Of a DNA stretch of 64,000 nt, positions 1-64,000 are shown piece after piece. The DNA lies in contig WBUR01000015.1 in the NCBI GenBank assembly GCA_008933615.1, forward strand, positions 1-64,000. The letters run 5' to 3'. The notes beneath the pieces are model-generated. The model saw nothing but the letters and a program-made list of their open reading frames with translations. It was not told where the DNA came from and did no database searches. The stretch is from a bacterium (lineage in GTDB: Bacteria; CLD3; SB21). Every line of letters begins with the position of its first letter. Position 1 is the stretch's first letter. Position numbers and translations under genes: made by a program.

Positions 1-116
1 GCCTCTGTGAACTTCTCATGTGCGGTGGCATATAATCCATTCTCCCACGCCGTCCACCCTTCATCCAATGCCGGAACCAAAGTTTCATCCCCGCAGCTTA
101 TCACCACAAGTAACAA
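1..116 (-). CDS. Start of a TPR-like lipoprotein, cut by the left window edge
   Basis: On the minus strand, in a different frame from the preceding LamG/VCBS gene, an open frame runs from about base 125 to the window edge without a stop. It encodes a hydrophobic stretch ending in a lipobox (LLLLVVISC), then acidic sequence and a TPR-like helix (WENGLYATAHEKF). This looks like the start of an outer-membrane or periplasmic lipoprotein with TPR repeats. The start is unclear: there is no ATG in this frame, and the positive residues expected before the hydrophobic core (DRH) lie upstream of the only nearby candidates, TTG at 116 and GTG at 107. A frameshift or rearrangement at the junction is therefore possible. 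The gene is incomplete here and its function cannot be assigned. Confidence 0.45.
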   Translation of the reverse strand, partial: MLLVVISCGDETLVPALDEGWTAWENGLYATAHEKFTE

Positions 117-124
117 TAATCCTG

Positions 125-3124
125 CTAGGTGACGGTCATAACATCTCCAAAACTGCTGTTGACAACCATGATATCCGGAATACCGTCCGCATTACTATCG
201 CCATCGATCACCGTAAAATCTGTTGATATGGCCTGCAGGGAGCTGTATAGTGAGATGACCGATCCGCGAGGAATTTTAAATACAATAGTATCTGATTGTG
301 TACTTAGGTTCGTCGAATCGATTATTTCCCGCAACGTTCCGCCTTCAGAGTCGTCCCCGGGATGCGTTACAAACCATTTGCCAGGCGTCGCCGAAGGGAT
401 AGCACTTACTGTGCTCGAATATGGGCTTTCGTATCCGTTGTTATCAACAGCCATGATGTAGAAATAATAGATCGCCCCGTTTTGCAAAGGCGTCGAGCCG
501 TCCAGCGTCGTGATAGTCTTACCGGTAGTCGCCGTAGAATCCGCCAGATAATAGGTGTCATTGTTATCGCTTGCCCAAATATAATACTTGGTTACATCGG
601 ATTTGTTAACCGGGCTCCACTGAAGATTCACAGAACTAACATTGGATGCCGCCACAAGGCCAATTGGAGCCGAAGGTATGCCGTCAATTGTGAAGCTCTG
701 TTCGGCTTGAAACTTCGAATTGCGGTAGATCTGGTCGATCGATTCCACGCTCCAGTAATACGTTCCGTCAGCCAAGTCCCATAGTTTCCAGCTATTGCTA
801 TGGCCGGTATTGCCCATCGCTTGTATAAGCCTGAATCCGCCGGTATTGCCGCTGTCAACCACTTTGGCCAGTGGCGGCATGACCTGCACACCTGCAGGGG
901 TTTTACCAACACGTAGATTGTAGGTCAATCCGTTTTGAGGTGTTTCGTTGTCCGTTGATTTATTCCAACTGAATGAAACCGTATCCAAGGACGTTGTTGT
1001 CGCCAAATTTGTGGGATCGCTTGGCGGAACGTTTAATACTGAACCGCCGTTCTTATACAGTTTTGTAACATAATTGTTGTTGATGTCAACACCTTCAACC
1101 ATTACATCCAGGTCACCATCTCTGTCGTAGTCAATAAACGCTGCCCCGGGGGTGTATTGATCACCTCCAAATATCGGCTCTATGCCAATATCAATCATAA
1201 CAAACGATCCTCCGCCGTTGTTTCGCGCTATATAGGATTGTCTACCGGTGTAATCGGTCGGAGTACCGGTCATGAACAAGTCCAGGTCGCCGTCATTGTC
1301 AAAGTCGCCCCAGACAACCGCAGCGCGCGCTAAGCCGGTCAGGCCGGGATTTATATCCGTAAATGTGTCATCACCGTTATTTTCATATACGGAGGCGTAA
1401 CGTGTCCCGGAACCACCGGTCGAACCGCTAAACGCTATGTCAAGATCGCCGTCATTGTCGTAGTCTCCCCAAACGGCCTGTCCGCGATATATACTAAGTA
1501 CAGGGAGATTGGCGCTAATATCGGCAAACGAATCATTGCCGTCGTTTCTATAAAGAAATATACCGAAACCAACGGCGCCGTCACCGAGAACCAGCAAATC
1601 AAGATCATTGTCGTTGTCATAATCGCCCCATGCGCACGAACCGTTTGCATGGCCCGGTATGCCTGTGTCCACTAAATTAAACTCGCCATTACCATCGTTT
1701 CGATATAAGAACGATCCTTGCGAGCCCGAGCCCGCATCATTGCCCATCAGAAAGAGATCCTGATCGCCGTCGTTGTCGTAGTCGCCCCATGCCATCGCCG
1801 ACAATGCCGTTCCTGCCATGTTATGCAACACATCGGAGAATGTTCCATTACCGTTATTCTTGTACAATTTCAAGGTTCTTGAACCGCTGCCGGAACTCCC
1901 TGCGTATGCAAGGTCAAGCAAGCCGTCATTGTTAAAATCCGTCCATGTTACGGAACTGCGGTGAATCTCCTGCTGGAATTGTGCATCGATTTCCGTGAAC
2001 GTATCGCCGTTATCATGTCGATAGAGTTTGGCAAAGCCGTTTTGAAAGGGGGGATAGTATTCATCCGTTGCCCCAACAATAGCAACATCGTAATCGCCGT
2101 CGTTATCATAATCTCCCCACATAAAATTACCATCCGCTCCATTGATGAAGCCTGTTCCGGTAACTTCCGAAAAATTAGTAGGCGTTGCGCTGACTCCCGC
2201 ATACCCGGTATCATTGAGCGAAACATCGACGATGGTCACTCTGAAATAATATTTTTTGAAGTTGGTAAGGCCGGTATAGGTGATCGTTGAATCCGTAGTA
2301 GAGTCGATCTGAACAACAGGATTTGGTAATGTATCTCTGAAAATTCTGTACCGAAGCACGTCGATTTCGGTACTATGATTCCACAAAAGCGTGACTTTTT
2401 GATCGCCGACTTTTGCTTGAAGGCCGGACAGCGGGCCAAATGAAACGCCGCCAACCAGCGTGCCATCATAGTTATTTACAGTGGCATCCTCTACAATGGT
2501 GCCGCCTCCCTCATCCAAATGCCACAACGCGGTAAGGCCTGATTCATTGCCCACGAGTCCGCTCTGATAAATACTGAATACTTCTGAAGGGGTGAGTGCG
2601 CGGTTCCACGTATTCGCTTCATCCAGCAATCCTAAAAAATAATTATAATACAAGCCGATTTTAGCCCCATAACCCAAATAGCTGGTAGGGCCTGTTGCGA
2701 TACTGTCAACAAGAGCACCATTCTTATAAGCTTTCAAATAACTTCCTTCTAATACCCAGGCAATATGAATCCATTCGTCGGCATTATATGGAATACCGAC
2801 TTGAGAATAGCCGCCGCTCCAATTGTAAAACCATATACGGTCTTGGCCGCCTATAATACCTCTGGAAATGCCCATATATCCGCCTTGATCGGCAAAAATC
2901 GAATTTCCCTCATACGCATAGAACATGGTCGGAGAAGCGCCGGTCGGTCTGATCCACATTGACACCGTGCCTGCGGATGAGGTCGTATAATTGCTCAAGG
3001 AACCGGGTAAATTGATATAATCGTTTATTCCGTCGAGCATGACATAATTATTGATCTGCGCGGACACCCATGACGGCGCCGTCAGCAGCGTCAAAAGAAA
3101 AAGAATTCGTCGCGTTGTTTTCAT
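125..3124 (-). CDS. Secreted LamG / FN3 / VCBS (FG-GAP) repeat surface protein, apparently truncated
   Basis: This is a large secreted, probably cell-surface protein of 999 residues. The chosen start (MKTTRR) has a GGAGAGG ribosome site just upstream; a longer in-frame ATG at 3172 has no such support. A signal peptide ending WVSA is followed by a LamG/concanavalin-like domain (about residues 25-220) and an FN3 domain (about 230-315). Seven FG-GAP/VCBS repeats follow (about 330-680), each with a DxDxDGDxD calcium loop such as GDYDNDGDLD. Two more FN3 domains come next (about 690-890). The last 80 residues match the start of a CSLREAI-type beta-helix region (GGTLREIIDST). The protein stops abruptly there and has no C-terminal sorting domain. 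Adhesion or polysaccharide binding is inferred from the domains; no enzyme domain is visible. Confidence 0.8.
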   Translation of the reverse strand: MKTTRRILFLLTLLTAPSWVSAQINNYVMLDGINDYINLPGSLSNYTTSSAGTVSMWIRPTGASPTMFYAYEGNSIFADQGGYMGISRGIIGGQDRIWFYNWSGGYSQVGIPYNADEWIHIAWVLEGSYLKAYKNGALVDSIATGPTSYLGYGAKIGLYYNYFLGLLDEANTWNRALTPSEVFSIYQSGLVGNESGLTALWHLDEGGGTIVEDATVNNYDGTLVGGVSFGPLSGLQAKVGDQKVTLLWNHSTEIDVLRYRIFRDTLPNPVVQIDSTTDSTITYTGLTNFKKYYFRVTIVDVSLNDTGYAGVSATPTNFSEVTGTGFINGADGNFMWGDYDNDGDYDVAIVGATDEYYPPFQNGFAKLYRHDNGDTFTEIDAQFQQEIHRSSVTWTDFNNDGLLDLAYAGSSGSGSRTLKLYKNNGNGTFSDVLHNMAGTALSAMAWGDYDNDGDQDLFLMGNDAGSGSQGSFLYRNDGNGEFNLVDTGIPGHANGSCAWGDYDNDNDLDLLVLGDGAVGFGIFLYRNDGNDSFADISANLPVLSIYRGQAVWGDYDNDGDLDIAFSGSTGGSGTRYASVYENNGDDTFTDINPGLTGLARAAVVWGDFDNDGDLDLFMTGTPTDYTGRQSYIARNNGGGSFVMIDIGIEPIFGGDQYTPGAAFIDYDRDGDLDVMVEGVDINNNYVTKLYKNGGSVLNVPPSDPTNLATTTSLDTVSFSWNKSTDNETPQNGLTYNLRVGKTPAGVQVMPPLAKVVDSGNTGGFRLIQAMGNTGHSNSWKLWDLADGTYYWSVESIDQIYRNSKFQAEQSFTIDGIPSAPIGLVAASNVSSVNLQWSPVNKSDVTKYYIWASDNNDTYYLADSTATTGKTITTLDGSTPLQNGAIYYFYIMAVDNNGYESPYSSTVSAIPSATPGKWFVTHPGDDSEGGTLREIIDSTNLSTQSDTIVFKIPRGSVISLYSSLQAISTDFTVIDGDSNADGIPDIMVVNSSFGDVMTVT

Positions 3125-3390
3125 ATATACCTCTCCGTTTAGTGCGTTAATATTTATTCTATCATCACACAAAAAAATTATCTAAGGAATGTCCAACAAA
3201 CAAAAAATTGAACGAGAGCTATCGGTACAACTGAAGTATTGCCCTAAGCGAACATTGCGGGCATGCCCGAAGTCGGAAAGTAGGTGAGTGAACCAGTAAT
3301 TGCATAAAAGGTAAATCAATACCGATCGTATGTCAAGTTTTTTGATTCCTGACTCGTGCTAACGTTCACAATCTTCTGCGGTTCATACAA
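3125..3390. other. Intergenic region with one short palindrome
   Basis: There is no convincing gene in this stretch. It contains a perfect 12-base palindrome (cgggcatgcccg, 3258-3269). The remainder should hold the promoter of the LamG/VCBS gene, but I could not single out a convincing -35/-10 pair. The terminator of the next gene upstream begins at its right edge. Confidence 0.5.
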
Positions 3391-3426
3391 ACAAAAACGT
3401 CCCGGTCGAGTCAACGATCGGGACGT
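3391..3426 (-). terminator. Rho-independent terminator of the discoidin-like lipoprotein gene
   Basis: An 8-bp stem (acgtcccg 3397-3404 with cgggacgt 3419-3426) lies about 27 bases past the stop codon of the gene at 3453-4073. On the minus strand it is followed by a T-rich tract (tttttgttt). A run of T also follows on the plus strand, so it could work in both directions. Confidence 0.75.
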
Positions 3427-3452
3427 CGTACAAATATTTTTTTTTGGAATGT

Positions 3453-4073
3453 CTATTTTTTCTTACGGCTGATTATCAACTTGTCCAATATGGGTTCATT
3501 GTCTTTCAAGATCGGTTCCCACCAAGTCGTGTCTGTATAAGGCGGAATGGTTTCTGAAGACAGGCCGACGGCGTCAATTTCGTTCCATCCCGGCACGGCA
3601 ACCATATCCATAGCTAGCCGGATTTCAGAAACTTTGAAGTTTGTTTCCGGAAAATTAATTATGAATATTCGCGAAGAGTCCCCCGCATCCTTCGCTGAGT
3701 CCTGATAAACCACTTCCCAAAGGCCGGTCATAGGATTTTTCACGTACACCGTATCAACAAATCCGGGATTATACGTTTCAAAAATGGCGATCGATCTCAC
3801 CGGCTCCGGATTATCGTAGTAACCTAGTTCAAGAAATTCCCGTTGAAGGTCCTGATACTCCGATGTCCATGCGGTTTCTATATCCCCATAATTGGGATAC
3901 GTATCGGGAGCGCCCAGAACCTGGTATGCGGCCCATTCCACCGTATCATATTGCGTGCTGTACGCAATCACGGCATCAGCCCATCGGATGTTCCTGCTTT
4001 GATCGCCGCTGTCATCCCCGCAACTCAGGGCGAACATTAAGAAGCTTAGGACAACGAAAATTCTTGAATTCAT
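3453..4073 (-). CDS. Lipoprotein with a discoidin-like domain
   Basis: A 206-residue protein with a lipoprotein signal (MNSRIF..FALSCGDD, lipobox ALSC), so probably anchored in the outer membrane. The start has a good AAGGAG site seven bases upstream. The body resembles the beta-sandwich domains of FCB surface proteins that begin with WADAVIAYSTQYDTVEW and QVLGAPDTYP and end with a conserved PGWNEIDAVGLSS. These look like discoidin/pappalysin-type binding folds, usually placed on carbohydrate- or protein-binding surface proteins. No catalytic motif is visible. It is a single gene with its own terminator (3391-3426). The fold assignment rests on sequence pattern only. Confidence 0.7.
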   Translation of the reverse strand: MNSRIFVVLSFLMFALSCGDDSGDQSRNIRWADAVIAYSTQYDTVEWAAYQVLGAPDTYPNYGDIETAWTSEYQDLQREFLELGYYDNPEPVRSIAIFETYNPGFVDTVYVKNPMTGLWEVVYQDSAKDAGDSSRIFIINFPETNFKVSEIRLAMDMVAVPGWNEIDAVGLSSETIPPYTDTTWWEPILKDNEPILDKLIISRKKK

Positions 4074-4151
4074 ACGGAAACTCCTTATTGGTTTGACTGA
4101 AAAGGGAAATGTTACTATAAATCAGGATTCACTTTGATTTGAGATGCCATT

Positions 4152-4354
4152 GCCACAGATTCACAGATTAAAGAACCTGCTTATCGGTTTGACTCACAAT
4201 GTCATGCTGAGCCAGTCGAAGCATGACAAATGATTAAATTTTCAGCCTTCGACACGTTCAGGCTGACAGGTATTTCGCTAAATGTGAGTGAACCCGATAT
4301 GCACGTTAAAGAATGATCTTAGAATGCGTTTTGTTTAATCTGCGAATCTGTGGC
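4152..4354. repeat. Fold-back (MITE/REP-like) intergenic repeat with nested hairpins
   Basis: Two 21-base arms, 4152-4172 and 4334-4354, are inverted copies differing at one base (gccacagattc at the outer end). Inside them, a second inverted pair of about 25 bases matches at 21 positions (left arm ending gactcaca at about 4198, right arm starting tgtgagtg at about 4282). The centre has two hairpins: gtcatgct/agcatgac (4201-4227) and tcagcc/ggctga (4242-4266). The element fills nearly the whole gap between two convergent-free minus-strand genes and has no coding potential. It resembles mobile intergenic repeats, but no transposase is present here. Confidence 0.75.
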
Positions 4355-4361
4355 TTTGTTA

Positions 4362-5570
4362 TTAATCCGGTATCGGGAACGCCGGAGGATTTCCAAAACT
4401 GCTCTTGGTGGATTTGCCTCCAACCATACTTAACCCCACCACCGCCGCCCCGGCTCCTACGATAATGCCTCCGCCAATGTAAAGCGCGGATTTTTTCGAT
4501 CCCGGTTTCTGACCGGCTGATTTTTTTTGGCGTTCTGCCCATTCATCGATCAAGAGGCTTTCGGGAATGACCGTTTCCTCGCTTGCCGACATTTGTATCT
4601 GATCTTTTTCAGGAATCACCGTCTTTGCGTATTCGCTCACGGCCGTCTGATAAGCCGCTAAGGAAACGCCGGACGAATCGCCTGTAACTTCCAGCCCGGC
4701 CAGATCTTTGACCAGCATCAACGCAGGTTTATATAGCGGAAAATGTTGAGCGCTCATACAGCCGTAGAGAATGGCTTGAGTTTTATAATGTTCATCATTT
4801 CGGGTTTTGTAAATCCGCGCCGATACCGACGCCATATTATAGTAAATACTGAATAGGTCAACCGCTTCGGTTTTAGTATTTGCCGCCTTACCCAAGGTTG
4901 CAAGAGCAATGGTGTCCTGATGCTGAACTTTCTGAATATTACCGAGGTTCTTATACGATTCATAAAGATCAGAGAACGAAGCGTGGCCTTTAATCAGCAG
5001 CTGTTTTCCTTCATCAATTTTCGTTGCATCGGACATGGTTAGTACCGCACCTCGATAATCGGATGTCGCATAGTCTTCGTTTAAAACGCTTGCTTTATCA
5101 TACCACTGTTTTACGGCTTCGATGTTTCCGTGCCCCGCCTCCACGATCATAAGCTGGGAATACACCGGCAGATACCAAGGCTCTTGTTCCGCAATTTCCC
5201 GAAGCACCTTTTCGCCTAATTCTTTTCCATTGAGTGAAAATTTTTCGATTCGCCCCTTTTCATCCTTTTTCAAAAACTCAACCTGATCGCTTTTTAAATA
5301 AATTACGGCCAGCTTATATTTGACGGCTACCGCCCTTCGGTTGTGCGTCACGATATCCTCATAAATCGCGCGCGCCGTCTCAACATCTGCTTTGCGCATA
5401 AGGTATTCTGCGGCATCGTACTTTTCTGCGTCCGTAAGCGACGCGTATTCGGCTCCGCCCAACGCCACGATAAGATCGGTGTCTTCTTTGATCAACTTCT
5501 CGCTCGATGCACCGCAGGAAATAATAAATGTCAAATAAAAGGCGGCTAAGAAATAAATAATGTTTTTCAT
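4362..5570 (-). CDS. TPR lipoprotein with C-terminal membrane segment
   Basis: A 402-residue protein with a lipoprotein signal peptide (lipobox IISC, then GASSEK). Most of the protein is helical with TPR-like repeats (for example AEYLMRKADVETARAIYEDI and AVKYKLAVIYLKSDQ). Near the C-terminus lies a glycine-rich hydrophobic stretch (about residues 365-388, YIGGGIIVGAGAAVVGLSMV) that could be a membrane segment, followed by a short Pro-rich tail. TPR lipoproteins usually act as periplasmic scaffolds; the partner here is unknown. The fold-back repeat lies directly downstream. Confidence 0.7.
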   Translation of the reverse strand: MKNIIYFLAAFYLTFIISCGASSEKLIKEDTDLIVALGGAEYASLTDAEKYDAAEYLMRKADVETARAIYEDIVTHNRRAVAVKYKLAVIYLKSDQVEFLKKDEKGRIEKFSLNGKELGEKVLREIAEQEPWYLPVYSQLMIVEAGHGNIEAVKQWYDKASVLNEDYATSDYRGAVLTMSDATKIDEGKQLLIKGHASFSDLYESYKNLGNIQKVQHQDTIALATLGKAANTKTEAVDLFSIYYNMASVSARIYKTRNDEHYKTQAILYGCMSAQHFPLYKPALMLVKDLAGLEVTGDSSGVSLAAYQTAVSEYAKTVIPEKDQIQMSASEETVIPESLLIDEWAERQKKSAGQKPGSKKSALYIGGGIIVGAGAAVVGLSMVGGKSTKSSFGNPPAFPIPD

Positions 5571-5613
5571 AATACTTTTGATTTTAGATTAATGGTTTTT
5601 GATTTGCTCTTCC

Positions 5614-5649
5614 ATGCTGATTGTTCAATTATCATTTGACAATCAGCAT
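5614..5649 (-). other. Perfect 11-bp hairpin spanning the stop codon of the LRR gene
   Basis: atgctgattgt (5614-5624) and acaatcagcat (5639-5649) are exact inverted copies around a 14-base loop that contains the TGA stop at 5632-5634. The minus-strand transcript would fold here, but no U-run follows, so it is not a standard intrinsic terminator. It may protect the mRNA 3' end; this is inference. Confidence 0.45.
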
Positions 5650-8600
5650 CTTCTTGGTTTGCGTATATGTTTCACCGTTGATCGATTCCGCCTGAATTCG
5701 GTACAAATAAATTCCGGAAGATACCGCGCGCCCAAGATTATCCGTTCCGTTCCATTCCAAGGCATGAATTCCCACTTCCTGATCTCTGCGATCTAAAACG
5801 GTCCTGACTTTCTGGCCCAAAATATTGTATATGGACATAGTTACGCGGCTTCGTTTTGCCAAAGCATAGGAGATCTTTGTTGACGGATTGAACGGGTTGG
5901 GATAGTTTTGTGACAATGAAAATTTTGCCGGCAGATCATCGAATGAAGCGGCGGCTTCATTCAGGTATCCGGCGGTTCCAACTAATATCTTATATTTGGT
6001 CGTTCCGGAACGTTTATGATAAACCGTAGTCAGTTCTCCCTCCGGCAAAAAAACATTTTGCGCATAATCGTAAATTTTCATTTGCCAGTCGCTTCGAATT
6101 TTTTCAACATCAAATTCCAGATGAATGGAAATATCATCCATAGTTGACTCGATCGCCAGATCTATTGACTGCCCTTCATTTCCGGCATTCCGGTAAATAT
6201 AACTTAGTTTCTTCTCATCTTCAGTAAAATAAGCGGAAATATAATTACCCAAGCTTTGCGGCTCAGGATCATTATACAAACCCGCGTTCGCTTCATGAAG
6301 AATCGTATAGCCGTTCGAACGGTCTGTATACTTTAATCCATTCTTGGCCGCAGTTGCGGCAATGTTCAACTTAAATTCTTCCGTTTGGGTTGACCATACT
6401 TTTCCAACCGATACGCCGTTTGGCGTAAAGGTCAACGTAGTCGCTGTCAAATTCTTGTTCCATATCGCATATCCGCCGAAGGGCTTCATCGAAGTCACCT
6501 TACTCCATCCGCCAACTTCAGTCCCCGTTCCGCTAAACGCCCACGGACCGGAAAATTGCAGCGGATCCAATGCAACGGTTATCGGTGTAGTAAATGGCGT
6601 GCCTACCAAATTCCATCCCGGATTTAATGTGACCTGAACACCCGATGGCGGATTCGTAACGCCGCCCGATGCGTCCGCAGTTAAGCCGTTGTTACCGCTT
6701 TTTTGAAAGAACCAGAATGCCTGTCCCGGCAAAATAGTCGTAATTTTTGTTCCCGCTCCGTTATATGCGATCCACTGCGACGAACCAATGCTCGGAAAAA
6801 GCTGCGCCAGATTTTTGTTATTGAGATTTACCGGAACGGAAACTAAGCGCCACCGATCCGTGACAATTCCTGCCAGGTATTCTGAGCCGCTGATCGAACT
6901 GGTAATTTGTGTAAACGCGACCGGCACACTGGATGTATCGCTGTACACTATGTTTCCGCCGTTGTCCGTAGCTTTGATAAATAGTGAGACCCCTTCCATC
7001 GTCGCAGCGCTGCCCGGGATTTGAGTTGAATACGTTGAACCGGACGCGGCCATGGTAACCGAATCATAAGCTGTGGCTGTTCCTGTTTTATGAAATATTC
7101 GTACACTTGTAATGGAACCGTTGTCCGTCACGATACAACTCACATTAAATGCCGCATTCAGCGGTGTTGAAGCCGGCTGCTGAATGGACGAGATCACAGG
7201 CGCCTGATTATCGGCAAGCAGGGTCACATTGAACGTATCTGCGGCTGAAGAAACGCCGTCGCTGCCCGATACTCTGACTGCAGCCGTACCCGTAAAATTA
7301 AAAACACCTTGCAAATACAAACTGTCATTGGATACCGTTGGTAATATCTCTGCAGAATTGGCCTGCGTTGAATAGATCAGCGACGGATAGTCGGAATCGG
7401 AAAAAATAAACGAAAGTTTTTTGTAAAATATTTTTGGAAATCCTTCCGTGAGCGACGTATCGGAAATGGCAAGATTTCTGACCGGAGCGGCGTTAAATGT
7501 TGTGTCGCTCGCGGTATTCGACGCAACGGAAACTCCGAAATTACCAACCGTAAATACTCTGTAAAAATAAATGGTCTTGGAGTTTAATCCCGAAGTATTG
7601 GAATAGGCCGTCGTTGCGTTATCGGCAGTTGAATCAATCTGAACAAACCCTGTACCTGACGACAACGAACGATAAATTCTGTATCGTAAAAATATGCCGG
7701 TACCTGGAGCCCATGACAAATTGATCCGTGAAGTCGATACGGCCGTCGCTGTTAAAGCCGACGGAGCGCCGGGCATGACTCCGGTGACAGTCACCGTAGT
7801 GGTGCGCCTTTTAAGCGTCAGCGCCGTTGCCGCAGTATTAGTAATATCACAAGTATATGTACCGGCATCGCTGATTTTTACAGAATCAATTTGATAGGTG
7901 GCATTCGTCGCGCCGGGAATTACGCCTCCGTTTTTCTTCCATTGATAAGTATTATTTACACCGCCAACCGTCACCGTGAGTTGCAATACAGTTCCTTCTG
8001 CCGCATTAACGGAGCTGTATGTCCCAACGCTGTCCTGCGGCGCATAGGTAAAAGTTCCAATTCCCGTGTTGGTCTCCAAATCCTCAAAAGTAAAGCGGTT
8101 ATTCTCAGTTCGTAAAGTATTTAACGTGCCAATACTGGAGAGATTCGGTAAAACGTCAAACCGGTTATTGCGGATATCGAACTGTTGGAGGCTTGCGAGA
8201 TTTTTGAATACAACAGGAACGGAGTCCGCCAGCAGATTATTCGACAACGTCAAAGAACTCAAAATTGACATGCTACTGATCGACGTTGGAATAGTGCCGG
8301 ATAATAAATTATTTTCCAAGCCAAGGCTGGTTAAATTAATAAGATTGCCTATGTTCGACGGAATGCTTCCGCTAAGCTGATTGCCAAAAAGTTGAAGCTG
8401 GGTCAGATTAGTCATATTTCCGATTGAAGAAGGTATTGTGCCTGTAAGATTATTACCTGATAAATTCACCGTGATTGCGCGGCCGTTAGACACCGTCACA
8501 CCGAACCATGTTCCCACAGGATTAGCGCTCTTCCAATTCGTGTTGTTTGTCCATGCTCCTCCGCCGGTATTGTTATACAAATCAACCAACGCAAGGGAAT

Positions 8601-8679
8601 CTCCGGAGGATACCTGTGAATAAGCCGAAGAGCTTGAGACAGCCCCTAAGAAAAAATAAATGGTTACCCATTTTTTCAT
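5632..8679 (-). CDS. Secreted LRR / Ig / FN3 protein with T9SS-type C-terminal sorting domain
   Basis: A 1015-residue exported protein. The start has a GAGG site four bases upstream, and a signal peptide covers about residues 1-22. Residues 25-210 are leucine-rich repeats of the plant-like type (GNNLTGTIPSSIGNMTNLT), beginning with ALVDLYNNTGG as in many FCB LRR proteins. An Ig-like domain follows (about 215-300, with DAGTYTC), then FN3 (300-390), and beta-rich domains. The last 90 residues form a FlgD-like type-A sorting domain (FSLSQNYPNPFNPSTKI, then SGIYLYRI and a basic end). Such tails direct secretion through the type IX system and are cleaved at the surface. No T9SS genes occur in this window. 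A surface or secreted adhesin role is inferred. Confidence 0.85.
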   Translation of the reverse strand: MKKWVTIYFFLGAVSSSSAYSQVSSGDSLALVDLYNNTGGGAWTNNTNWKSANPVGTWFGVTVSNGRAITVNLSGNNLTGTIPSSIGNMTNLTQLQLFGNQLSGSIPSNIGNLINLTSLGLENNLLSGTIPTSISSMSILSSLTLSNNLLADSVPVVFKNLASLQQFDIRNNRFDVLPNLSSIGTLNTLRTENNRFTFEDLETNTGIGTFTYAPQDSVGTYSSVNAAEGTVLQLTVTVGGVNNTYQWKKNGGVIPGATNATYQIDSVKISDAGTYTCDITNTAATALTLKRRTTTVTVTGVMPGAPSALTATAVSTSRINLSWAPGTGIFLRYRIYRSLSSGTGFVQIDSTADNATTAYSNTSGLNSKTIYFYRVFTVGNFGVSVASNTASDTTFNAAPVRNLAISDTSLTEGFPKIFYKKLSFIFSDSDYPSLIYSTQANSAEILPTVSNDSLYLQGVFNFTGTAAVRVSGSDGVSSAADTFNVTLLADNQAPVISSIQQPASTPLNAAFNVSCIVTDNGSITSVRIFHKTGTATAYDSVTMAASGSTYSTQIPGSAATMEGVSLFIKATDNGGNIVYSDTSSVPVAFTQITSSISGSEYLAGIVTDRWRLVSVPVNLNNKNLAQLFPSIGSSQWIAYNGAGTKITTILPGQAFWFFQKSGNNGLTADASGGVTNPPSGVQVTLNPGWNLVGTPFTTPITVALDPLQFSGPWAFSGTGTEVGGWSKVTSMKPFGGYAIWNKNLTATTLTFTPNGVSVGKVWSTQTEEFKLNIAATAAKNGLKYTDRSNGYTILHEANAGLYNDPEPQSLGNYISAYFTEDEKKLSYIYRNAGNEGQSIDLAIESTMDDISIHLEFDVEKIRSDWQMKIYDYAQNVFLPEGELTTVYHKRSGTTKYKILVGTAGYLNEAAASFDDLPAKFSLSQNYPNPFNPSTKISYALAKRSRVTMSIYNILGQKVRTVLDRRDQEVGIHALEWNGTDNLGRAVSSGIYLYRIQAESINGETYTQTKKMLIVK

Positions 8680-8815
8680 AAAACCTCATTCATATTATGT
8701 ATGATCCGGTTTTGAGGAAAATTAATTAAATAAATATTGAAATTAACGATGGTGCAGGAAATTTTTGGTATGGGTCAAGGTATACAAATTCACTTTGCAT
8801 ATCAAGCAATTTTTG

Positions 8816-9271
8816 TCATTCTGACGGTTCGTCTGACTGCCATGCAACTTGTCCGTCACGAAAATATTCTTTTTTCCAAACCGGCAATTCCTTCTTAATT
8901 TCTTCGATAATATACCGGCATGCTGAAAAGGCTTCCGCCCGATGCGCAGATGAGACAACTATGATCACGCTGGGTTCTTTGATCTGAAGCAATCCTAATC
9001 GGTGTTGTATAGCAACGCGGTTGACCGGCCAATACCCGAAAGCTTTTTTCAAAATATTGAGCATTATCTTCTCTGCCATCTCAGGATAACCGTGGTAATC
9101 GATAGACTCAACCTTTTTCCCGTCGAAGTGATCGCGAACTGTTCCTACAAAAATATCGACGGCGCCGGTGCCTTCCGTCACGCAGAAATCATACAGTTTC
9201 TTAACGCTAATTTCGTTTTTGGTTACTTCGACATAATATTTTTCTTCTCTGACCATACGATAATTTTTCAC
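8816..9271 (-). CDS. moaE: Molybdopterin synthase large (catalytic) subunit MoaE
   Basis: MoaE, with MoaD, converts cyclic pyranopterin monophosphate to molybdopterin by inserting two sulfurs. The 151-residue length is normal. Family motifs are visible: GAVDIFVGTVRDHFDG, IDYHGYPEMAEK, the HRLG turn, SSAHRAEAF and the C-terminal PVWKKEYF, whose lysines form the active site. A start six codons further in (MVREEKYY) is also possible. It lies 160 bases downstream of moaD on the same strand, separated by a palindromic repeat. The moaE-moaD neighbourhood and fdhD further along imply molybdoenzymes elsewhere in the genome. Confidence 0.92.
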   Translation of the reverse strand: MKNYRMVREEKYYVEVTKNEISVKKLYDFCVTEGTGAVDIFVGTVRDHFDGKKVESIDYHGYPEMAEKIMLNILKKAFGYWPVNRVAIQHRLGLLQIKEPSVIIVVSSAHRAEAFSACRYIIEEIKKELPVWKKEYFRDGQVAWQSDEPSE

Positions 9272-9308
9272 AATTACTCATCTTATTTAAGCATAACTAC
9301 CAATTCAT

Positions 9309-9374
9309 CTCCCGCAGATTTAACGGATTCACGCAGAATTTTTTATCTGCGTAGATTAGCGGCATCTGCGGGAG
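9309..9374. repeat. 66-bp imperfect palindrome between moaD and moaE
   Basis: Outer arms ctcccgcagat (9309-9319) and atctgcgggag (9364-9374) are exact inverted copies. Inner arms acgcaga (9331-9337) and tctgcgt (9346-9352) pair around a T-rich loop. The internal words (cagatt, gattcacgcaga) resemble the arms of the larger fold-back repeat at 4152-4354, so both may belong to one family of intergenic repeats. Confidence 0.6.
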
Positions 9375-9430
9375 AAAATAATAGAAACTGAGCAGTTACC
9401 CTTTTTTCTTATAGAACAGCATGTATAGCC

Positions 9431-9676
9431 TCATCCGCCGCTCACGGGAGGAATGATGCACACTTCATCTCCTTCGTGCAGCAGCGCTTGCGGTGAAACG
9501 TATTCCATATTCAATGCCACCCTGCTGTGTGCCTTATATTTTTCAAGCTTAGGATAAATGTTAATGATATCATTCCAAAAAAGATCAACGGTAGCAGACA
9601 AAGGCAATTCCAAAGTTACCTCATCCGTTCCCGCGATCTCACGGCACATGGCAAAAAACTTAACTCTGATCTTCAA
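9431..9676 (-). CDS. moaD: Molybdopterin synthase sulfur carrier subunit MoaD
   Basis: A small ubiquitin-like protein that carries the sulfur as a thiocarboxylate on its C-terminal Gly-Gly. The C-terminus reads CIIPPVSGG, the classic MoaD ending, and RVKFFAMCREIAG is the usual first strand. No ATG fits. I chose the TTG at 9676 because AAGGA lies ten bases upstream, giving about 81 residues; a longer TTG start at 9700 has no ribosome site and would overlap the end of the upstream macroglobulin gene. Either way it starts at or within the stop region of that gene, suggesting translation from the same transcript. Confidence 0.85.
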   Translation of the reverse strand: MKIRVKFFAMCREIAGTDEVTLELPLSATVDLFWNDIINIYPKLEKYKAHSRVALNMEYVSPQALLHEGDEVCIIPPVSGG

Positions 9677-9689
9677 TTTCTGTTTTTCC

Positions 9690-12600
9690 TTATTCGACAA
9701 TAACCGTCAGATTGCTCGTGTTCCCAAAAATTTCCGGAGAGTACATTTCTTCTGCTTTGGTCGATGGCAGCTCAAATCGGCCGAATGTTGTTGCCCGTGC
9801 GAGATAAGTAAACGTGTGCTTACCCTGGGGCATCCAGTCTGCAAAAACCAATACCCGGTCGTCCCGCATTTCTGAATGATTAAAAGTACCATAAGACCAC
9901 CAGCCGCCACGGGAACCCGGTCCGGCAATCGCTTTTGCAGACGAATTGCTCGTTGCCAGGTTCACATTAACCGCTTCAAATCCCGCAGGAAGCGGGTCAT
10001 CAACCACAACAAATTGTCTATCCTGCGCAGAACTGACGTTCAATTCGATCCGGTACATTGCGCCGGCTGTGAACTTACCGTTTGTTACAGCCTTGCCCTT
10101 TTCATCAAAGAACGATTTCGTTATTTTCATTCCTTCATCGCGGGATTTGATCTTTATACCGGACTTTGGAGCATAAGTCATACGTACGTTATAATACAGT
10201 CGTCCCGTGCCTGAAAAATTAAAATCCATCGGCAGTGACACGTCCTTTTGCAGTTGATTAAATTTGATATTGGATGTGTGCGTTGCCGTTGAGCGGCCTT
10301 TGTAAATCTCACTGAGGATTTGTTTTCCGTCTATTTGTACTTGAGATTTGAAATCAGGGATTTCTTTCTCGAATATTCTGAAATAACTTCCCAGCGCCCA
10401 GAATACATATACATTTTCCTGCGTCGTTCTCCAGCGCCCGTCCTTTCGATCCTGTAGAAGATATTTTACTGTTTTTTCAGCCCACGGAACATCCTCCTTA
10501 TCCATCTCTAAAAATACTTGAAGAATCGCCGACGTAGTTCTAATATTCGAGTGAAACGTCCATTCAAGTCCGGTATTGAACGGCTCTTCAAAATGCGCCG
10601 TTGTCGGATTCATTTTAATTGCGTTTAATAAATTCCGCCGGAGTTCCTCTGCGATGGCTCTGTTTCCCTTTCCTTTGACGACGGCCTTCAACAACATCGC
10701 GCGCGCGTACAACGGCATTTCATCCCGCCGCTGGAACAAAAGTTCAACGCTTGAGGCATCGTAGTATCCGTTTTCAGCCAGGGTGGCCAGCGCGAATGCA
10801 TGGGTGGTGTGCCAATAAAATAATCCGTATCTGTCAATTGCAGCGGATTGCCTGACCATGCTTTTGAGATATTCCAATCCTTTGGCATAACATTCCTGAT
10901 TAACTTCAAAACCTTTCGCTTTGGCATGAGTGAGAGCAAACATCGTGTAGACAGAAACGTACGGAGAAACGTACTCACCGCCCGTCCAATAACTAAATCC
11001 GCCGCTGTACTGCTGAAATTTCGGAACGTCATCCAGATATTCTCGGATCACGTCATCGACGTTTTTTGCCTTATCCGGGAAAGCGTCCAATTTAAACGCT
11101 TCTACGACATCGCCAAATAAGATAATCGGGAGCGCGCGCGACGTTTTTTGCTCGAGACAGCCGTAAGGATATTCAAACAGGTATTTAATACTGCCGTCCA
11201 AATCCACCAGTGCTGTCGAAGCCGTCTTTACAGAAAGACCGCCAAAATCTTCGTATATATTCTTCGGGATCTTAATTTCTTCCTTATGGGTTTCGGTTGT
11301 ACTGCCATACAATGCAACGGTTTCAGTATACGTTGGAATTTTAAGAGGAATGGACACTTCAACGCCATCGGTCAGGTCATTCATGACGGCCTTAAATGTA
11401 AACTTGCCGGCCTTGTTGTCTCGAACATTAAATTTGTAGCGAACTTCCTGCGATGCGCCTCTATTCAAAAAAATATCCTTTGCCGGTAAATCTTTCAGCT
11501 CGACTCCATCCATTTCCGTAAATAATTTCACTGCCCCGTCTTTATCAGAATAATTATGAACGATCACTCCGGCCTCAACTTCGTCCCCTACTCTTGCAAA
11601 TCTCGGTAAAGCCGCGCGCATCATAAGTTCCTTGCTAACGGTGATATTCTTATCCGCGCTCCCAAACTTGGAATCCGCGGAATGAGCAACTGCGATGATC
11701 TTGAATCCGGTAACGTTTTCTGGCAATTGAAAACGAATTTTCGCCTTACCGTACGCATCGGTCATGATCGAAGGATTCCAATAAACACATGCTTTGAAAT
11801 TCTTACGCACGCTGACGGCGGCAAACATGTCGTCGCCCCCTCCGCCGCCTACACCGCCTTTGTCTTTCAGGCTGGCGTTCACGATCTGATCTAAAACATA
11901 TTTTCTGCTTTCGGATGTGGTCACGCCTAACTCACGGTGTTGATAAAAATAGGAGAATGGGTCGGGTGTTTTGTAATTCACAAGATTTAAAACGCCGATA
12001 TCCTCGACGTAAAGCGTTACTTCAGAAATTTTACCTTGTCCGCCATTATCTCTTATGTCAAGTTCAAGGTTAACCCATTCGTTGGGCGCAAATTTTTCCT
12101 TGTTCAATTTAAGGGCAACATTCAGTTTATTTGCATCGGAATTTATCGACAGTTTAGTGTAACCGATCTTAAACGCCGGTTTACCTAAATCTTCAAACTT
12201 ATCAGCCGTCGGAAGCGCCGTCCGGCCCTGTAAGAGGATTACAGATACGTAAGCGTTGGGGATCAAATCGGCAGTCACGGGTATTTCAATAAAACTAGCA
12301 TTGCCGTTGAGATCAACCGCTTTATGTGACAGTATCCCTTCACGTTCAACAGTAATCAGCGCCTTGCATTTTTCATACGGCGACTTCACCAGAATTTTTG
12401 CGGTTTCACCCGGATTATAACTTTTTTTGTCAGCCACTAAATCAATCGCATCGTCGTCGCGTAAATTCCATCCCGTGTATCCTTCTCCTGTCACATAGAC
12501 AAAACAGGATGATACAATCTTATTGCGAAGATCATCTGAACCGGTTGCCTTAATGATATAATAACCGGTTGATTGCGGACGTAAAGATTGCGAAATGGGC

Positions 12601-15365
12601 TGCGCGGCTGACACCGCCTCAAACGATGATTCAAGAGTATCTTTGACTTGTGAATTCCATTGAAACGTCCCTTCGCCAGTTTTTTCTCTGACGGAAATCC
12701 ACTCCCGGCGAATAAGTTCAAGCCGGACTAAATTTCCCCGTAGTTTCCTTCCTTTTGGATCCACCGTTATTAAGTCAACATGCAGCTTGTCACCCAGGGT
12801 ATGAAACGTCGTTGTTGGCTTCAGGCCGATGTAATATTTTCCTGCATGAACGGTAACGCTTTTCCTGCCGCTCACTTCCTGCCGGTTTTTGTCACGCACG
12901 TCGCCTTCGATAACCAGCGTGGACGATTCGCCGACGCTGTTGTTCAAACTTAATGATACGTCGAGTAAGCCCCGTTCATTTAATTGTTCGGTCTTACTGG
13001 ACAATACGGTAGCGTAACTTCCCCGGTAACCGTAATAGTCATCCGAAATCGCTCCAAAATAATAATCATCATAGCCATCCGGAACAAACGAACTCTTGCT
13101 GCGCGAAACGCTCCACTTAATCTCAGCATGGCTCATCGGAGCTCCGAATAAATAATGCGCGTCTAATGAAGCTTCCAGTTTTTCACCCCATACGTACTCG
13201 TCCTTTTTTGTTCGAATGGTAACTTCCGTTTCAACCGGCCTGAACTCTTGTACCTGAAAGCTTTCCGTCGATACTTCTTCTTTGCCGTCATACGCTTTCA
13301 CAGAATAATATCCCAACGGCGCGTTCACATCCAAATCATACTCAAAGTCAAAAGCGCCCATCGTATTCGTAGTACAATTTTTTGTAAAAATTTCTTCAGA
13401 TGAAGGGTTGACGACCGACACCGTCACACGCCGTCCGGAACTCACCGACCAGGAGTCCTGTTGTAATTTTCTGGTAATACCTTTGAAAAGAACTTTATCT
13501 CCGGGACGATACATGCCCTGATTTGTAAACAACGTCGCAGATAAACGGTCCGCATCGCTCACACGCCAGTTTGTGGGAATGTTAAATCGATAGAGTTCAA
13601 CGTTTTTATCAGAATTTATGTACGCCTTTTGCCCTGCCTTGGAAACAAAAACCCATTGCCTTGGCTCACTCCATTCATTTCTGGATCGTAACCCCAGGGC
13701 TTCCCATCCCGGCGTTTTGACAAACCCTTTTTCATCGGTGCGTCCCATCCACGCAATGTTTCCGGTATCATCACGAATTTCAACGGCTGCGCTCCCGACA
13801 GGCCTCCCGTCTTCCAAATAAGTCAGATAAACGAGATTATTTAGCCTGGAAAATTTAGCCGAAATTCCGATAGCCGTCACCTGCGCGATAGCCCGCTGTG
13901 CATAGGCTTCCGAACCGTGTTTAAATTCAATAAGTATGTTCCCGTTTCTTCCACCGCCCAACACTTCGTCAAGATCAACCGGGTAGATGCCTTGCTGATT
14001 CAATGGTACGTCGGGCTTCTCGGAGCGGGAACTTCCCCATTTATCAAAAATCAGGTCTCGTTTCCACAAACCCTGATTTAATACGCTGATCAGGTCATTC
14101 TCGGATAATAATGCAAGACGAACATTTACATATTTTGGATTCAATACCGGAACATTGAAACTATGACTCAAATAAGATTCGATGATGTGTTCGCCGCTTT
14201 GAAAAAATACGCCCGGCTCGTAATCCCCTGTTTCAAACTCGTGCACTATGTCAACGCCAAGATCGTTGCCAAAATCATCCGTTATATTTTTGTCAAAACG
14301 CATCTCGTAATGCGTCCGGGGTTTAAGATCTATATAAATGATTGTGGAATATTCTTCGTCCCAATAGGTGTCATACAGATATTTTATCTCAGCCTCCGGC
14401 GAAATAGTGATGTGATTACGCAGGGCTTCATAATCAACACGGTTTGTCAATTTTATTTTAACCGGCTGGCTTGGTGATACGGGTGAAGAGAAACGTACTA
14501 GTTCCAGCGTTCCGTACGTTGTAAATGAAATGGCTTTCGATTCCCTGCTGGCCAGGCTGCCAACTTCGCCTTTCAGACCTTCTTTTATAGTAATAGTATA
14601 CGGCGTAAGCATCGATAACTGGTCTAACGGTATGACAATCAATAATCTTTTTTCTAATTTTGCGATAGCGGAGTTAGCGTATTCGTAATTATAGTTCTGC
14701 ACATAGTCTTTGGCCTCATTCGAGTCCGCAAGGCGTACTACGCACTCCACCGCGCGGCCTGATAGTTCATTAGAAAGTGAAATTTTTTCTTTTGCGTTGG
14801 AAAGCAAAATATTCTGATTGAATAACAAATATATTTTAGGCGAGATGGTAACGCCCTTTGCGTCATCATAGATATTGGAGTGTAGGAATCTTGGCCTCAT
14901 CGTTTCAAATGAAAAATGATAAGGAGCGGACAAAAGACTGCCGGACAGCGACTTGGTTCCTGCCGGAATGGTAACTTGATAGCGGCTCGATAACGTGAGA
15001 ACGTCGGCAGGAGTAAAGACCAAAGTATTGGTACCCATCCATCGGTATTTACCCTTTAGAGCAGGCGTAATCGTGAGAGGTCCAGAGCCATCGCCTTCGG
15101 GCAAAGCCTCCAGCGGCACCATCGGTTGATTGAACACGACAACAACAGAATAAAATTGATCAACATCCTCGATCAATCCCTGCGGAGTCGCCGAAAGGAC
15201 AGTCAACCCCTGCTCGGACGGTGCGATGGGAGCTTGTGCGTGCGACGGGTCGCTGAAACTGCACCCGCTAAAGTAGAAAAGAAAAACCGAAGGCAACAGA
15301 AAAAATATAGAGCCAACAAAATAAAGGGTGATAGATTTTTGCGGTAATAATCTTTTAATCATCAC
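9690..15365 (-). CDS. Alpha-2-macroglobulin-like lipoprotein with CLEQ thioester motif
   Basis: A very large (1891-residue) bacterial macroglobulin. These proteins trap attacking proteases in the periplasm by a thioester bond. The N-terminus carries a lipoprotein signal (lipobox FSGC near residue 35). Stacked MG beta domains follow, with MG motifs such as GMYRPGDKVLFKGI. A Gly-rich, bait-like stretch (GGVGGGGGDD) lies near residue 1180, then NVTGFKIIAVAHS. The thioester site is PYGCLEQ with Cys at about 1403 and Gln at 1406, inside an alpha-helical toroid domain. C-terminal receptor-type beta domains complete it. In proteobacteria this gene often sits beside pbpC; here it lies between aspS and moaD with no penicillin-binding protein. 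Confidence 0.9.
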   Translation of the reverse strand: MMIKRLLPQKSITLYFVGSIFFLLPSVFLFYFSGCSFSDPSHAQAPIAPSEQGLTVLSATPQGLIEDVDQFYSVVVVFNQPMVPLEALPEGDGSGPLTITPALKGKYRWMGTNTLVFTPADVLTLSSRYQVTIPAGTKSLSGSLLSAPYHFSFETMRPRFLHSNIYDDAKGVTISPKIYLLFNQNILLSNAKEKISLSNELSGRAVECVVRLADSNEAKDYVQNYNYEYANSAIAKLEKRLLIVIPLDQLSMLTPYTITIKEGLKGEVGSLASRESKAISFTTYGTLELVRFSSPVSPSQPVKIKLTNRVDYEALRNHITISPEAEIKYLYDTYWDEEYSTIIYIDLKPRTHYEMRFDKNITDDFGNDLGVDIVHEFETGDYEPGVFFQSGEHIIESYLSHSFNVPVLNPKYVNVRLALLSENDLISVLNQGLWKRDLIFDKWGSSRSEKPDVPLNQQGIYPVDLDEVLGGGRNGNILIEFKHGSEAYAQRAIAQVTAIGISAKFSRLNNLVYLTYLEDGRPVGSAAVEIRDDTGNIAWMGRTDEKGFVKTPGWEALGLRSRNEWSEPRQWVFVSKAGQKAYINSDKNVELYRFNIPTNWRVSDADRLSATLFTNQGMYRPGDKVLFKGITRKLQQDSWSVSSGRRVTVSVVNPSSEEIFTKNCTTNTMGAFDFEYDLDVNAPLGYYSVKAYDGKEEVSTESFQVQEFRPVETEVTIRTKKDEYVWGEKLEASLDAHYLFGAPMSHAEIKWSVSRSKSSFVPDGYDDYYFGAISDDYYGYRGSYATVLSSKTEQLNERGLLDVSLSLNNSVGESSTLVIEGDVRDKNRQEVSGRKSVTVHAGKYYIGLKPTTTFHTLGDKLHVDLITVDPKGRKLRGNLVRLELIRREWISVREKTGEGTFQWNSQVKDTLESSFEAVSAAQPISQSLRPQSTGYYIIKATGSDDLRNKIVSSCFVYVTGEGYTGWNLRDDDAIDLVADKKSYNPGETAKILVKSPYEKCKALITVEREGILSHKAVDLNGNASFIEIPVTADLIPNAYVSVILLQGRTALPTADKFEDLGKPAFKIGYTKLSINSDANKLNVALKLNKEKFAPNEWVNLELDIRDNGGQGKISEVTLYVEDIGVLNLVNYKTPDPFSYFYQHRELGVTTSESRKYVLDQIVNASLKDKGGVGGGGGDDMFAAVSVRKNFKACVYWNPSIMTDAYGKAKIRFQLPENVTGFKIIAVAHSADSKFGSADKNITVSKELMMRAALPRFARVGDEVEAGVIVHNYSDKDGAVKLFTEMDGVELKDLPAKDIFLNRGASQEVRYKFNVRDNKAGKFTFKAVMNDLTDGVEVSIPLKIPTYTETVALYGSTTETHKEEIKIPKNIYEDFGGLSVKTASTALVDLDGSIKYLFEYPYGCLEQKTSRALPIILFGDVVEAFKLDAFPDKAKNVDDVIREYLDDVPKFQQYSGGFSYWTGGEYVSPYVSVYTMFALTHAKAKGFEVNQECYAKGLEYLKSMVRQSAAIDRYGLFYWHTTHAFALATLAENGYYDASSVELLFQRRDEMPLYARAMLLKAVVKGKGNRAIAEELRRNLLNAIKMNPTTAHFEEPFNTGLEWTFHSNIRTTSAILQVFLEMDKEDVPWAEKTVKYLLQDRKDGRWRTTQENVYVFWALGSYFRIFEKEIPDFKSQVQIDGKQILSEIYKGRSTATHTSNIKFNQLQKDVSLPMDFNFSGTGRLYYNVRMTYAPKSGIKIKSRDEGMKITKSFFDEKGKAVTNGKFTAGAMYRIELNVSSAQDRQFVVVDDPLPAGFEAVNVNLATSNSSAKAIAGPGSRGGWWSYGTFNHSEMRDDRVLVFADWMPQGKHTFTYLARATTFGRFELPSTKAEEMYSPEIFGNTSNLTVIVE

Positions 15366-15480
15366 ACGCCTCTTCTTTCATATTTTCTTAATTATCCTAT
15401 TTGACTGTGAGAATAATTACGATTTGACTAAGCATGATTGAAACTAATAGGTCTAATTTCAAATGTAACGATTATATACT

Positions 15481-17268
15481 TTACTTAATAATACCGATGT
15501 GCAGATCCTTGAGTTGACGCGGATCAACCTCTGTCGGCGCGTGATCCATAAGAGAAACTGCGCTGTTCGTTTTTGGAAATGCGATCACATCCCTAATGGA
15601 TTTTCGACCCGTCAGAACGGCAGTCAACCGGTCAAATCCAAGCGCAATGCCCCCATGGGGCGGGACACCGTATTCAAATGCCTTCAATAGAAATCCAAAT
15701 TTGAGTTCGCGTTCTTCTTGCGACATATTAAGTGCGTCAAACATTTTATTCTGAATATCTTTCTTGTGAATACGGATACTTCCTCCGCCGATTTCATTCC
15801 CGTTAAGAACAAGATCATACGCCTTGGCGTAAACGCCAGCCGGATCCGAATCCATTTTTTCAAGATCCCGGTCCATAGGAGCCGTAAATGGATGATGCAT
15901 GGCTATGTACCGTTTCTCCTCCGCGTCGTATTCGAACAAAGGGAAATCAAGTACCCATGACAAATTGAATTCGTTCTCGTTTATCAATTTTAGTTCTTCG
16001 GCTAATTTCACACGTAAACTTCCTAAGGCAGATTGAACGATTTTTCTGTGGTGCGCAACAATCAGAATAATATCGCCCACTTTTGCTTCGACAAGTTGTG
16101 TTATATTCGAAAGTATTTCTGGAGTCAGAAATTTAGAAATTGAAGATGTAACGCCGTTGGCTTCCACTTTAATTGTAGCGATACCTTTAACATCAAATTC
16201 TTTCATGTGTTCTGTCAATTCGTCTATTTTCTTTCTCGAAAAGGACGCGGCTTGACCTTCAACTTTGATGCAGCCGACCGATCCGTCTTGCTGAGATAAC
16301 ACGTCAGTAAAAACTTTGAATTCCGAATTTTTAACCAATTCATCGAGATAATGTATCTTCATCCCGAATCGCAAGTCAGGCTTATCGCTCCCGTATGACG
16401 ATACCGCATCAAGGTAACTCATACGCTTCAGTGGTAATGATAGGTCAATGCCTTTTAACTCTTTAAAAATTTTTTCCATCAGAGACTCAATCGTGTGTAG
16501 AACATCGTCCATATCCACAAAGGACATCTCCACGTCTACTTGAGTAAATTCCGGCTGGCGGTCGGACCTGAGATCTTCGTCTCGAAAACATTTTACGATT
16601 TGAAAATAACGGTCAAAGCCCGAAACCATGAGCAACTGTTTATATATCTGAGGCGACTGCGGCAGAGCATAAAATTTTCCGGCATGGACGCGGCTCGGAA
16701 CCAAATAATCACGCGCGCCTTCAGGTGTACTTTTCATCAGCATTGGCGTTTCGACTTCAATGAACTCTTGCTCGGTGAAGTAATTTCTTACCACTTGAGC
16801 AAGTTTGTGCCGAAAGATCAAAGGCTCTTGCATAAAATTTCGCCTCAGGTCTAGATATCGGTACTCCAGCCTCAGGTCTTCGTCGACTTTTAATCTCTCA
16901 TCATTAAGTTCAAACGGCGGGGTTTTGGCGCGGCTCAGTATTTCAAGTTGGTCTGCCGCAATCTCAATAGCGCCCGTAACAATAGTTTTATTGATATTGC
17001 CTGCGTCACGCGCAATGACTTTTCCGGTGACTCGAACAACAAATTCCGTACGTAGTTCTTTGGCCGTTTCATGAATAGCTGCATTGTTATCTGGATTAAA
17101 TACGATCTGTGTCATTCCGTAGCGATCCCGGAGATCAATAAATATTAATTTACCCATATCCCGACGTCGATGGACCCATCCGATGAGGGAAACGGTTTGT
17201 CTGACAAAATTATTATTCAATTGTCCGCAGGTATGCGTTCGTAAAGTTGTTTTTACCACTGGATTCAT
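15481..17268 (-). CDS. aspS: Aspartate--tRNA ligase
   Basis: AspRS charges tRNA-Asp with aspartate in the cytoplasm. The 595-residue length is typical of the bacterial type. The N-terminal OB-fold anticodon domain (LIGWVHRRRDMG) is followed by the class II core: motif 1 in the RYLDLRR region, motif 2 at RDEDLRSDRQPEFTQ, and motif 3 at GGIALGFDRL. The bacterial GAD insertion lies between about residues 290 and 420. Whether it also charges tRNA-Asn (non-discriminating) cannot be told by eye; no gatCAB or asnS lies in the window. The terminator just upstream isolates it from the ExbB/ExbD operon. The 115-base gap to the macroglobulin start leaves room for a separate promoter there. Confidence 0.95.
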   Translation of the reverse strand: MNPVVKTTLRTHTCGQLNNNFVRQTVSLIGWVHRRRDMGKLIFIDLRDRYGMTQIVFNPDNNAAIHETAKELRTEFVVRVTGKVIARDAGNINKTIVTGAIEIAADQLEILSRAKTPPFELNDERLKVDEDLRLEYRYLDLRRNFMQEPLIFRHKLAQVVRNYFTEQEFIEVETPMLMKSTPEGARDYLVPSRVHAGKFYALPQSPQIYKQLLMVSGFDRYFQIVKCFRDEDLRSDRQPEFTQVDVEMSFVDMDDVLHTIESLMEKIFKELKGIDLSLPLKRMSYLDAVSSYGSDKPDLRFGMKIHYLDELVKNSEFKVFTDVLSQQDGSVGCIKVEGQAASFSRKKIDELTEHMKEFDVKGIATIKVEANGVTSSISKFLTPEILSNITQLVEAKVGDIILIVAHHRKIVQSALGSLRVKLAEELKLINENEFNLSWVLDFPLFEYDAEEKRYIAMHHPFTAPMDRDLEKMDSDPAGVYAKAYDLVLNGNEIGGGSIRIHKKDIQNKMFDALNMSQEERELKFGFLLKAFEYGVPPHGGIALGFDRLTAVLTGRKSIRDVIAFPKTNSAVSLMDHAPTEVDPRQLKDLHIGIIK

Positions 17269-17294
17269 ATTGTAAAAGTTACTCCTAAAAAATA

Positions 17295-17330
17295 TAAAAA
17301 AACCGTACGCCTCAGGCGTACGGTTTTAAG
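17295..17330 (-). terminator. Strong rho-independent terminator ending the ExbB/ExbD operon
   Basis: A 12-bp perfect stem (17300-17311 with 17315-17326, core ccgtacgcc/ggcgtacgg) around a three-base loop lies about 28 bases past the stop of the AgmX-domain gene. On the minus strand a run of T follows (tttttttatatt). It is the clearest terminator in the window and marks the end of the seven-gene operon. Confidence 0.9.
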
Positions 17331-17353
17331 AACGTACTATGTCTTCTTAAAAA

Positions 17354-18409
17354 TTACTTCGTAAACACAAAGGTCTGGTTGATCGTTATCACGCCTTTTT
17401 TGCCTTTTGGAAAACTCCATCCGCGAATCTTATTGGTAACGCAAGATGATACTGCATTACCGACCGTGTTTTGGGTAACATTTACACCTGCAACACGTCC
17501 TGCCTGATTCACTTTGATTGCAACGCTTAACTTACCTTTAAGATCCGGAGATTTCTTCAATTCTTTTTGGTAGCATGAGTTCACCGCAGCTGCATTCGCA
17601 TCAATTACGGACTGAATTTCGCCCGCAGAAGCTCCGGCTCCCGCACCGCCGGCAATAGACGCTTTACCGACGCCGATAAGGCCGCCGCCCGATTCTCCGG
17701 CCGACACAGACAAGCCTCCCGGATCGCCCAATAATGCGGTAAGATCACCAAGTCCGCCCTCACCGCCAACGCCGCCGCCGGCGCCTAAAACTGTTCGATC
17801 ACTGCCGCCGCCGCCGGCTTCACCCAGACCGCCAATCTGTCCTAAAACATCATCTAAACCGCTGGAAGAACCGCTAAAATCAACTGAAGCATATTTTCCC
17901 GAAGAACCGGTTCCCGATGCTCCCGCAACGGCTAGAACGCCTTTGCCTGCCGCTTTCCCTGCCGCTTTCCCTGCGCGAGCCGCTGCAGCTGCCTTTGCCG
18001 CCGCCGCACGTCCTGCTTTACCAACGTTACCCGTCGGAGCTTTTATAGCTGTTGCCGGCCCTGTTGCGGTGCTTGTTTCTGTTTTTTCTTCTTCTTTGGG
18101 TTTATCAATTTCTTCGAGAAGTTTCGGATCAATCTTATTGATAACGCCGATTTTCTTTAAGAGCCTGTCCGAAATGACCGTGCTCACCGGAGGCTTGGGT
18201 TGCGCAGCCATGTAAAGCAGTGGCGTATACACAATCACCAAAGAAGCAAACCAGATCACTAGTATCTTCTTATCGAAAGACGCCCAATAATTCTTATGGA
18301 ACTCTTTCGGGAAAGAAACAATCCTGATCTCCCGCGCGCCCGCAGAGGCTCTGCCTCCCGGAGGCGCAGCGCTGGCGTGTAAATTCTTATTGTTCTCTAA
18401 CGGATTCAT
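17354..18409 (-). CDS. TonB-like energy transducer with AgmX/PglI C-terminal domain
   Basis: A 351-residue inner-membrane protein with a strong AAGGAGG site. About 48 cytoplasmic residues precede one membrane helix (ILVIWFASLVIVYTPLLYM). A long periplasmic linker rich in Ala, Lys and Gly follows (about residues 120-240, including AAAAKAAAAARAGKAAGKAA). The C-terminal 95 residues match the AgmX/PglI domain of Myxococcus gliding proteins: NSCYQKELKKSPDLKGKL, an SSC motif and GWSFPKG. This is a TonB-type architecture, so the protein probably couples the ExbB/ExbD motor encoded just upstream to an outer-membrane target. It is the last gene of the operon. The target is unknown. Confidence 0.85.
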   Translation of the reverse strand: MNPLENNKNLHASAAPPGGRASAGAREIRIVSFPKEFHKNYWASFDKKILVIWFASLVIVYTPLLYMAAQPKPPVSTVISDRLLKKIGVINKIDPKLLEEIDKPKEEEKTETSTATGPATAIKAPTGNVGKAGRAAAAKAAAAARAGKAAGKAAGKGVLAVAGASGTGSSGKYASVDFSGSSSGLDDVLGQIGGLGEAGGGGSDRTVLGAGGGVGGEGGLGDLTALLGDPGGLSVSAGESGGGLIGVGKASIAGGAGAGASAGEIQSVIDANAAAVNSCYQKELKKSPDLKGKLSVAIKVNQAGRVAGVNVTQNTVGNAVSSCVTNKIRGWSFPKGKKGVITINQTFVFTK

Positions 18410-18483
18410 TGAAACCTCCTTAAAAGATCATACGTCCGTATAATCTGACACTATTTCATCTCTTCGTTTCGATATTAAAATCA

Positions 18484-18996
18484 TCAAATCCCGAGCACAT
18501 CCGCTTTATTGGACAAATTGCCCAAGAGCCGTAGATTAGCAAAACCGTTGCGTCCGCACGTGATGATCACTTTAAGTAAGACATTGAAAGGCAACCTTTC
18601 ATCGCCAACGATAACTAACTCGCGCTTGAATTCGATGCCGAATTTAGACTCCAATTCAATGGCCCTAGACGCTTCTTCGTCCAATTTATCAGCCAATTCC
18701 TGTATAACGAAACTGTTTTTCTGTGCAATGATCTTATCCACATCTACGATAGCATCTTTCTTAAAAAAAAGATGCTGAGTTGAGACGTTGATCGCTAAGA
18801 CTTTTTTCGGTTTCTGTTTTGTCAAAACCTTCGGAGGTTTTAGTCCGTCGGATTTGGTCGCCAGCGAACCTTCGGTACTGAAACTCATAAGCAAAAAGAG
18901 CAACATAATGGTAAGAATGTCCATCATGGAATTCATATTAAGAGTTCCTTCTGTACTTCCTCTGTTTTTCTTGGCCGCTGATGGTTTGAATGCCAT
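18484..18996 (-). CDS. ExbD/TolR-family protein 2, with the proton-carrying Asp
   Basis: A 170-residue member of the ExbD/TolR family, which forms the rotating core of ExbB/TolQ proton channels. A short cytoplasmic tail (MAFKPSAAKK) is followed by one membrane helix (MMDILTIMLLFLLMSF) and a periplasmic domain. Asp26 is at the position of the essential Asp25 of E. coli ExbD, so this copy looks competent to carry protons. It shares the unusual MAFKPS start with the ExbD-like gene directly upstream, which suggests a tandem duplication. Spacing is 23 bases upstream and 74 bases downstream within the operon. Confidence 0.88.
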   Translation of the reverse strand: MAFKPSAAKKNRGSTEGTLNMNSMMDILTIMLLFLLMSFSTEGSLATKSDGLKPPKVLTKQKPKKVLAINVSTQHLFFKKDAIVDVDKIIAQKNSFVIQELADKLDEEASRAIELESKFGIEFKRELVIVGDERLPFNVLLKVIITCGRNGFANLRLLGNLSNKADVLGI

Positions 18997-19019
18997 TGTT
19001 TTTTTCCTTTTCTAAAAAA

Positions 19020-19598
19020 TTATAACACGATCTTACCAACGCCGATATTGATAAACCACGGCTGTTTGACAATCTTTTTAGTATCCGGATCTTGCAGTTC
19101 TTTTACTGCCGAGGCGCCAATAATATCCATTGTGGTAACAATGGTTTGGTATTCAATAACGTCTTCGGCTGTAATAATGATCACGCGCTCGTCTTCAAAA
19201 CCCTTGCCGCCGATCGCTTTTACTGCGTCTTTTAGTTTCTGATCCAGACCTTCAAAATCATAATTCCCGTCGGACAACTTCGGCAGCGTAGGCCCGCCGC
19301 CTGCTGCGCCGCTCAATACAACCGTGTTACCGGCTATCGTAAACCCCTTCTCCGTGATAACGAGTTTCAATCCTACTTTTCGGGGTTCTTCTTTGGGTTT
19401 ATCTTGTTTATCTTCCGAGCTTGATGAAGATCCACCTCCAACGGGTGGCAGATTCAATTCAAGCCAACTGTTCTTTACAAATTGCGAACAACTGAGAAGC
19501 AAGGGAATCAAAATACACATCATGTTCATGATAGGGCGCAGATCAAGCTCCGTGCTTTCAACTTTTATACTTCTTCGCGCAGATGGTTTAAATGCCAT
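19020..19598 (-). CDS. ExbD/TolR-family protein 1, with Asn replacing the key Asp
   Basis: A 192-residue ExbD/TolR-like protein. It starts MAFKPSARRS and has one membrane helix (PIMNMMCILIPLLLSC), an acidic/serine-rich linker (SSSSSEDKQDKPKEEP) and a periplasmic domain. Aligning the helix with ExbD puts Asn25 (codon AAC) where the family has the proton-binding Asp. The helix also carries Cys and Pro, unlike the neighbouring copy. It therefore probably cannot carry protons itself and may pair with ExbD2 in one stator. It lies between the ExbB-like gene and ExbD2 with short spacers. Family membership rests on topology, position and the D-to-N alignment. Confidence 0.82.
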   Translation of the reverse strand: MAFKPSARRSIKVESTELDLRPIMNMMCILIPLLLSCSQFVKNSWLELNLPPVGGGSSSSSEDKQDKPKEEPRKVGLKLVITEKGFTIAGNTVVLSGAAGGGPTLPKLSDGNYDFEGLDQKLKDAVKAIGGKGFEDERVIIITAEDVIEYQTIVTTMDIIGASAVKELQDPDTKKIVKQPWFINIGVGKIVL

Positions 19599-19685
19599 AT
19601 ATTCACCTTTATCTTTTGATCAGCTTCTTTAATTCATACTTATGTGGAAATCAAAACAATAATCACTTACGAAAAACTATGAAAA

Positions 19686-20480
19686 TTATCTGTTTCCGGT
19701 CATTAAGTTGATCAGTTTTACCATATGCTCATCCATCTCATCAATGATCTTGGTGGTCTTTGTAGTGATGATCGTATAGGCAATAATACAAGGAATAGCA
19801 ACAGATAGACCCCAAATAGTGGTCTGCATAGCTGCCGAGATACCGCCTGCGAGTAACAATGCTTTTTGATCTTCAGGGAGTGAGGGATTAGCAACTGCGG
19901 CGAATGAAATAATAAGACCGTACACCGTACCCATCAGACCAAAGAGCGTCGAGACGTTACTAAGCATGGCAATATAACCGGAACGTTCAGTTAACTTGGG
20001 AATTATTTCCAGCGTACCTTCGTCAACGGCATTCTGAATGGCGCGGAAATCAAGAGGCCCGCCTTCTTTTTCAACTGCTCTCTTCAAACCGGCTAAAACA
20101 ACCGATGGCAGCGCTTTATCTTTTGCTGTTTCACAAAGAGCAATGGCTTTTTTCAAATTACCGCCGGCAACCAGCTTGCGAATTTCTGCCATAAATTTGT
20201 TAGCATCTACATTGGAACGAACAAATATAAAATAAAGTCGTTCGGATATCATTGCAACAGCAAAAACGGCGCAAAAGGCAATAATCCACATATAGGAGCT
20301 TGCATCTTCAGACCATTTAAAACTCTGGAAAAATTTCTGAAAGAAAATTGCTGTTCCTGATGCTTGGGCCTCGCCCGCTGCCGGTTCCTGTGCAAACAGA
20401 GCGTTGGTCGAAAATAACATGGTTACATTCATCAGCACGACCAGTGCCAAACCCATAACTTTTTCAATACTCTTTTTCAT
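19686..20480 (-). CDS. MotA/TolQ/ExbB-family proton channel protein
   Basis: A 264-residue inner-membrane protein forming the channel ring around the ExbD/TolR helices. An N-terminal hydrophobic, signal-like segment (about residues 8-30) is followed by three membrane helices: SYMWIIAFCAVFAVAMI, a second in LFGLMGTVYGLIISF and a third in TTIWGLSVAIPCIIAY. The last two carry the conserved threonines that face the proton path in ExbB/TolQ. The cytoplasmic loop (about 90-160) has the usual ALPSVVLAGLKRA helix. A GGAGG ribosome site precedes the start. A 219-base AT-rich leader separates it from the small secreted-protein gene upstream, so it may have an internal promoter. Confidence 0.92.
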   Translation of the reverse strand: MKKSIEKVMGLALVVLMNVTMLFSTNALFAQEPAAGEAQASGTAIFFQKFFQSFKWSEDASSYMWIIAFCAVFAVAMISERLYFIFVRSNVDANKFMAEIRKLVAGGNLKKAIALCETAKDKALPSVVLAGLKRAVEKEGGPLDFRAIQNAVDEGTLEIIPKLTERSGYIAMLSNVSTLFGLMGTVYGLIISFAAVANPSLPEDQKALLLAGGISAAMQTTIWGLSVAIPCIIAYTIITTKTTKIIDEMDEHMVKLINLMTGNR

Positions 20481-20616
20481 GAAACAAACCTCCTGTTAAG
20501 TTCATTGAATGAATTTATTTGATATTATTCTAACTATAATAATCTTGCGAACTGTTTATGTCGGAATCTGTTACTTCCGATATGCAGGCTTGAATGAAGT
20601 GAAAATTAACGCAATT

Positions 20617-20644
20617 AATATACATACTATTTATTTAAATGCAA
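20617..20644 (-). promoter_or_regulatory. Possible internal promoter before the ExbB-like gene
   Basis: On the minus strand TTGCAT (20639-20644) and TATATT (20617-20622) are 16 bases apart in the AT-rich 219-base gap. The -10 matches five of six consensus bases but the -35 only three. It could allow the motor genes to be expressed apart from the large TPR genes upstream. This is a weak call by eye. Confidence 0.3.
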
Positions 20645-20699
20645 GTTTTTTTATTGGTTCAGATCAAGAGCCTATTCAAACTAACCGGAAAAGGCGACT

Positions 20700-21185
20700 T
20701 TAATTGCGCCGTTTTTTGATGAGCTTGTCGATCTCTTTCAAATCCACGTTATCTATGTTCAAAAACTCAGCTTTGTCAATGAATACCATGTCGAGGTACC
20801 GCCGTTTTATTTCCTTATCATACGATTTCTGGCCTACAACTTTTTCGATTTCCGGCCCGACGCGGCGGTTAAATAAGGAAACGCCGGGGCCTTCCACTTT
20901 ACCTTTAACGGTGGACTTAGTAAAAAAGCTTATCTGTTCACCGGTAGGCTTATAATAAACCACGATGACGGTCTTGTCCCCAGCTTGTTCTTCTTTTACC
21001 GTATATAATTTCGGATCAGGAGGATTGCCTGTTGCAATGACGATCACCACTTGTTCACCAGTTTCGTCTTCCACGACATCCATGTCCGGATGTTTGACTT
21101 CCTGCGCAAAAGATTGCGCTGACATGGCCAATCCCGTCAGAAGCAATCCAATGAATCCGGCACATGTTAGTTTAAATATTTTCAT
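20700..21185 (-). CDS. Small secreted protein of unknown function in the ExbB/ExbD operon
   Basis: A 161-residue exported protein with a signal peptide ending in a QSFAQ-type cleavage site and an AAAGGAG ribosome site. The mature part is small and charged: an acidic N-terminal stretch (HPDMDVVEDETGE), a beta-rich middle (QVVIVIATGNPPDPKLY, TVIVVYYKPTGEQ) and a helical basic C-terminus ending LIKKRRN. I recognise no known family. It lies 13 bases after the giant TPR gene and before the ExbB-like gene, so it is probably a periplasmic component of the same machine. Confidence 0.7.
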   Translation of the reverse strand: MKIFKLTCAGFIGLLLTGLAMSAQSFAQEVKHPDMDVVEDETGEQVVIVIATGNPPDPKLYTVKEEQAGDKTVIVVYYKPTGEQISFFTKSTVKGKVEGPGVSLFNRRVGPEIEKVVGQKSYDKEIKRRYLDMVFIDKAEFLNIDNVDLKEIDKLIKKRRN

Positions 21186-21198
21186 ACTATCACTCCTT

Positions 21199-24100
21199 TT
21201 ATCTGCTTCGAACCACGCGTGAGCGGCGGATTAACAACTCTCTGAGTTGGTCGTTCGGCGGCAGCGGCGGATCGGCAAATTGCGCTGTAATATCTTCAAC
21301 TTCGTTCACTTCCAAAAACAAACGTATACCGTAATGTTCTTTGGGAGTTTCTAAATCTTTTGATACAATAGCCAGAATATTAGTGCCCTGAACAAAGTTT
21401 TCCTGCAAGAGATAATGCAGATCAAGTGAATCGCCTTTCACATCCGGGTTTTCCTGTTGTTGCGATCCGATTAAGACGCCGTTGAGATAAAAGTCATATT
21501 CGCCGTCCGCTGCAATGTACATTTTTCCTTCTTGCGGGTTGCCTGCTATATTGAATGACTTACGGAAATAAACAATTTTTGCCGTATCAAGTTGCCGCTT
21601 AATCATGTCCTGTGTATATACCGGCTTGACAGACGTGTCCTGCAGAACCCATGTGTCTACGATTAAGCGTGTACCGCGGATGTACGATTGGGTTTCATTG
21701 GAATCGACAGCCGCCGCTGTGTCTGTGGTAACAGGCGCTATTCCGGCTGAATCTGCCAAGGTTTCGGTTATCATAGTGTCTTCCGGTACTATGATGCTCG
21801 GAGGTACGTATTTCGGCAATGGAGGCTTTACTACCGACTGGCCCAATCCTATCCACAGAGGATAAGCAAAATTGGTATCTAGAATTGCGTGCGCTGCAAT
21901 TTCTGTATTGGGCGGCGGTGCGGCATTGTACCAGCCAAGATCGCTGTATGCCGGGGTCTGCCAGGATTCGAAAAATTTATTATTCGACAGCCAGTCATCA
22001 TAATTAGAGGCATAAGTGCGGGTTAAAGATTTCAATTGCAATAATTTCGCATAATACTGATCGTATTTACCTAACAACGATAATATTCTCTTAGTGCCCT
22101 GATCATTGGTGACCGCAATATTATCGCCTTCAAGGCCGTTTGGATCTTGTTTCAGTTTAACCAGTTCCAGTGTCGTAGCTGAATTGAATGCCTCTTCTAA
22201 AAGGCTGCGCGCATTTTCCCTGGCGAAACTGAGAACCTGACTGTACGTTGCGCTGGCTTCACTGTAATACAAGAATGCTTCATCGGACTGATTTTTGAAA
22301 TATTCCGCTTCATACCCTTTATAGTATTTATCCGCCGTATCCGCTTCCTGATAGTTGAGTCTGGCGAACTGATATGCAAATTCGAACATTTCTCTCTGAA
22401 TCTGGCGAGCATCCTCGTCAAAAAGATTTTTTTCTTTCGCCTGTTTGACAGCTGAAGCGTAGGTCTTAATGGCTTGTTCGGCAATTGGTTTCGCAAACTG
22501 GGAAATGAACGTATTCATATCCAATGGAATTTCATAGAAAATCGTATAGAAATCTTTTCCAGTTTTCTTATCAATGTAGTTTTCCCCGCCGGCCACGACC
22601 TCGCGATAATGATCTGAGTTCTGCGTATAAAGCTGCATGGTGATAAACGAAAGTTTAGCCAATTCACCAGGTACGATGCCGGTAAAACGCACGATATTTC
22701 GACGGCATTCGCTGGTGTACTTGTCGCTGATTCCCAGCGAGTCCATTTCTCTGACAGCGGTTTCAAATGCAAGGATCGCATCGTTGACCGCCGGGAAAAC
22801 CGCTTTAACCAGAATCTGCTGCTGATAACTTATGTAATCCAGCGTGCCGGGCAGAATTTCTTTCGGCAGAGGCGCGCTCAAATAGGTATCTAAAATTAAT
22901 TTCTTCGAGTTAGCTACCGCATACAGAATTCTTGATATTTTGGATCGCGCCAGATCGCGGTATTGCACAGCTAACTGCTGTTGGCGGTACAGAGAAAATT
23001 CCTTTTCTTTAGCCGTTTTTCCTTCCCACGTCCATTTGAAAACCATCTGTGCAGAATCGGCGCTGTTTGGATACAATGCGTTAATTGAGTCACGAAGTTC
23101 TTTTTCGTCTGCGGCAAATTTTTCATACGCTTTATCTAAGAAAGCATACGCGTTCTTATATTCTTCAACCGCGCCGCGATAAGCGCCGGATGCCACGGAA
23201 TACGCATCTTTCTGAGCCTGGATATACTTGACCAGATCTTTTTCCTGCTGAAATTGTTTGGTGGCCAAAGCGTCGCCGACTTCTTCGCGGACTAAACCGC
23301 GATAGTAGGTGGCCTCATAAGTACGAATCTGCGCATAACTCGTCACCGCCTCATATAACGTCATGAGTTCTTTGACAATCGAGATTTTCATTTCTTCTTT
23401 GTGTTCTACGCCGGGTTCCTTCAAGTGAATTTTTGCAAAGTCCTCATAACGCATCCGGGCCAATTCATACGCAGCTTCCGAAGAGAAATATTTATTAAAA
23501 TCCAGATTGATCTTTTTCAGATCGTCACTTTTCTTTAGGGCGTCTCTGAATGCTGAGGTGGCTTCCGTACGACGATTTTTACGGAGATGGTTCATACCCA
23601 CGTCGTAAAGCGATTGGACATTTCGTTTGTCATTGGGAAAAGTGGCGGCAAACTGACGGTATTTTTGGTAGGCTCGTTCTTCATCGCCAATCAAAAAGTA
23701 TAGGTTCGCAACGCCAAAATCCATGGTGGAAGCATATTCTGATTTTGGATACCGTTTGACAAATTTTTCGCTGATACGGATTGCCTCGGTATTCATGGCT
23801 TTTCCTTCTGTCGAATCCCCTTGCGCGTTCGCACGTTTGGCAGCCTGTTCCACATAATATTCCGCATTATATAAGGCAATCTCAGCCGTCACGGCGCCTT
23901 TATTTACGGAGTAATTCGGATAGGTGTCCGCCAACCGTTCCGCTGTCTTTGCAGCAGACTTCATCTCTTTTAAATCGGCGTAGGTTGCCTGTACGTTCCA
24001 TAACGCGTTCGGCGCATCCTTCAGGTCAGGAAATGAATCGGCATACATTTCATAGGCGCTAATTGAGCGTTTTAGTTCCTTTGAATTATTATATTCAATA

Positions 24101-26433
24101 CCCGATTTAAAAAGGGATAAAGCCCGGTCGTCTCGTTTTGAATAACCGATGCGAGTACCTTCCTCATAAGCACGCTGGAATTCCCGCGCAGCTTTGGCGG
24201 GCTCTTTGTTGGTTTGGAAATCTTCGCCGCGTTTATAGATCGAATAGAAAATAACGTTTGTTGCTTGTTCCTTTTGCTCCTTACTCGAAACCGTGCTTTC
24301 CAGCAGCCGCTTTGCAACAATTTCCGAACTGCGGTAATCCTTACGGTCATAATACGTCTGCATCAGGTACTGCTGCGAGATCTGCGCCTTATCGCTGTTC
24401 GGATACCGTGTAACAATCGTATTAAAATATTGTCCTGATCTGCCGAAATTATTGTGATTATAATAGATCTGCCCGGCATAGGCCAGAAAATCCGGCGTCT
24501 TCTTCCCGGGAACACCCATAACGGGTTTTAGATTTTGAAGTGAGTCAACCGGATATTGAGTAACGGTATCGGAAAAAATACGGGCATAGCTGTTGATGGC
24601 ATCGATCAGATTCTCCTCCCCGGATGACAGAGGAATGATGCTGTCGGCCGGCGCATTCACCGGCTTTTTGTATGGCGCCTTGCGGTACAATGAATCTGCA
24701 ATAGTATAGGCCGTCATCGCCGCGTTATACCGATATAAATCCTGCGGATATAGCGTGGCAACTTTGACGTAATCTTCATAAGCGGAATCCAACAGACCAA
24801 AAAACCGGTACTGAATGAAGGCAAGATTATAATGGAAAAAATATGCATTGGTATCCACAGGAAAATATTTGATGAATTCGCGGCTGAAATCCATCGCAAT
24901 TTTCCAGTCACCGAGATCATTCGACGCTTGAGCCTCGCCATAAAAATAGTAGATATTTTCGACCAAGACGTCGCGCGCCATTCGATTACCTTTTGCGACA
25001 ATCTCTTTGTCCTCTTGAGCTTTCGACCAATCGGAATTGGGCTTATACGCGTTATATAATTTGTATCGATTCTCCAATACGCTGTCTAACAGTGTTTTAG
25101 CGATGGCCTTGTCGGTAACCGCGCGGGACAACCGGTCATACGTGGAAACAATTTTGTATTGGGCATCCGGCGCTCTCCAAAACTGCGGGTAATTCTGGAC
25201 CAGGCTCTTATAGGCATATAAAGCCAAAGTATCCTTCTGTTCCAGATTATAAGACTCGCCTAATTGCCACATAATTTCAGGCGCATACCGTTTTTCATTT
25301 AATTTAGCTTCGTCGATGTACGACTTGATCAACCTGTAGCCGCCTTCATTGGTTCCTTGCGCCAAATCGATTTGTTCCGCCCAACGGTTAAAACTAATCC
25401 CGATATATACCAAAGCTTCGACATCCAATTCTTGTGTCTCATTATTATAATACTTGGCCGAATCAACATCGTCTATCAAATAGGTAAAATAGCTGATGGC
25501 CTGAGGATAGTTTCCCAGGCGATAGTGCGTCCATGCCAATTTATATACCGCTTCCGGAAATCGTTCTGCCGTCGGATAGTCCATAACTTTACTGTAATTC
25601 TTGATCGCTCTCTCAAGATCGGCGTCGCCGCCTCTGAGGAAATAGAATTCAGCAATACGATTATACGCTTCCGGCGCATATTTGCTATCCGGAAAACGAA
25701 TGGCTAAATCCTGATAAATTTTTAAAGCTTCTCGCAGTTTCTTCTCTGACTCTTGTTTCCACCGTGTTTCCTGTTCAGGAAATGTCAAAGCGCGGCTTCG
25801 TAACTGATTGCCTTCCTGTTCGCGAATATACGCTATATTATACATGGCATCGACAACATACTGGCTCTCGGGATAACTTTCTATCAGCTTCTGATACGTT
25901 TTTGAAACGTCGGAGTAATCCATTTCCGGTTCAGGAAACTGGTTGGGCGGTTCAATACCGTCAAGCAACTCTTCAAGTTCCTTATCTTTCTTGCCTTGCG
26001 CAATCCATTGCTGACGTTTTTCTTCCCTCATGCGATCCCATTCACCAAGCCGCTTGGCATTCTCAGTGGAAATAGAATCGACTATGGTTTGGAAATTGTC
26101 GTTCAATGAATATAATAAATACTCGGCGCGCTGTAAAAGAACCAATGCGGTTGACGTAGAACTTACACTAACTTTTTCAAGATATTCTTTACTTTGTTTG
26201 AGGCCTTTATCCAATAACTGCAGTCTCTCCGTTTCCAGTTTTGATTTTTGTCCTTCGATATCTTCCTTCAGTTTCAATAAATCTTCACTGGAAACATTTT
26301 CCAGGGCTAAAGAATCATAATGCTTTGTCACATGGTCCTGAGCCAAGAGAAAACCTCCGGACACAACGCCCATCGTGAATACGCTCAGAAAAAGAACGGT
26401 AGTATGTAACACTTTTTTCATAAAATATCCCAT
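21199..26433 (-). CDS. Giant periplasmic TPR protein with C-terminal jelly-roll-like domain
   Basis: A 1744-residue exported protein. The start ATG overlaps the TAA of the gene upstream (TAATG); a second ATG four codons on (MKKVLH) also has GGGA upstream. After a signal peptide, most of the protein is TPR repeats of the BamD/YbgF style (YPESQYVVDAMYNIAYIREQ, FPDSKYAPEAYNRIAEFYF), with a coiled-coil-like helical part in the middle. The last 150 residues differ: VYFRKSFNIAG, ADGEYDFYLNGVLIG and QGTNILAIVSKD resemble the galactose-binding/jelly-roll folds of glycoside hydrolases. It may bind peptidoglycan or another polysaccharide while scaffolding the ExbB/ExbD complex. The jelly-roll call is by pattern. 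Confidence 0.78.
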   Translation of the reverse strand: MGYFMKKVLHTTVLFLSVFTMGVVSGGFLLAQDHVTKHYDSLALENVSSEDLLKLKEDIEGQKSKLETERLQLLDKGLKQSKEYLEKVSVSSTSTALVLLQRAEYLLYSLNDNFQTIVDSISTENAKRLGEWDRMREEKRQQWIAQGKKDKELEELLDGIEPPNQFPEPEMDYSDVSKTYQKLIESYPESQYVVDAMYNIAYIREQEGNQLRSRALTFPEQETRWKQESEKKLREALKIYQDLAIRFPDSKYAPEAYNRIAEFYFLRGGDADLERAIKNYSKVMDYPTAERFPEAVYKLAWTHYRLGNYPQAISYFTYLIDDVDSAKYYNNETQELDVEALVYIGISFNRWAEQIDLAQGTNEGGYRLIKSYIDEAKLNEKRYAPEIMWQLGESYNLEQKDTLALYAYKSLVQNYPQFWRAPDAQYKIVSTYDRLSRAVTDKAIAKTLLDSVLENRYKLYNAYKPNSDWSKAQEDKEIVAKGNRMARDVLVENIYYFYGEAQASNDLGDWKIAMDFSREFIKYFPVDTNAYFFHYNLAFIQYRFFGLLDSAYEDYVKVATLYPQDLYRYNAAMTAYTIADSLYRKAPYKKPVNAPADSIIPLSSGEENLIDAINSYARIFSDTVTQYPVDSLQNLKPVMGVPGKKTPDFLAYAGQIYYNHNNFGRSGQYFNTIVTRYPNSDKAQISQQYLMQTYYDRKDYRSSEIVAKRLLESTVSSKEQKEQATNVIFYSIYKRGEDFQTNKEPAKAAREFQRAYEEGTRIGYSKRDDRALSLFKSGIEYNNSKELKRSISAYEMYADSFPDLKDAPNALWNVQATYADLKEMKSAAKTAERLADTYPNYSVNKGAVTAEIALYNAEYYVEQAAKRANAQGDSTEGKAMNTEAIRISEKFVKRYPKSEYASTMDFGVANLYFLIGDEERAYQKYRQFAATFPNDKRNVQSLYDVGMNHLRKNRRTEATSAFRDALKKSDDLKKINLDFNKYFSSEAAYELARMRYEDFAKIHLKEPGVEHKEEMKISIVKELMTLYEAVTSYAQIRTYEATYYRGLVREEVGDALATKQFQQEKDLVKYIQAQKDAYSVASGAYRGAVEEYKNAYAFLDKAYEKFAADEKELRDSINALYPNSADSAQMVFKWTWEGKTAKEKEFSLYRQQQLAVQYRDLARSKISRILYAVANSKKLILDTYLSAPLPKEILPGTLDYISYQQQILVKAVFPAVNDAILAFETAVREMDSLGISDKYTSECRRNIVRFTGIVPGELAKLSFITMQLYTQNSDHYREVVAGGENYIDKKTGKDFYTIFYEIPLDMNTFISQFAKPIAEQAIKTYASAVKQAKEKNLFDEDARQIQREMFEFAYQFARLNYQEADTADKYYKGYEAEYFKNQSDEAFLYYSEASATYSQVLSFARENARSLLEEAFNSATTLELVKLKQDPNGLEGDNIAVTNDQGTKRILSLLGKYDQYYAKLLQLKSLTRTYASNYDDWLSNNKFFESWQTPAYSDLGWYNAAPPPNTEIAAHAILDTNFAYPLWIGLGQSVVKPPLPKYVPPSIIVPEDTMITETLADSAGIAPVTTDTAAAVDSNETQSYIRGTRLIVDTWVLQDTSVKPVYTQDMIKRQLDTAKIVYFRKSFNIAGNPQEGKMYIAADGEYDFYLNGVLIGSQQQENPDVKGDSLDLHYLLQENFVQGTNILAIVSKDLETPKEHYGIRLFLEVNEVEDITAQFADPPLPPNDQLRELLIRRSRVVRSR

Positions 26434-29264
26434 TATGATTCTATTAAGCTGCTCTGATTGCGTGTTAGATAAGAAGAGTTAAAGTCTGTCATACCGTTTA
26501 TCCAATATACTACGGCATACAAATTTTCAAACGTGGACTGAACCCGGAATTGCGAAAATTCTCCTTCGTCGTTCTGTCCACCCCCGCCGTTATTTGACGT
26601 GCTGTCCGCCTCTATTTTTTCACTCGGCATTTCATTATTCATTTCATCTGTACCGCTCTTAACGGCCGTGTCGATTGCTGCCGGCTCTTCCGTCGATTCT
26701 TCCTCCTCTTGAGGAATATTGACCGGCTCCGCAGGTAAAGTGTCCTGAGGAATTACGACCACTTCAGGAACAAGGTCATTATAATCAAACGGATCAATTT
26801 CCGGTTTTTCTGAAGCTTTAGCCTGGAAATATTCTTTCTCAAAGAATTGTTTTTGAGAAACCCGCATTTCCTGCATTTCTTTATCCCTGATTTCCTGTTC
26901 CTTCAGCTTAATTTCTTCTTCGATTGCCGCAATACGGCTCTCGTAATTCTTTTTTCGTGTTAACAGAATCTTGTCGATCTGAGACGCGGCGCGGGCCAGA
27001 TCTTTAATCGTTTCATTCTTAGTTGTATTGATTACGTATGTTATGTTGTTACGCCCGTAACTGGCAAAATCACCCCATACGTCCAGATCGACGTAATTTT
27101 CAATCGGATCTTCCGTATAGAGCAACACTTCATAATCACTTAACCGGTAATAGAGATCGGCTAATTTTTTTCTTTCATATTGCAGCTTGATCAGCGAAGA
27201 TTCTTTATTCTTTTCTTTGGCGGTCACCATCATATTATCTACCGTGATCAATTGATTTTGAATGAGTTCTTTTTCACGGGAAATTTTATCTTTCAGCGCG
27301 TTCAGCGACTTGTTTCTTGCGTCAATCTCACTGAGGGAGCGCGGGACTTTGTGTAATGAGAAATAACTTTGCGTTTCCACATCGGCATACGTGTCGGTAG
27401 TAGCGCCGCTAACGGAGTCCTTGCTTGATACGTACACCTGATCCAAAAACTTTTCGCCGCCGATCGCTTGGAATTCATTCAAATAGCCTGATAATTCTTT
27501 GTTCAGTTTATTAATTTCTTTTTGGTCTTTTGTTTCTTCGGCGTTCTTCAGTTGCCCTTCGGCAACTCTGATCTTACTGATTAGATTTGACATGGTTTGA
27601 TAATAGCCCGCGGAACGCGTATCAGTGGTAATGGCTTTCATAAAGCCGTTATTCGTTGTCGCCTTCGCCAGTTTATCATATAGGCGGTCGTAATTCACAA
27701 AAGCCAGACTGTCATTTCGAAGACGGGCAATCGTTCGCGCTTCGCCCAACTGGCCCAGAACTTTAAACGACGAATCACGTTCCGAAACAAACTGATCCGC
27801 TAGATATTTAGCTTCCGTTGCTCCGGCAACATAATTAAAAGCGTCCACGGCCAATAACTCGCGATCTTTATCCGACAAGGTGGGGTCCAAAACCTGAATA
27901 TTGCCAAGCAATGTTTTTGCTTCGTAATAATAATCCGATGCCGGATAGGTGCGTAATAATGAGTCCACAAAAACACGCGCGGTATCGATATCGTTATCTT
28001 TTAAGGCTGACCAGGATAAAACAAGCAAAGCGGCATCGTGGACATTCGACGCAGCAGGAATATTTTTCACATACGGATAGACTGCCTTGAGTTTTTGTCC
28101 GTTCGTAGTTAATTCAAATTTGATAAATGCAATTTTCAGCTTCGCAATGTCCTTCAGTTGTTTCTGCAGTTCAACACTGAAACCCCGGTTATTCGCCTCC
28201 AGCTTGACGACCGCTTCAAATTGTTCCAGCGCCTCAGGATACGTTTCCAAATTGGCATAGGCATGACCCATAACATACTTAGCCGGATAATAATACCGGG
28301 ACGTATTCGGGATTTTTTTCAGAATGGCAATAGACGCCGAATAATCGGATGTTTTGAAGAGCGTGAGACCGGCCAGATAAAAGGGCTGATTATAACGCAG
28401 ATCATTCTTATTGTTGGGCGTAACTTTTGACTCAAATTCTGCAAAATATTTTTGCATCCGGTTCCGGTCTGTCTGGATATAATTCATCACAACAAGATTA
28501 AAAAGGCATCTTTCGACAAACGGTGAAGACGGATAATCAGTCACGACTTTATAATAATTTTCCTCCGCATTGCCGAAATCTTTCATGCGGAAATAACTCT
28601 CGGCCAGATAAAATGTAATATCATCCAGTTCCGTAAAATAAGTCTTATAGGTAGTGAGGATGTCCTGAAATTCTATAGCGGCAACCGTATAACTGGCTTC
28701 TTTAAATCGTTTAAACGCTTGTTGTAATTGCCTCTCAAACAATGTTCTGACCTGGTCGTTTTCGCCGGATTTTAGAAGATGGTTACGAACCCCCAAAGCT
28801 TCGGCACGGGTAAGTTCATAGTCCATTCCGTACAATCTTTGGTACTCCATATGGAGTTCGTTAAGCCCCGACTGATTGGTATAACCCGGCATGAGATAGT
28901 TCTTTTTCTTCATCAGATCTAAATTATCCCGTATCGTTTTCAATCTCACACGTATGGAATCCTTCGACATGGGGAGTATAATTTTGGACTCGGATGAAGC
29001 CCTCAGTGCTTTTTTATCTTTACGGAATTTGAATTCACCGCGAATACTTGATATCAGGTCGAGCAAAATAACTTCATTATCGAGATAACGGTATGCAAAA
29101 CTCTCATCAAGACTTTGAATGTACTGACTGACGCTTGTACGGTATTCTTTGCGAATTTCTTTATCCGATTTCTGCGCGAACGTATTAGCTGTGAAAATAT
29201 GTCCCAACCCGATCAACATCGACATTGCGAAGATCCAATGGACGGGGTTTTTCGTTTTTTGCAT
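26433..29264 (-). CDS. Large periplasmic TPR protein, first gene of the ExbB/ExbD operon
   Basis: A 943-residue exported protein. The chosen start (MQKTKNPVHW) has a GAGG site six bases upstream and opens a clean signal peptide; a start 14 codons earlier lacks this. TPR repeats fill about residues 180-560 (for example FYLAESYFRMKDFGNAEENY and KYVMGHAYANLETYPEALEQF). Helical, coiled-coil-like sequence follows up to about 830 (KLKEQEIRDKEMQEMRV). A disordered Pro/Glu/Ser-rich stretch and a short conserved-looking tail (LYAVVYWINGM) complete the protein. It is coupled to the next gene by a one-base stop/start overlap, so the two TPR proteins are probably made in similar amounts and act together. 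No enzyme motif is visible. Confidence 0.78.
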   Translation of the reverse strand: MQKTKNPVHWIFAMSMLIGLGHIFTANTFAQKSDKEIRKEYRTSVSQYIQSLDESFAYRYLDNEVILLDLISSIRGEFKFRKDKKALRASSESKIILPMSKDSIRVRLKTIRDNLDLMKKKNYLMPGYTNQSGLNELHMEYQRLYGMDYELTRAEALGVRNHLLKSGENDQVRTLFERQLQQAFKRFKEASYTVAAIEFQDILTTYKTYFTELDDITFYLAESYFRMKDFGNAEENYYKVVTDYPSSPFVERCLFNLVVMNYIQTDRNRMQKYFAEFESKVTPNNKNDLRYNQPFYLAGLTLFKTSDYSASIAILKKIPNTSRYYYPAKYVMGHAYANLETYPEALEQFEAVVKLEANNRGFSVELQKQLKDIAKLKIAFIKFELTTNGQKLKAVYPYVKNIPAASNVHDAALLVLSWSALKDNDIDTARVFVDSLLRTYPASDYYYEAKTLLGNIQVLDPTLSDKDRELLAVDAFNYVAGATEAKYLADQFVSERDSSFKVLGQLGEARTIARLRNDSLAFVNYDRLYDKLAKATTNNGFMKAITTDTRSAGYYQTMSNLISKIRVAEGQLKNAEETKDQKEINKLNKELSGYLNEFQAIGGEKFLDQVYVSSKDSVSGATTDTYADVETQSYFSLHKVPRSLSEIDARNKSLNALKDKISREKELIQNQLITVDNMMVTAKEKNKESSLIKLQYERKKLADLYYRLSDYEVLLYTEDPIENYVDLDVWGDFASYGRNNITYVINTTKNETIKDLARAASQIDKILLTRKKNYESRIAAIEEEIKLKEQEIRDKEMQEMRVSQKQFFEKEYFQAKASEKPEIDPFDYNDLVPEVVVIPQDTLPAEPVNIPQEEEESTEEPAAIDTAVKSGTDEMNNEMPSEKIEADSTSNNGGGGQNDEGEFSQFRVQSTFENLYAVVYWINGMTDFNSSYLTRNQSSLIES

Positions 29265-29379
29265 AGATAGCCTCAAAGATTCGTTTTGTGTTGAAAACAC
29301 AGACACTTCATGGAGTCTGACAGCAGCCCACCGAGCATGAAAAAGACAGATATGATAAGTCGTTTATTTAATCAAAACG

Positions 29380-29408
29380 AATTTAGTTTTTTTTAAATAT
29401 GAAGTCAA
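29380..29408 (-). promoter_or_regulatory. Sigma-70-like promoter of the TPR-ExbB-ExbD operon
   Basis: On the minus strand TTGACT (29403-29408) and TAAATT (29380-29385) are exactly 17 bases apart, matching five and four of six consensus bases. It lies about 115 bases before the chosen start of the first operon gene, in an AT-rich stretch. No other strong promoter-like pair was noticed in this gap. Confidence 0.5.
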
Positions 29409-29463
29409 GTTAAATTTAGGTTTAGTATAAAATTAACTATCGGAGGAAATAGCCAAACCAAGC

Positions 29464-30045
29464 TTAATTTATCTCTGTCCATTTGCTCGTTGCCAAAGCA
29501 GGGGTGTAAGAACCCAGAAATTCAAATACCGATTCACATGATTCCGCAACAAAATACATATTGCGGTGGTCTTCCTTTGCAAAGCGCCCGTCATACAGTA
29601 ATTCAAAAAAAGCGGCGAGCGGATCAAAAAAGCCGTTTATATTCAGCAAAATGACCGGTTTGGTATGCGACCGCAGTTGCTTCAGGGTTAGCACTTCCAA
29701 TATTTCTTCTAAAGTTCCAAACCCGCCCGGCATTGCAATAAAGGCATCCGCGCGATTTTCCATGATCTTCTTGCGCTCCCGCAGGTCCGTGGTCACGATC
29801 AGTTCATTCGACGCCTCATAGGCAATGCCTCTATTGTGCATGAATTCCGGTATGACCCCTGTGACTTTACCTCCATGGGAATGAACGGCGCGCGCGATGG
29901 CTCCCATCATACCGACATTACTTCCGCCGAATACAAGATCGTAACCGTTCTTTACCATCAACGCCCCCATGTCATGGGCGGCCTTGTAGTAAGAGTCTTC
30001 AAGCGCATCGCTGGACGAACAATACACCGTTATCTTTTTATTCAC
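29464..30045 (-). CDS. LOG family protein (nucleoside 5'-monophosphate phosphoribohydrolase)
   Basis: A 193-residue Rossmann-fold enzyme of the LOG/TIGR00730 family. Members cut the base from nucleoside or cytokinin-riboside 5'-monophosphates; in many bacteria the true substrate is uncertain. The family signature MPGGFGTLEEI is complete, with the N-terminal GGSNVGMMGAIARA phosphate loop. Length is normal. The start is GTG at 30045, eight bases inside the end of the agmatinase-like gene, so translation is probably coupled. No good ribosome site is visible. Confidence 0.88.
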   Translation of the reverse strand: MNKKITVYCSSSDALEDSYYKAAHDMGALMVKNGYDLVFGGSNVGMMGAIARAVHSHGGKVTGVIPEFMHNRGIAYEASNELIVTTDLRERKKIMENRADAFIAMPGGFGTLEEILEVLTLKQLRSHTKPVILLNINGFFDPLAAFFELLYDGRFAKEDHRNMYFVAESCESVFEFLGSYTPALATSKWTEIN

Positions 30046-30925
30046 TTTGTTTTTTCTTAATTATATAACCCATAAGGCGGTAAGCCAACTTTGCCATATT
30101 GTAATCGGATATCGGGGACGTTTTCGTAGGAGCAAGTTCAACTATGTCAAAACCGATCACCGTTTTTTGTTCGCTGACCTTTCGAAGAAATTCCAGCGTA
30201 TCAAACCATCCCAAACCGCCCGGCTCAGGGGTTCCCGTCGCCGGGATTATGCTCGGATCAAATCCGTCGCAGTCGATCGTGATATATACTTTGTCTTTCA
30301 GTTTGCCGATTGCTTTTTCCATCCAATGGGTTTGATTATAAATATCTTTTGCATAAAACGTATCAATATTATGTTTCAAGATCAGTTGCCGCTCTTCCAT
30401 GCACTGCGCACGAATGCCAATTTGCACGATGTTTCTATTAAAATCCCAGATGCGTTTCATAACGCAAGCGTGGCTGAACGGCGTTCCGCTATAGGTTTCC
30501 CGCAGATCCGAATGGGCATCCAGTTGCAGCACTGAAAAGCCGTCCCCCAACCGAGCATGAAACGCCCTCGTTATCGGCCCGGTCACGGTATGCTCGCCGC
30601 CAAAACAAACCGGAATCTTTTTATCATCGAGAATTTTGCCGACCGATTTTTCGATCAAATGCAACGCTTTGGACCCCTTGAGAGATTTAAACGAAATCGG
30701 TTTCAATGTAGCCACACCAAAATTATAAATCGAATCCTGATCCAATTCCTCGTCATAAAACTCCACCAGTTGTGATGCCGCAATGATCGCGGAAGGCCCC
30801 TTACGCGTACCTTTGCCGTAGCTGGTCGTAGCCTCGTACGGCACGGGAAGCACCGCAAAATTAGAGGTTGCATAATCGCAATATTTTTTTTCGATACCCA
30901 AAAAATTGTTCGGAACTTTCTCCAC
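30038..30925 (-). CDS. speB: Agmatinase / ureohydrolase (arginase family)
   Basis: A 295-residue ureohydrolase. Agmatinases turn agmatine into putrescine and urea with two manganese ions. All metal ligands are visible: GGEHT, LDAHSDLR and TIDCDGFDPS. The GVATLKP and FDIVELAP segments are also typical. Substrate (agmatine, arginine or a relative) cannot be fixed from motifs alone, so the gene symbol is tentative. It sits 21 bases after the GH57 gene and overlaps the LOG gene by eight bases. No arginine decarboxylase is nearby. Confidence 0.83.
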   Translation of the reverse strand: MEKVPNNFLGIEKKYCDYATSNFAVLPVPYEATTSYGKGTRKGPSAIIAASQLVEFYDEELDQDSIYNFGVATLKPISFKSLKGSKALHLIEKSVGKILDDKKIPVCFGGEHTVTGPITRAFHARLGDGFSVLQLDAHSDLRETYSGTPFSHACVMKRIWDFNRNIVQIGIRAQCMEERQLILKHNIDTFYAKDIYNQTHWMEKAIGKLKDKVYITIDCDGFDPSIIPATGTPEPGGLGWFDTLEFLRKVSEQKTVIGFDIVELAPTKTSPISDYNMAKLAYRLMGYIIKKKQSE

Positions 30926-30946
30926 GTTCGATTCTCCTTTTTTGTA

Positions 30947-33085
30947 TTACACAGACCATAAATATTTATCCGAAGACTCATCCGGAATGGGTATGACCAA
31001 AGGCTTACGCGACGGACGCCGCACGATCTCGCGGTCGTTTTCATACACTGAGACGGATAACTGAAAAGAGTCGCCGGGCTTCAGGCCAAGACTCTCCATG
31101 GAAATCTCCGATTCAAATATCCGGCCAAATTTGTGCCGGCATTCGATCCGGCGATGATCTGCCGCCTCAAAAGATGCGGCTGAAAAAATCAATGTCGTAA
31201 TGGATACAAATTCAAATTGCAAAGAATACCTGCCATCACGTTTGAATTTTTCAGTTACCTCGTCAAAAAAATCGACGCGTAAATAAACCGACTTTTCATC
31301 AAATCCGTAGTACACTTTTTTGAACCAGGGGTCGGAAACATGCATAGTGTCGCCGTCCAAATGCGCCTCATAAAACCCCGCATCAATCCATTCGTAAAAG
31401 TGGCTGACACGTCCGTCAATTTTCGGTTTGATATAGGAAGTAGGCAGTGTCATCACGGCTCCAGCCGACTGCAGCGCCATAATAGGCATGGCCAGGTACG
31501 ACGGCGGAGAAACATGCAGGAGGTCATATACGCGCATCAAATGATATCGAAACAACGCGTCAAATTCAAACTTATTATCTGCCTGATGATCGTCCCCGAA
31601 CCACCAAAACCAGTCGCTTCCCTCCGCGAGATATATTTCTTCCCATGCCGCCTCGATCGTTTCTTTTGAAAAATTTGCTTTGGATTTTTCAACTAAAAAA
31701 TCACGCGTTGCTTTAACATATTTCCATGCCGTATTTTTTTCTTTATGGCTTCCGATCCAGATGTCGAAATTGTGGCTGATCCAGGAGCCCGGGTGTAAAC
31801 GTGTAACAAGCGGGAAATGAATATTCTCCGTATCCGCCCGTTTTAAAAAATCGCCGATTGCCACAGACCGAATGGTACGGCTTTCGGATAATTTACTATA
31901 CAAGTGCTTGAGAAAGTCGGCTCCGTTATCCCGGTAGAACTCCCAGCAATTTTCTCCGTCTAAAATAACATTTAATAAACAACCGCCGGGGTTTATATTT
32001 TTTTCCAGGAGTTTTTTGCGGACTTTATCAACGCGTGAAATAAAATCATTAGCCGCATCTTCGGATTTCATTTCCGAATATGCAAACCCGATCGCGTCGG
32101 ATAACCCGTGATCACGAAAAACTAAAAACAGTTTCTTTCCATCCCGTTCCCACACGTGGGGCAAACAAATATTTTTTTCGGGATCGTCCACATCGGAATT
32201 TTCTAGTATCTCCTGATCGGTAGCTAACCATTCAAAATCTGATGCGGCGACCCTTTGCAATGCCTCGTCGCTCACGCCGCCTTCGGAAGGCCACATGCCG
32301 GTTGGCTTAAATCCGAATAGTTTATCAAAATAAGACACCGATTTCTGTATTTGTTTTTCAGCGTCTTCCGGGTGTTTGAAGAGAAAAGAGGAATCCGGGC
32401 TCTCTTTCACAGAATGGTTTGCAACGTCCGAATTACATAATAGAGGAAGAATGGGATGATAAAACGGCGTAACCGATAACTCGATCTTGTTTTCCTTTAC
32501 CAATCTTTGATACAGGGGTATGACCTCTCCCATAATACGGTAATGCCCGTCTATGACGTCCTTTTTATCCTTATCGGAAAAATGACTCCCTTTTTTTAAA
32601 AGAGACTTAAAAGGATCCTGCTTTTTCCAGTATTCACCGACCCAACACAAATTGTACCAAACCTGCAGGTCGGTAAAATCCTGTAAAGAAAGTATTTCTT
32701 TTTTTTCTTTTTTGGTTAAAAGTTCGTGGTATCGCTTGTGCGGAAAAATCAGTCGTTTATGATTGGCAAGAAAAAAAGTCTTAAGTATACTCTCTTTATC
32801 CGTTTCCGTAAGTTCTGACGATTTAATCCGCGTTAACTGAATTACGCGATCCTCAGCCTTTTGGTGTACGTAATCCTCCAGTTGCACGAGTAAGGAAGGA
32901 ACGAGATTAAAGTTTTGTTTTAGATTGGGGAAGTCATCCATCCATCGCGGCAGATCAAAATAATCTTTTACGGCATGCAATCGAACCCACGGCATCTGGT
33001 AGATACTTTTCCCGTTCGCCTGAATGATCTTGTAATACGGCTGATGTTGATGCCAGAGGAAAGAGATATTGAGTTTGGAGTCCAT
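30947..33085 (-). CDS. Glycoside hydrolase family 57 protein (alpha-amylase/pullulanase type)
   Basis: A 712-residue cytoplasmic enzyme with no signal peptide. The GH57 N-terminal motif HQHQPYY starts at about residue 12. The WPSEGGVSDE region near residues 260-270 and the WLATDQE region are further family blocks, and INPGGCLLNVILDGENCW near 380 carries the candidate catalytic aspartate. A helical and then beta-rich C-terminal part follows (about 590-712). GH57 enzymes act on glycogen, starch or related alpha-glucans as amylases, amylopullulanases or transferases; the specificity is not visible. It probably works on storage glycogen. It is cotranscribed with the agmatinase and LOG genes. Confidence 0.87.
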   Translation of the reverse strand: MDSKLNISFLWHQHQPYYKIIQANGKSIYQMPWVRLHAVKDYFDLPRWMDDFPNLKQNFNLVPSLLVQLEDYVHQKAEDRVIQLTRIKSSELTETDKESILKTFFLANHKRLIFPHKRYHELLTKKEKKEILSLQDFTDLQVWYNLCWVGEYWKKQDPFKSLLKKGSHFSDKDKKDVIDGHYRIMGEVIPLYQRLVKENKIELSVTPFYHPILPLLCNSDVANHSVKESPDSSFLFKHPEDAEKQIQKSVSYFDKLFGFKPTGMWPSEGGVSDEALQRVAASDFEWLATDQEILENSDVDDPEKNICLPHVWERDGKKLFLVFRDHGLSDAIGFAYSEMKSEDAANDFISRVDKVRKKLLEKNINPGGCLLNVILDGENCWEFYRDNGADFLKHLYSKLSESRTIRSVAIGDFLKRADTENIHFPLVTRLHPGSWISHNFDIWIGSHKEKNTAWKYVKATRDFLVEKSKANFSKETIEAAWEEIYLAEGSDWFWWFGDDHQADNKFEFDALFRYHLMRVYDLLHVSPPSYLAMPIMALQSAGAVMTLPTSYIKPKIDGRVSHFYEWIDAGFYEAHLDGDTMHVSDPWFKKVYYGFDEKSVYLRVDFFDEVTEKFKRDGRYSLQFEFVSITTLIFSAASFEAADHRRIECRHKFGRIFESEISMESLGLKPGDSFQLSVSVYENDREIVRRPSRKPLVIPIPDESSDKYLWSV

Positions 33086-33167
33086 CGGTAAAAAATTACA
33101 AATAAAAAATGGATTATCAAATACAAAGTATTCAATAATCCATATTTGTGAAAATAATTGTTTCTGT

Positions 33168-33842
33168 TTATGAGCCTAACTCTTCCAATGCAGATTTGGC
33201 TTCACGAGACAGGCTGGTCTCCGGAAACTCTTTCACAATGCGTCCATACCACGTTTTTGCATTATCCGACTGATTCATCACGCGATAGGCTCTCGCGAGG
33301 CTCATCATGATCTCGGCTTTATTATAATTTTCCGAATATTTTTTTAATGTTTTTTCGTACTGATCAACGGCTTCCTGATATTTATTTAATCCTTCGTAGC
33401 AGGCCGCTATGCCAAGCATCGAAGAAACGGTGAATACCTCGTTATCGCTGTAATCATCTATGTATTTCTCATAATTCGTCAAGGCAAAATCGTACTGATC
33501 GGTATTAAAATAAGAATTGGCCAGGTAATACGTTCCGGCACTGCCTCCTGTAGTTCCCTCATATTCCGTACAAAATTTTTCAAGCCGGCGAATGGCTTCG
33601 CGATAATCTCCGGAGAAATAGATCTGCTCTGCGGATACCAGTTTATTAATGGATTCTTCATTTTGGGACTTGTGGTAGGTCACATACGCGTAAATAATCA
33701 CGGCAACAGCCACAACGGCCATAGCAATCCGCGTAATGGTTTGACGGTTAGCCTGTGTAAAGTCCGACACCGTTGCAATTTTGTTCAATAGCGGATCCTG
33801 ATGAAGTTCTTTACGCGAAATTTTTTTTCTGGGCGTTAACAT
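33168..33842 (-). CDS. Membrane-anchored TPR protein
   Basis: A 224-residue protein with a short basic cytoplasmic N-terminus, one membrane helix (ITRIAMAVVAVAVIIYAYVTY, about residues 38-58) and a periplasmic part of four to five TPR repeats (YFSGDYREAIRRLEKF, YLANSYFNTDQYDFALTNYE, SLARAYRVMNQSDNAKTWY). This resembles the YfgM/CpoB type of inner-membrane TPR protein linked to envelope folding or division. The exact partner is unknown. It lies between tRNA-Arg and the GH57 gene, with about 80 bases to the latter. Confidence 0.75.
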   Translation of the reverse strand: MLTPRKKISRKELHQDPLLNKIATVSDFTQANRQTITRIAMAVVAVAVIIYAYVTYHKSQNEESINKLVSAEQIYFSGDYREAIRRLEKFCTEYEGTTGGSAGTYYLANSYFNTDQYDFALTNYEKYIDDYSDNEVFTVSSMLGIAACYEGLNKYQEAVDQYEKTLKKYSENYNKAEIMMSLARAYRVMNQSDNAKTWYGRIVKEFPETSLSREAKSALEELGS

Positions 33843-33887
33843 TCCTCTTCATGCTCCTTCAATAAAAAATGGTCGACGATAACCTTG

Positions 33888-33961
33888 TGCCCTTGGCGCG
33901 ACTTGAACGCACGACCAACAGTTTAGGAAACTGCTGCTCTATCCAACTGAGCTACAAGGGC
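33888..33961 (-). tRNA. tRNA-Arg (anticodon CCT)
   Basis: A complete cloverleaf reads on the minus strand: acceptor gcccttg pairs with caagggc, the D arm has agctcagttggatagagc, the anticodon loop is ttcctaa (anticodon CCT, arginine AGG), and the T arm has gttcaag. No CCA is encoded; it must be added by the tRNA nucleotidyltransferase. Confidence 0.93.
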
Positions 33962-34024
33962 GTTCATAAAAAATGCTGGCAAATGTAGGCCTTCGAGTAA
34001 GAAAATGCAAGTAGAAATAAAAAA

Positions 34025-34588
34025 TTATTTGCTCACAATCACTTTGGCGTGGCGTATGACTTTATCGTATAAATAATAGCCTTTTTCGTGCTCGTCTACG
34101 ACCGTATTGGGCTCCGTGTCCGGGGCATCTATCTGTATCAGGGCATCGTGAAGATTCACATCCAACGGCATACCGATCGACTCTATGGCTTTTAGTCCTT
34201 TTGCCTCCAGCGTTTTTACGATTTTTTTATAGATAAACTCAACGCCCTGCACAAATTGCTGCACCTTCGCGTCGTCTGATGTAATTTCTTTTGATACTTT
34301 GATCGCGCGTTCCATGTCGTCGATCACCGGCAATAGTTCCAATATTAATTTTTCATTGGCTGCTTGCATAAACTGGCTCATGTCGCGCTGCGATCGTTTT
34401 TTATAATTGTCAAATTCAGCCAACGTGCGCAGCAGCTGGTCTTTAAGCGCATCCGCTTCCGATGGCGTTTCCGATTTTTGGCCAATGGAAATTGAATTTT
34501 CTTCGCCTTCCAACTTCTCTTCCGTCAGAGCTAATTCCTCGGTAGTAATTTCTTTCTCCTTCTCATTGATGTTCATTTCATCTGTCAT
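34025..34588 (-). CDS. grpE: Co-chaperone GrpE (DnaK nucleotide exchange factor)
   Basis: GrpE speeds ADP release from DnaK and acts as a heat sensor. The 187-residue length is normal. An acidic, disordered N-terminus (about 1-45) is followed by the long coiled-coil helix (DQLLRTLAEFDNYKKRSQRD) and the C-terminal beta domain with GLKAIESIGMPLDVNLHDAL and the closing VIRHAKVIVSK. It lies 21 bases after hrcA, the usual hrcA-grpE order, but no dnaK or dnaJ follows; a tRNA gene comes next. Confidence 0.95.
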   Translation of the reverse strand: MTDEMNINEKEKEITTEELALTEEKLEGEENSISIGQKSETPSEADALKDQLLRTLAEFDNYKKRSQRDMSQFMQAANEKLILELLPVIDDMERAIKVSKEITSDDAKVQQFVQGVEFIYKKIVKTLEAKGLKAIESIGMPLDVNLHDALIQIDAPDTEPNTVVDEHEKGYYLYDKVIRHAKVIVSK

Positions 34589-34609
34589 GATACAATATCC
34601 TCATCTATT

Positions 34610-35671
34610 CTAATCGTTATTTAACGCTTCATCCAGCAAGTTCGCCGTGTGCCGCACCAGCGGAATAATTTTTCCATAGGGCATACGTTTAGGGCCGATC
34701 ACGCCTACCGTACCCGTCACGTCTCCAAGCCGGTAATTGGCTTTGACAATGCTGCACCCGTTCATATCCTTAATGTCGTTTTCACCACCGATCGTTACAG
34801 CCACGCCGCCGCCTTCGATTTGTTCGCTTAACAGGTCAACAAATCTGCTCTTTTCTTCAAGCATCCGTATAATCGCAAACGGATCATTGCTCTCGGAAAA
34901 ATCAGGTTTCGACAAAATATTATTTGCTCCGGCAAACGTCAGCAGGTTCTTATCGTCAAAATTGAACAGTTGATCCGATGAACTTAAAAAAACGCGATAA
35001 AAATGACGCCGCTGCGTATCGGTAAATGACAAATCCTTCAAGCGATCAGCGATGGTCTTACGAATTTCCGCGACGGTCAATCCGCTCAGGCGCTCATTCA
35101 GTACCTGTTCGATCTTGGGCAATTCTCCGTGCTCGAGATTCGATTCTACTTCCAGAATCACGTTTTTTACGAAGCCGGACCTTAAACTGAGTTCGATCAA
35201 TATCCGGCCAACTGCGATCGGAATCAGATTCAATTTTTCAAAAATACAAAGATTAAAACGCGGCGAAAGAATGATTCCTAATTCATTAGAAATATCTGCG
35301 AGCGCTTTGGATGAAAAAAATAAAACATCGTCAACGCCTTTGGCTATCTGTGATATTTTGTGCGTGATCTCGCGAATAGCGGATGACAGAATTGTTTTTT
35401 CCTGAACCGATAACTCCTCCAGATCAACCATGTCGTTGACATAGGCACGATAACCCTTATCCGTCGGAACGCGGCCGGCGGACGTGTGCGGATGCCGGAG
35501 ATACCCTTGTTCTTCCAACTCACTCATAATATTCCGAATGGTCGCAGCGCTAATATCCATAGGCAATTGTTTGGAAATAAATCCGGAACCAATGGGGTTG
35601 CCCGTGTCAATAAATAACCGCACCACATATTTCAGAATAAGTTTTTCTCTGTCTTTTTTGTTCTGGCTCAT
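34610..35671 (-). CDS. hrcA: Heat-inducible transcription repressor HrcA
   Basis: HrcA represses heat-shock genes by binding CIRCE operators (inverted TTAGCACTC). The N-terminal winged-helix domain is clear: VRLFIDTGNPIGSGFISKQL and SAATIRNIMSELEEQGYLRH, then PHTSAGRVPTDKGYRAYV. The C-terminal GAF-like domain ends with GVIGPKRMPYGKIIPLVRHT. Length (353) is typical. I could not find a CIRCE repeat in the 64 bases upstream, so self-regulation is not evident here. It is followed closely by grpE. Confidence 0.95.
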   Translation of the reverse strand: MSQNKKDREKLILKYVVRLFIDTGNPIGSGFISKQLPMDISAATIRNIMSELEEQGYLRHPHTSAGRVPTDKGYRAYVNDMVDLEELSVQEKTILSSAIREITHKISQIAKGVDDVLFFSSKALADISNELGIILSPRFNLCIFEKLNLIPIAVGRILIELSLRSGFVKNVILEVESNLEHGELPKIEQVLNERLSGLTVAEIRKTIADRLKDLSFTDTQRRHFYRVFLSSSDQLFNFDDKNLLTFAGANNILSKPDFSESNDPFAIIRMLEEKSRFVDLLSEQIEGGGVAVTIGGENDIKDMNGCSIVKANYRLGDVTGTVGVIGPKRMPYGKIIPLVRHTANLLDEALNND

Positions 35672-35735
35672 GAAATTTTTTCAAAAAATAACAAAATACT
35701 GCCGCCAAAATTCGATAGGTTTTATGGATTCCGGT

Positions 35736-36704
35736 TTATTCCTCCAGGATAACTCCGCCTTCTTTAAACACGCACAAACCGTCTCCCTCAGTTCCGATCC
35801 AAATATTGCCGTTTTCATCGACGGCAACAGCATTAATGCGATCGGATGGAATCTTGGAATTATTGGTATTATAAATCGTCCAATTCGTTCCGTCAAACTT
35901 TGCAAGACCTTTAGTAGTGCCAATCCATTTATTGTCATCGGCATCGATCGTAAATCCCTTAACGATATTATCCGGTAGTCCGGAATTGGACGTAGTATAG
36001 TTGGTCCAATTCTTACCGTCAAATTTAAGCAAGCCCCGTGAAGATCCGATCCAAACATTACCTTTTTTCGAAACATGTATGTTGCGAACATTCATCGATG
36101 CGGTTTTGGAATTTGAAGTATCGTATGCCGTCCACTTTTGTCCATCATAGCATTCCACGGTAGACGCCGTTCCTATCCAAATCTTTCCTTTGCCGTCATG
36201 TGTGACGGCATTTACTATTGCATCCATAATGCCATTGGTGGAATTGAACGTTTTCCAGTTTGTTCCGTCATATTGACCTACGCCGGCTCCGGATGCAATC
36301 CAGACAATACCTTTCTCATCAATTGTCACCTCGTTGATTAAGTTGGATGGGAAACCTGGATTGGAAATATCGTAGGAATTCCAGATGTCTGCACCATCAA
36401 ATGTGCTCAATCCGATCGCCGTACCGATCCATTTTATTCCATTATTGTCAGTCACAATCGATTTTACGTCGCCGTCTGACAGACCGGAAGCTTCATTATA
36501 CATGAGACGTTTCTCATTTTTATAATCAAATTTGATCAAGCCTTTTTTCGTACCATACCAAACAAAGTCTTTCTCATTCAAAATGGCGGAAATATTATCT
36601 CCTTTAGTATTGCTGTAATAAATCCATTCCGGTTTACCGGAACAACTTGTCAACAGCATTACGCTTGCAACTATCACAAGCGCAAAAGTGAGTGATTTTT
36701 TCAT
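35736..36704 (-). CDS. Lipoprotein with two-component-regulator propeller repeats
   Basis: A 322-residue lipoprotein (lipobox LTSC). It is built almost entirely of Reg_prop beta-propeller repeats: GIKWIGTAIGLSTFDG, GKIWIGTASTVECYDG, GNVWIGSSRGLLKFDG, DNKWIGTTKGLAKFDG and GNIWIGTEGDGLCVF, about seven blades. Such repeats form the sensor part of hybrid kinases like those at 58.5-64 kb, but here there is no kinase or membrane helix, so the protein is a stand-alone propeller. Ligand unknown. It is followed by hrcA after 64 bases. Confidence 0.83.
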   Translation of the reverse strand: MKKSLTFALVIVASVMLLTSCSGKPEWIYYSNTKGDNISAILNEKDFVWYGTKKGLIKFDYKNEKRLMYNEASGLSDGDVKSIVTDNNGIKWIGTAIGLSTFDGADIWNSYDISNPGFPSNLINEVTIDEKGIVWIASGAGVGQYDGTNWKTFNSTNGIMDAIVNAVTHDGKGKIWIGTASTVECYDGQKWTAYDTSNSKTASMNVRNIHVSKKGNVWIGSSRGLLKFDGKNWTNYTTSNSGLPDNIVKGFTIDADDNKWIGTTKGLAKFDGTNWTIYNTNNSKIPSDRINAVAVDENGNIWIGTEGDGLCVFKEGGVILEE

Positions 36705-36802
36705 AAGTCCTCCTGTGGGTTTGGGTTCATGGTTAGGTGCATTAACCCCATTTCTGTGACAATCTTAAGAAACCGTGAATAATTCAAGGGCCCAGAGTTT
36801 AT

Positions 36803-37837
36803 CTATTCTACAACCCATGTGTCGCCCTTGTTGAGAAGAGATGCTATATTTCCAGCACCTAATCTGTCTTTTGCAAAAGCAATCTGCGTTTTCATATCCT
36901 GATCGTAACATCCCTTTGTTATTGCACGAAACACGCCGGTCGGCGTGGGCAGTCCGGGATCTTCCGTCATCTGGCTGTATATGAATGCCAGCGTCGGGTC
37001 GTTGACCGACACGTCGTGCACTAAAAGATCGCTGACGGAATATTTACCTTCATCCAGATTCACAGCTTCAGGTTTAAAACCTTTCAAATGTATGCCTTTG
37101 TTGCGTGCTTTGCCAAACACGAGCGGCTTACCATGTTCCAGCAAAAGCGTATTATCGAGTTTTGTTTCTTTATTAGTTAACGATTCAAACGCACCGTCAT
37201 TGAAGATATTACAGTTCTGATAGATCTCCACAAAGGCCGTCCCACGATGATTATGCGCCGCGCGAATGACTTCCTGCATGTTTTTTGGATCGCGATCCAT
37301 CGCCCGTGCAACAAAAGTAGCGCCGGTTCCCAATGCAACAGCAATCGGATTGAACGAATGTTCCAGCGAACCCATCGGAGAGGATTTGGTCACTTTACCG
37401 TGTTCCGACGTCGGTGAATACTGTCCTTTCGTTAATCCGTAAATACGGTTATTGAACAAAAGATATTTCAGATCCAAATTGCGGCGCAAAACATGAATAA
37501 AATGATTACCGCCAATGCTGAGCGAGTCGCCGTCGCCGCTCACAACCCATACGTTGAGGTCGGGATTGGCAATTTTTATTCCGGTAGCGATCGCCGGAGC
37601 CCGCCCGTGAATCGTATGAAAACCATAGGTATTCATATAATATGGGAACCGGCTGGAACAGCCGATCCCGGAAACAAAGACATATTTTTCCTTATTTAAA
37701 GAAAACTCCGGCAGCGTGCGCTGAACCGTCGCTAATATCGAATAGTCGCCGCATCCCGGACACCATCGTATATCCTGGTCGGATTCGAAATCTTTTTTTG
37801 CAAGTTTGATTACCGGCGTCTCAGTTACGGTACTCAT
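36803..37837 (-). CDS. korB: 2-oxoacid:ferredoxin oxidoreductase, beta subunit
   Basis: The beta subunit holds thiamine pyrophosphate and an iron-sulfur cluster. Motifs: WCPGCGDYSIL near residue 26, GIGCSSRFPYY, HGRAPAIATGIKIANPD and the TPP-binding GDGDSLSIGGNHFIH followed by NNRIYGLTKGQ. The length of 344 fits the KorB/2-oxoglutarate type. The alpha gene lies 40 bases upstream in the same operon. The enzyme makes or uses acyl-CoA with reduced ferredoxin, in the TCA cycle or its reverse. Substrate choice (2-oxoglutarate versus others) is inferred from family likeness. Confidence 0.9.
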   Translation of the reverse strand: MSTVTETPVIKLAKKDFESDQDIRWCPGCGDYSILATVQRTLPEFSLNKEKYVFVSGIGCSSRFPYYMNTYGFHTIHGRAPAIATGIKIANPDLNVWVVSGDGDSLSIGGNHFIHVLRRNLDLKYLLFNNRIYGLTKGQYSPTSEHGKVTKSSPMGSLEHSFNPIAVALGTGATFVARAMDRDPKNMQEVIRAAHNHRGTAFVEIYQNCNIFNDGAFESLTNKETKLDNTLLLEHGKPLVFGKARNKGIHLKGFKPEAVNLDEGKYSVSDLLVHDVSVNDPTLAFIYSQMTEDPGLPTPTGVFRAITKGCYDQDMKTQIAFAKDRLGAGNIASLLNKGDTWVVE

Positions 37838-37877
37838 GCATACTCCTATCTATAATAATTCTTCAAACGTTCTCAGT

Positions 37878-39719
37878 TTATTTTTTCGAAGTCAATATTT
37901 CCGCGATCTTTCTTTCGATTTCTCCTGCGGTAAACGGCTGCCCTGTTATTTTACTTAAACCGTGCGCATCGACCAAATATTCCGCTCGAATGAGTTTAAC
38001 TAGCTGCCCCAGATTTACTTCCGGGACCAATACATATTTAAATCGTTTCAGAATATCGCCTAAATCTTTTGGAAATGGATTGATCCAGTGCAAATGTAAT
38101 CTGGATACTTTCATATTTTTTTTCTGACATCTTTCCACCGCTGTGCGAATCGCGCCGTACGTTCCGCCCCAACCGACAATAAGCAATTCGCCTGATTTTG
38201 GCCCGAAGATCTCGGTTGGCTTGATATCGTTAACTATGCTTTCAATTTTCGCCGCTCTAATGCGGCACATGTAATCGTGATTGTCAGGTTCATAATTAAC
38301 GGTACCTTCTATATTTTTTTTCTCAAGTCCGCCGATTCGATGTTCCATTCCCGGTGTACCCGGAATAACCCACGGCCTTGCCAGGGTCTTTTGATCGCGC
38401 GCATAGGGAGCAAACCCTTCTTTATTCGTCGCATACTTTACATTAAATTCCGGCAGACTATCAGGATCGGGAATACGCCACGGTTCGGCCCCATTACCTA
38501 TATACCCATCTGTCAGCAGTAAGACCGGCGTCATATATTTAACGGCGATGCGGGAAGCTTCGTACGCCGTTTCGAAACAATCTCCGGGCCTCGATGCGGC
38601 AATGATCGGCACCGGCGATTCGCCGTTTCTTCCGTACATCGCCTGAAGCAAATCGGCTTGTTCCGTTTTCGTTGGCAATCCCGTACTGGGGCCCGCACGT
38701 TGCACATCAATGATGATAAGAGGTAATTCCGCCATCACGGCGAGATTGATCGCTTCGCTTTTTAGACACAACCCGGGACCGGACGTGCTGGTAATCGCAA
38801 GATCGCCGGCAAACGACGCCCCGATGGCGGATGCAACTGCTGCGATTTCGTCCTCAGCCTGAAAGGTCTTGACTCCGAAATTCTTGTATTTAGCCAATGT
38901 ATGTAAAATATCGCTGGCGGGAGTAATCGGGTACGAGCCTAAAAATAATTCCAACCCTGATTTTTGAGAAGCTGCAATAAGCCCTAAAGCCGTCGCTTCG
39001 TTACCGCCGAGATTACGATATTTTCCTGGAGGCAGTTTTGCAGGATTAACTTCATAAGAATTCACAAATGCTTCGGTGGCATCGCAATAAGAATGTCCCG
39101 CGCGCAATGCGAGAATATTAGCTTCGGCTAATTTTGGCTTTTTAGCAAACTTGTCCTGCAGGAATTTGATAGTGGTCTCCATCGGACGGTTGAACAACCA
39201 ATAGATCATGCCGAGCGCAAAAAAGTTTTTACTTCGCTCCATTTCACGAAAGTCAAGCCCTGTCTCTTTAAGCGCCGCTTTGGTGTGCGACGACATTTGG
39301 ACTTTGAAAGTTTGATATCCATCCACCGACCCGTCTTCCAACGGATTGCTTGTTAAGGCGGCAAGTTTTAATCCTTTTTCATCGAAACTTTCCGCATTGA
39401 CTATTAAGACACCATTGGGTTTGAGGGCTTTGATATTGGCCTTCAATGCCGCGGGATTCATCGCAACCAAAACGTCAACTTCATCGCCAGGCGTATGGAT
39501 ATCAAAACTGCCGATGTGCAATTGAAAACCGCTAACACCGGCCAGCGTACCGATCGGGGCGCGTATTTCCGCCGGATAGTCCGGTAACGTGCCGACATCA
39601 TTACCAAACAACGCAGAGGTGTTGGTTAACTCCGTTCCGACTAGCTGCATACCGTCTCCGGAATCACCGGCAAAACGAATCGTGACCTCCTCTAAACTCT
39701 TTACAGCATCCGAAGCCAT
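37878..39719 (-). CDS. korA: 2-oxoacid:ferredoxin oxidoreductase, fused gamma-alpha subunit
   Basis: A 613-residue KorA-type subunit. The N-terminal 190 residues are the gamma domain (VTIRFAGDSGDGMQLVGTE, DYPAEIRAPIGTLAGVSGFQ). The alpha pyrimidine-binding domain follows (GNEATALGLIAASQKSGLE, then TSTSGPGLCLKSEAINLAVM and QRAGPSTGLPTKTEQADLLQ). The C-terminal transketolase-like domain has LLIVGWGGTYGAIRTAVE. This fused layout is typical of 2-oxoglutarate or 2-oxoacid:acceptor enzymes in FCB bacteria. It precedes korB in the same operon. A 206-base gap to the next gene upstream probably holds its promoter, though none is clear. Confidence 0.92.
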   Translation of the reverse strand: MASDAVKSLEEVTIRFAGDSGDGMQLVGTELTNTSALFGNDVGTLPDYPAEIRAPIGTLAGVSGFQLHIGSFDIHTPGDEVDVLVAMNPAALKANIKALKPNGVLIVNAESFDEKGLKLAALTSNPLEDGSVDGYQTFKVQMSSHTKAALKETGLDFREMERSKNFFALGMIYWLFNRPMETTIKFLQDKFAKKPKLAEANILALRAGHSYCDATEAFVNSYEVNPAKLPPGKYRNLGGNEATALGLIAASQKSGLELFLGSYPITPASDILHTLAKYKNFGVKTFQAEDEIAAVASAIGASFAGDLAITSTSGPGLCLKSEAINLAVMAELPLIIIDVQRAGPSTGLPTKTEQADLLQAMYGRNGESPVPIIAASRPGDCFETAYEASRIAVKYMTPVLLLTDGYIGNGAEPWRIPDPDSLPEFNVKYATNKEGFAPYARDQKTLARPWVIPGTPGMEHRIGGLEKKNIEGTVNYEPDNHDYMCRIRAAKIESIVNDIKPTEIFGPKSGELLIVGWGGTYGAIRTAVERCQKKNMKVSRLHLHWINPFPKDLGDILKRFKYVLVPEVNLGQLVKLIRAEYLVDAHGLSKITGQPFTAGEIERKIAEILTSKK

Positions 39720-39925
39720 TTAAAATTCTTCCTTTCCCATGATCGTATATAAAACAAAAAAATAATCACAGCGTTATGGATATGTCCGGAACAACACAAC
39801 TATACCGACACTGATATCACTCGAAATAAATCGAGTAAATATATGGACATCTGATGTAAGTATCAAGCGGGTATGCAGATTTTTGAAATAAAAAAGAATG
39901 TGCCTTACGCCTTCATTGAAAACGG

Positions 39926-40468
39926 TCACTCTTCGGTGAGTTTCAGAAGATTCATCAAAACCTCATTCGTTATAGTTACAGGCCGGTCGGAATCGGTACC
40001 GGATGCCGAAGATTTTTCTGCAGCATGGGTTGCCGAGGGTTCTGCGGGTTCGATCGATCCCAGAGCTAATTTTATCACGGCCATTCCGACACCCGTCTCT
40101 GCATGTAATCCTTCAGTGATCGTGGACATACCCGTGATCTTGACTACATAGATTCCATCTTCTATTTTCTTAGCAGGAGTGGATGTTGATTCCGAAGCAT
40201 TAAATCCATAGCGTATTTTTCGCGCGTGTCCCGGAATACCGGTAATACGCCAATATTCCTCGATTTTCTTAACCTGCTCTTGCCGGTCATTTGTCGTTCG
40301 TGAATATTTTCCGACAGTTAAATTAAAAAAGTCAATGCTCATCGGGACGTCCGATGAAGTACTCCATTCGAGTTCCCACGCCTGACCGCCCAGCGAGATC
40401 GTCTTCTGTTGCGGCTTGACAGTCCCGCTCTTGACTATTATTAGAAATTTATCTTTTTCGTTTACCAT
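39926..40468 (-). CDS. Unknown protein coupled to a DnaQ-like exonuclease gene
   Basis: A 180-residue cytoplasmic protein with no signal or membrane helix. The N-terminal half has beta-rich sequence (KFLIIVKSGTVKPQQKTISLGGQAWELEW), the middle has a helix (QEQVKKIEEYWRITGI) and a conserved-looking GIYVVKITG strand. The C-terminal third is a Ser/Ala/Glu-rich linker and a short helix (VLMNLLKLTEE). I recognise no family. It starts three bases after the stop of the exonuclease-like gene, so the two are probably cotranscribed. Confidence 0.6.
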   Translation of the reverse strand: MVNEKDKFLIIVKSGTVKPQQKTISLGGQAWELEWSTSSDVPMSIDFFNLTVGKYSRTTNDRQEQVKKIEEYWRITGIPGHARKIRYGFNASESTSTPAKKIEDGIYVVKITGMSTITEGLHAETGVGMAVIKLALGSIEPAEPSATHAAEKSSASGTDSDRPVTITNEVLMNLLKLTEE

Positions 40469-40471
40469 GGG

Positions 40472-41107
40472 TTACCAATCTACAGCAACTTTGACCATAT
40501 TCTGTTCTACGTCATTATACGCGATATAGCCGTTTTCCTTTCCATACATAACGACGTCACGCAAAACTTTTACATCCTGTTTACAATATTCAATGATTTC
40601 ATCCACCCGTCCTTCTTTCCACCACTGCAGGGCAAGCAAACCGTCGGCACTTTTCCCGGCGCCAAGCGTTGCCATGGCAATACTCTCCAGGCGAATACGG
40701 TGTTTCAGTTTTCCGCTCAGGTATTCCGCCACATCAAAAGATTTCTGGTGAAGGGCCGACACATCGCCGTAATGCGATAATACTTTGCTGTCAAAATTAT
40801 TCCCATTAAACGAAACAACCATATCAAAGTCCGACATATAGCGGATCATCTCGCGCGTGTCCTTTTCATACCATACCTTGTAACCGTCGTCTTCCGTATA
40901 GCTGACGGCAATGGAAATGAGCATCAGGTCGGCGCGATCCCAGCCGCCAACTTCGTCGGCGCGTTTTTGCGTCTCGACGTCGTAGAAAACCATTCGTTTA
41001 TTATCGGTGAGTCTTTCAGAGGATAATTCAGCTGTTCCGGCCAACTCAAAATGCGAATAACAGCTAAACCAAAATTCTGCAGGATATCTCTCTTCGTAGA
41101 TGGGCAT
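40472..41107 (-). CDS. DnaQ/RNase H-like 3'-5' exonuclease-family protein (YprB-like)
   Basis: A 211-residue nuclease-fold protein. The acid residues of a DEDD exonuclease are in place: VFYDVETQ (Exo I) near residue 40, VVSFNGNNFDSKVL (Exo II) near 95, and EYCKQDVKVLRDV (Exo III) near 175. This pattern is like the YprB-type RNase H-like domain found in some helicase and exonuclease proteins. The first 38 residues before the fold are of unclear value, but no better start is obvious. It probably trims DNA or RNA; substrate is unknown. It follows apt by nine bases. Confidence 0.78.
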   Translation of the reverse strand: MPIYEERYPAEFWFSCYSHFELAGTAELSSERLTDNKRMVFYDVETQKRADEVGGWDRADLMLISIAVSYTEDDGYKVWYEKDTREMIRYMSDFDMVVSFNGNNFDSKVLSHYGDVSALHQKSFDVAEYLSGKLKHRIRLESIAMATLGAGKSADGLLALQWWKEGRVDEIIEYCKQDVKVLRDVVMYGKENGYIAYNDVEQNMVKVAVDW

Positions 41108-41116
41108 TATATAATA

Positions 41117-41644
41117 CTATTCCTGATCGTAGGTAACTAAAGAAACGAGATCATAGGGTTTCAGCTTATCGCGCCCGGATAGAAATGTCAGTTCAACCAC
41201 TACAGCGATACCGCCAACAATGCCGCCCAATTGCTCGACCAGATCGCACGTTGCACGCACCGTTCCGCCCGTTGCAAGCAGGTCATCCACAATGAGAATC
41301 GTCTGTCCTTCTACAATCGCATCGGTATGCATGTGAAGAACATTCTGTCCGTATTCGAGTTCATACGATGCAGAAATGGTTTTTGCCGGTAATTTTCCAG
41401 GTTTTCTAACGGGAATAAAGCCTACGCCTAATTCGCCAGCGATCATAGAACCGAAAATAAAACCGCGCGATTCGATTCCGGCCACAGCGTCTATTTTTCT
41501 ATCACGAAACCTTTCTGCCAATTCCATGCACGATTTCTTGAGCGCTTCGGCGTTTCTGACCAACGTTGTAATATCTTTAAAATTGATCCCCGCCTTCGGA
41601 AAATCCGGAACACTGCGTATAATTTTTTTATAATCCATATTCAA
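41117..41644 (-). CDS. apt: Adenine phosphoribosyltransferase
   Basis: Apt salvages adenine to AMP using PRPP. The 175-residue protein has the full family pattern: FPKAGINFKDIT at the N-terminus, AGIESRGFIFG, the RKPGKLPAKTISASYELEYG flexible loop and the PRPP-binding motif ILIVDDLLATGGTVRA. The start ATG overlaps the acylphosphatase stop by four bases; a start two codons in is also possible. It is part of an operon running from the SDR gene to the unknown gene at 39.9 kb. Confidence 0.95.
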   Translation of the reverse strand: MNMDYKKIIRSVPDFPKAGINFKDITTLVRNAEALKKSCMELAERFRDRKIDAVAGIESRGFIFGSMIAGELGVGFIPVRKPGKLPAKTISASYELEYGQNVLHMHTDAIVEGQTILIVDDLLATGGTVRATCDLVEQLGGIVGGIAVVVELTFLSGRDKLKPYDLVSLVTYDQE

Positions 41645-41916
41645 TCTTTTATATAGAAATTTTCAAACCGGCTTTCACATTCTTTCCAGACGATATTGAG
41701 GTCTTTGACGCGGGAAAAAGCAGGGCCCTTGTGCAGCTTTTCGATCAGAATTTCAATCTGCCGGCGATCTCCTTCCACTTCAACCAGTACATTGCCATCT
41801 TCCGAATTTCTAACGAACCCGTTTAGATTCAACTCGGTCGCACGTTTTTGAGTGAACCACCGAAAACCTACGCCTTGAACCAATCCGGAGACCGTGATCT
41901 CGGCCGCAGTATTCAT
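41641..41916 (-). CDS. acyP: Acylphosphatase
   Basis: A 91-residue enzyme that hydrolyses acyl phosphates. The signature VSGLVQGVGFRWFTQKRA carries the catalytic Arg, and GFVRNSEDGNVLVEVEGD carries the catalytic Asn. Length is standard. It overlaps both neighbours by four bases (ATGA-type junctions), so translation is tightly coupled to the response regulator and apt genes. Confidence 0.94.
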   Translation of the reverse strand: MNTAAEITVSGLVQGVGFRWFTQKRATELNLNGFVRNSEDGNVLVEVEGDRRQIEILIEKLHKGPAFSRVKDLNIVWKECESRFENFYIKD

Positions 41917-42917
41917 CGCGCTTTGAATTCTTTAAATTCGTCCAATTCGGAATACAATATTACTTTATTCCTGCCGGAGTTTTTGGCGTGGTATAATGCC
42001 TTGTCTGACCATTCGACCATCTGGAATTCATCTTTAATCAGATCGTCCGGCACAGAGGAAATACCAATACTGATCGTTTTGTGGATGGAGTGATTCTCAT
42101 CTTTAAATTCGTGCATTTCCACTTTCTTGCGGATACGTTCGCCTAGAATCAAAGCGTTATCTACGTCCGTATCGGGAAGAAGCGCTATAAATTCTTCCCC
42201 GCCAAAACGGCCGCAAATATCAACAAGTCGTACGGTTTCCTGAATGATCGCGGAAATTTCCTTGAGCACAAGGTCGCCAAACTTATGGCCGTAGGTGTCA
42301 TTCACAGCTTTGAAGTGGTCGGCGTCGAACATGAGACATGACAACGGGCGCTTATAACGCTGCGCGCGGCGAAATTCATCCTCGAGCTTTTTGTTAATAT
42401 AGCGGCGATTGTATAAGCGGGTCAATTCATCGGTTACGGATAATTCTTCCAATTGTTTATTGGCATTGCGTAACGAATCGTTCAAGTTTTTGATGCGAAG
42501 CATCGAGCGTATTCGTGCCGTGAGTTCGCTCATGTCATACGGCTTGGTCAAATATTCATCCGCACCGCAGTCTAAACCTTCTATTTTACTCATGAGTTCG
42601 CTTTTCGCGGTGAGCAGAATGATCGGAATATACTGGCCTTCCGGCGTGGCTTTGACCCGCTTGCACACTTCAAAACCGTTTAGTTTCGGCATCATCACGT
42701 CGAGCAAAATAATATCAGGAACCAACGCTTCCGCCTTTTGAAGCGCCTCTTCGCCGTCTTTGGCCGTATGCACCTCATATTTCATCTTTGATAACAGAAG
42801 CTTGAGGATATAAAGCCCGTCGTCATCGTCATCCACAACCAATACGCGCGTCTGGCGTCTCGGCGCGTCGTCGTCGATCACTTCCGTCGTTTTTGTCGTA
42901 GTGATGGGTTCTGTCAT
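41913..42917 (-). CDS. Response regulator with diguanylate cyclase (GGDEF) domain
   Basis: A 334-residue PleD-like cytoplasmic protein; the start chosen has GAGG five bases upstream. The receiver domain (about residues 22-140) has an acidic pocket (VVDDDDDG), the phosphorylation Asp in LLDVMMPKLNG, and the KPYDMSEL lysine. The GGDEF domain (about 165-325) has RFGGEEFIALLPD, an active-form GGEEF, with an RLVD inhibitory I-site five residues upstream. It should make cyclic di-GMP when phosphorylated and be feedback inhibited. The partner kinase is not beside it. It lies 16 bases after the SDR gene and overlaps acyP. Confidence 0.93.
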   Translation of the reverse strand: MTEPITTTKTTEVIDDDAPRRQTRVLVVDDDDDGLYILKLLLSKMKYEVHTAKDGEEALQKAEALVPDIILLDVMMPKLNGFEVCKRVKATPEGQYIPIILLTAKSELMSKIEGLDCGADEYLTKPYDMSELTARIRSMLRIKNLNDSLRNANKQLEELSVTDELTRLYNRRYINKKLEDEFRRAQRYKRPLSCLMFDADHFKAVNDTYGHKFGDLVLKEISAIIQETVRLVDICGRFGGEEFIALLPDTDVDNALILGERIRKKVEMHEFKDENHSIHKTISIGISSVPDDLIKDEFQMVEWSDKALYHAKNSGRNKVILYSELDEFKEFKAR

Positions 42918-42933
42918 TATAACCTCTTTAATG

Positions 42934-43635
42934 TTATAGATCACCGCAAGCCGGTTTAAGAACTATCTCTTCAATTAAATTATTTTTCGATTGCGTGTAA
43001 GCATAAACAATGGCATCGGCTACATCGCTTGCATGAAGCATTTTGGAAAGATCAAAACCGGATGCCTGCTTTTCCCAAAACGGTGTATTCACGGCACCGG
43101 GAATTATGGCCGTTACTTTAATGCGCATCGGCCTTAGTTCATCCCGCAACACTTCAGTAAAACCGAGTTGGCCAAACTTGGCTGCAGCATAAGAGCCGCA
43201 GTTAATAAATCCCTTCCTGCTCGCGGTGGAACAAATATTGAAAATATGCGCTTTCTTACTTTTCTTGAGCAAAGGCAACATTGCTTTGGTCATCAGAAAT
43301 GTGCCGGTCAAAATAGTATTAATCGTCGTTTGCCAATGTTCCAGCGAAGTTTTTTCGATCGGCTCAAAATAACCGGTTCCTGCATTGTTTATAATAACGT
43401 CTACCCGCTTAAATTTTGTTTTAATAATGCGGTATGACTCCTCAACCGACGCCGGCGACGTTACATCACAGACAATTGGGAAGACTTTTCCTTTGGGATA
43501 TTTTTTTACTGATAATTCTAAGGTTTTTTTTATCCGCGATAATGCAATCACAAAAGCGCCGTCACGTATCCAACGATCAACATTCGCGGCACCTATTCCC
43601 TTGCTGGCACCGGTAACTAACACAACGGTTTTCAT
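42934..43635 (-). CDS. Short-chain dehydrogenase/reductase
   Basis: A 233-residue NAD(P)-dependent oxidoreductase. The cofactor motif TGASKGIGAAN is at the N-terminus, NNAGTGYF is in the middle, and the active-site Ser and YAAAK are in ICSTASRKGFINCGSYAAAK. Length is normal for classical SDRs. Substrate cannot be inferred. It is the first gene of the SDR-diguanylate cyclase-acyP-apt operon. Confidence 0.9.
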   Translation of the reverse strand: MKTVVLVTGASKGIGAANVDRWIRDGAFVIALSRIKKTLELSVKKYPKGKVFPIVCDVTSPASVEESYRIIKTKFKRVDVIINNAGTGYFEPIEKTSLEHWQTTINTILTGTFLMTKAMLPLLKKSKKAHIFNICSTASRKGFINCGSYAAAKFGQLGFTEVLRDELRPMRIKVTAIIPGAVNTPFWEKQASGFDLSKMLHASDVADAIVYAYTQSKNNLIEEIVLKPACGDL

Positions 43636-43727
43636 CTGGATAGGTGTTTAATGTACCGGCCGGTGGTTAGCATTGTAATAAAAAACAGCCGTATTTTCAA
43701 TATTTTTTTCTGTTAATTGATATCAGT

Positions 43728-44039
43728 CTATTTTACGATATCTTTGATAATATCTGCAAGAGCCTCCTGGGCCGCCGAATGTTTTGAGTCCTCAATTGCC
43801 TTCAGTAGGTTGACTTTTTTTGTGCATTGCACGGATTCCAAAACATGGCGTAGGTGGCTTAAAATCTTTCGTTGTTGATCTGCAGAGAGCTGACGGTACA
43901 GCGACAATAAAAGTTTTTCATTATCCGATGATTCCTTACCGTCTACTACACCCTGGGAGGGCACATTTTCTTGAACATGAGTTTCTTCACCTGCATCCAG
44001 AAAAGAGATTAATTCGCTGTCATCAAAAATAATGCTCAT
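43728..44039 (-). CDS. Small hypothetical protein
   Basis: A 103-residue soluble protein, acidic at the N-terminus (MSIIFDDSELISFLDAGEE) and helical afterwards (EKLLLSLYRQLSADQQRKILSHLRHVLESV, shown here as two helices). No family recognised; the QLSADQQRKILSHL part looks like a generic helical hairpin. No ribosome site is obvious. It lies 27 bases after the UbiA gene on the same strand and may share its transcript. Confidence 0.55.
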   Translation of the reverse strand: MSIIFDDSELISFLDAGEETHVQENVPSQGVVDGKESSDNEKLLLSLYRQLSADQQRKILSHLRHVLESVQCTKKVNLLKAIEDSKHSAAQEALADIIKDIVK

Positions 44040-44066
44040 AGTATCATATTGGTTTATGTTGCGCCC

Positions 44067-44909
44067 CTATCCAAAATAAATCGCAAGCAATCCGATAAAC
44101 ATCTCAATTTTTAACAAAAAACTCAAGCGGCTTATGTTATTTTTTGAATGGTCACGCCACATCGAAATTAACGTAAATAAGATGGCAGGATACATACCAA
44201 CCACTATGATCAAGAAGTAAATCAGATTATAAAAATCAACCAGAAAAACCCAAAGCGTAACGGCGATTAAAACCAGAAAAATAAACGTGGTCAAAATTAA
44301 TGCGTTGCGAATGCCGTACTCGATCGGGAAGGTTCGGGCTGACATCCGCCGGTCACCTTCAATATCTTCTATATCTTTCAAAATCTCACGGCCCCAATGA
44401 AACAAGAAAGCGAATACCGCGGGAACCACTGCCAGTTTCCACTGGCCAACAGCAACTCCCCCATAAATAAAAGCCAGTCCGGTAAAAAAACTCACCGTAA
44501 TATTTCCCATGAACGAGGTTCGCTTGAGATGCCAACTGTAAACAAATAATAAGGCAGTGGAAAAAAGCGCTATCAAAAAACACGCTATCCCGATCAAACT
44601 GCTAAAATACAGTCCAATTATATTAATGACCGCCCAATACGCCCATGCGCCGCGTGTGGAAATGTGCCCCTGCGGCAGAGCCCGTTCCGGCCTATTGATC
44701 CTGTCAATCTCAATATCGAATAGATCATTGATAATATTCGAACCGCCGCAGATCAAACTTGCGGACAATGCGGCATACAGCGCGAGGAGCCACAATCCGG
44801 GATTTTGCTGGCCTCCCGAGATGAAGAGAACGAGATATACCGCTAAAAAGGAAATGATCACATTGACAGGTCGAAGAATATTGATATAAGAATATAATTT
44901 CTTCCACAT
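44067..44909 (-). CDS. UbiA-family prenyltransferase, DGGGP-synthase-like
   Basis: A 280-residue inner-membrane enzyme with about eight or nine membrane helices. The two Asp-rich motifs that hold magnesium and the prenyl diphosphate are present: NDLFDIEIDRINRPERALPQ and DIEDIEGDRRMSARTFP. The spacing and RINRPERALPQG block resemble geranylgeranylglycerol-phosphate geranylgeranyltransferase (DGGGP synthase), used in archaeal ether lipids and also reported in FCB bacteria. Menaquinone or heme-type prenyl transfer is the alternative. No partner GGGP synthase or GGGP reductase is in the window, so the role is uncertain. Confidence 0.83.
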   Translation of the reverse strand: MWKKLYSYINILRPVNVIISFLAVYLVLFISGGQQNPGLWLLALYAALSASLICGGSNIINDLFDIEIDRINRPERALPQGHISTRGAWAYWAVINIIGLYFSSLIGIACFLIALFSTALLFVYSWHLKRTSFMGNITVSFFTGLAFIYGGVAVGQWKLAVVPAVFAFLFHWGREILKDIEDIEGDRRMSARTFPIEYGIRNALILTTFIFLVLIAVTLWVFLVDFYNLIYFLIIVVGMYPAILFTLISMWRDHSKNNISRLSFLLKIEMFIGLLAIYFG

Positions 44910-44930
44910 ATATCGCTTCGGCAGCTAAAA

Positions 44931-44960
44931 AAAAAGGGCATGCGCTGCATACCCTTTTTG
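44931..44960 (-). terminator. Rho-independent terminator after rplS
   Basis: gggcatgc (44936-44943) pairs with gcataccc (44947-44954) with one wobble, flanked by A and T runs. On the minus strand the hairpin is followed by a T run. It starts about 20 bases past the rplS stop and separates that operon from the UbiA gene. Confidence 0.75.
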
Positions 44961-44978
44961 ATTCTTAAGAATTGATAC

Positions 44979-45368
44979 TTAGTTAGGAGCAACTTCAGCC
45001 GTTTTAACCGCAGGCGTGGCTGCCGCATCCAATTGTTCATTCACTCGCGCGCTTTTCCCTGTTCGTCCTCTGAGATAGAAAAGTTTGGCTCGCCGGACTC
45101 GGCCTCTTCGAACCAGACTAACCGCAGAAATGCGGGGCGAATTCTTCAAAAAAATACGCTCAACGCCTACGCCGTTTGAAATTTTGCGAACTGTAAAACT
45201 GGCGTGAATACCGCTGCCGCGTTTTTGAATGACAACGCCTTCAAATGTCTGAACACGTTCTTTGTCGCCTTCGATAACTTTGACCTGCACGGCAACAGTA
45301 TCCCCTGGACTGAATTCCGGGATATCATTCCGTATCTGGAATGCCGTGACTGCATCAACCTTGTTCAT
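44979..45368 (-). CDS. rplS: 50S ribosomal protein L19
   Basis: L19 lies at the 30S-50S interface. The 129-residue protein has the family pattern: [53 protein letters not shown], and [23 protein letters not shown] short Ala/Thr-rich C-terminal tail is extra. It is the last gene of the ffh-rpsP-khpA-rimM-trmD-rplS block, followed by a terminator. Confidence 0.96.
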
Positions 45369-45406
45369 GTAACTTACCTCCGATAATATAAATGAATTAT
45401 TATTTT

Positions 45407-46141
45407 TTAAGTTTGGTTATTCCGATTCCACAAATCGGGTCTTAATTTTTGCGTTATTTCCTTCTTTTTTTTTTCACGCCAATCCTGAATATCCGCATGA
45501 TTGCCTGACAGCAGTATATTCGGAACCTTCATGCCGCGAAATTCCTCCGGCTTTGTGTAATATGGACAATCCAAAAGATCGTCCTGAAACGAATCCGACA
45601 GCGCCGACGCGGCATCGCTGAGCACGCCCGGAATAAGCCTCACGATTGCGTCCACCATGGCCATGACCGGATATTCGCCGCCGCTGCAGACAAAATCACC
45701 CATCGAGATACTCTGCGTAACCAGTTTCTCATGCACGCGTTCGTCAATACCTTTATAATGTCCGCTGATAAACACGATCCGCGATTTCAGGGAAAGTTCC
45801 ACCGCTTTTTTCTGGGTGAAAACTTCACCTTGCGGCGATAACATGATCACTTCAGTCGAATCGTCGAGATGTTGGCGGATGTGTCCATCGCCCGTGATCG
45901 GCGGTATCTGAAACAGATCCTCCACGCATCGAAATATCGGCTCGGCCTGAAGTATCATTCCGCCGCCTCCGCCGTAGGGCGTATCATCGATCGTTCGGTG
46001 TTTGTCCGTTGCGTATTTCCGCAGATCGTGATTGACCACTGCAGCACATTCACGCTTCATCGCCCGTCCGACCATGCTGTAAGAAAATGCTTCTTCCATC
46101 ATCGTTGGGAATGCGGTAATGATGTCGATCCGGAGCGCCAT
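45407..46141 (-). CDS. trmD: tRNA (guanine-N1)-methyltransferase
   Basis: TrmD methylates G37 of tRNAs to prevent frameshifting. The 244-residue protein has [20 protein letters not shown], the [17 protein letters not shown] loop, the trefoil-knot SAM site [15 protein letters not shown] and [20 protein letters not shown]. Length and order (rimM-trmD-rplS) are standard. The leader between rimM and trmD has no clear ribosome site. Confidence 0.96.
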
Positions 46142-46180
46142 AGTCTTATTATTTTAAATGAACATTTGTCCCATATGGGA

Positions 46181-46696
46181 CTATTCTATCAACCCGTCAA
46201 TAACATGAACAGTTATTGTCCTTTTCTTCTTGTCAATAAACGTGACAAATTCCTCTACCGCCGGAATAAGGCTTTTTTTCCCGTCGTGAAGCACTTCGTA
46301 GATATCATAAGCCGACTGCGAATAGATATCATTCAAAACGCCTCTTTTTCTTCCGGTCTCATCAACGATATCCATGCCGATGAGATCTTCCACATAAAAT
46401 TCATTCTTCGGTAACTTGGGCAAATCCGATTTGTCAATGAGCAAATAACCGCCGGAAAACTTATCGGCTTCCGTACGGTCCGCAATCTCTTTAAACTTTA
46501 CAATTCCCTCCGTTTGCGTAATCCGAATTTTCTCTATCTGAACTTCCTGGACTTTGTTAAACCGATCTGCCAGATATAATTTGATCCCGGTGTTCATCTT
46601 ATCAAAGTGCTTATTCACCGGCGTAAACTTCAATTCGCCCTTTATTCCATGCCCGCGCAGTATCTTTGCAATACGATACAGATTTAAATCATCCAC
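46181..46696 (-). CDS. rimM: Ribosome maturation factor RimM
   Basis: RimM helps assemble the 30S head. The 171-residue protein has the N-terminal RimM beta-barrel (YRIAKILRGHGIKGELK) and a PRC-barrel C-terminal domain (EFYVEDLIGMDIVDETG, then LIPAVEEFVTFIDKKKRTI and VHVIDGLIE). It follows khpA by 12 bases in the conserved block. Confidence 0.94.
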   Translation of the reverse strand: MDDLNLYRIAKILRGHGIKGELKFTPVNKHFDKMNTGIKLYLADRFNKVQEVQIEKIRITQTEGIVKFKEIADRTEADKFSGGYLLIDKSDLPKLPKNEFYVEDLIGMDIVDETGRKRGVLNDIYSQSAYDIYEVLHDGKKSLIPAVEEFVTFIDKKKRTITVHVIDGLIE

Positions 46697-46708
46697 GAAC
46701 TGTCTTAC

Positions 46709-46939
46709 TTACTCTAATATTTCCAAAACGGCGCGTTTCCCGGCTCGGGCAGAAGCGGCAGCCAAAAGTGTCCTGAGCGCTTTGGCGTTTTGACCGCGTT
46801 TCCCAATCACTTTGCCGAGATCGCCTTGTCCAACTTTTAGTTCGAAAACCGTTACTCGTTCTCCGTCAATTTCCGATACCACTACCTCTTCCGGTTTGTC
46901 AACCAGGTGTTTGACTACGAACTCAATAAAGTTCTGCAT
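46709..46939 (-). CDS. khpA: KH-domain RNA-binding protein KhpA
   Basis: A 76-residue single-KH protein. The KH GXXG loop is in DLGKVIGKRGQNAKALRTLL, and the N-terminal part matches the YlqC/KhpA family (FIEFVVKHLVDKPEEV). It has an AGGAGG ribosome site. In other bacteria KhpA works with KhpB on small RNAs and cell division or ribosome assembly. The position between rpsP and rimM is conserved. Confidence 0.94.
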   Translation of the reverse strand: MQNFIEFVVKHLVDKPEEVVVSEIDGERVTVFELKVGQGDLGKVIGKRGQNAKALRTLLAAASARAGKRAVLEILE

Positions 46940-47019
46940 CGCGATGCCTCCTTCAAGTTAGAGTTTCTAGTTCTGTCGCACTTCGATATAGTTCCGATGA
47001 GCGGGAGACGCCCAATTTA

Positions 47020-47442
47020 TTATTCGGCCGCCGGTGCAGCCGGTTCGGTCTTAACCTCTGCTTTTGTTTCCGTTTTCTTCTTCAACGCTTTGGTCTTTTT
47101 TACGCGTTTGGCCGCAGCTTTTTCGCCTTGCTTGGCGCGCCACTTTTCCATTTCCGCCTGAATTTCTTCCGCTGCCATTCCTTTAGCCGTCAATCTCCAC
47201 TTGTGCAAAATACCGGCTTTACGAAGAAGGCTTTTGACCGTATCAGAGGGCTGCGCGCCCTGAGACAACCACTTCAGCGCTTTTGCTTCATCGATGGTGA
47301 CTTTGGGCGGCGTCACGATAGAATCATAACTGCCGATACGTTCAATATAATCGCCGTCGCGTTTGCGCGTGCCGTGAGTCGCAACAATTTTGTAAAAAGG
47401 TCTGTGCGTCTTCCCGCCTCTTTGCATTCTTAATTTAACCAA
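47020..47442 (-). CDS. rpsP: 30S ribosomal protein S16
   Basis: S16 is an early 30S assembly protein. MVKLRMQRGGKTHRPFYKIV and RDGDYIERIGSYDS are family motifs, and KWLSQGAQPSDTVKSLLRKA completes the domain. The C-terminal 50 residues are Lys/Ala/Glu-rich. The start is TTG at 47442 (GGAGG nine bases upstream), because the canonical MVK N-terminus begins there and no ATG fits. It is separated by 120 bases from the AT-rich gene inserted upstream. Confidence 0.95.
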   Translation of the reverse strand: MVKLRMQRGGKTHRPFYKIVATHGTRKRDGDYIERIGSYDSIVTPPKVTIDEAKALKWLSQGAQPSDTVKSLLRKAGILHKWRLTAKGMAAEEIQAEMEKWRAKQGEKAAAKRVKKTKALKKKTETKAEVKTEPAAPAAE

Positions 47443-47562
47443 GTTCGATATCCTCCGTTTGAAATAATGAAATATATAAAGTTAACAAATTTCCAGATAT
47501 TCTCTAAGGGTCATAATTTTATTAAATTCAACGTTCATAATCAATATTTTTATTGCTTTTTA

Positions 47563-49143
47563 TTACTTTTTATTACTCCTATTGTTTCTTATTTGTTTTT
47601 CAATTATTGATAAATCTTCTTTTAATTCTGCACTGTTAGGTAAATGCTTCAGGCCTTCCAGAATTATCTCACGTGCTGCATACAAATTGAACTCTCTAAC
47701 TTTCGCCATGGCAGTTTCGTGGTAAACGTAAGCCAAAGCTCTGTTTATATATGCATTGGATGAATCAATTTCATAGGCTCTTAACAACTGCTCCTTTGCT
47801 AATTTAGCATTCGTCTTCATTAGGTCAGAATTCAGTACATTGAATGTAACTATTGTGCAAAAAGTTTCCTTAACAATTGCATATTCAGTAAACTTCATAA
47901 GAAGCGAATCCATGAGCGACAATGCAAATTTAGAGTTACCTGAGCGTGATAAACTATTTGCGTAATGACAACCAAAATTCACGTAGGTTTCGGTTACTTT
48001 TGAATCTTCAACATTCTGTAAATAAAGTGATTCTATTTTTTCAAAGGCCTTCTTGTAATTTCCTTTGTTATAATCTGAAATTGCCCAATTATAAGAGAGA
48101 GTTCTATCGTAATTTGCTAACTGCTTCAGAAGACTTGAATCTTGCGGAATGGTTAACCTTGTTTTTTCTAACACTTTTTGACCTTTTACAAAATCAAAAC
48201 GATCTGCAACATAGTAATTAATAACGTTGCCCAACAATGGTAAAACAGCCGCAACAAATACAGTATCACGATGCATCATTTCTAAACCTCTTGTAAGCAC
48301 GGATTCGAGTTCAACAAATTGGTTTTTGTATGACAATCGATCACACCATTCTCCGAAGGTTAGCCTGTACAATTGACTAAATTTTTGATTTGAAGAATCC
48401 AAAAAAACTGCTTTTTCAAAAGAACTCAGAGCATCTGAATTCTTTTGTTCATCCAAATAAGAGACTCCTAAATTTGAATATGATATAGCGAGTACTTTAT
48501 CCTTGTGAGCCGGCTCGGAACGATCAACGAATTCATTATAAACCGCATCTATCCCTTTTGATTTGAGTTCATCTGTTGTTATGAATTTATAACGTAAAAG
48601 AAATTTAATGGTCTCTTCCTTATCTTCTTTCGAATCATATCCCGAAACCGCATCTGTCATTTCAACTTTTACTTGGTTTCCGTCTTCGGTCGTTACAACC
48701 GGATAAATATGAGTTGGAGAAGCATACAAGGTTACGGGAATTGAAAAGGATCCGCATAATTGATAAAACAAAACACTCGCTGTAAAGCAATTATAGGTTC
48801 TGTCTATAAAGATCTTCGAAAGACGGGTATTTTCAATATATTTTCTAAAAATGTTTTTGTGCAAGAATGCGTAAATTATGCGTGCCTTTTTCTCAATATT
48901 GTATTTAGGTTTTATTTCACTCTTCAAGTAATCATTTGTCATTTTGAGACTAGACTGCCAATGAACCCACTTGACCGAATCATTAATGCCCTCGGATACC
49001 ATTATCAATTTACAAATGTCCGTTGAATCGCGGAAGGCTTTGTTTACTAGAATTGTTTTTTCTTCATCCGAAGAATAATTAAGTTCCTGAGAAAATAAGT
49101 TGGTACCAGACAAAACAGCAATTGTCAAAAACAAAATTCTCAT
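47563..49143 (-). CDS. Exported TPR protein with transglutaminase-like domain, AT-rich, possible insertion
   Basis: A 526-residue exported protein (signal peptide MRILFLTIAVLSG, cut near LFSQ). Residues 60-190 look like a transglutaminase/papain-like fold: NCFTASVLFYQLCG with a Cys, followed by ASPTHIYPVV with a His. TPR repeats follow (VLAISYSNLGVSYLDEQKN, about 220-520). The gene is visibly AT-rich: line 48001-48060 has 16 G+C of 60, whereas 49921-49980 in ffh has 25. It sits ten bases after ffh and 120 bases before rpsP, interrupting a widely conserved gene order, so horizontal gain is likely. Function unknown. Confidence 0.75.
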   Translation of the reverse strand: MRILFLTIAVLSGTNLFSQELNYSSDEEKTILVNKAFRDSTDICKLIMVSEGINDSVKWVHWQSSLKMTNDYLKSEIKPKYNIEKKARIIYAFLHKNIFRKYIENTRLSKIFIDRTYNCFTASVLFYQLCGSFSIPVTLYASPTHIYPVVTTEDGNQVKVEMTDAVSGYDSKEDKEETIKFLLRYKFITTDELKSKGIDAVYNEFVDRSEPAHKDKVLAISYSNLGVSYLDEQKNSDALSSFEKAVFLDSSNQKFSQLYRLTFGEWCDRLSYKNQFVELESVLTRGLEMMHRDTVFVAAVLPLLGNVINYYVADRFDFVKGQKVLEKTRLTIPQDSSLLKQLANYDRTLSYNWAISDYNKGNYKKAFEKIESLYLQNVEDSKVTETYVNFGCHYANSLSRSGNSKFALSLMDSLLMKFTEYAIVKETFCTIVTFNVLNSDLMKTNAKLAKEQLLRAYEIDSSNAYINRALAYVYHETAMAKVREFNLYAAREIILEGLKHLPNSAELKEDLSIIEKQIRNNRSNKK

Positions 49144-49152
49144 GGAAAATCC

Positions 49153-50490
49153 CTACATTTTTCCGAACGGCATCATTTTCATCATATCCGCTGGATTCAT
49201 TTTGCCCATTTTTTTCATCATTTTCTGCATATCGCCAAATTGTTTCAATAGCCGATTGACATCCTGCACTGACGATCCGCTGCCCTTTGCAACCCGCATG
49301 CGTCTCCTCCCGTCCAAAATTTGCGGTCGTACGCGCTCTTTCGGCGTCATGGAAGACACGATCGCTTCCATCCGAACAAGCGTTTTATCATCAATATTCA
49401 AATTTTTTATCTTGTTGCCGACACCCGGGATCATACCGAGAATACTTTCAAGTGAACCTAATTTTTTTATCTGTTTAAGTTGGTCGGCAAAATCTTCGAG
49501 CGTAAATTCGTTTTTACGGAATTTTTCTTCCAGTTGCTGTGCTTTTTCGATATCAATGGTTTCTTGAGCTTTTTCAACGAGGCTTACAATGTCGCCCATT
49601 CCCAATATACGCGATGCCATTCGCTCAGGATGAAATTCTTCCATCGCATCCATTTTTTCGCCGGTACTAATGAACTTGATCGGCTTGCCCGTAATGCTGC
49701 GAATGGAAAGCGCAGCGCCCCCGCGGGTATCGCCGTCAAGTTTCGTCAGCACCACGCCGTCAAAATCCAGGCGGCTAACAAATTCCTTCGCCGTATTAAC
49801 CGCATCTTGTCCGGTCATACCGTCCGCAACAAAGAGAATTTCACTCGGCTTGCTCTTGAGTTTGATATGCTCAAGTTCTTTCATCAGCGTGTCGTCAATG
49901 TGGAGGCGGCCGGCGGTATCGAGGATAACCACATCCTTTGTGTGCTGACGTGCATACGTAATGGAGTCGAAACAAATTTTTACCGGATCGTTTGTTTTGG
50001 CTTCTTCCGGCGTAAAAGTCAAAACGCCAAGCGACTGCCCAAGCACCTGGAGTTGCTCCGCCGCAGCAGGACGATATACGTCGGCGGCAACGAGCATTGG
50101 CCGTTTGCCTCGTTTGATCAGATACTGAGCCAACTTTCCGCTGAAGGTTGTTTTACCTGAACCCTGAAGCCCGACGATCATGATCACAGTCGGAGGCATC
50201 CCCGCATGCCGGATCGGAGCATTTTCGCCGCCCAGCATGGCGACCAATTCGTCATGGATAATTTTGACAAATTGCTCGCCGGGACTAACGCTGTGAAGAA
50301 CGTCTTGTCCTAATGCCTTGGTTGTCGCCTGTTCGATAAATTCCTTGACAACTTTGAAATTAACGTCTGCTTCCAGGAGCGCAACACGAATTTCACGCAA
50401 CGCATCGGAAATATTTTTCTCGTTGATCGAAGTGCGCCCGCCGAGTTTGCGAAAGACGCTTTCGATTTTTAGTGACAGATCGTTGAACAT
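49153..50490 (-). CDS. ffh: Signal recognition particle protein Ffh
   Basis: Ffh binds signal sequences of nascent membrane proteins and delivers them to FtsY. The 445-residue protein has the N domain, the GTPase G domain (GLQGSGKTTFSGKLAQ, DTAGRL, TKLDGDTRGGA) and the Met-rich M domain (MMKKMGKMNPADMMKMMP) at the C-terminus. It follows typA by 12 bases and begins the conserved translation block. No SRP RNA gene was seen in the window. Confidence 0.96.
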   Translation of the reverse strand: MFNDLSLKIESVFRKLGGRTSINEKNISDALREIRVALLEADVNFKVVKEFIEQATTKALGQDVLHSVSPGEQFVKIIHDELVAMLGGENAPIRHAGMPPTVIMIVGLQGSGKTTFSGKLAQYLIKRGKRPMLVAADVYRPAAAEQLQVLGQSLGVLTFTPEEAKTNDPVKICFDSITYARQHTKDVVILDTAGRLHIDDTLMKELEHIKLKSKPSEILFVADGMTGQDAVNTAKEFVSRLDFDGVVLTKLDGDTRGGAALSIRSITGKPIKFISTGEKMDAMEEFHPERMASRILGMGDIVSLVEKAQETIDIEKAQQLEEKFRKNEFTLEDFADQLKQIKKLGSLESILGMIPGVGNKIKNLNIDDKTLVRMEAIVSSMTPKERVRPQILDGRRRMRVAKGSGSSVQDVNRLLKQFGDMQKMMKKMGKMNPADMMKMMPFGKM

Positions 50491-50502
50491 ACTCTGATTT
50501 TC

Positions 50503-52374
50503 TTAATCCCTTTTTCTTCTTTCATCTCTGCGGCGGTCGGTTTCTTTAAGCAACTTCTTTCGCAGACGCAAATTTAACGGCGTTATCTCGACCAATTCAT
50601 CGTCATTGATAAATTCGATGTAATCTTCAAGACTCAACGGATGGATCGTATCGAGTCGAACGGCATCATCAGTGCCCGATGCGCGCATATTCGTTAATTT
50701 TTTTCCTTTCCCGACATTCACTACAATATCATTGTCGCGGGAATGTTCACCGATGATCATACCTTCGTATACGGCTATCGTCGGGCCCACGATCAGCATG
50801 CCGCGTTCCTGCAAATTCCATAATGCAAACGCGGACGTTTCCGTGTTTTCCATTGAAATCATTACCCCATTGCTGCGTCCCGGTATGTCGCCTTTATAAG
50901 GCTGATAATCGTGAAAATTATGATAGATCACGCCCGTTCCGCGTGTATCGGTCAAAAAATCACCGCGATACCCGATCAAGCCGCGCGCCGGAATTACGAA
51001 CTCGATTTTCACCTGCCCGTTTTCAAGATGAATGAGGTTTTTCATTTCCGCTTTGCGTTTTCCGAGTTTCTCGATTACGACGCCCATATATTGTTCAGGC
51101 ACATCAATGACCAAATACTCCATCGGTTCCATCATCTGACCGTCCATCTTCTTCAAAATCACTTCGGGACGGGAAACCTGAAACTCATACCCTTCGCGGC
51201 GCATAGTTTCGATCAGGATGCATAAATGAAGTTCACCGCGTCCGGAAACTTTGAACGTATCCATGCTTTCGGTGTCTTCAACTTTCAGTGCCAAATTGGA
51301 TAACAGTTCTTTGTACAATCTCTCGCGCAAATGGCGGGAAGTGACAAACTTACCATCCAGCCCGGCAAACGGAGAATTATTTACGATGAAGTTCATCGAG
51401 ATCGTCGGCTCATCGATATGAATCGGTTCGAGCGCCTCCGGGTTTTTCGGATCGGCAATCGTTTCGCCGATCTGTATTTCTTCTAGCCCCGCAATGGATA
51501 CGATTTCGCCGGCATACGCTTCATCCACTTCTTCGCGTTTTAGCTTTTCAAATGCATACAACTTAACCACTTTTCCGTTGTATTGACTCCCGTCTTTCTT
51601 GATCACGGTCACTTGCTGGCCCAGTTTGACCAAACCGCGCGTGATACGGCCAATTGAAATCCGTCCGAGAAAATCCGAGTAATCAATATTCGTCACCAAC
51701 ATTTGAAACGGTGATTCTTTATCGCCCGGCGGCAGAGGAATGGTAGAAACTATGGAATCAAAAAGCGGATCTAAATTATCACTATCCTGATCCAGTTCAT
51801 ATTTTGCGTAACCTAATTTAGCGGAAGAATAGACTGTCGTAAAATCCAACTGATGGTCGTTGGCACCAAGCTCAAGAAATAAGCTGAACACTTCGTCCAA
51901 CACCTCGTGAGGACGGGCGCCGGGACGGTCGATTTTATTGATCACTACGATCGGGGTCAGATTCAGTTCTAGCGATTTCTTCAAAACAAATTTTGTTTGC
52001 GGCATCGGTCCGTCAAACGCGTCTACGAGCAGTAATACGCCGTCGACCATTTTCAGGATACGTTCCACCTCGCCGCCGAAATCCGCGTGACCAGGCGTAT
52101 CAACGATATTGATTTTAGTATCTTTATAACGAATGGACGTGTTTTTTGCAAGAATCGTTATGCCGCGCTCACGTTCGAGGTCATTGGAATCCATCACGCG
52201 GTCGGTAATTTTCTGATTGTCACGATACGCGCCGGTTTGCTGCAGCATCTTGTCAACCAATGTGGTTTTCCCATGATCGACGTGAGCGATGATCGCAATA
52301 TTTCGAATATCCTTTCTTAATTCCACAATCGATTCACTTTCTTTTTTTTCAATAACGTCCGCATCTTCGATCAT
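50503..52374 (-). CDS. typA: Translational GTPase TypA/BipA
   Basis: TypA binds ribosomes and aids 50S assembly and stress responses. The 623-residue protein has an extra 20-residue N-terminus, then the G domain: [43 protein letters not shown] and [10 protein letters not shown]. Domains II, III and V follow, with the TypA-specific C-terminal part ([33 protein letters not shown]). It is divergent from fdhD across 233 bases. Confidence 0.95.
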
Positions 52375-52607
52375 ACTTCTCCGTTCTTATAACGTAAAAA
52401 AATCAACACATTAGCTGTTTTTACCAAAGTGCGCCAAATATATAGCAACACACCTATAAAAACAAGGTTTTTTAATTATTTCGCCATTCAAATATTCAGT
52501 GATCCTTTCTTTAATATAAGGCAGGACTGGGCGAATACTTCCCTTTTATTTTTAATTTAGATTGCCTATTTTGAATTATAAACATATACGTAATTTTTCC
52601 AAATCCG

Positions 52608-53426
52608 ATGAAAAAGTCTACTGAAAAATTTGTCATTCACTCCTATCGTTCCGGTAAATGGCATGAGGCAGGAGATACGCTCACAGTAGAAGAACCGCTG
52701 GAGATTCATGTCTGGCAAGACGATGATGAAACCACTAGACTGCTAGCGACTACTATGCGCACACCAGGCCACGACGATGAACTCGGTATTGGTTTTCTTT
52801 TTTCAGAAGGACTTATTACTAATTATTCTCAGGTTCGCAGCATTGAACAAAGAACTCCGAACTCTACTTTCATACAGGTCGATACCGGAACTTTTGCAAA
52901 GATCAAGCATTCAGAAAGCCTTAACCGTTATTCTTTTGTTAACGCCAGCTGTGGTATTTGCGGCAGAACGTCAATCGAGGATCTTCGCGCAAAGGGATTT
53001 ACACGAATTGAGTCCACGATGACCGTTCCTCCGCATGTCCTGCTTGACCTCCCAAATCAAATGCGATCAGCGCAGAAAATTTTTCATTATACGGGCGGTT
53101 TACATGCGGCGGGATTATTCGATGCAAGAGGTGAATCCATTTGTTTGCGAGAGGACATCGGGCGGCACAATGCCGTAGATAAGATCATCGGAGATGCCTG
53201 GCTGCGAGAGCTTCTGCCTTTGCCTATACAGATTCTTATGGTCAGCGGCCGTTTGAGTTATGAAATTGTTCAGAAGACATTAAGCGCGCGTATCCCTATT
53301 CTTGCAGCCGTATCCGCGCCTTCCCATTTAGCGGTAAAAGTAGCGCACGAATTTGGGATCACTTTGATAGGATTTTTGCGAGACGACCGGTTTAATGTTT
53401 ATACAAACGCGGAACGAATAAGATGA
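52608..53426 (+). CDS. fdhD: Formate dehydrogenase accessory sulfurtransferase FdhD
   Basis: FdhD delivers sulfur to the molybdenum cofactor of formate dehydrogenases. The 272-residue protein has the cysteine loop CGICGR that carries the sulfur, the TPGHDDELGIGFLFSEGL start region, GGLHAAGLF, CLREDIGRHNAVDKIIG and MVSGRLSYEIVQK. The plus-strand orientation is unusual here. No formate dehydrogenase is in the window; with moaD and moaE it implies one elsewhere. A two-way terminator follows. Confidence 0.95.
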   Translation: MKKSTEKFVIHSYRSGKWHEAGDTLTVEEPLEIHVWQDDDETTRLLATTMRTPGHDDELGIGFLFSEGLITNYSQVRSIEQRTPNSTFIQVDTGTFAKIKHSESLNRYSFVNASCGICGRTSIEDLRAKGFTRIESTMTVPPHVLLDLPNQMRSAQKIFHYTGGLHAAGLFDARGESICLREDIGRHNAVDKIIGDAWLRELLPLPIQILMVSGRLSYEIVQKTLSARIPILAAVSAPSHLAVKVAHEFGITLIGFLRDDRFNVYTNAERIR

Positions 53427-53502
53427 ATCGAAATACTATAACTGATTTTCTTCCAAGCTAATGCTTACTAATCGAGGAAAAACTTTCCGCGAAATCACTG
53501 AA

Positions 53503-53541
53503 TAAAAAAAGCCTCGTCTGCACAATGCTGACGAGGTTTTC
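53503..53541. terminator. Bidirectional terminator between fdhD and the acyl-CoA dehydrogenase gene
   Basis: A hairpin with cctcgtc (53512-53518) and gacgagg (53530-53536) is flanked by an A run on the left and T's on the right. It ends fdhD (plus strand) and, read on the other strand where the A run becomes a T run, the acyl-CoA dehydrogenase gene. Confidence 0.78.
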
Positions 53542-53562
53542 GAGTGTCCTATTATTTTTAAC

Positions 53563-55464
53563 TCACGCCAACGTTTTTTCCGCTTTCATCCCCTGGACTG
53601 AGACCGTCTTTTTTTCCGGCTTTATAAATCCAGAAATACCTTCTTCCATCCAGGTATATTTATCGTTCAATATATTCTTGGCAATTCCATATTTAAAAAC
53701 ATCATCATTATTCCACAGACCTTTAAGTAAAATCTTTACGCGTCGACGGGCATTGCGGCAAAAAAGATCGGCCAGCTCGCAGGCGTCATGATTCCCTTCT
53801 TTGGATAATTTAAGGGCGCGGCTCATGGTTGAAGCCATCGCAAAAAGTTCCGCTCCGATATCCACTACACGAAATAAGAAGGCCTGTTTATAAGCTAATT
53901 TAGCCTGATGACGCATCATCCCGTGAAAAATCTCTCGGGATAATTTTCGCGTCGTGCGATTAACAAATCGCATGTGACGCGCCAATTTGCCAAACTCACT
54001 GTATCTCGGCCAGAAAGACCAGCCCAACCAGCGCGACGGATACCATACGGCGTAGAAGGCTATGACCTTAGGCAATGCGCCCAACCGCTGTCCCATGGTC
54101 GATTTCGGATTGATCATGCTCCATGCGACATCCAGATGTTTATCGACGGCTTCCCGCGCAATAAAAAGGCGCATGATCTCGCTGGAACCTTCAAAGATCA
54201 AGTTAATCCTAAAATCGCGCATGGCGCGCTCGATCGGAATCGGTTCATCACCGCGCGCGCGCAAAGAATCTGCTGTTTCATAACCCCGTCCGCCGCGAAC
54301 CTGCAGGGTATCGTCAACAATCTTCCAGCCGGCTTCCGTGTTATACATTTTAGCAACGGCCGCTTCAAGGCGAATATCATATCCCTTATCCGACATCGCG
54401 GTTGCAATATCTGAAACGGATTCCATTGCGAAAGTCATTGACGCCATATCGGCAATCTTTTGCGCGATCGCTTCATGCTTGCCCACCGGCTGTCCCCATT
54501 GCACGCGCGACCGTCCCCATTTACGAACCACTTCGACGCACGCTTTTGCAGTGCCGGCACAAATGGCGGGAATAGTCAGTCGTCCCGTATTAAGAGTAAT
54601 GAGAGCAAGTTTCAGGCCTTTACCCCGTTGCCAAAGCAAATTTTCTTTTGGCACACGGACATTCTTAAACGAAATTACCCCGTTCTCCAATGCTTTCAGT
54701 CCCATAAAATGGCAACGGTGTTCGACTTTAACGCCAGGCCAGCTTGTTTCTATAATGAATGCGCTGATCGCATTGTCTTCTTTATGTTTTGCCATGACCA
54801 CGATGAGGTCAGCGATAGTTCCGTTAGTGCACCATAATTTTTCGCCGTTGAGAATAAACGCCTGGCCGTTGTCCGTATCTTCAACTGTGGAATGCAAATT
54901 CGCCGGATCAGAGCCGACTTCCGCTTCGGTCAATGCAAATGCCGACACTTCACCGCGTGCAACACGGGGCAGGTATTTTTTCTTTTGTTCTTCAGTGCCG
55001 AATGTCTTAAGCGGTTGAGGCAAACCGATCGATTGATGCGCCGATAAAAGTGCGGCTACATTCCCGTCCTGGCTTCCAACCAGTTGCATAACCTTGTTGT
55101 ATTCCGCCTGGGTAAATTCCAACCCGCCATATTCTTTTTTGATCTTCATACCGAAGGCGCCCAGCTTCGCCAATCGATGTCGAATCTCGTCAGGAATTTT
55201 TCCATCCCGGTCGATCTTGTCGGAATCCACGTCTTCTTCAAGAAACTTTTTCATCTTGGCGTAGAATTCCTGGAATTCCGGCCGGTTAATCCCTTCCGCT
55301 TGGGGGAACGGATGAACAAGGTTTAACCTTAAATTTCCGAGAAAAATTTCACGAAGAAAACTAGGGCGATCCCATTTACTCTCACGCGCAGCTTCGGCAA
55401 CTTCGCGTGCTTCATCTTCAGTCAGATGTTTTTTCTTTCCATTGGCAGGTATATCTTGTGACAT
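53563..55464 (-). CDS. Acyl-CoA dehydrogenase with C-terminal extension
   Basis: A 633-residue flavoenzyme that makes the trans-2 double bond in acyl-CoA. The start chosen has GGAAGGA upstream. The core has LSAHQSIGLPQPLKTFG, the FAD/substrate block FALTEAEVGSDPANL, LWCTNGTIADLIVV, the region WGQPVGKHEAIAQKIADMAS and the catalytic Glu region IFEGSSEIMRLFIAREA. The last 200 residues form a helical extension typical of long FadE-like enzymes. It probably serves fatty-acid beta-oxidation; substrate chain length is unknown. Confidence 0.93.
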   Translation of the reverse strand: MSQDIPANGKKKHLTEDEAREVAEAARESKWDRPSFLREIFLGNLRLNLVHPFPQAEGINRPEFQEFYAKMKKFLEEDVDSDKIDRDGKIPDEIRHRLAKLGAFGMKIKKEYGGLEFTQAEYNKVMQLVGSQDGNVAALLSAHQSIGLPQPLKTFGTEEQKKKYLPRVARGEVSAFALTEAEVGSDPANLHSTVEDTDNGQAFILNGEKLWCTNGTIADLIVVMAKHKEDNAISAFIIETSWPGVKVEHRCHFMGLKALENGVISFKNVRVPKENLLWQRGKGLKLALITLNTGRLTIPAICAGTAKACVEVVRKWGRSRVQWGQPVGKHEAIAQKIADMASMTFAMESVSDIATAMSDKGYDIRLEAAVAKMYNTEAGWKIVDDTLQVRGGRGYETADSLRARGDEPIPIERAMRDFRINLIFEGSSEIMRLFIAREAVDKHLDVAWSMINPKSTMGQRLGALPKVIAFYAVWYPSRWLGWSFWPRYSEFGKLARHMRFVNRTTRKLSREIFHGMMRHQAKLAYKQAFLFRVVDIGAELFAMASTMSRALKLSKEGNHDACELADLFCRNARRRVKILLKGLWNNDDVFKYGIAKNILNDKYTWMEEGISGFIKPEKKTVSVQGMKAEKTLA

Positions 55465-55638
55465 AATAAATCCTTCCGGCAAATAGATTTGGTCTAAGAT
55501 ATTGCTTTAATAGCAAGTTACTAAATAATATAGATAAATAGTAAGCAGAAATTCAATCAAAATCATTGGCCATTATCAAAAATTAACCTTGCACTGAAAC
55601 CTCATTCCTGTTATATTCGCGACGCTGAATATATTTAT

Positions 55639-55712
55639 GGGCCCGTAGCTCATCTGGATAGAGCATCTGCCTTCTAAGCAGAGGGTAACAGGTTCGAGTC
55701 CTGTCGGGCCTA
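55639..55712 (+). tRNA. tRNA-Arg (anticodon TCT)
   Basis: Complete cloverleaf on the plus strand: acceptor gggcccg with cgggcct (first pair G-T), D arm gctcatctggatagagc, anticodon loop cttctaa (TCT, arginine AGA/AGG), T arm ggttcgagtcc. No CCA encoded. It is one of two adjacent arginine tRNAs. Confidence 0.93.
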
Positions 55713-55756
55713 CGAATGAAAATTCCTCAAGAACTACCCCGAGGTTTTTATTGCAT

Positions 55757-55830
<74 letters not shown>

Positions 55831-55832
55831 CT

Positions 55833-55868
55833 AAAAAGGACGAGAAAAGATTCGTCCTTTTTTATTTT
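55833..55868 (+). terminator. Rho-independent terminator after the tRNA-Arg pair
   Basis: aaaaaggacga (55833-55843) pairs with tcgtccttttt (55852-55862) around an eight-base loop, followed by a T-rich tract. It directly follows the second tRNA. It could also serve the lipoprotein gene ending at 55884 on the other strand. Confidence 0.85.
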
Positions 55869-55883
55869 TGCGCCGGATTCTAC

Positions 55884-56309
55884 TTAATGGATCGTAAAAC
55901 TATTTGAGGTAATGGTATCTGGATCATTTATGTCGCCATTCCAAAAAAGAGGGTATCGGAATCGGTACGTTCCCGGCTTGTGAACGACAAGTGAATCAGA
56001 CATGTTCGTATACGGATCAATTGTCATTTCTTCCATAAGCGAATCCGGGCACACCAAACTGGTCCACTGAACCCATTGATCTTCCACCCATTTGTCCCGG
56101 TAATAATATACGTTACTCAAACATCCCTGAAAAACCACGCTTTCATTCGTATTGTTATAGATTGTAATAATGGTTTTTTCATTACGAATGTAATCCGTTT
56201 TGTCCGTAAATACCGTTACCCCGTATACTGTTGAGTTTTCTACAGGCGCCCTATCGTGGCTGCAGCCAAACAAAACTGAAACCAAAAGAGTTAGGATTAA
56301 GTGTCTCAT
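55884..56309 (-). CDS. Small lipoprotein of unknown function
   Basis: A 141-residue lipoprotein (lipobox LFGC, then SHDRAP). The mature part is a beta-sandwich-like domain: TVFTDKTDYIRNEKTIITIYNNT resembles an intracellular-proteinase-inhibitor or BsuPI-type fold, with two Cys (QGCLSNVYYY and LVCPDS) and a GTYRFRYPLFW strand. The fold is inferred from pattern only. It is divergent from the DUF4234-like gene. Confidence 0.68.
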   Translation of the reverse strand: MRHLILTLLVSVLFGCSHDRAPVENSTVYGVTVFTDKTDYIRNEKTIITIYNNTNESVVFQGCLSNVYYYRDKWVEDQWVQWTSLVCPDSLMEEMTIDPYTNMSDSLVVHKPGTYRFRYPLFWNGDINDPDTITSNSFTIH

Positions 56310-56472
56310 GTATTCCTCCTTCTGTTATAAGGAGTATAGTTCATGCAGCCTCATAAAAATTACAAAAAAAATTGGAAATAATGAATATTTTTTGATTTTG
56401 CGTCGCTAAACGTCTAAATTATAGATACATATTATTTCTAAATTGATATCCCACCCAAAAGGAGGAGTAATT

Positions 56473-56811
56473 ATGCAGGTCAAAAAAAGAAATATGGTAG
56501 CTCAGGTGTTCCTGGTGATTATCACGCTGGGTATTTACGCGATTTACTGGTTCTATCAAACGGCGAGTGAACTAAAAGGAATTGCCAATGATCCTGAAGC
56601 GTCTCCGGGATTGTGGACTGTATTACTATTTATTCCGTTCGGCGCTTTTTATTCCTACTATAAATACGGCGAATTATATGAGAAGGTGTCCACGGAAAAA
56701 ATGAACCGCTGGTTACTTTTTGTGTTATGGCTTGTCTTTTCGCCGGCAGTCTGGTTTCTCGTGCAGATGGATCTTAATAAGCGCGCTGAAATCCCTGCAA
56801 CTTCTGTTTGA
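56473..56811 (+). CDS. DUF4234-like small membrane protein
   Basis: A 112-residue membrane protein. The start chosen (MQVKKRNMV) has AAAGGAGGA just upstream. Three hydrophobic segments: VAQVFLVIITLGIYAIYWFY, LWTVLLFIPFGAFYSYYKYG and LLFVLWLVFSPAVWFLV. The TLGIYAIYWFY and YYKYGELYE patterns match the DUF4234 family, whose function is unknown. It stands alone with its own terminator. Confidence 0.8.
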   Translation: MQVKKRNMVAQVFLVIITLGIYAIYWFYQTASELKGIANDPEASPGLWTVLLFIPFGAFYSYYKYGELYEKVSTEKMNRWLLFVLWLVFSPAVWFLVQMDLNKRAEIPATSV

Positions 56812-56828
56812 TAAATTGTATATAATTG

Positions 56829-56866
56829 AAAATCCCCGCTTCAATTGAACCGGGGATTTTTATTTT
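56829..56866. terminator. Terminator between the DUF4234-like and FGGY kinase genes
   Basis: A ten-base stem, aaaatccccg (56829-56838) with cggggatttt (56851-56860), is followed by T-rich sequence on the plus strand. Being flanked by A and T runs, it can end both convergent genes. Confidence 0.8.
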
Positions 56867-56883
56867 ATACTAATAAGCAACTC

Positions 56884-58416
56884 TTACATTCCCTTTTCCC
56901 ACCAACGCTGAGCGATGAGATTGTACATATTGTTCTGCCGCTCTCTTGCTGCTTTATAAATTTCATGATTCTGCGTGTTAGGATTAAAGGTGCGGCCCAG
57001 CGGCATCGGAATTTCTGCAGCGTTCCGAACTGATCCGATACCTTCCAAAGCCAATATCGCAGCTCCACGGGCAGAACCTTCCTGCTCGCCTGATTGCGTT
57101 ACAGGTAATCCCATGACATCGGACATAATTTGCGTCAGCACTTCCGAATCAATGAACCCTCCTCCTGAAGCAATAATTTTTTTGATAGGCATATTTTGAC
57201 GGTTAAAAATATCATACACCGCCGCATAACGATAACTCACGCTTTCCATTGTTGCGCGGACGATTTCCTCCCTTGAACTGTTCAGATTGAGTCCATATAT
57301 CATACCACGGGCATTTTCATGCCATCCGGTGCTTCGCTCGCCCGCCCAAAAGGGCAGAACGGTAAGTCCGTGGCCATCCGGTTTACATTCGTTCATAGCT
57401 TTATCCACGCCTTTTTTCCCTCCCTCAACTCCGAGATGGGACACGATCCATTTCCTCAAATTCCCGCCGTCGCTTAAGGCACCGCCCATTAAAAATCTTT
57501 TTTTGTCTACGCGATAAACCCACAATTCCGGCGGAATAATTACCGAGTCAGCTTCCCAGCACACCCGCAAAGCGCCCGATGTGCCCATCACGATACAAAG
57601 CTGATCTTTCGCAACGCATCCCGTGCCGACGTTGGAACTCGCACCGTCACCTACTGCGGGAAACCAGGGAATATCGACCAGAGTCGGCCAACGCTTCGCA
57701 TAGGTTGATTTTAATCCCTGCAGCGGTGTATCCATATCCCCAAGTTCAGAAAGATTTTGCGGAGTAATAGGCATTACGGCAAAAACTTTTTCATCCCATT
57801 TGCATGTGTTCTGATTTAATAACCCTGTTCCGGATGCCATGGAAATACTGCAAACCGCTTTTTCAAAAAAAACATAGTAGAGGTATTCGCCGATTGACAT
57901 CCACTTATCTGTCTTGATAAAAGTCTCGTTATGTTCTTCGTTGAACCACATCAGCTTTGCCGGCAAGTAGCTTGGATGAATAACGCATCCCGTGCGGCTG
58001 TGAATTTCCTCCGGATTTAACTTTTGTTTTAATGCATCTATCACCAAACGCGGGCGTGTGTCGGCCCAACTGATCAGTGCGGTCGTCGGTTTACCGCTTT
58101 TATCGACGCCCATCAAATTATGCCAAAAGGTATCAAAACCTACTGCTTTGACCTCACCCGCATGTTTCCCAAGTTCTTCCATAATTTTGTCGATACATTC
58201 GGCCGTACTGTCCACAATAAATTTAGGATCGGCATACACGCCGCCATCCTGGCTTGTCGTAAACAAATACCCGACCTGATGCATAAGATTTTTCACCGGC
58301 CGCCCCAAAGCGTCGTAAACCAATGCTCTGGTAGAGGACGTACCTATATCAATGGCCAGGATAAGCGGTCGTTGTGCATTTTTCAGCTTAATAGGCTGAT
58401 TCGTTTGCGTCTTCAT
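56884..58416 (-). CDS. FGGY-family carbohydrate kinase (gluconokinase/xylulokinase-like)
   Basis: A 510-residue sugar kinase. The N-terminal ATPase fold begins AIDIGTSSTRALVYD; the middle has GFDTFWHNLMGVD and ISWADTRP, and the sugar site SRTGCVIHPSYLPAK. The C-terminal fold has VMGTSGALRVCW, LPFWAGERSTGWHENARG and the FGGY signature GGGFIDSEVLTQIMSDVMG. The pattern is closest to gluconokinases of this family; xylulose or another sugar acid is possible. It is a single gene between the kinase pair and the tRNA region. Confidence 0.87.
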   Translation of the reverse strand: MKTQTNQPIKLKNAQRPLILAIDIGTSSTRALVYDALGRPVKNLMHQVGYLFTTSQDGGVYADPKFIVDSTAECIDKIMEELGKHAGEVKAVGFDTFWHNLMGVDKSGKPTTALISWADTRPRLVIDALKQKLNPEEIHSRTGCVIHPSYLPAKLMWFNEEHNETFIKTDKWMSIGEYLYYVFFEKAVCSISMASGTGLLNQNTCKWDEKVFAVMPITPQNLSELGDMDTPLQGLKSTYAKRWPTLVDIPWFPAVGDGASSNVGTGCVAKDQLCIVMGTSGALRVCWEADSVIIPPELWVYRVDKKRFLMGGALSDGGNLRKWIVSHLGVEGGKKGVDKAMNECKPDGHGLTVLPFWAGERSTGWHENARGMIYGLNLNSSREEIVRATMESVSYRYAAVYDIFNRQNMPIKKIIASGGGFIDSEVLTQIMSDVMGLPVTQSGEQEGSARGAAILALEGIGSVRNAAEIPMPLGRTFNPNTQNHEIYKAARERQNNMYNLIAQRWWEKGM

Positions 58417-58551
58417 AAATTCCTCCGAATGGATAAAGCAGTCGTATTCATAGTTTGTAAAATATGTGACGATGAGATAGAATGGTGTTTCTAATTTTAT
58501 CGAAATTAAACCGAAGGGTCAAGGGTTATTTGATGCTCACTGCCTTGCTCC

Positions 58552-61500
58552 TTAAGTATGGTTTATAGGTAAAATAATCTTGAATTCGGAGCCTTTACCT
58601 TCATGACTTTCCACTTCAATATCGCCGTTGTGTTTTTTGACGATTCCATAGCTGACTGATAAGCCAAGCCCCATTCCTTTTCCGATGTCTTTGGTGGTAA
58701 AGAATGGATCAAAAACGCTCCGTACGACTGCTGCGCTCATGCCCACGCCGTTATCTTTAAAGTGAATAGCGATGTGATCGTCATCTTCTTTTCTTGTCAC
58801 AATCCGAATCATCCCTTTTTCACGAATCGCTTCGGTTGCGTTGGTTAATATACTCAGAAAAACCTGATTGAGCAGTCCGGGTAATGCTTCAACCATAGGC
58901 AATGTGCTGAATTCCCTGACAATCTCGATCCGTCCTTCGTAATGCGGGCGCAGTATAGCCAGCGTCGATTCTATACCTTCGTGGACGTCATAAAGTATCA
59001 TACCGCTGGCATCTACGCGCGAGAACTTGCGCAATTCTTCGACAATGACCTTAATTCGCTGAGATCCTTTCTTGCATGAAAGGATAATTGCCAATGTATC
59101 GCGTTTTACAAAATCATATTCGTGGTTTTTCTTTATCGTTTCCATTCCGGATTTGATTTTTTGAACGTCATTCGTTTCAATTATTTTTTCGTAATCGGAA
59201 ATGATGCTGTCCCAACGGCTGATATGATCTTCCAGAATATACAGGTTACCGTCCACGAACGTGAGCGGATTATTTATTTCATGGGCAATGCCGGCCACCA
59301 TCTGCCCAAGTGCAGACATTTTTTCCGCATGTACCAACTGAGTCTGCGTCGCCTGCAAAGTCTGTAACGTGTTCTCAAGTTTGTAATTGATATTTTTGAG
59401 ATCGTCTCTTTGGCGCAAAATTTCCCTGGTTCGCTCCGCAACTTCAATTTCCAGTCGGTCTTTTTCCATTTGAATATGACGCACCCGATAACGAAACAAT
59501 GATACACTGATCGCCGCCAAGGCAATAACGGAAAGGATCCGGAACCACCATGTTTTCCAAAATGGCGGTAAGATTGTTATCTTGACTGACACGCCTTCGT
59601 CGTTCCACACGCCGTCATTATTAGTGCCTTTTACCCGGAAAATATAGTCGCCATGATCAAGATTAGTGTAATTAACAAAACGACGAGAGCCGGCTAATAT
59701 CCATTCCTTGTCAAATCCCTGAAGAAAATAGGAGTAATTATTTTTTTCAGAGTTCGTATAATCCAACGCGGCATATTCAAAAGAAAAATCCTCATTGTAA
59801 GGAAGCACAAATTCCTTTTTATTATCTACGGTCGTATGGTCCGTATCCAACAACAATTTATCAGAACGGCTGTATCGTTTAAATGCCGTAAAGACGAGCG
59901 ACGGTGCATGCTGGTTATCCTTCACTTCATCGGGCTTAAACGAATTAAATCCAAACGTACCGCCAAAATAAAATGTGCCGCTCAATCCTTTATGATAGGA
60001 GCCAAACTTAAATTCATTATTTTGCAGGCCGTCCTTTACGTCATAATTTTTGAACGTACCTTTTTCTCCCGCTGGGCTGAAGCGGGAAAGGCCTTGAACC
60101 GTGCTAAGCCACAAGTTACCTTCTTCATCCGGAATGATCCCGTAAACGTAGTTATCGGGCAGACCGTCGCGTTCCTGTAACCTCACAAAAACATCTTCCC
60201 CGCGCTCGTTCGTAACCAACTTATTCAAGCCTGCGTTCGTTCCAATCCAAATATGGCCGTTTTTGTCTTCATTGATGGAAAATATCACATCGCTTCCGAT
60301 ACTCAGTGGATTTTGCGGATCGTTTTGATAACGAATGAATTTATGATCCGCAGTTCTGCCCCGGTCATCAAGGTGTAATTTATTCAGTCCACCTCCAAAA
60401 GTGCCTACCCACAAAACATTTCGACTGTCCATAAAAAGAGAACTGACTCGATTTTCACTCAAGCTGTTCTCGTCATTTGGATCATTTTTATAATGAACAA
60501 ATTTCTCTACCCCATTCTCATTCGTCAACTGATCTAGACCTCCCCCAAACGTACCTATCCAGATATTTCCAAAACGGCCGATAGTAATACAACTGATGTC
60601 GTTATTACTTATGGTTTGCGAATTGGCGGCATTGTGTTTGTAATGAATGAACACACCTTCGTTTCCCGGATCATACTTATTCAATCCTCCGCCTTCTGTG
60701 CCGATCCAAAGAATACCTTTTTCATCTTCGGCTATCGAACGCACTTCATCATTACTCAAACTGCGGGGGTTTGACATGGTGTGACGATAAGACTTGAATG
60801 TACCAAGCAACGGGTCAAACTTATTAAGGCCGTCGTGAGTGCCTATCCAAATGAGGCCGGATTTACTTTCACAAAACGACCGGACAATATTATTACCCAG
60901 GCTGTTAGGGTTTTCGGGTGAATGTTTGAAATGTTTAAATTTTCCCCGTTTAAGATCCAGTTTATTTATGCCGCCGCCGCCGTAAGTTCCGATCCAAAGA
61001 ATATCCGATCTATCAATAAAAAGGGAGCGCACTTCATTATCACTCAGACTGGAAGGATCGGTCGGCATGTTTTTATAGACCATAAACTTTTGCCGTGCGG
61101 CATCAAGAACATTTAGTCCTTCATTCGTACCTACCCATATTTGGTCTTTTCCATCCACACAAAGCGAGGCGACTGCGTTATCGCTAATCGAGTTGGGGTT
61201 GGCCTCATGGTGCTGATAGAAAGATATCCTTGCAGGTGATTGTGATCGATCTATCCTATTCAAACCCCCATCCTCTGTACCTACCCAAATAATTCCGGCA
61301 TGATCCTGCGCGATTGCCGTAATGGATTCACTTGTGATTCGGTTCGGCGAGTTAAAGTCACTGCGGAAATGAGTCACGTTACCATTAGAATATAAATTTA
61401 ATCCTTTTTTTGTTCCGGCCCAAACATCGCCGTTTGCTTCAACGAATAACACGGTGATCCAATTATCACTTAATCCAGTAATATTCTCGATCACAAAATC

Positions 61501-62001
61501 CGTTTTCCCGGAAACTTCCTTCGTGGTCAATTTATTCAGCCCGTTTTGCGTGCCAACCCAGATATTTCCGTTTTGGTCGGCGTAAAGCGCATTCACGCTA
61601 TTATGACTGATATGATCGGGCTGGGATGTATCGGCCAGAAAGTGAGTAAAAACGCCGGTTTTGCGATCAAATCTATTGAGCCCTTTATTGATAGTAGCAA
61701 CCCACAAATTCGATAAAGTATCTTCACAGATGGCCGTGATCCAATTATCCGATAAGGACATCGGGTCGGTAGGAACGGTTTTATACACCGTAAACACGTA
61801 CCCGTCGAATTTGTTAAGCCCGTTGCGAGTACCAAACCACATGTACCCCCTGCTGTCCTGCAGAATGGAACTAATGGTGCTTTGCGACAAGCCATCGCTG
61901 CCTGTCACTTGGTCAAATCGCACAGAATTCATCTGTGCATTGACTACGGATGGCTGTATTCCGATAACCAGAACCATCATGATAGCTTTTATTAATCTCA
62001 T
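58552..62001 (-). CDS. Propeller-type sensor histidine kinase (Reg_prop, Y_Y_Y, HisKA, HATPase)
   Basis: A 1149-residue membrane sensor. A signal peptide is followed by about fourteen Reg_prop blades in two seven-bladed propellers (residues 30-690, for example GNIWIGTFGGGLDQL). A Y_Y_Y domain (about 715-790, NNDGVWNDEGVSVKITILP), a membrane helix (FWKTWWFRILSVIALAAISV) and a coiled-coil linker follow. The kinase has the H-box AGIAHEINNPLTF, N-box NQVFLSILTNATEAI and G-boxes FKDNGVGMS and GMGLGLSVSYGIVKKH. No receiver or HTH domain follows, unlike Bacteroides hybrid sensors. It starts 47 bases after the second kinase gene, so the two are likely one operon. Confidence 0.92.
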   Translation of the reverse strand: MRLIKAIMMVLVIGIQPSVVNAQMNSVRFDQVTGSDGLSQSTISSILQDSRGYMWFGTRNGLNKFDGYVFTVYKTVPTDPMSLSDNWITAICEDTLSNLWVATINKGLNRFDRKTGVFTHFLADTSQPDHISHNSVNALYADQNGNIWVGTQNGLNKLTTKEVSGKTDFVIENITGLSDNWITVLFVEANGDVWAGTKKGLNLYSNGNVTHFRSDFNSPNRITSESITAIAQDHAGIIWVGTEDGGLNRIDRSQSPARISFYQHHEANPNSISDNAVASLCVDGKDQIWVGTNEGLNVLDAARQKFMVYKNMPTDPSSLSDNEVRSLFIDRSDILWIGTYGGGGINKLDLKRGKFKHFKHSPENPNSLGNNIVRSFCESKSGLIWIGTHDGLNKFDPLLGTFKSYRHTMSNPRSLSNDEVRSIAEDEKGILWIGTEGGGLNKYDPGNEGVFIHYKHNAANSQTISNNDISCITIGRFGNIWIGTFGGGLDQLTNENGVEKFVHYKNDPNDENSLSENRVSSLFMDSRNVLWVGTFGGGLNKLHLDDRGRTADHKFIRYQNDPQNPLSIGSDVIFSINEDKNGHIWIGTNAGLNKLVTNERGEDVFVRLQERDGLPDNYVYGIIPDEEGNLWLSTVQGLSRFSPAGEKGTFKNYDVKDGLQNNEFKFGSYHKGLSGTFYFGGTFGFNSFKPDEVKDNQHAPSLVFTAFKRYSRSDKLLLDTDHTTVDNKKEFVLPYNEDFSFEYAALDYTNSEKNNYSYFLQGFDKEWILAGSRRFVNYTNLDHGDYIFRVKGTNNDGVWNDEGVSVKITILPPFWKTWWFRILSVIALAAISVSLFRYRVRHIQMEKDRLEIEVAERTREILRQRDDLKNINYKLENTLQTLQATQTQLVHAEKMSALGQMVAGIAHEINNPLTFVDGNLYILEDHISRWDSIISDYEKIIETNDVQKIKSGMETIKKNHEYDFVKRDTLAIILSCKKGSQRIKVIVEELRKFSRVDASGMILYDVHEGIESTLAILRPHYEGRIEIVREFSTLPMVEALPGLLNQVFLSILTNATEAIREKGMIRIVTRKEDDDHIAIHFKDNGVGMSAAVVRSVFDPFFTTKDIGKGMGLGLSVSYGIVKKHNGDIEVESHEGKGSEFKIILPINHT

Positions 62002-62048
62002 ACGGATATATTCTCCATTTACCTTTATGAATACTATTTAAAATAACC

Positions 62049-64000
62049 TCAGGACGCCGGGAGAGGAAGTGAAAAACTAAATACGGAACCCTTTCCTTTT
62101 TCACTTTCGACCCACACTCTGCCTCCATGCATTTCTACAACTTTTTTTACGATAGCCAGCCCGAGCCCGGTGCTGCTTTCGCCGCCTGTAGGGCGCGCGC
62201 TCAATTTCTTAAAACTGACAAAAACATTTTTCAGATCGTCCTGGCTAAACCCCTGTCCGGTATCTTCGACGTGAATAACAACCGCATCGGCATCCCGCAG
62301 ACATGTAACAACAACATTTCCTCCAGGAAAAGTAAATTTAATTGCATTGCTGATAAGATTATCTAACACTTCTGAAATCCGGGCCCAATCGGCATTTATC
62401 TCCAAGCGGTCGATATCCTTATTAAAAATCATTCGGATATTTTTCTGTAAAGCGGAGCGCTGGTGCAGTTTCTCGCGTTCCTCTAAAATCTCCATGAGGT
62501 TTATTCTCTGCGTATTCATATGCACTTTACCTGACTCTATAGCTGAGATATCAAGCAATTCTGCGATCAGACGGTTCATGTGCTCCGACGTTTTGATCAT
62601 CGACTTCAGGTCGTCTTTACTTTCTTCCGAATCGAAAACATTATTTTCCAGATCCTCCAGCATGATTTTAAGATATCCGTTGATCGTTCCTAACGGGTTG
62701 CGCAGATCGTGTGCGGCGATACCCAGAAATTCGTTTTTCTTATCATTGAGTAATTTAAGATCTTCCAAAAGGCGAGTCTTTATAAAGGCAGAAATAAAGT
62801 GTTCCTTGAGACTTATCAAAATTCCAAAATTTTCGTCATTAAAGGCATTTTCATCCGTCATGTTATCAAAAACCAAATAACCTTCGACCGTATCTTTTAT
62901 TCTGATCTTCATGATCAACATACATTTCGGATAAGGCATGTGCGTCATTTTTTCAGACCCGGCCTGACGAAAAACATTCCTCACAATAGATATGTCTTCC
63001 GCTACGACTTTCGCTTCCTTACCATACCTTGCTTCAGCTTCTTCCGGGGTCAATGTAATATGCTGCAACTCCTGCATATCCCATCCCGCGCTTGCGACGT
63101 ATCTAAACACACGTCGGTTGTTATCATAAGTCAGGGCACAAGCTCGTTCCACGTATTTAATCTGAGTGCTTTTTTCTAGAATAGATTGAAGCACGTCCGC
63201 AAAATTAAATTCCGAATTTATCGATTTGACAATTTCATTTATCTTTTCCAGCTCGTCTTTGCTTCGTTTGAGTTCGGCGGTACGTTCTGCAACCTCTCTT
63301 TCGAGTACAAATTTTTGAGTTTGAATGTTTCGAATTCGATAGTTATAACCTGCGTAGATAATAAGAGACAGTACGGTGACCGTAAGAATGATGAACCACC
63401 ATGTTTTCCAGAATGGCGGTACAATTACGATTTTGATCACAACCGGATCTTTCGACCAAACATTGTCATTATTCGAGCCGTTGACCTTAAAATAATAGGT
63501 GCCTGGATTCACGTTAGTATACGTTGCATAACGGCGATAGCCTGCATTACTCCATTCAGGATCAAATCCTTCCAACATATATTGGTATTGATTTTTCTCG
63601 GGCAGGGTAAAATCAAGAGCGGCAAATTCAAAAGAAAAGAAATTATCTTTATATGAGAGCTCTATCGCACTTATGTCCTGCAATGCGCGGCCAAGATAGA
63701 CCGGTTTGTCAAACTTTCTGAATTCCGTGATCACGACGACCGGAGAAAAAGGACTGCCTTTCACATCGTCCGGGTCAAAGAAATTAATACCGCCGACGCC
63801 TCCGAAATACATTCGCCCTTTCCTGTTCTTATAATAGGCGCCCTGGCCGAAAATATTGCTCTGAAGCCCGTCGTGCACATCGTAATTTCTGAACGAGCTC
63901 CAGTGCTCGTTTTCCATTCCATTTCCTAGTGAATGCGGTGAATGCACATTGAACTTACTGAGTCCTTTATTCGTACTGATCCATAGATTCCCTTTTGCAT
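62049..64000 (-). CDS. Propeller-type sensor histidine kinase with GAF domain, 5' end beyond the window
   Basis: The frame continues open to base 64000, with Reg_prop sequence reading in from the edge (GNLWISTNKGLSKFNV), so the gene is truncated by the window. In order: last propeller blades, a Y_Y_Y domain (SNNDNVWSKDPVVIKIVIVP), one membrane helix (TWWFIILTVTVLSLIIYAGY), a coiled coil, a GAF-like domain (about 220 residues after the helix start, LEKSTQIKYVERACALTY), and the kinase: H-box AAHDLRNPLGTINGY, N-box LDNLISNAIKF, G-boxes VEDTGQGFS and STGLGLAIVKKVVEMHGG. No receiver follows. It lies directly before the other propeller kinase. Confidence 0.9.
   Translation of the reverse strand, partial: AKGNLWISTNKGLSKFNVHSPHSLGNGMENEHWSSFRNYDVHDGLQSNIFGQGAYYKNRKGRMYFGGVGGINFFDPDDVKGSPFSPVVVITEFRKFDKPVYLGRALQDISAIELSYKDNFFSFEFAALDFTLPEKNQYQYMLEGFDPEWSNAGYRRYATYTNVNPGTYYFKVNGSNNDNVWSKDPVVIKIVIVPPFWKTWWFIILTVTVLSLIIYAGYNYRIRNIQTQKFVLEREVAERTAELKRSKDELEKINEIVKSINSEFNFADVLQSILEKSTQIKYVERACALTYDNNRRVFRYVASAGWDMQELQHITLTPEEAEARYGKEAKVVAEDISIVRNVFRQAGSEKMTHMPYPKCMLIMKIRIKDTVEGYLVFDNMTDENAFNDENFGILISLKEHFISAFIKTRLLEDLKLLNDKKNEFLGIAAHDLRNPLGTINGYLKIMLEDLENNVFDSEESKDDLKSMIKTSEHMNRLIAELLDISAIESGKVHMNTQRINLMEILEEREKLHQRSALQKNIRMIFNKDIDRLEINADWARISEVLDNLISNAIKFTFPGGNVVVTCLRDADAVVIHVEDTGQGFSQDDLKNVFVSFKKLSARPTGGESSTGLGLAIVKKVVEMHGGRVWVESEKGKGSVFSFSLPLPAS

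Follow-up and report, generated by a model that had tools for sequence, protein, structure and literature searches.

What does a bacterium drive with an ExbB-type ring protein, two unlike ExbD proteins, a TonB-like transducer and two giant tetratricopeptide (TPR) proteins, and what do their sequences say about how such a motor could work? The question is raised by a stretch of 64,000 nucleotides of contig WBUR01000015.1 (assembly GCA_008933615.1), hereafter the window, for which the original prediction proposed a seven-gene operon on one strand at 17354-29264, coding for a proton-driven envelope machine.

A conserved seven-gene operon

The ORF listing gave seven open reading frames between 17354 and 29306, all on the minus strand (Table 1), and Pfam and NCBIfam domains agreed with the operon as predicted. 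MotA_ExbB was found on ExbB (E 1.1e-20), ExbD on both axle proteins (E 1.7e-11 and 4.6e-13), TPR_6 on both giant proteins and the AgmX/PglI C-terminal domain on PglI (NF033768, 81 bits, cut-off 40). The longest frame of TPR1 (26433-29306) starts from GTG 29306; with the ATG at 29264 as start, the protein has a clear signal peptide. Concerning the flanking signals, the strong terminator claimed at 17295-17330 was recovered as a stem followed by a T run. The promoter-like site is present, but because such sites are no commoner than chance (31 observed across the sequence, 27.7 expected from shuffled sequence) it gives no evidence of a promoter and was rejected as an argument. Short or overlapping junctions were confirmed for most of the genes but not between the small protein and ExbB, where the gap is 219 nt; the ribosome site of ExbB is AGGAGG.

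Table 1. Features of the operon and its flanks in the window.
Feature	Positions	Strand	Basis
TPR1, large secreted tetratricopeptide protein	26433..29264	-	ORF open to GTG 29306; TPR domain matches
TPR2, giant secreted tetratricopeptide protein, 1744 aa	21199..26433	-	ORF; TPR domain matches
TPR2 C-terminal beta-sandwich, resembling sugar-binding domains of alpha-rhamnosidase and GH2 enzymes	21292..21579	-	structure model, Foldseek
Small secreted protein with short conserved strand-like motif; possible GltF/CglF counterpart	20700..21185	-	ORF; weak collinear CglF matches in three relatives
ExbB/TolQ-type proton-channel ring subunit with N-terminal signal-like extension	19686..20480	-	ORF, Pfam
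ExbD-a, first axle subunit; Asn25 (19524-19526) at the proton-carrying Asp site of ExbD/TolR	19020..19598	-	Pfam, alignment
ExbD-b, second axle subunit; Asp26 (18919-18921) retained	18484..18996	-	Pfam, alignment
PglI: one membrane helix, Ala/Gly-rich linker, TonB-like AgmX/PglI tail (17363-17623)	17354..18409	-	ORF, NCBIfam
Intrinsic terminator between PglI and aspS	17299..17327	-	13-pair stem and T run
Promoter-like site TTGACT-17-TAAATT, 9/12	29380..29408	-	not above chance

The phylum of the source genome is small (9 genomes). Five other loci of the same family, two of them truncated (L026 and L028), share the order over the length that their contigs cover, with aspS adjoining PglI, and two genomes of another family carry the same seven genes without aspS. 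An ExbB alignment used to scan named genomes yielded 80 loci, nearly all from Calditrichota, KSB1, LCP-89, Zixibacteria, Raymondbacteria and Fibrobacteria. Counting recognised genes only, ExbB, ExbD-a, ExbD-b and PglI stood in this order in 72/80 loci, the TPR1-TPR2 pair was found in 59 with the TPR1 counterpart heading the operon in 59, the full set including both TPR genes in 54, and PglI next to aspS in 52. Loci breaking the order were mostly contig ends or lineages with the gene fusion described below. In deep Fibrobacterota the TPR genes are located elsewhere, not adjacent, which counts against the mechanism that we propose.

The complete order, TPR, TPR, small secreted protein, ExbB, ExbD, ExbD, AgmX/PglI, recurs in the phylum of the source genome, Calditrichota, KSB1, LCP-89 and Zixibacteria. 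Scattering of these genes in relatives had been named as the result that would speak against one unit, and relatives do not scatter them. That the ring protein, two axle proteins, TonB-like transducer, small protein and two TPR giants form one conserved operon is established at the level of sequence. As the order recurs across phyla and is not a one-off, the operon is, judged from its genes, a real, old and widespread trans-envelope motor, and domain content together with conserved order supports the predicted motor of the proton-motive-force type with glideosome-like parts.

The operon usually adjoins aspS and often lies behind atpD-atpC. Both atpD and atpC precede it in one Calditrichota locus (L073), and many other Calditrichota loci are alike, judged by gene sizes; downstream of aspS these loci carry genes for a LysM protein, phoH, a thiolase, nusB and a phosphoesterase. 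The genomic setting is that of housekeeping genes. Placement beside atpD-atpC and aspS, together with conservation, suggests that the duty in the envelope is a core and not an accessory one.

Two ExbD proteins, one without its aspartate

ExbD and TolR carry a single Asp in the membrane helix that is absolutely required for activity, and in current models both Asp of the dimer exchange protons in 36-degree steps (PMC12905483). Alignment to solved ExbD and TolR showed that Asn25 replaces this residue in ExbD-a of the window and that Asp26 is kept in ExbD-b. Misalignment is ruled out, as the Asn aligns with the Asp of the solved proteins in Pro-x-x-Asp; the site is flanked by invariant residues. 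The residue of ExbD-a in 102 relatives is Asn (86), Gly (14), Ala (1) or Asp (1), while ExbD-b has Asp in 101/101 (L118 and L164 are one genome, entered twice in this census). A local oddity of a single metagenome-assembled genome is ruled out by this multi-phylum census. The Asp is kept by 17 of 18 other ExbDs that served as control, taken from the source genome and eight related genomes; two additional Asn/Asp pairs, in Fibrobacteria and Raymondbacteria genomes, turned out to be further copies of this locus type. The original prediction did not mention this loss, which is the most unusual feature of the operon.

In a tree of concatenated ExbB and ExbD-b, relatives with Asn fall on either side of the root, Gly has more than one origin, and the only ExbD-a with Asp (L116) is nested. 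By parsimony, Asn would therefore most simply be the ancestral state of ExbD-a and the Asp of L116 a return. Taken together, site census and tree indicate that the loss of Asp is old and one-sided, limited to one ExbD.

Raymondbacteria and deep Fibrobacterota have two ExbB copies, the second of which continues into ExbD-a in one reading frame. Fusion was found in about 20 genomes, and a sequencing frame error is an unlikely explanation given 425-446 stop-free codons in many genomes. About 60 residues lie between the end of the ring helix and the axle helix. If the protein stays uncut, the axle chain would be barred from turning endlessly in the ring. Since its ring residues are conserved by eye, the fused ExbB copy looks like a working ring subunit. 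In open-access literature we found neither a report of natural one-Asp ExbD pairs nor a description of ExbB-ExbD fusions. The Asp-less ExbD partner and the ring-axle fusion are what is new here, in the sense of an absence from open-access literature, which is not proof of novelty.

We tentatively suggest from these sequences a natural ion-driven motor in which the axle could form only as a heterodimer and would contain one proton-carrying Asp; this motor would work by limited-angle, single-site strokes and, in the fusion lineages, would exclude endless rotation. A different arrangement places ExbD-a outside the axle, for example in anchoring, and makes the motor an ExbD-b homodimer with two Asp, in which case there is no one-Asp motor. 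In favour of such a homodimer, the stoichiometry may be other than one of each, and for AglQ and AglS the literature does not establish a pair either; we nonetheless hold it to be somewhat unlikely, since the axle helix and ExbD fold of ExbD-a are strictly conserved and the fusion to ExbB in Raymondbacteria and Fibrobacterota ties ExbD-a to the ring.

Transducer, partner proteins and described relatives

The tail of PglI aligns with TonB C-terminal domains, the TonB C-terminal model TIGR01352 reaching only 14.9 bits on the PglI of the window and the GltG model matching in part (85 of 650 bits). None of the PglI proteins tested carries SHLS, the motor-binding motif, in full; many of those from KSB1 keep Ser-x3-His. 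The PglI of the window is without the Ser-His motor-binding motif of TonB and TolA, which counts against our preferred explanation. Little of the small secreted protein is conserved beyond the motif IEGxxxxPxVxIxxxRxxPxFxxIxLxRSF. Searched against NCBIfam, the small proteins mostly gave no match and only weak CglF matches recurred, collinear with the model in three relatives from different phyla (E 0.0019, 0.056 and 0.085); the small protein of the window had no CglF match. CglF is GltF of Myxococcus, where gltF adjoins gltG (PMC3169522). At one locus (L066) a true TonB C-terminal domain is fused to the small protein (E 2.6e-18); the predicted fold of this fusion is of low confidence (pLDDT 56, pTM 0.26) and cannot show strand pairing. 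The small protein is probably the contact of the PglI tail, with a TonB-box role suggested by resemblance only.

We also looked at the end of TPR2. Its beta-sandwich was modelled with pLDDT of about 80-94 over most strands, had 6i60 as best Foldseek match (E 2.7e-5) and ends TPR2 in most lineages examined, across phyla, so that the end of TPR2 is possibly sugar-binding-like. In NCBIfam the TPRs scored best against YbgF/CpoB, and ExbB was best named TolQ.

The operon had been described as neither a plain Ton nor a plain Tol system, and this holds: ORFs and domains of the operon include no TonB receptor, TolB, Pal or TolA gene. With Ton (ExbBD-TonB) it shares ExbB, ExbD and the TonB-like tail but differs by two unlike ExbDs, one without Asp, by giant TPR partners and by lack of a receptor gene and of the full SHLS motif. 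The resemblance to Tol-Pal is one of best names (TolQ, YbgF/CpoB), whereas TolB, Pal and TolA are missing from the operon. The rest of the genome encodes 14 TonB-receptor plug domains, 3 OmpA domains and two further ExbB loci, both with TonB-like genes. A search for TolB through PD40 repeats gave 54 unspecific matches in the whole genome, and a search for GldL in the same genome gave no match, the control likewise giving none. Loci of the PVC group (PMC12204202) are similar in combining TPR, tolQ-like and two unlike tolR-like genes, but the force transducer there is a vWA protein and not an AgmX/PglI tail.

The closest described gene set is the Agl-Glt core complex. In 2011, Luciano et al. defined a 'Group B core complex' of GltC/D/E/G and AglRQS homologues; these genes sit together in gammaproteobacteria, Geobacter and F. 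succinogenes, and the core occurs in non-gliding bacteria as well (PMC3169522). Outside Myxococcales the Agl-Glt genes form one locus. Both sets cluster TPR proteins, one ExbB-like, two ExbD-like and a PglI/GltG protein. On the other hand, the Asp is reported for AglQ as well as for AglS, whereas ExbD-a has Asn, Gly or Ala in 101/102; GltG has an FHA domain, for which Pfam gave no match in the proteins of the operon; and the TPR proteins could not be equated with GltE/C/D. The machine of the window is probably related to the Agl-Glt core and would work like it, but because neither a second Asp nor an FHA domain was found when looked for, we do not file it as a member.

Fibrobacter genomes carry the order OmpA, TPR, TPR, ExbB, ExbD, ExbD, PglI, and in one of them the products have masses of 55.9, 83.8, 146.5, 23.0, 32.3, 18.2 and 32.5 kDa. 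In F. succinogenes S85 the published masses are 55.97 (FSU_2396), 83.84 (FSU_2397), 146.67 (FSU_2398), 23.06 (FSU_2400), 32.44 (FSU_2401), 18.24 (FSU_2402) and 32.45 kDa (FSU_2403) (PMC6851124, PMC4619616). Gene order and seven matching molecular weights therefore make FSU_2396-2403 almost certainly the counterpart of the window operon. From TPR to the TonB-like gene, order and products are homologous; the differences are the OmpA gene in front, an ExbD-a with Gly instead of Asn and a longer periplasmic part, and the lack of any small ORF at the place of the small protein, which counts against our explanation. On cellulose the FSU_2396-2403 proteins rise in abundance, and a complex from outer-membrane vesicles contained FSU_2396 and FSU_2397 together with cellulases (PMC6851124). 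The machine appears to be put to use in cellulose contact in Fibrobacter. The arrangement is not without precedent: it is no standard Tol or Ton variant, but the 2011 Group B core and the cellulose proteomics already describe kin. For the operon in Calditrichota and KSB1, open-access literature gave nothing on point.

A proposed force machine across the envelope

We propose, with a probability of roughly 0.6 on the sequence evidence, that the operon encodes a machine of the ExbBD/TolQR/AglRQS class that would exert force across the envelope, as follows. An ExbB pentamer would enclose one ExbD-a and one ExbD-b, protons passing solely via the Asp of ExbD-b, and ExbD-a would serve the axle as its structural half. 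Once energised, the motor would move PglI, whose TonB-like tail would span the wall and grip the short strand of the small protein in the role of a TonB box. Pull on the small protein would put tension on a scaffold of TPR proteins, located at the outer membrane or beneath it, and this scaffold may hold surface or outer-membrane complexes, possibly via the sugar-binding-like end of TPR2. The cellular role, we infer, would be outer-membrane scaffolding, adhesion, integrity or motility.

Other duties were weighed against this proposal. Outer-membrane maintenance during growth and division, similar to Tol-Pal, with the TPR proteins replacing CpoB, TolB and Pal, would agree with the YbgF/CpoB scores, with the core genomic neighbours and with a non-exhaustive look that revealed no complete Tol-Pal operon; considering that the operon is without TolB or Pal, that OmpA-domain proteins occur elsewhere in the genome and that the F. 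succinogenes proteins are induced on cellulose, we regard it as unlikely. A motor for gliding or surface adhesion as in Agl-Glt, the nearest described set, would account for the partial match of PglI to GltG and for a CglF/GltF-like small protein. It is improbable, as motility is undemonstrated in F. succinogenes (PMC3079729) and the 2011 study found the core in non-gliding bacteria too (PMC3169522); the gliding role originally suggested is unsupported. The authors of the proteomic study read the F. succinogenes motor as a Ton importer, proposed for cellodextrins, without finding a receptor (PMC6851124). Such sugar uptake would fit the TonB-like tail and the TonB receptors of the genome, but the operon has no receptor, the receptors could be served by the two ExbB loci elsewhere in the genome, which have TonB-like genes, and a giant TPR pair and an Asp-less ExbD are foreign to Ton, which makes it quite improbable here.

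For the trans-envelope force machine that we prefer, the most valuable part is the one-Asp axle with its fusion. It bears on whether motors of the ExbBD/TolQR type truly rotate and on whether both Asp are needed. Many phyla have long retained a motor with Asp on a single chain, which offers ready-made test cases for models of rotation, and about 20 genomes that join the Asp-less chain to the ring offer further ones. Calditrichota, KSB1 and Fibrobacterota would share one envelope machine, and in Fibrobacter, a key cellulose degrader of the rumen, its role is testable.

The Asp site in further ExbD loci

Raymondbacteria and Fibrobacteria carry additional paralogues of the operon, or of its motor (loci L197, L198, L200 and L201; genomes G009 and G010). 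At the proton-carrying Asp site of these loci, one ExbD once more has Asn and the other Asp. Another locus of the type TPR-ExbB-ExbD-ExbD is present in a further relative (L202, genome G016), and one of its ExbDs carries Gly at this site. Among the ExbD-a proteins compared across relatives of the operon, the sole one with Asp at the site is that of locus L116, and it sits nested within Asn sequences.

Small-protein fusion and neighboring genes

In locus L066 of a relative, a TonB C-terminal domain is naturally fused to the counterpart of the operon's small protein. In the window, the alpha-2-macroglobulin-like gene lies directly after aspS, and such a protein was found in same-family relatives too. 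One of the two hybrid sensor kinases also possesses a Reg_prop propeller.

Coordinates of features in the window and in relatives
Feature	Sequence	Positions
FG-GAP/laminin-G protein, surface-type	Window	125-3172
LRR/Ig/fn3 protein, surface-type, with type IX secretion tail	Window	5632-8679
Bacterial alpha-2-macroglobulin-like protein, 1891 aa	Window	9690-15365
Two adjoining hybrid sensor kinases with Y_Y_Y domains	Window	58552-63947
TonB C-terminal fusion	L066	9326-9967
ExbD-a with Asp	L116	4673-5275
TPR-ExbB-ExbD-ExbD locus	L202	9789-10662
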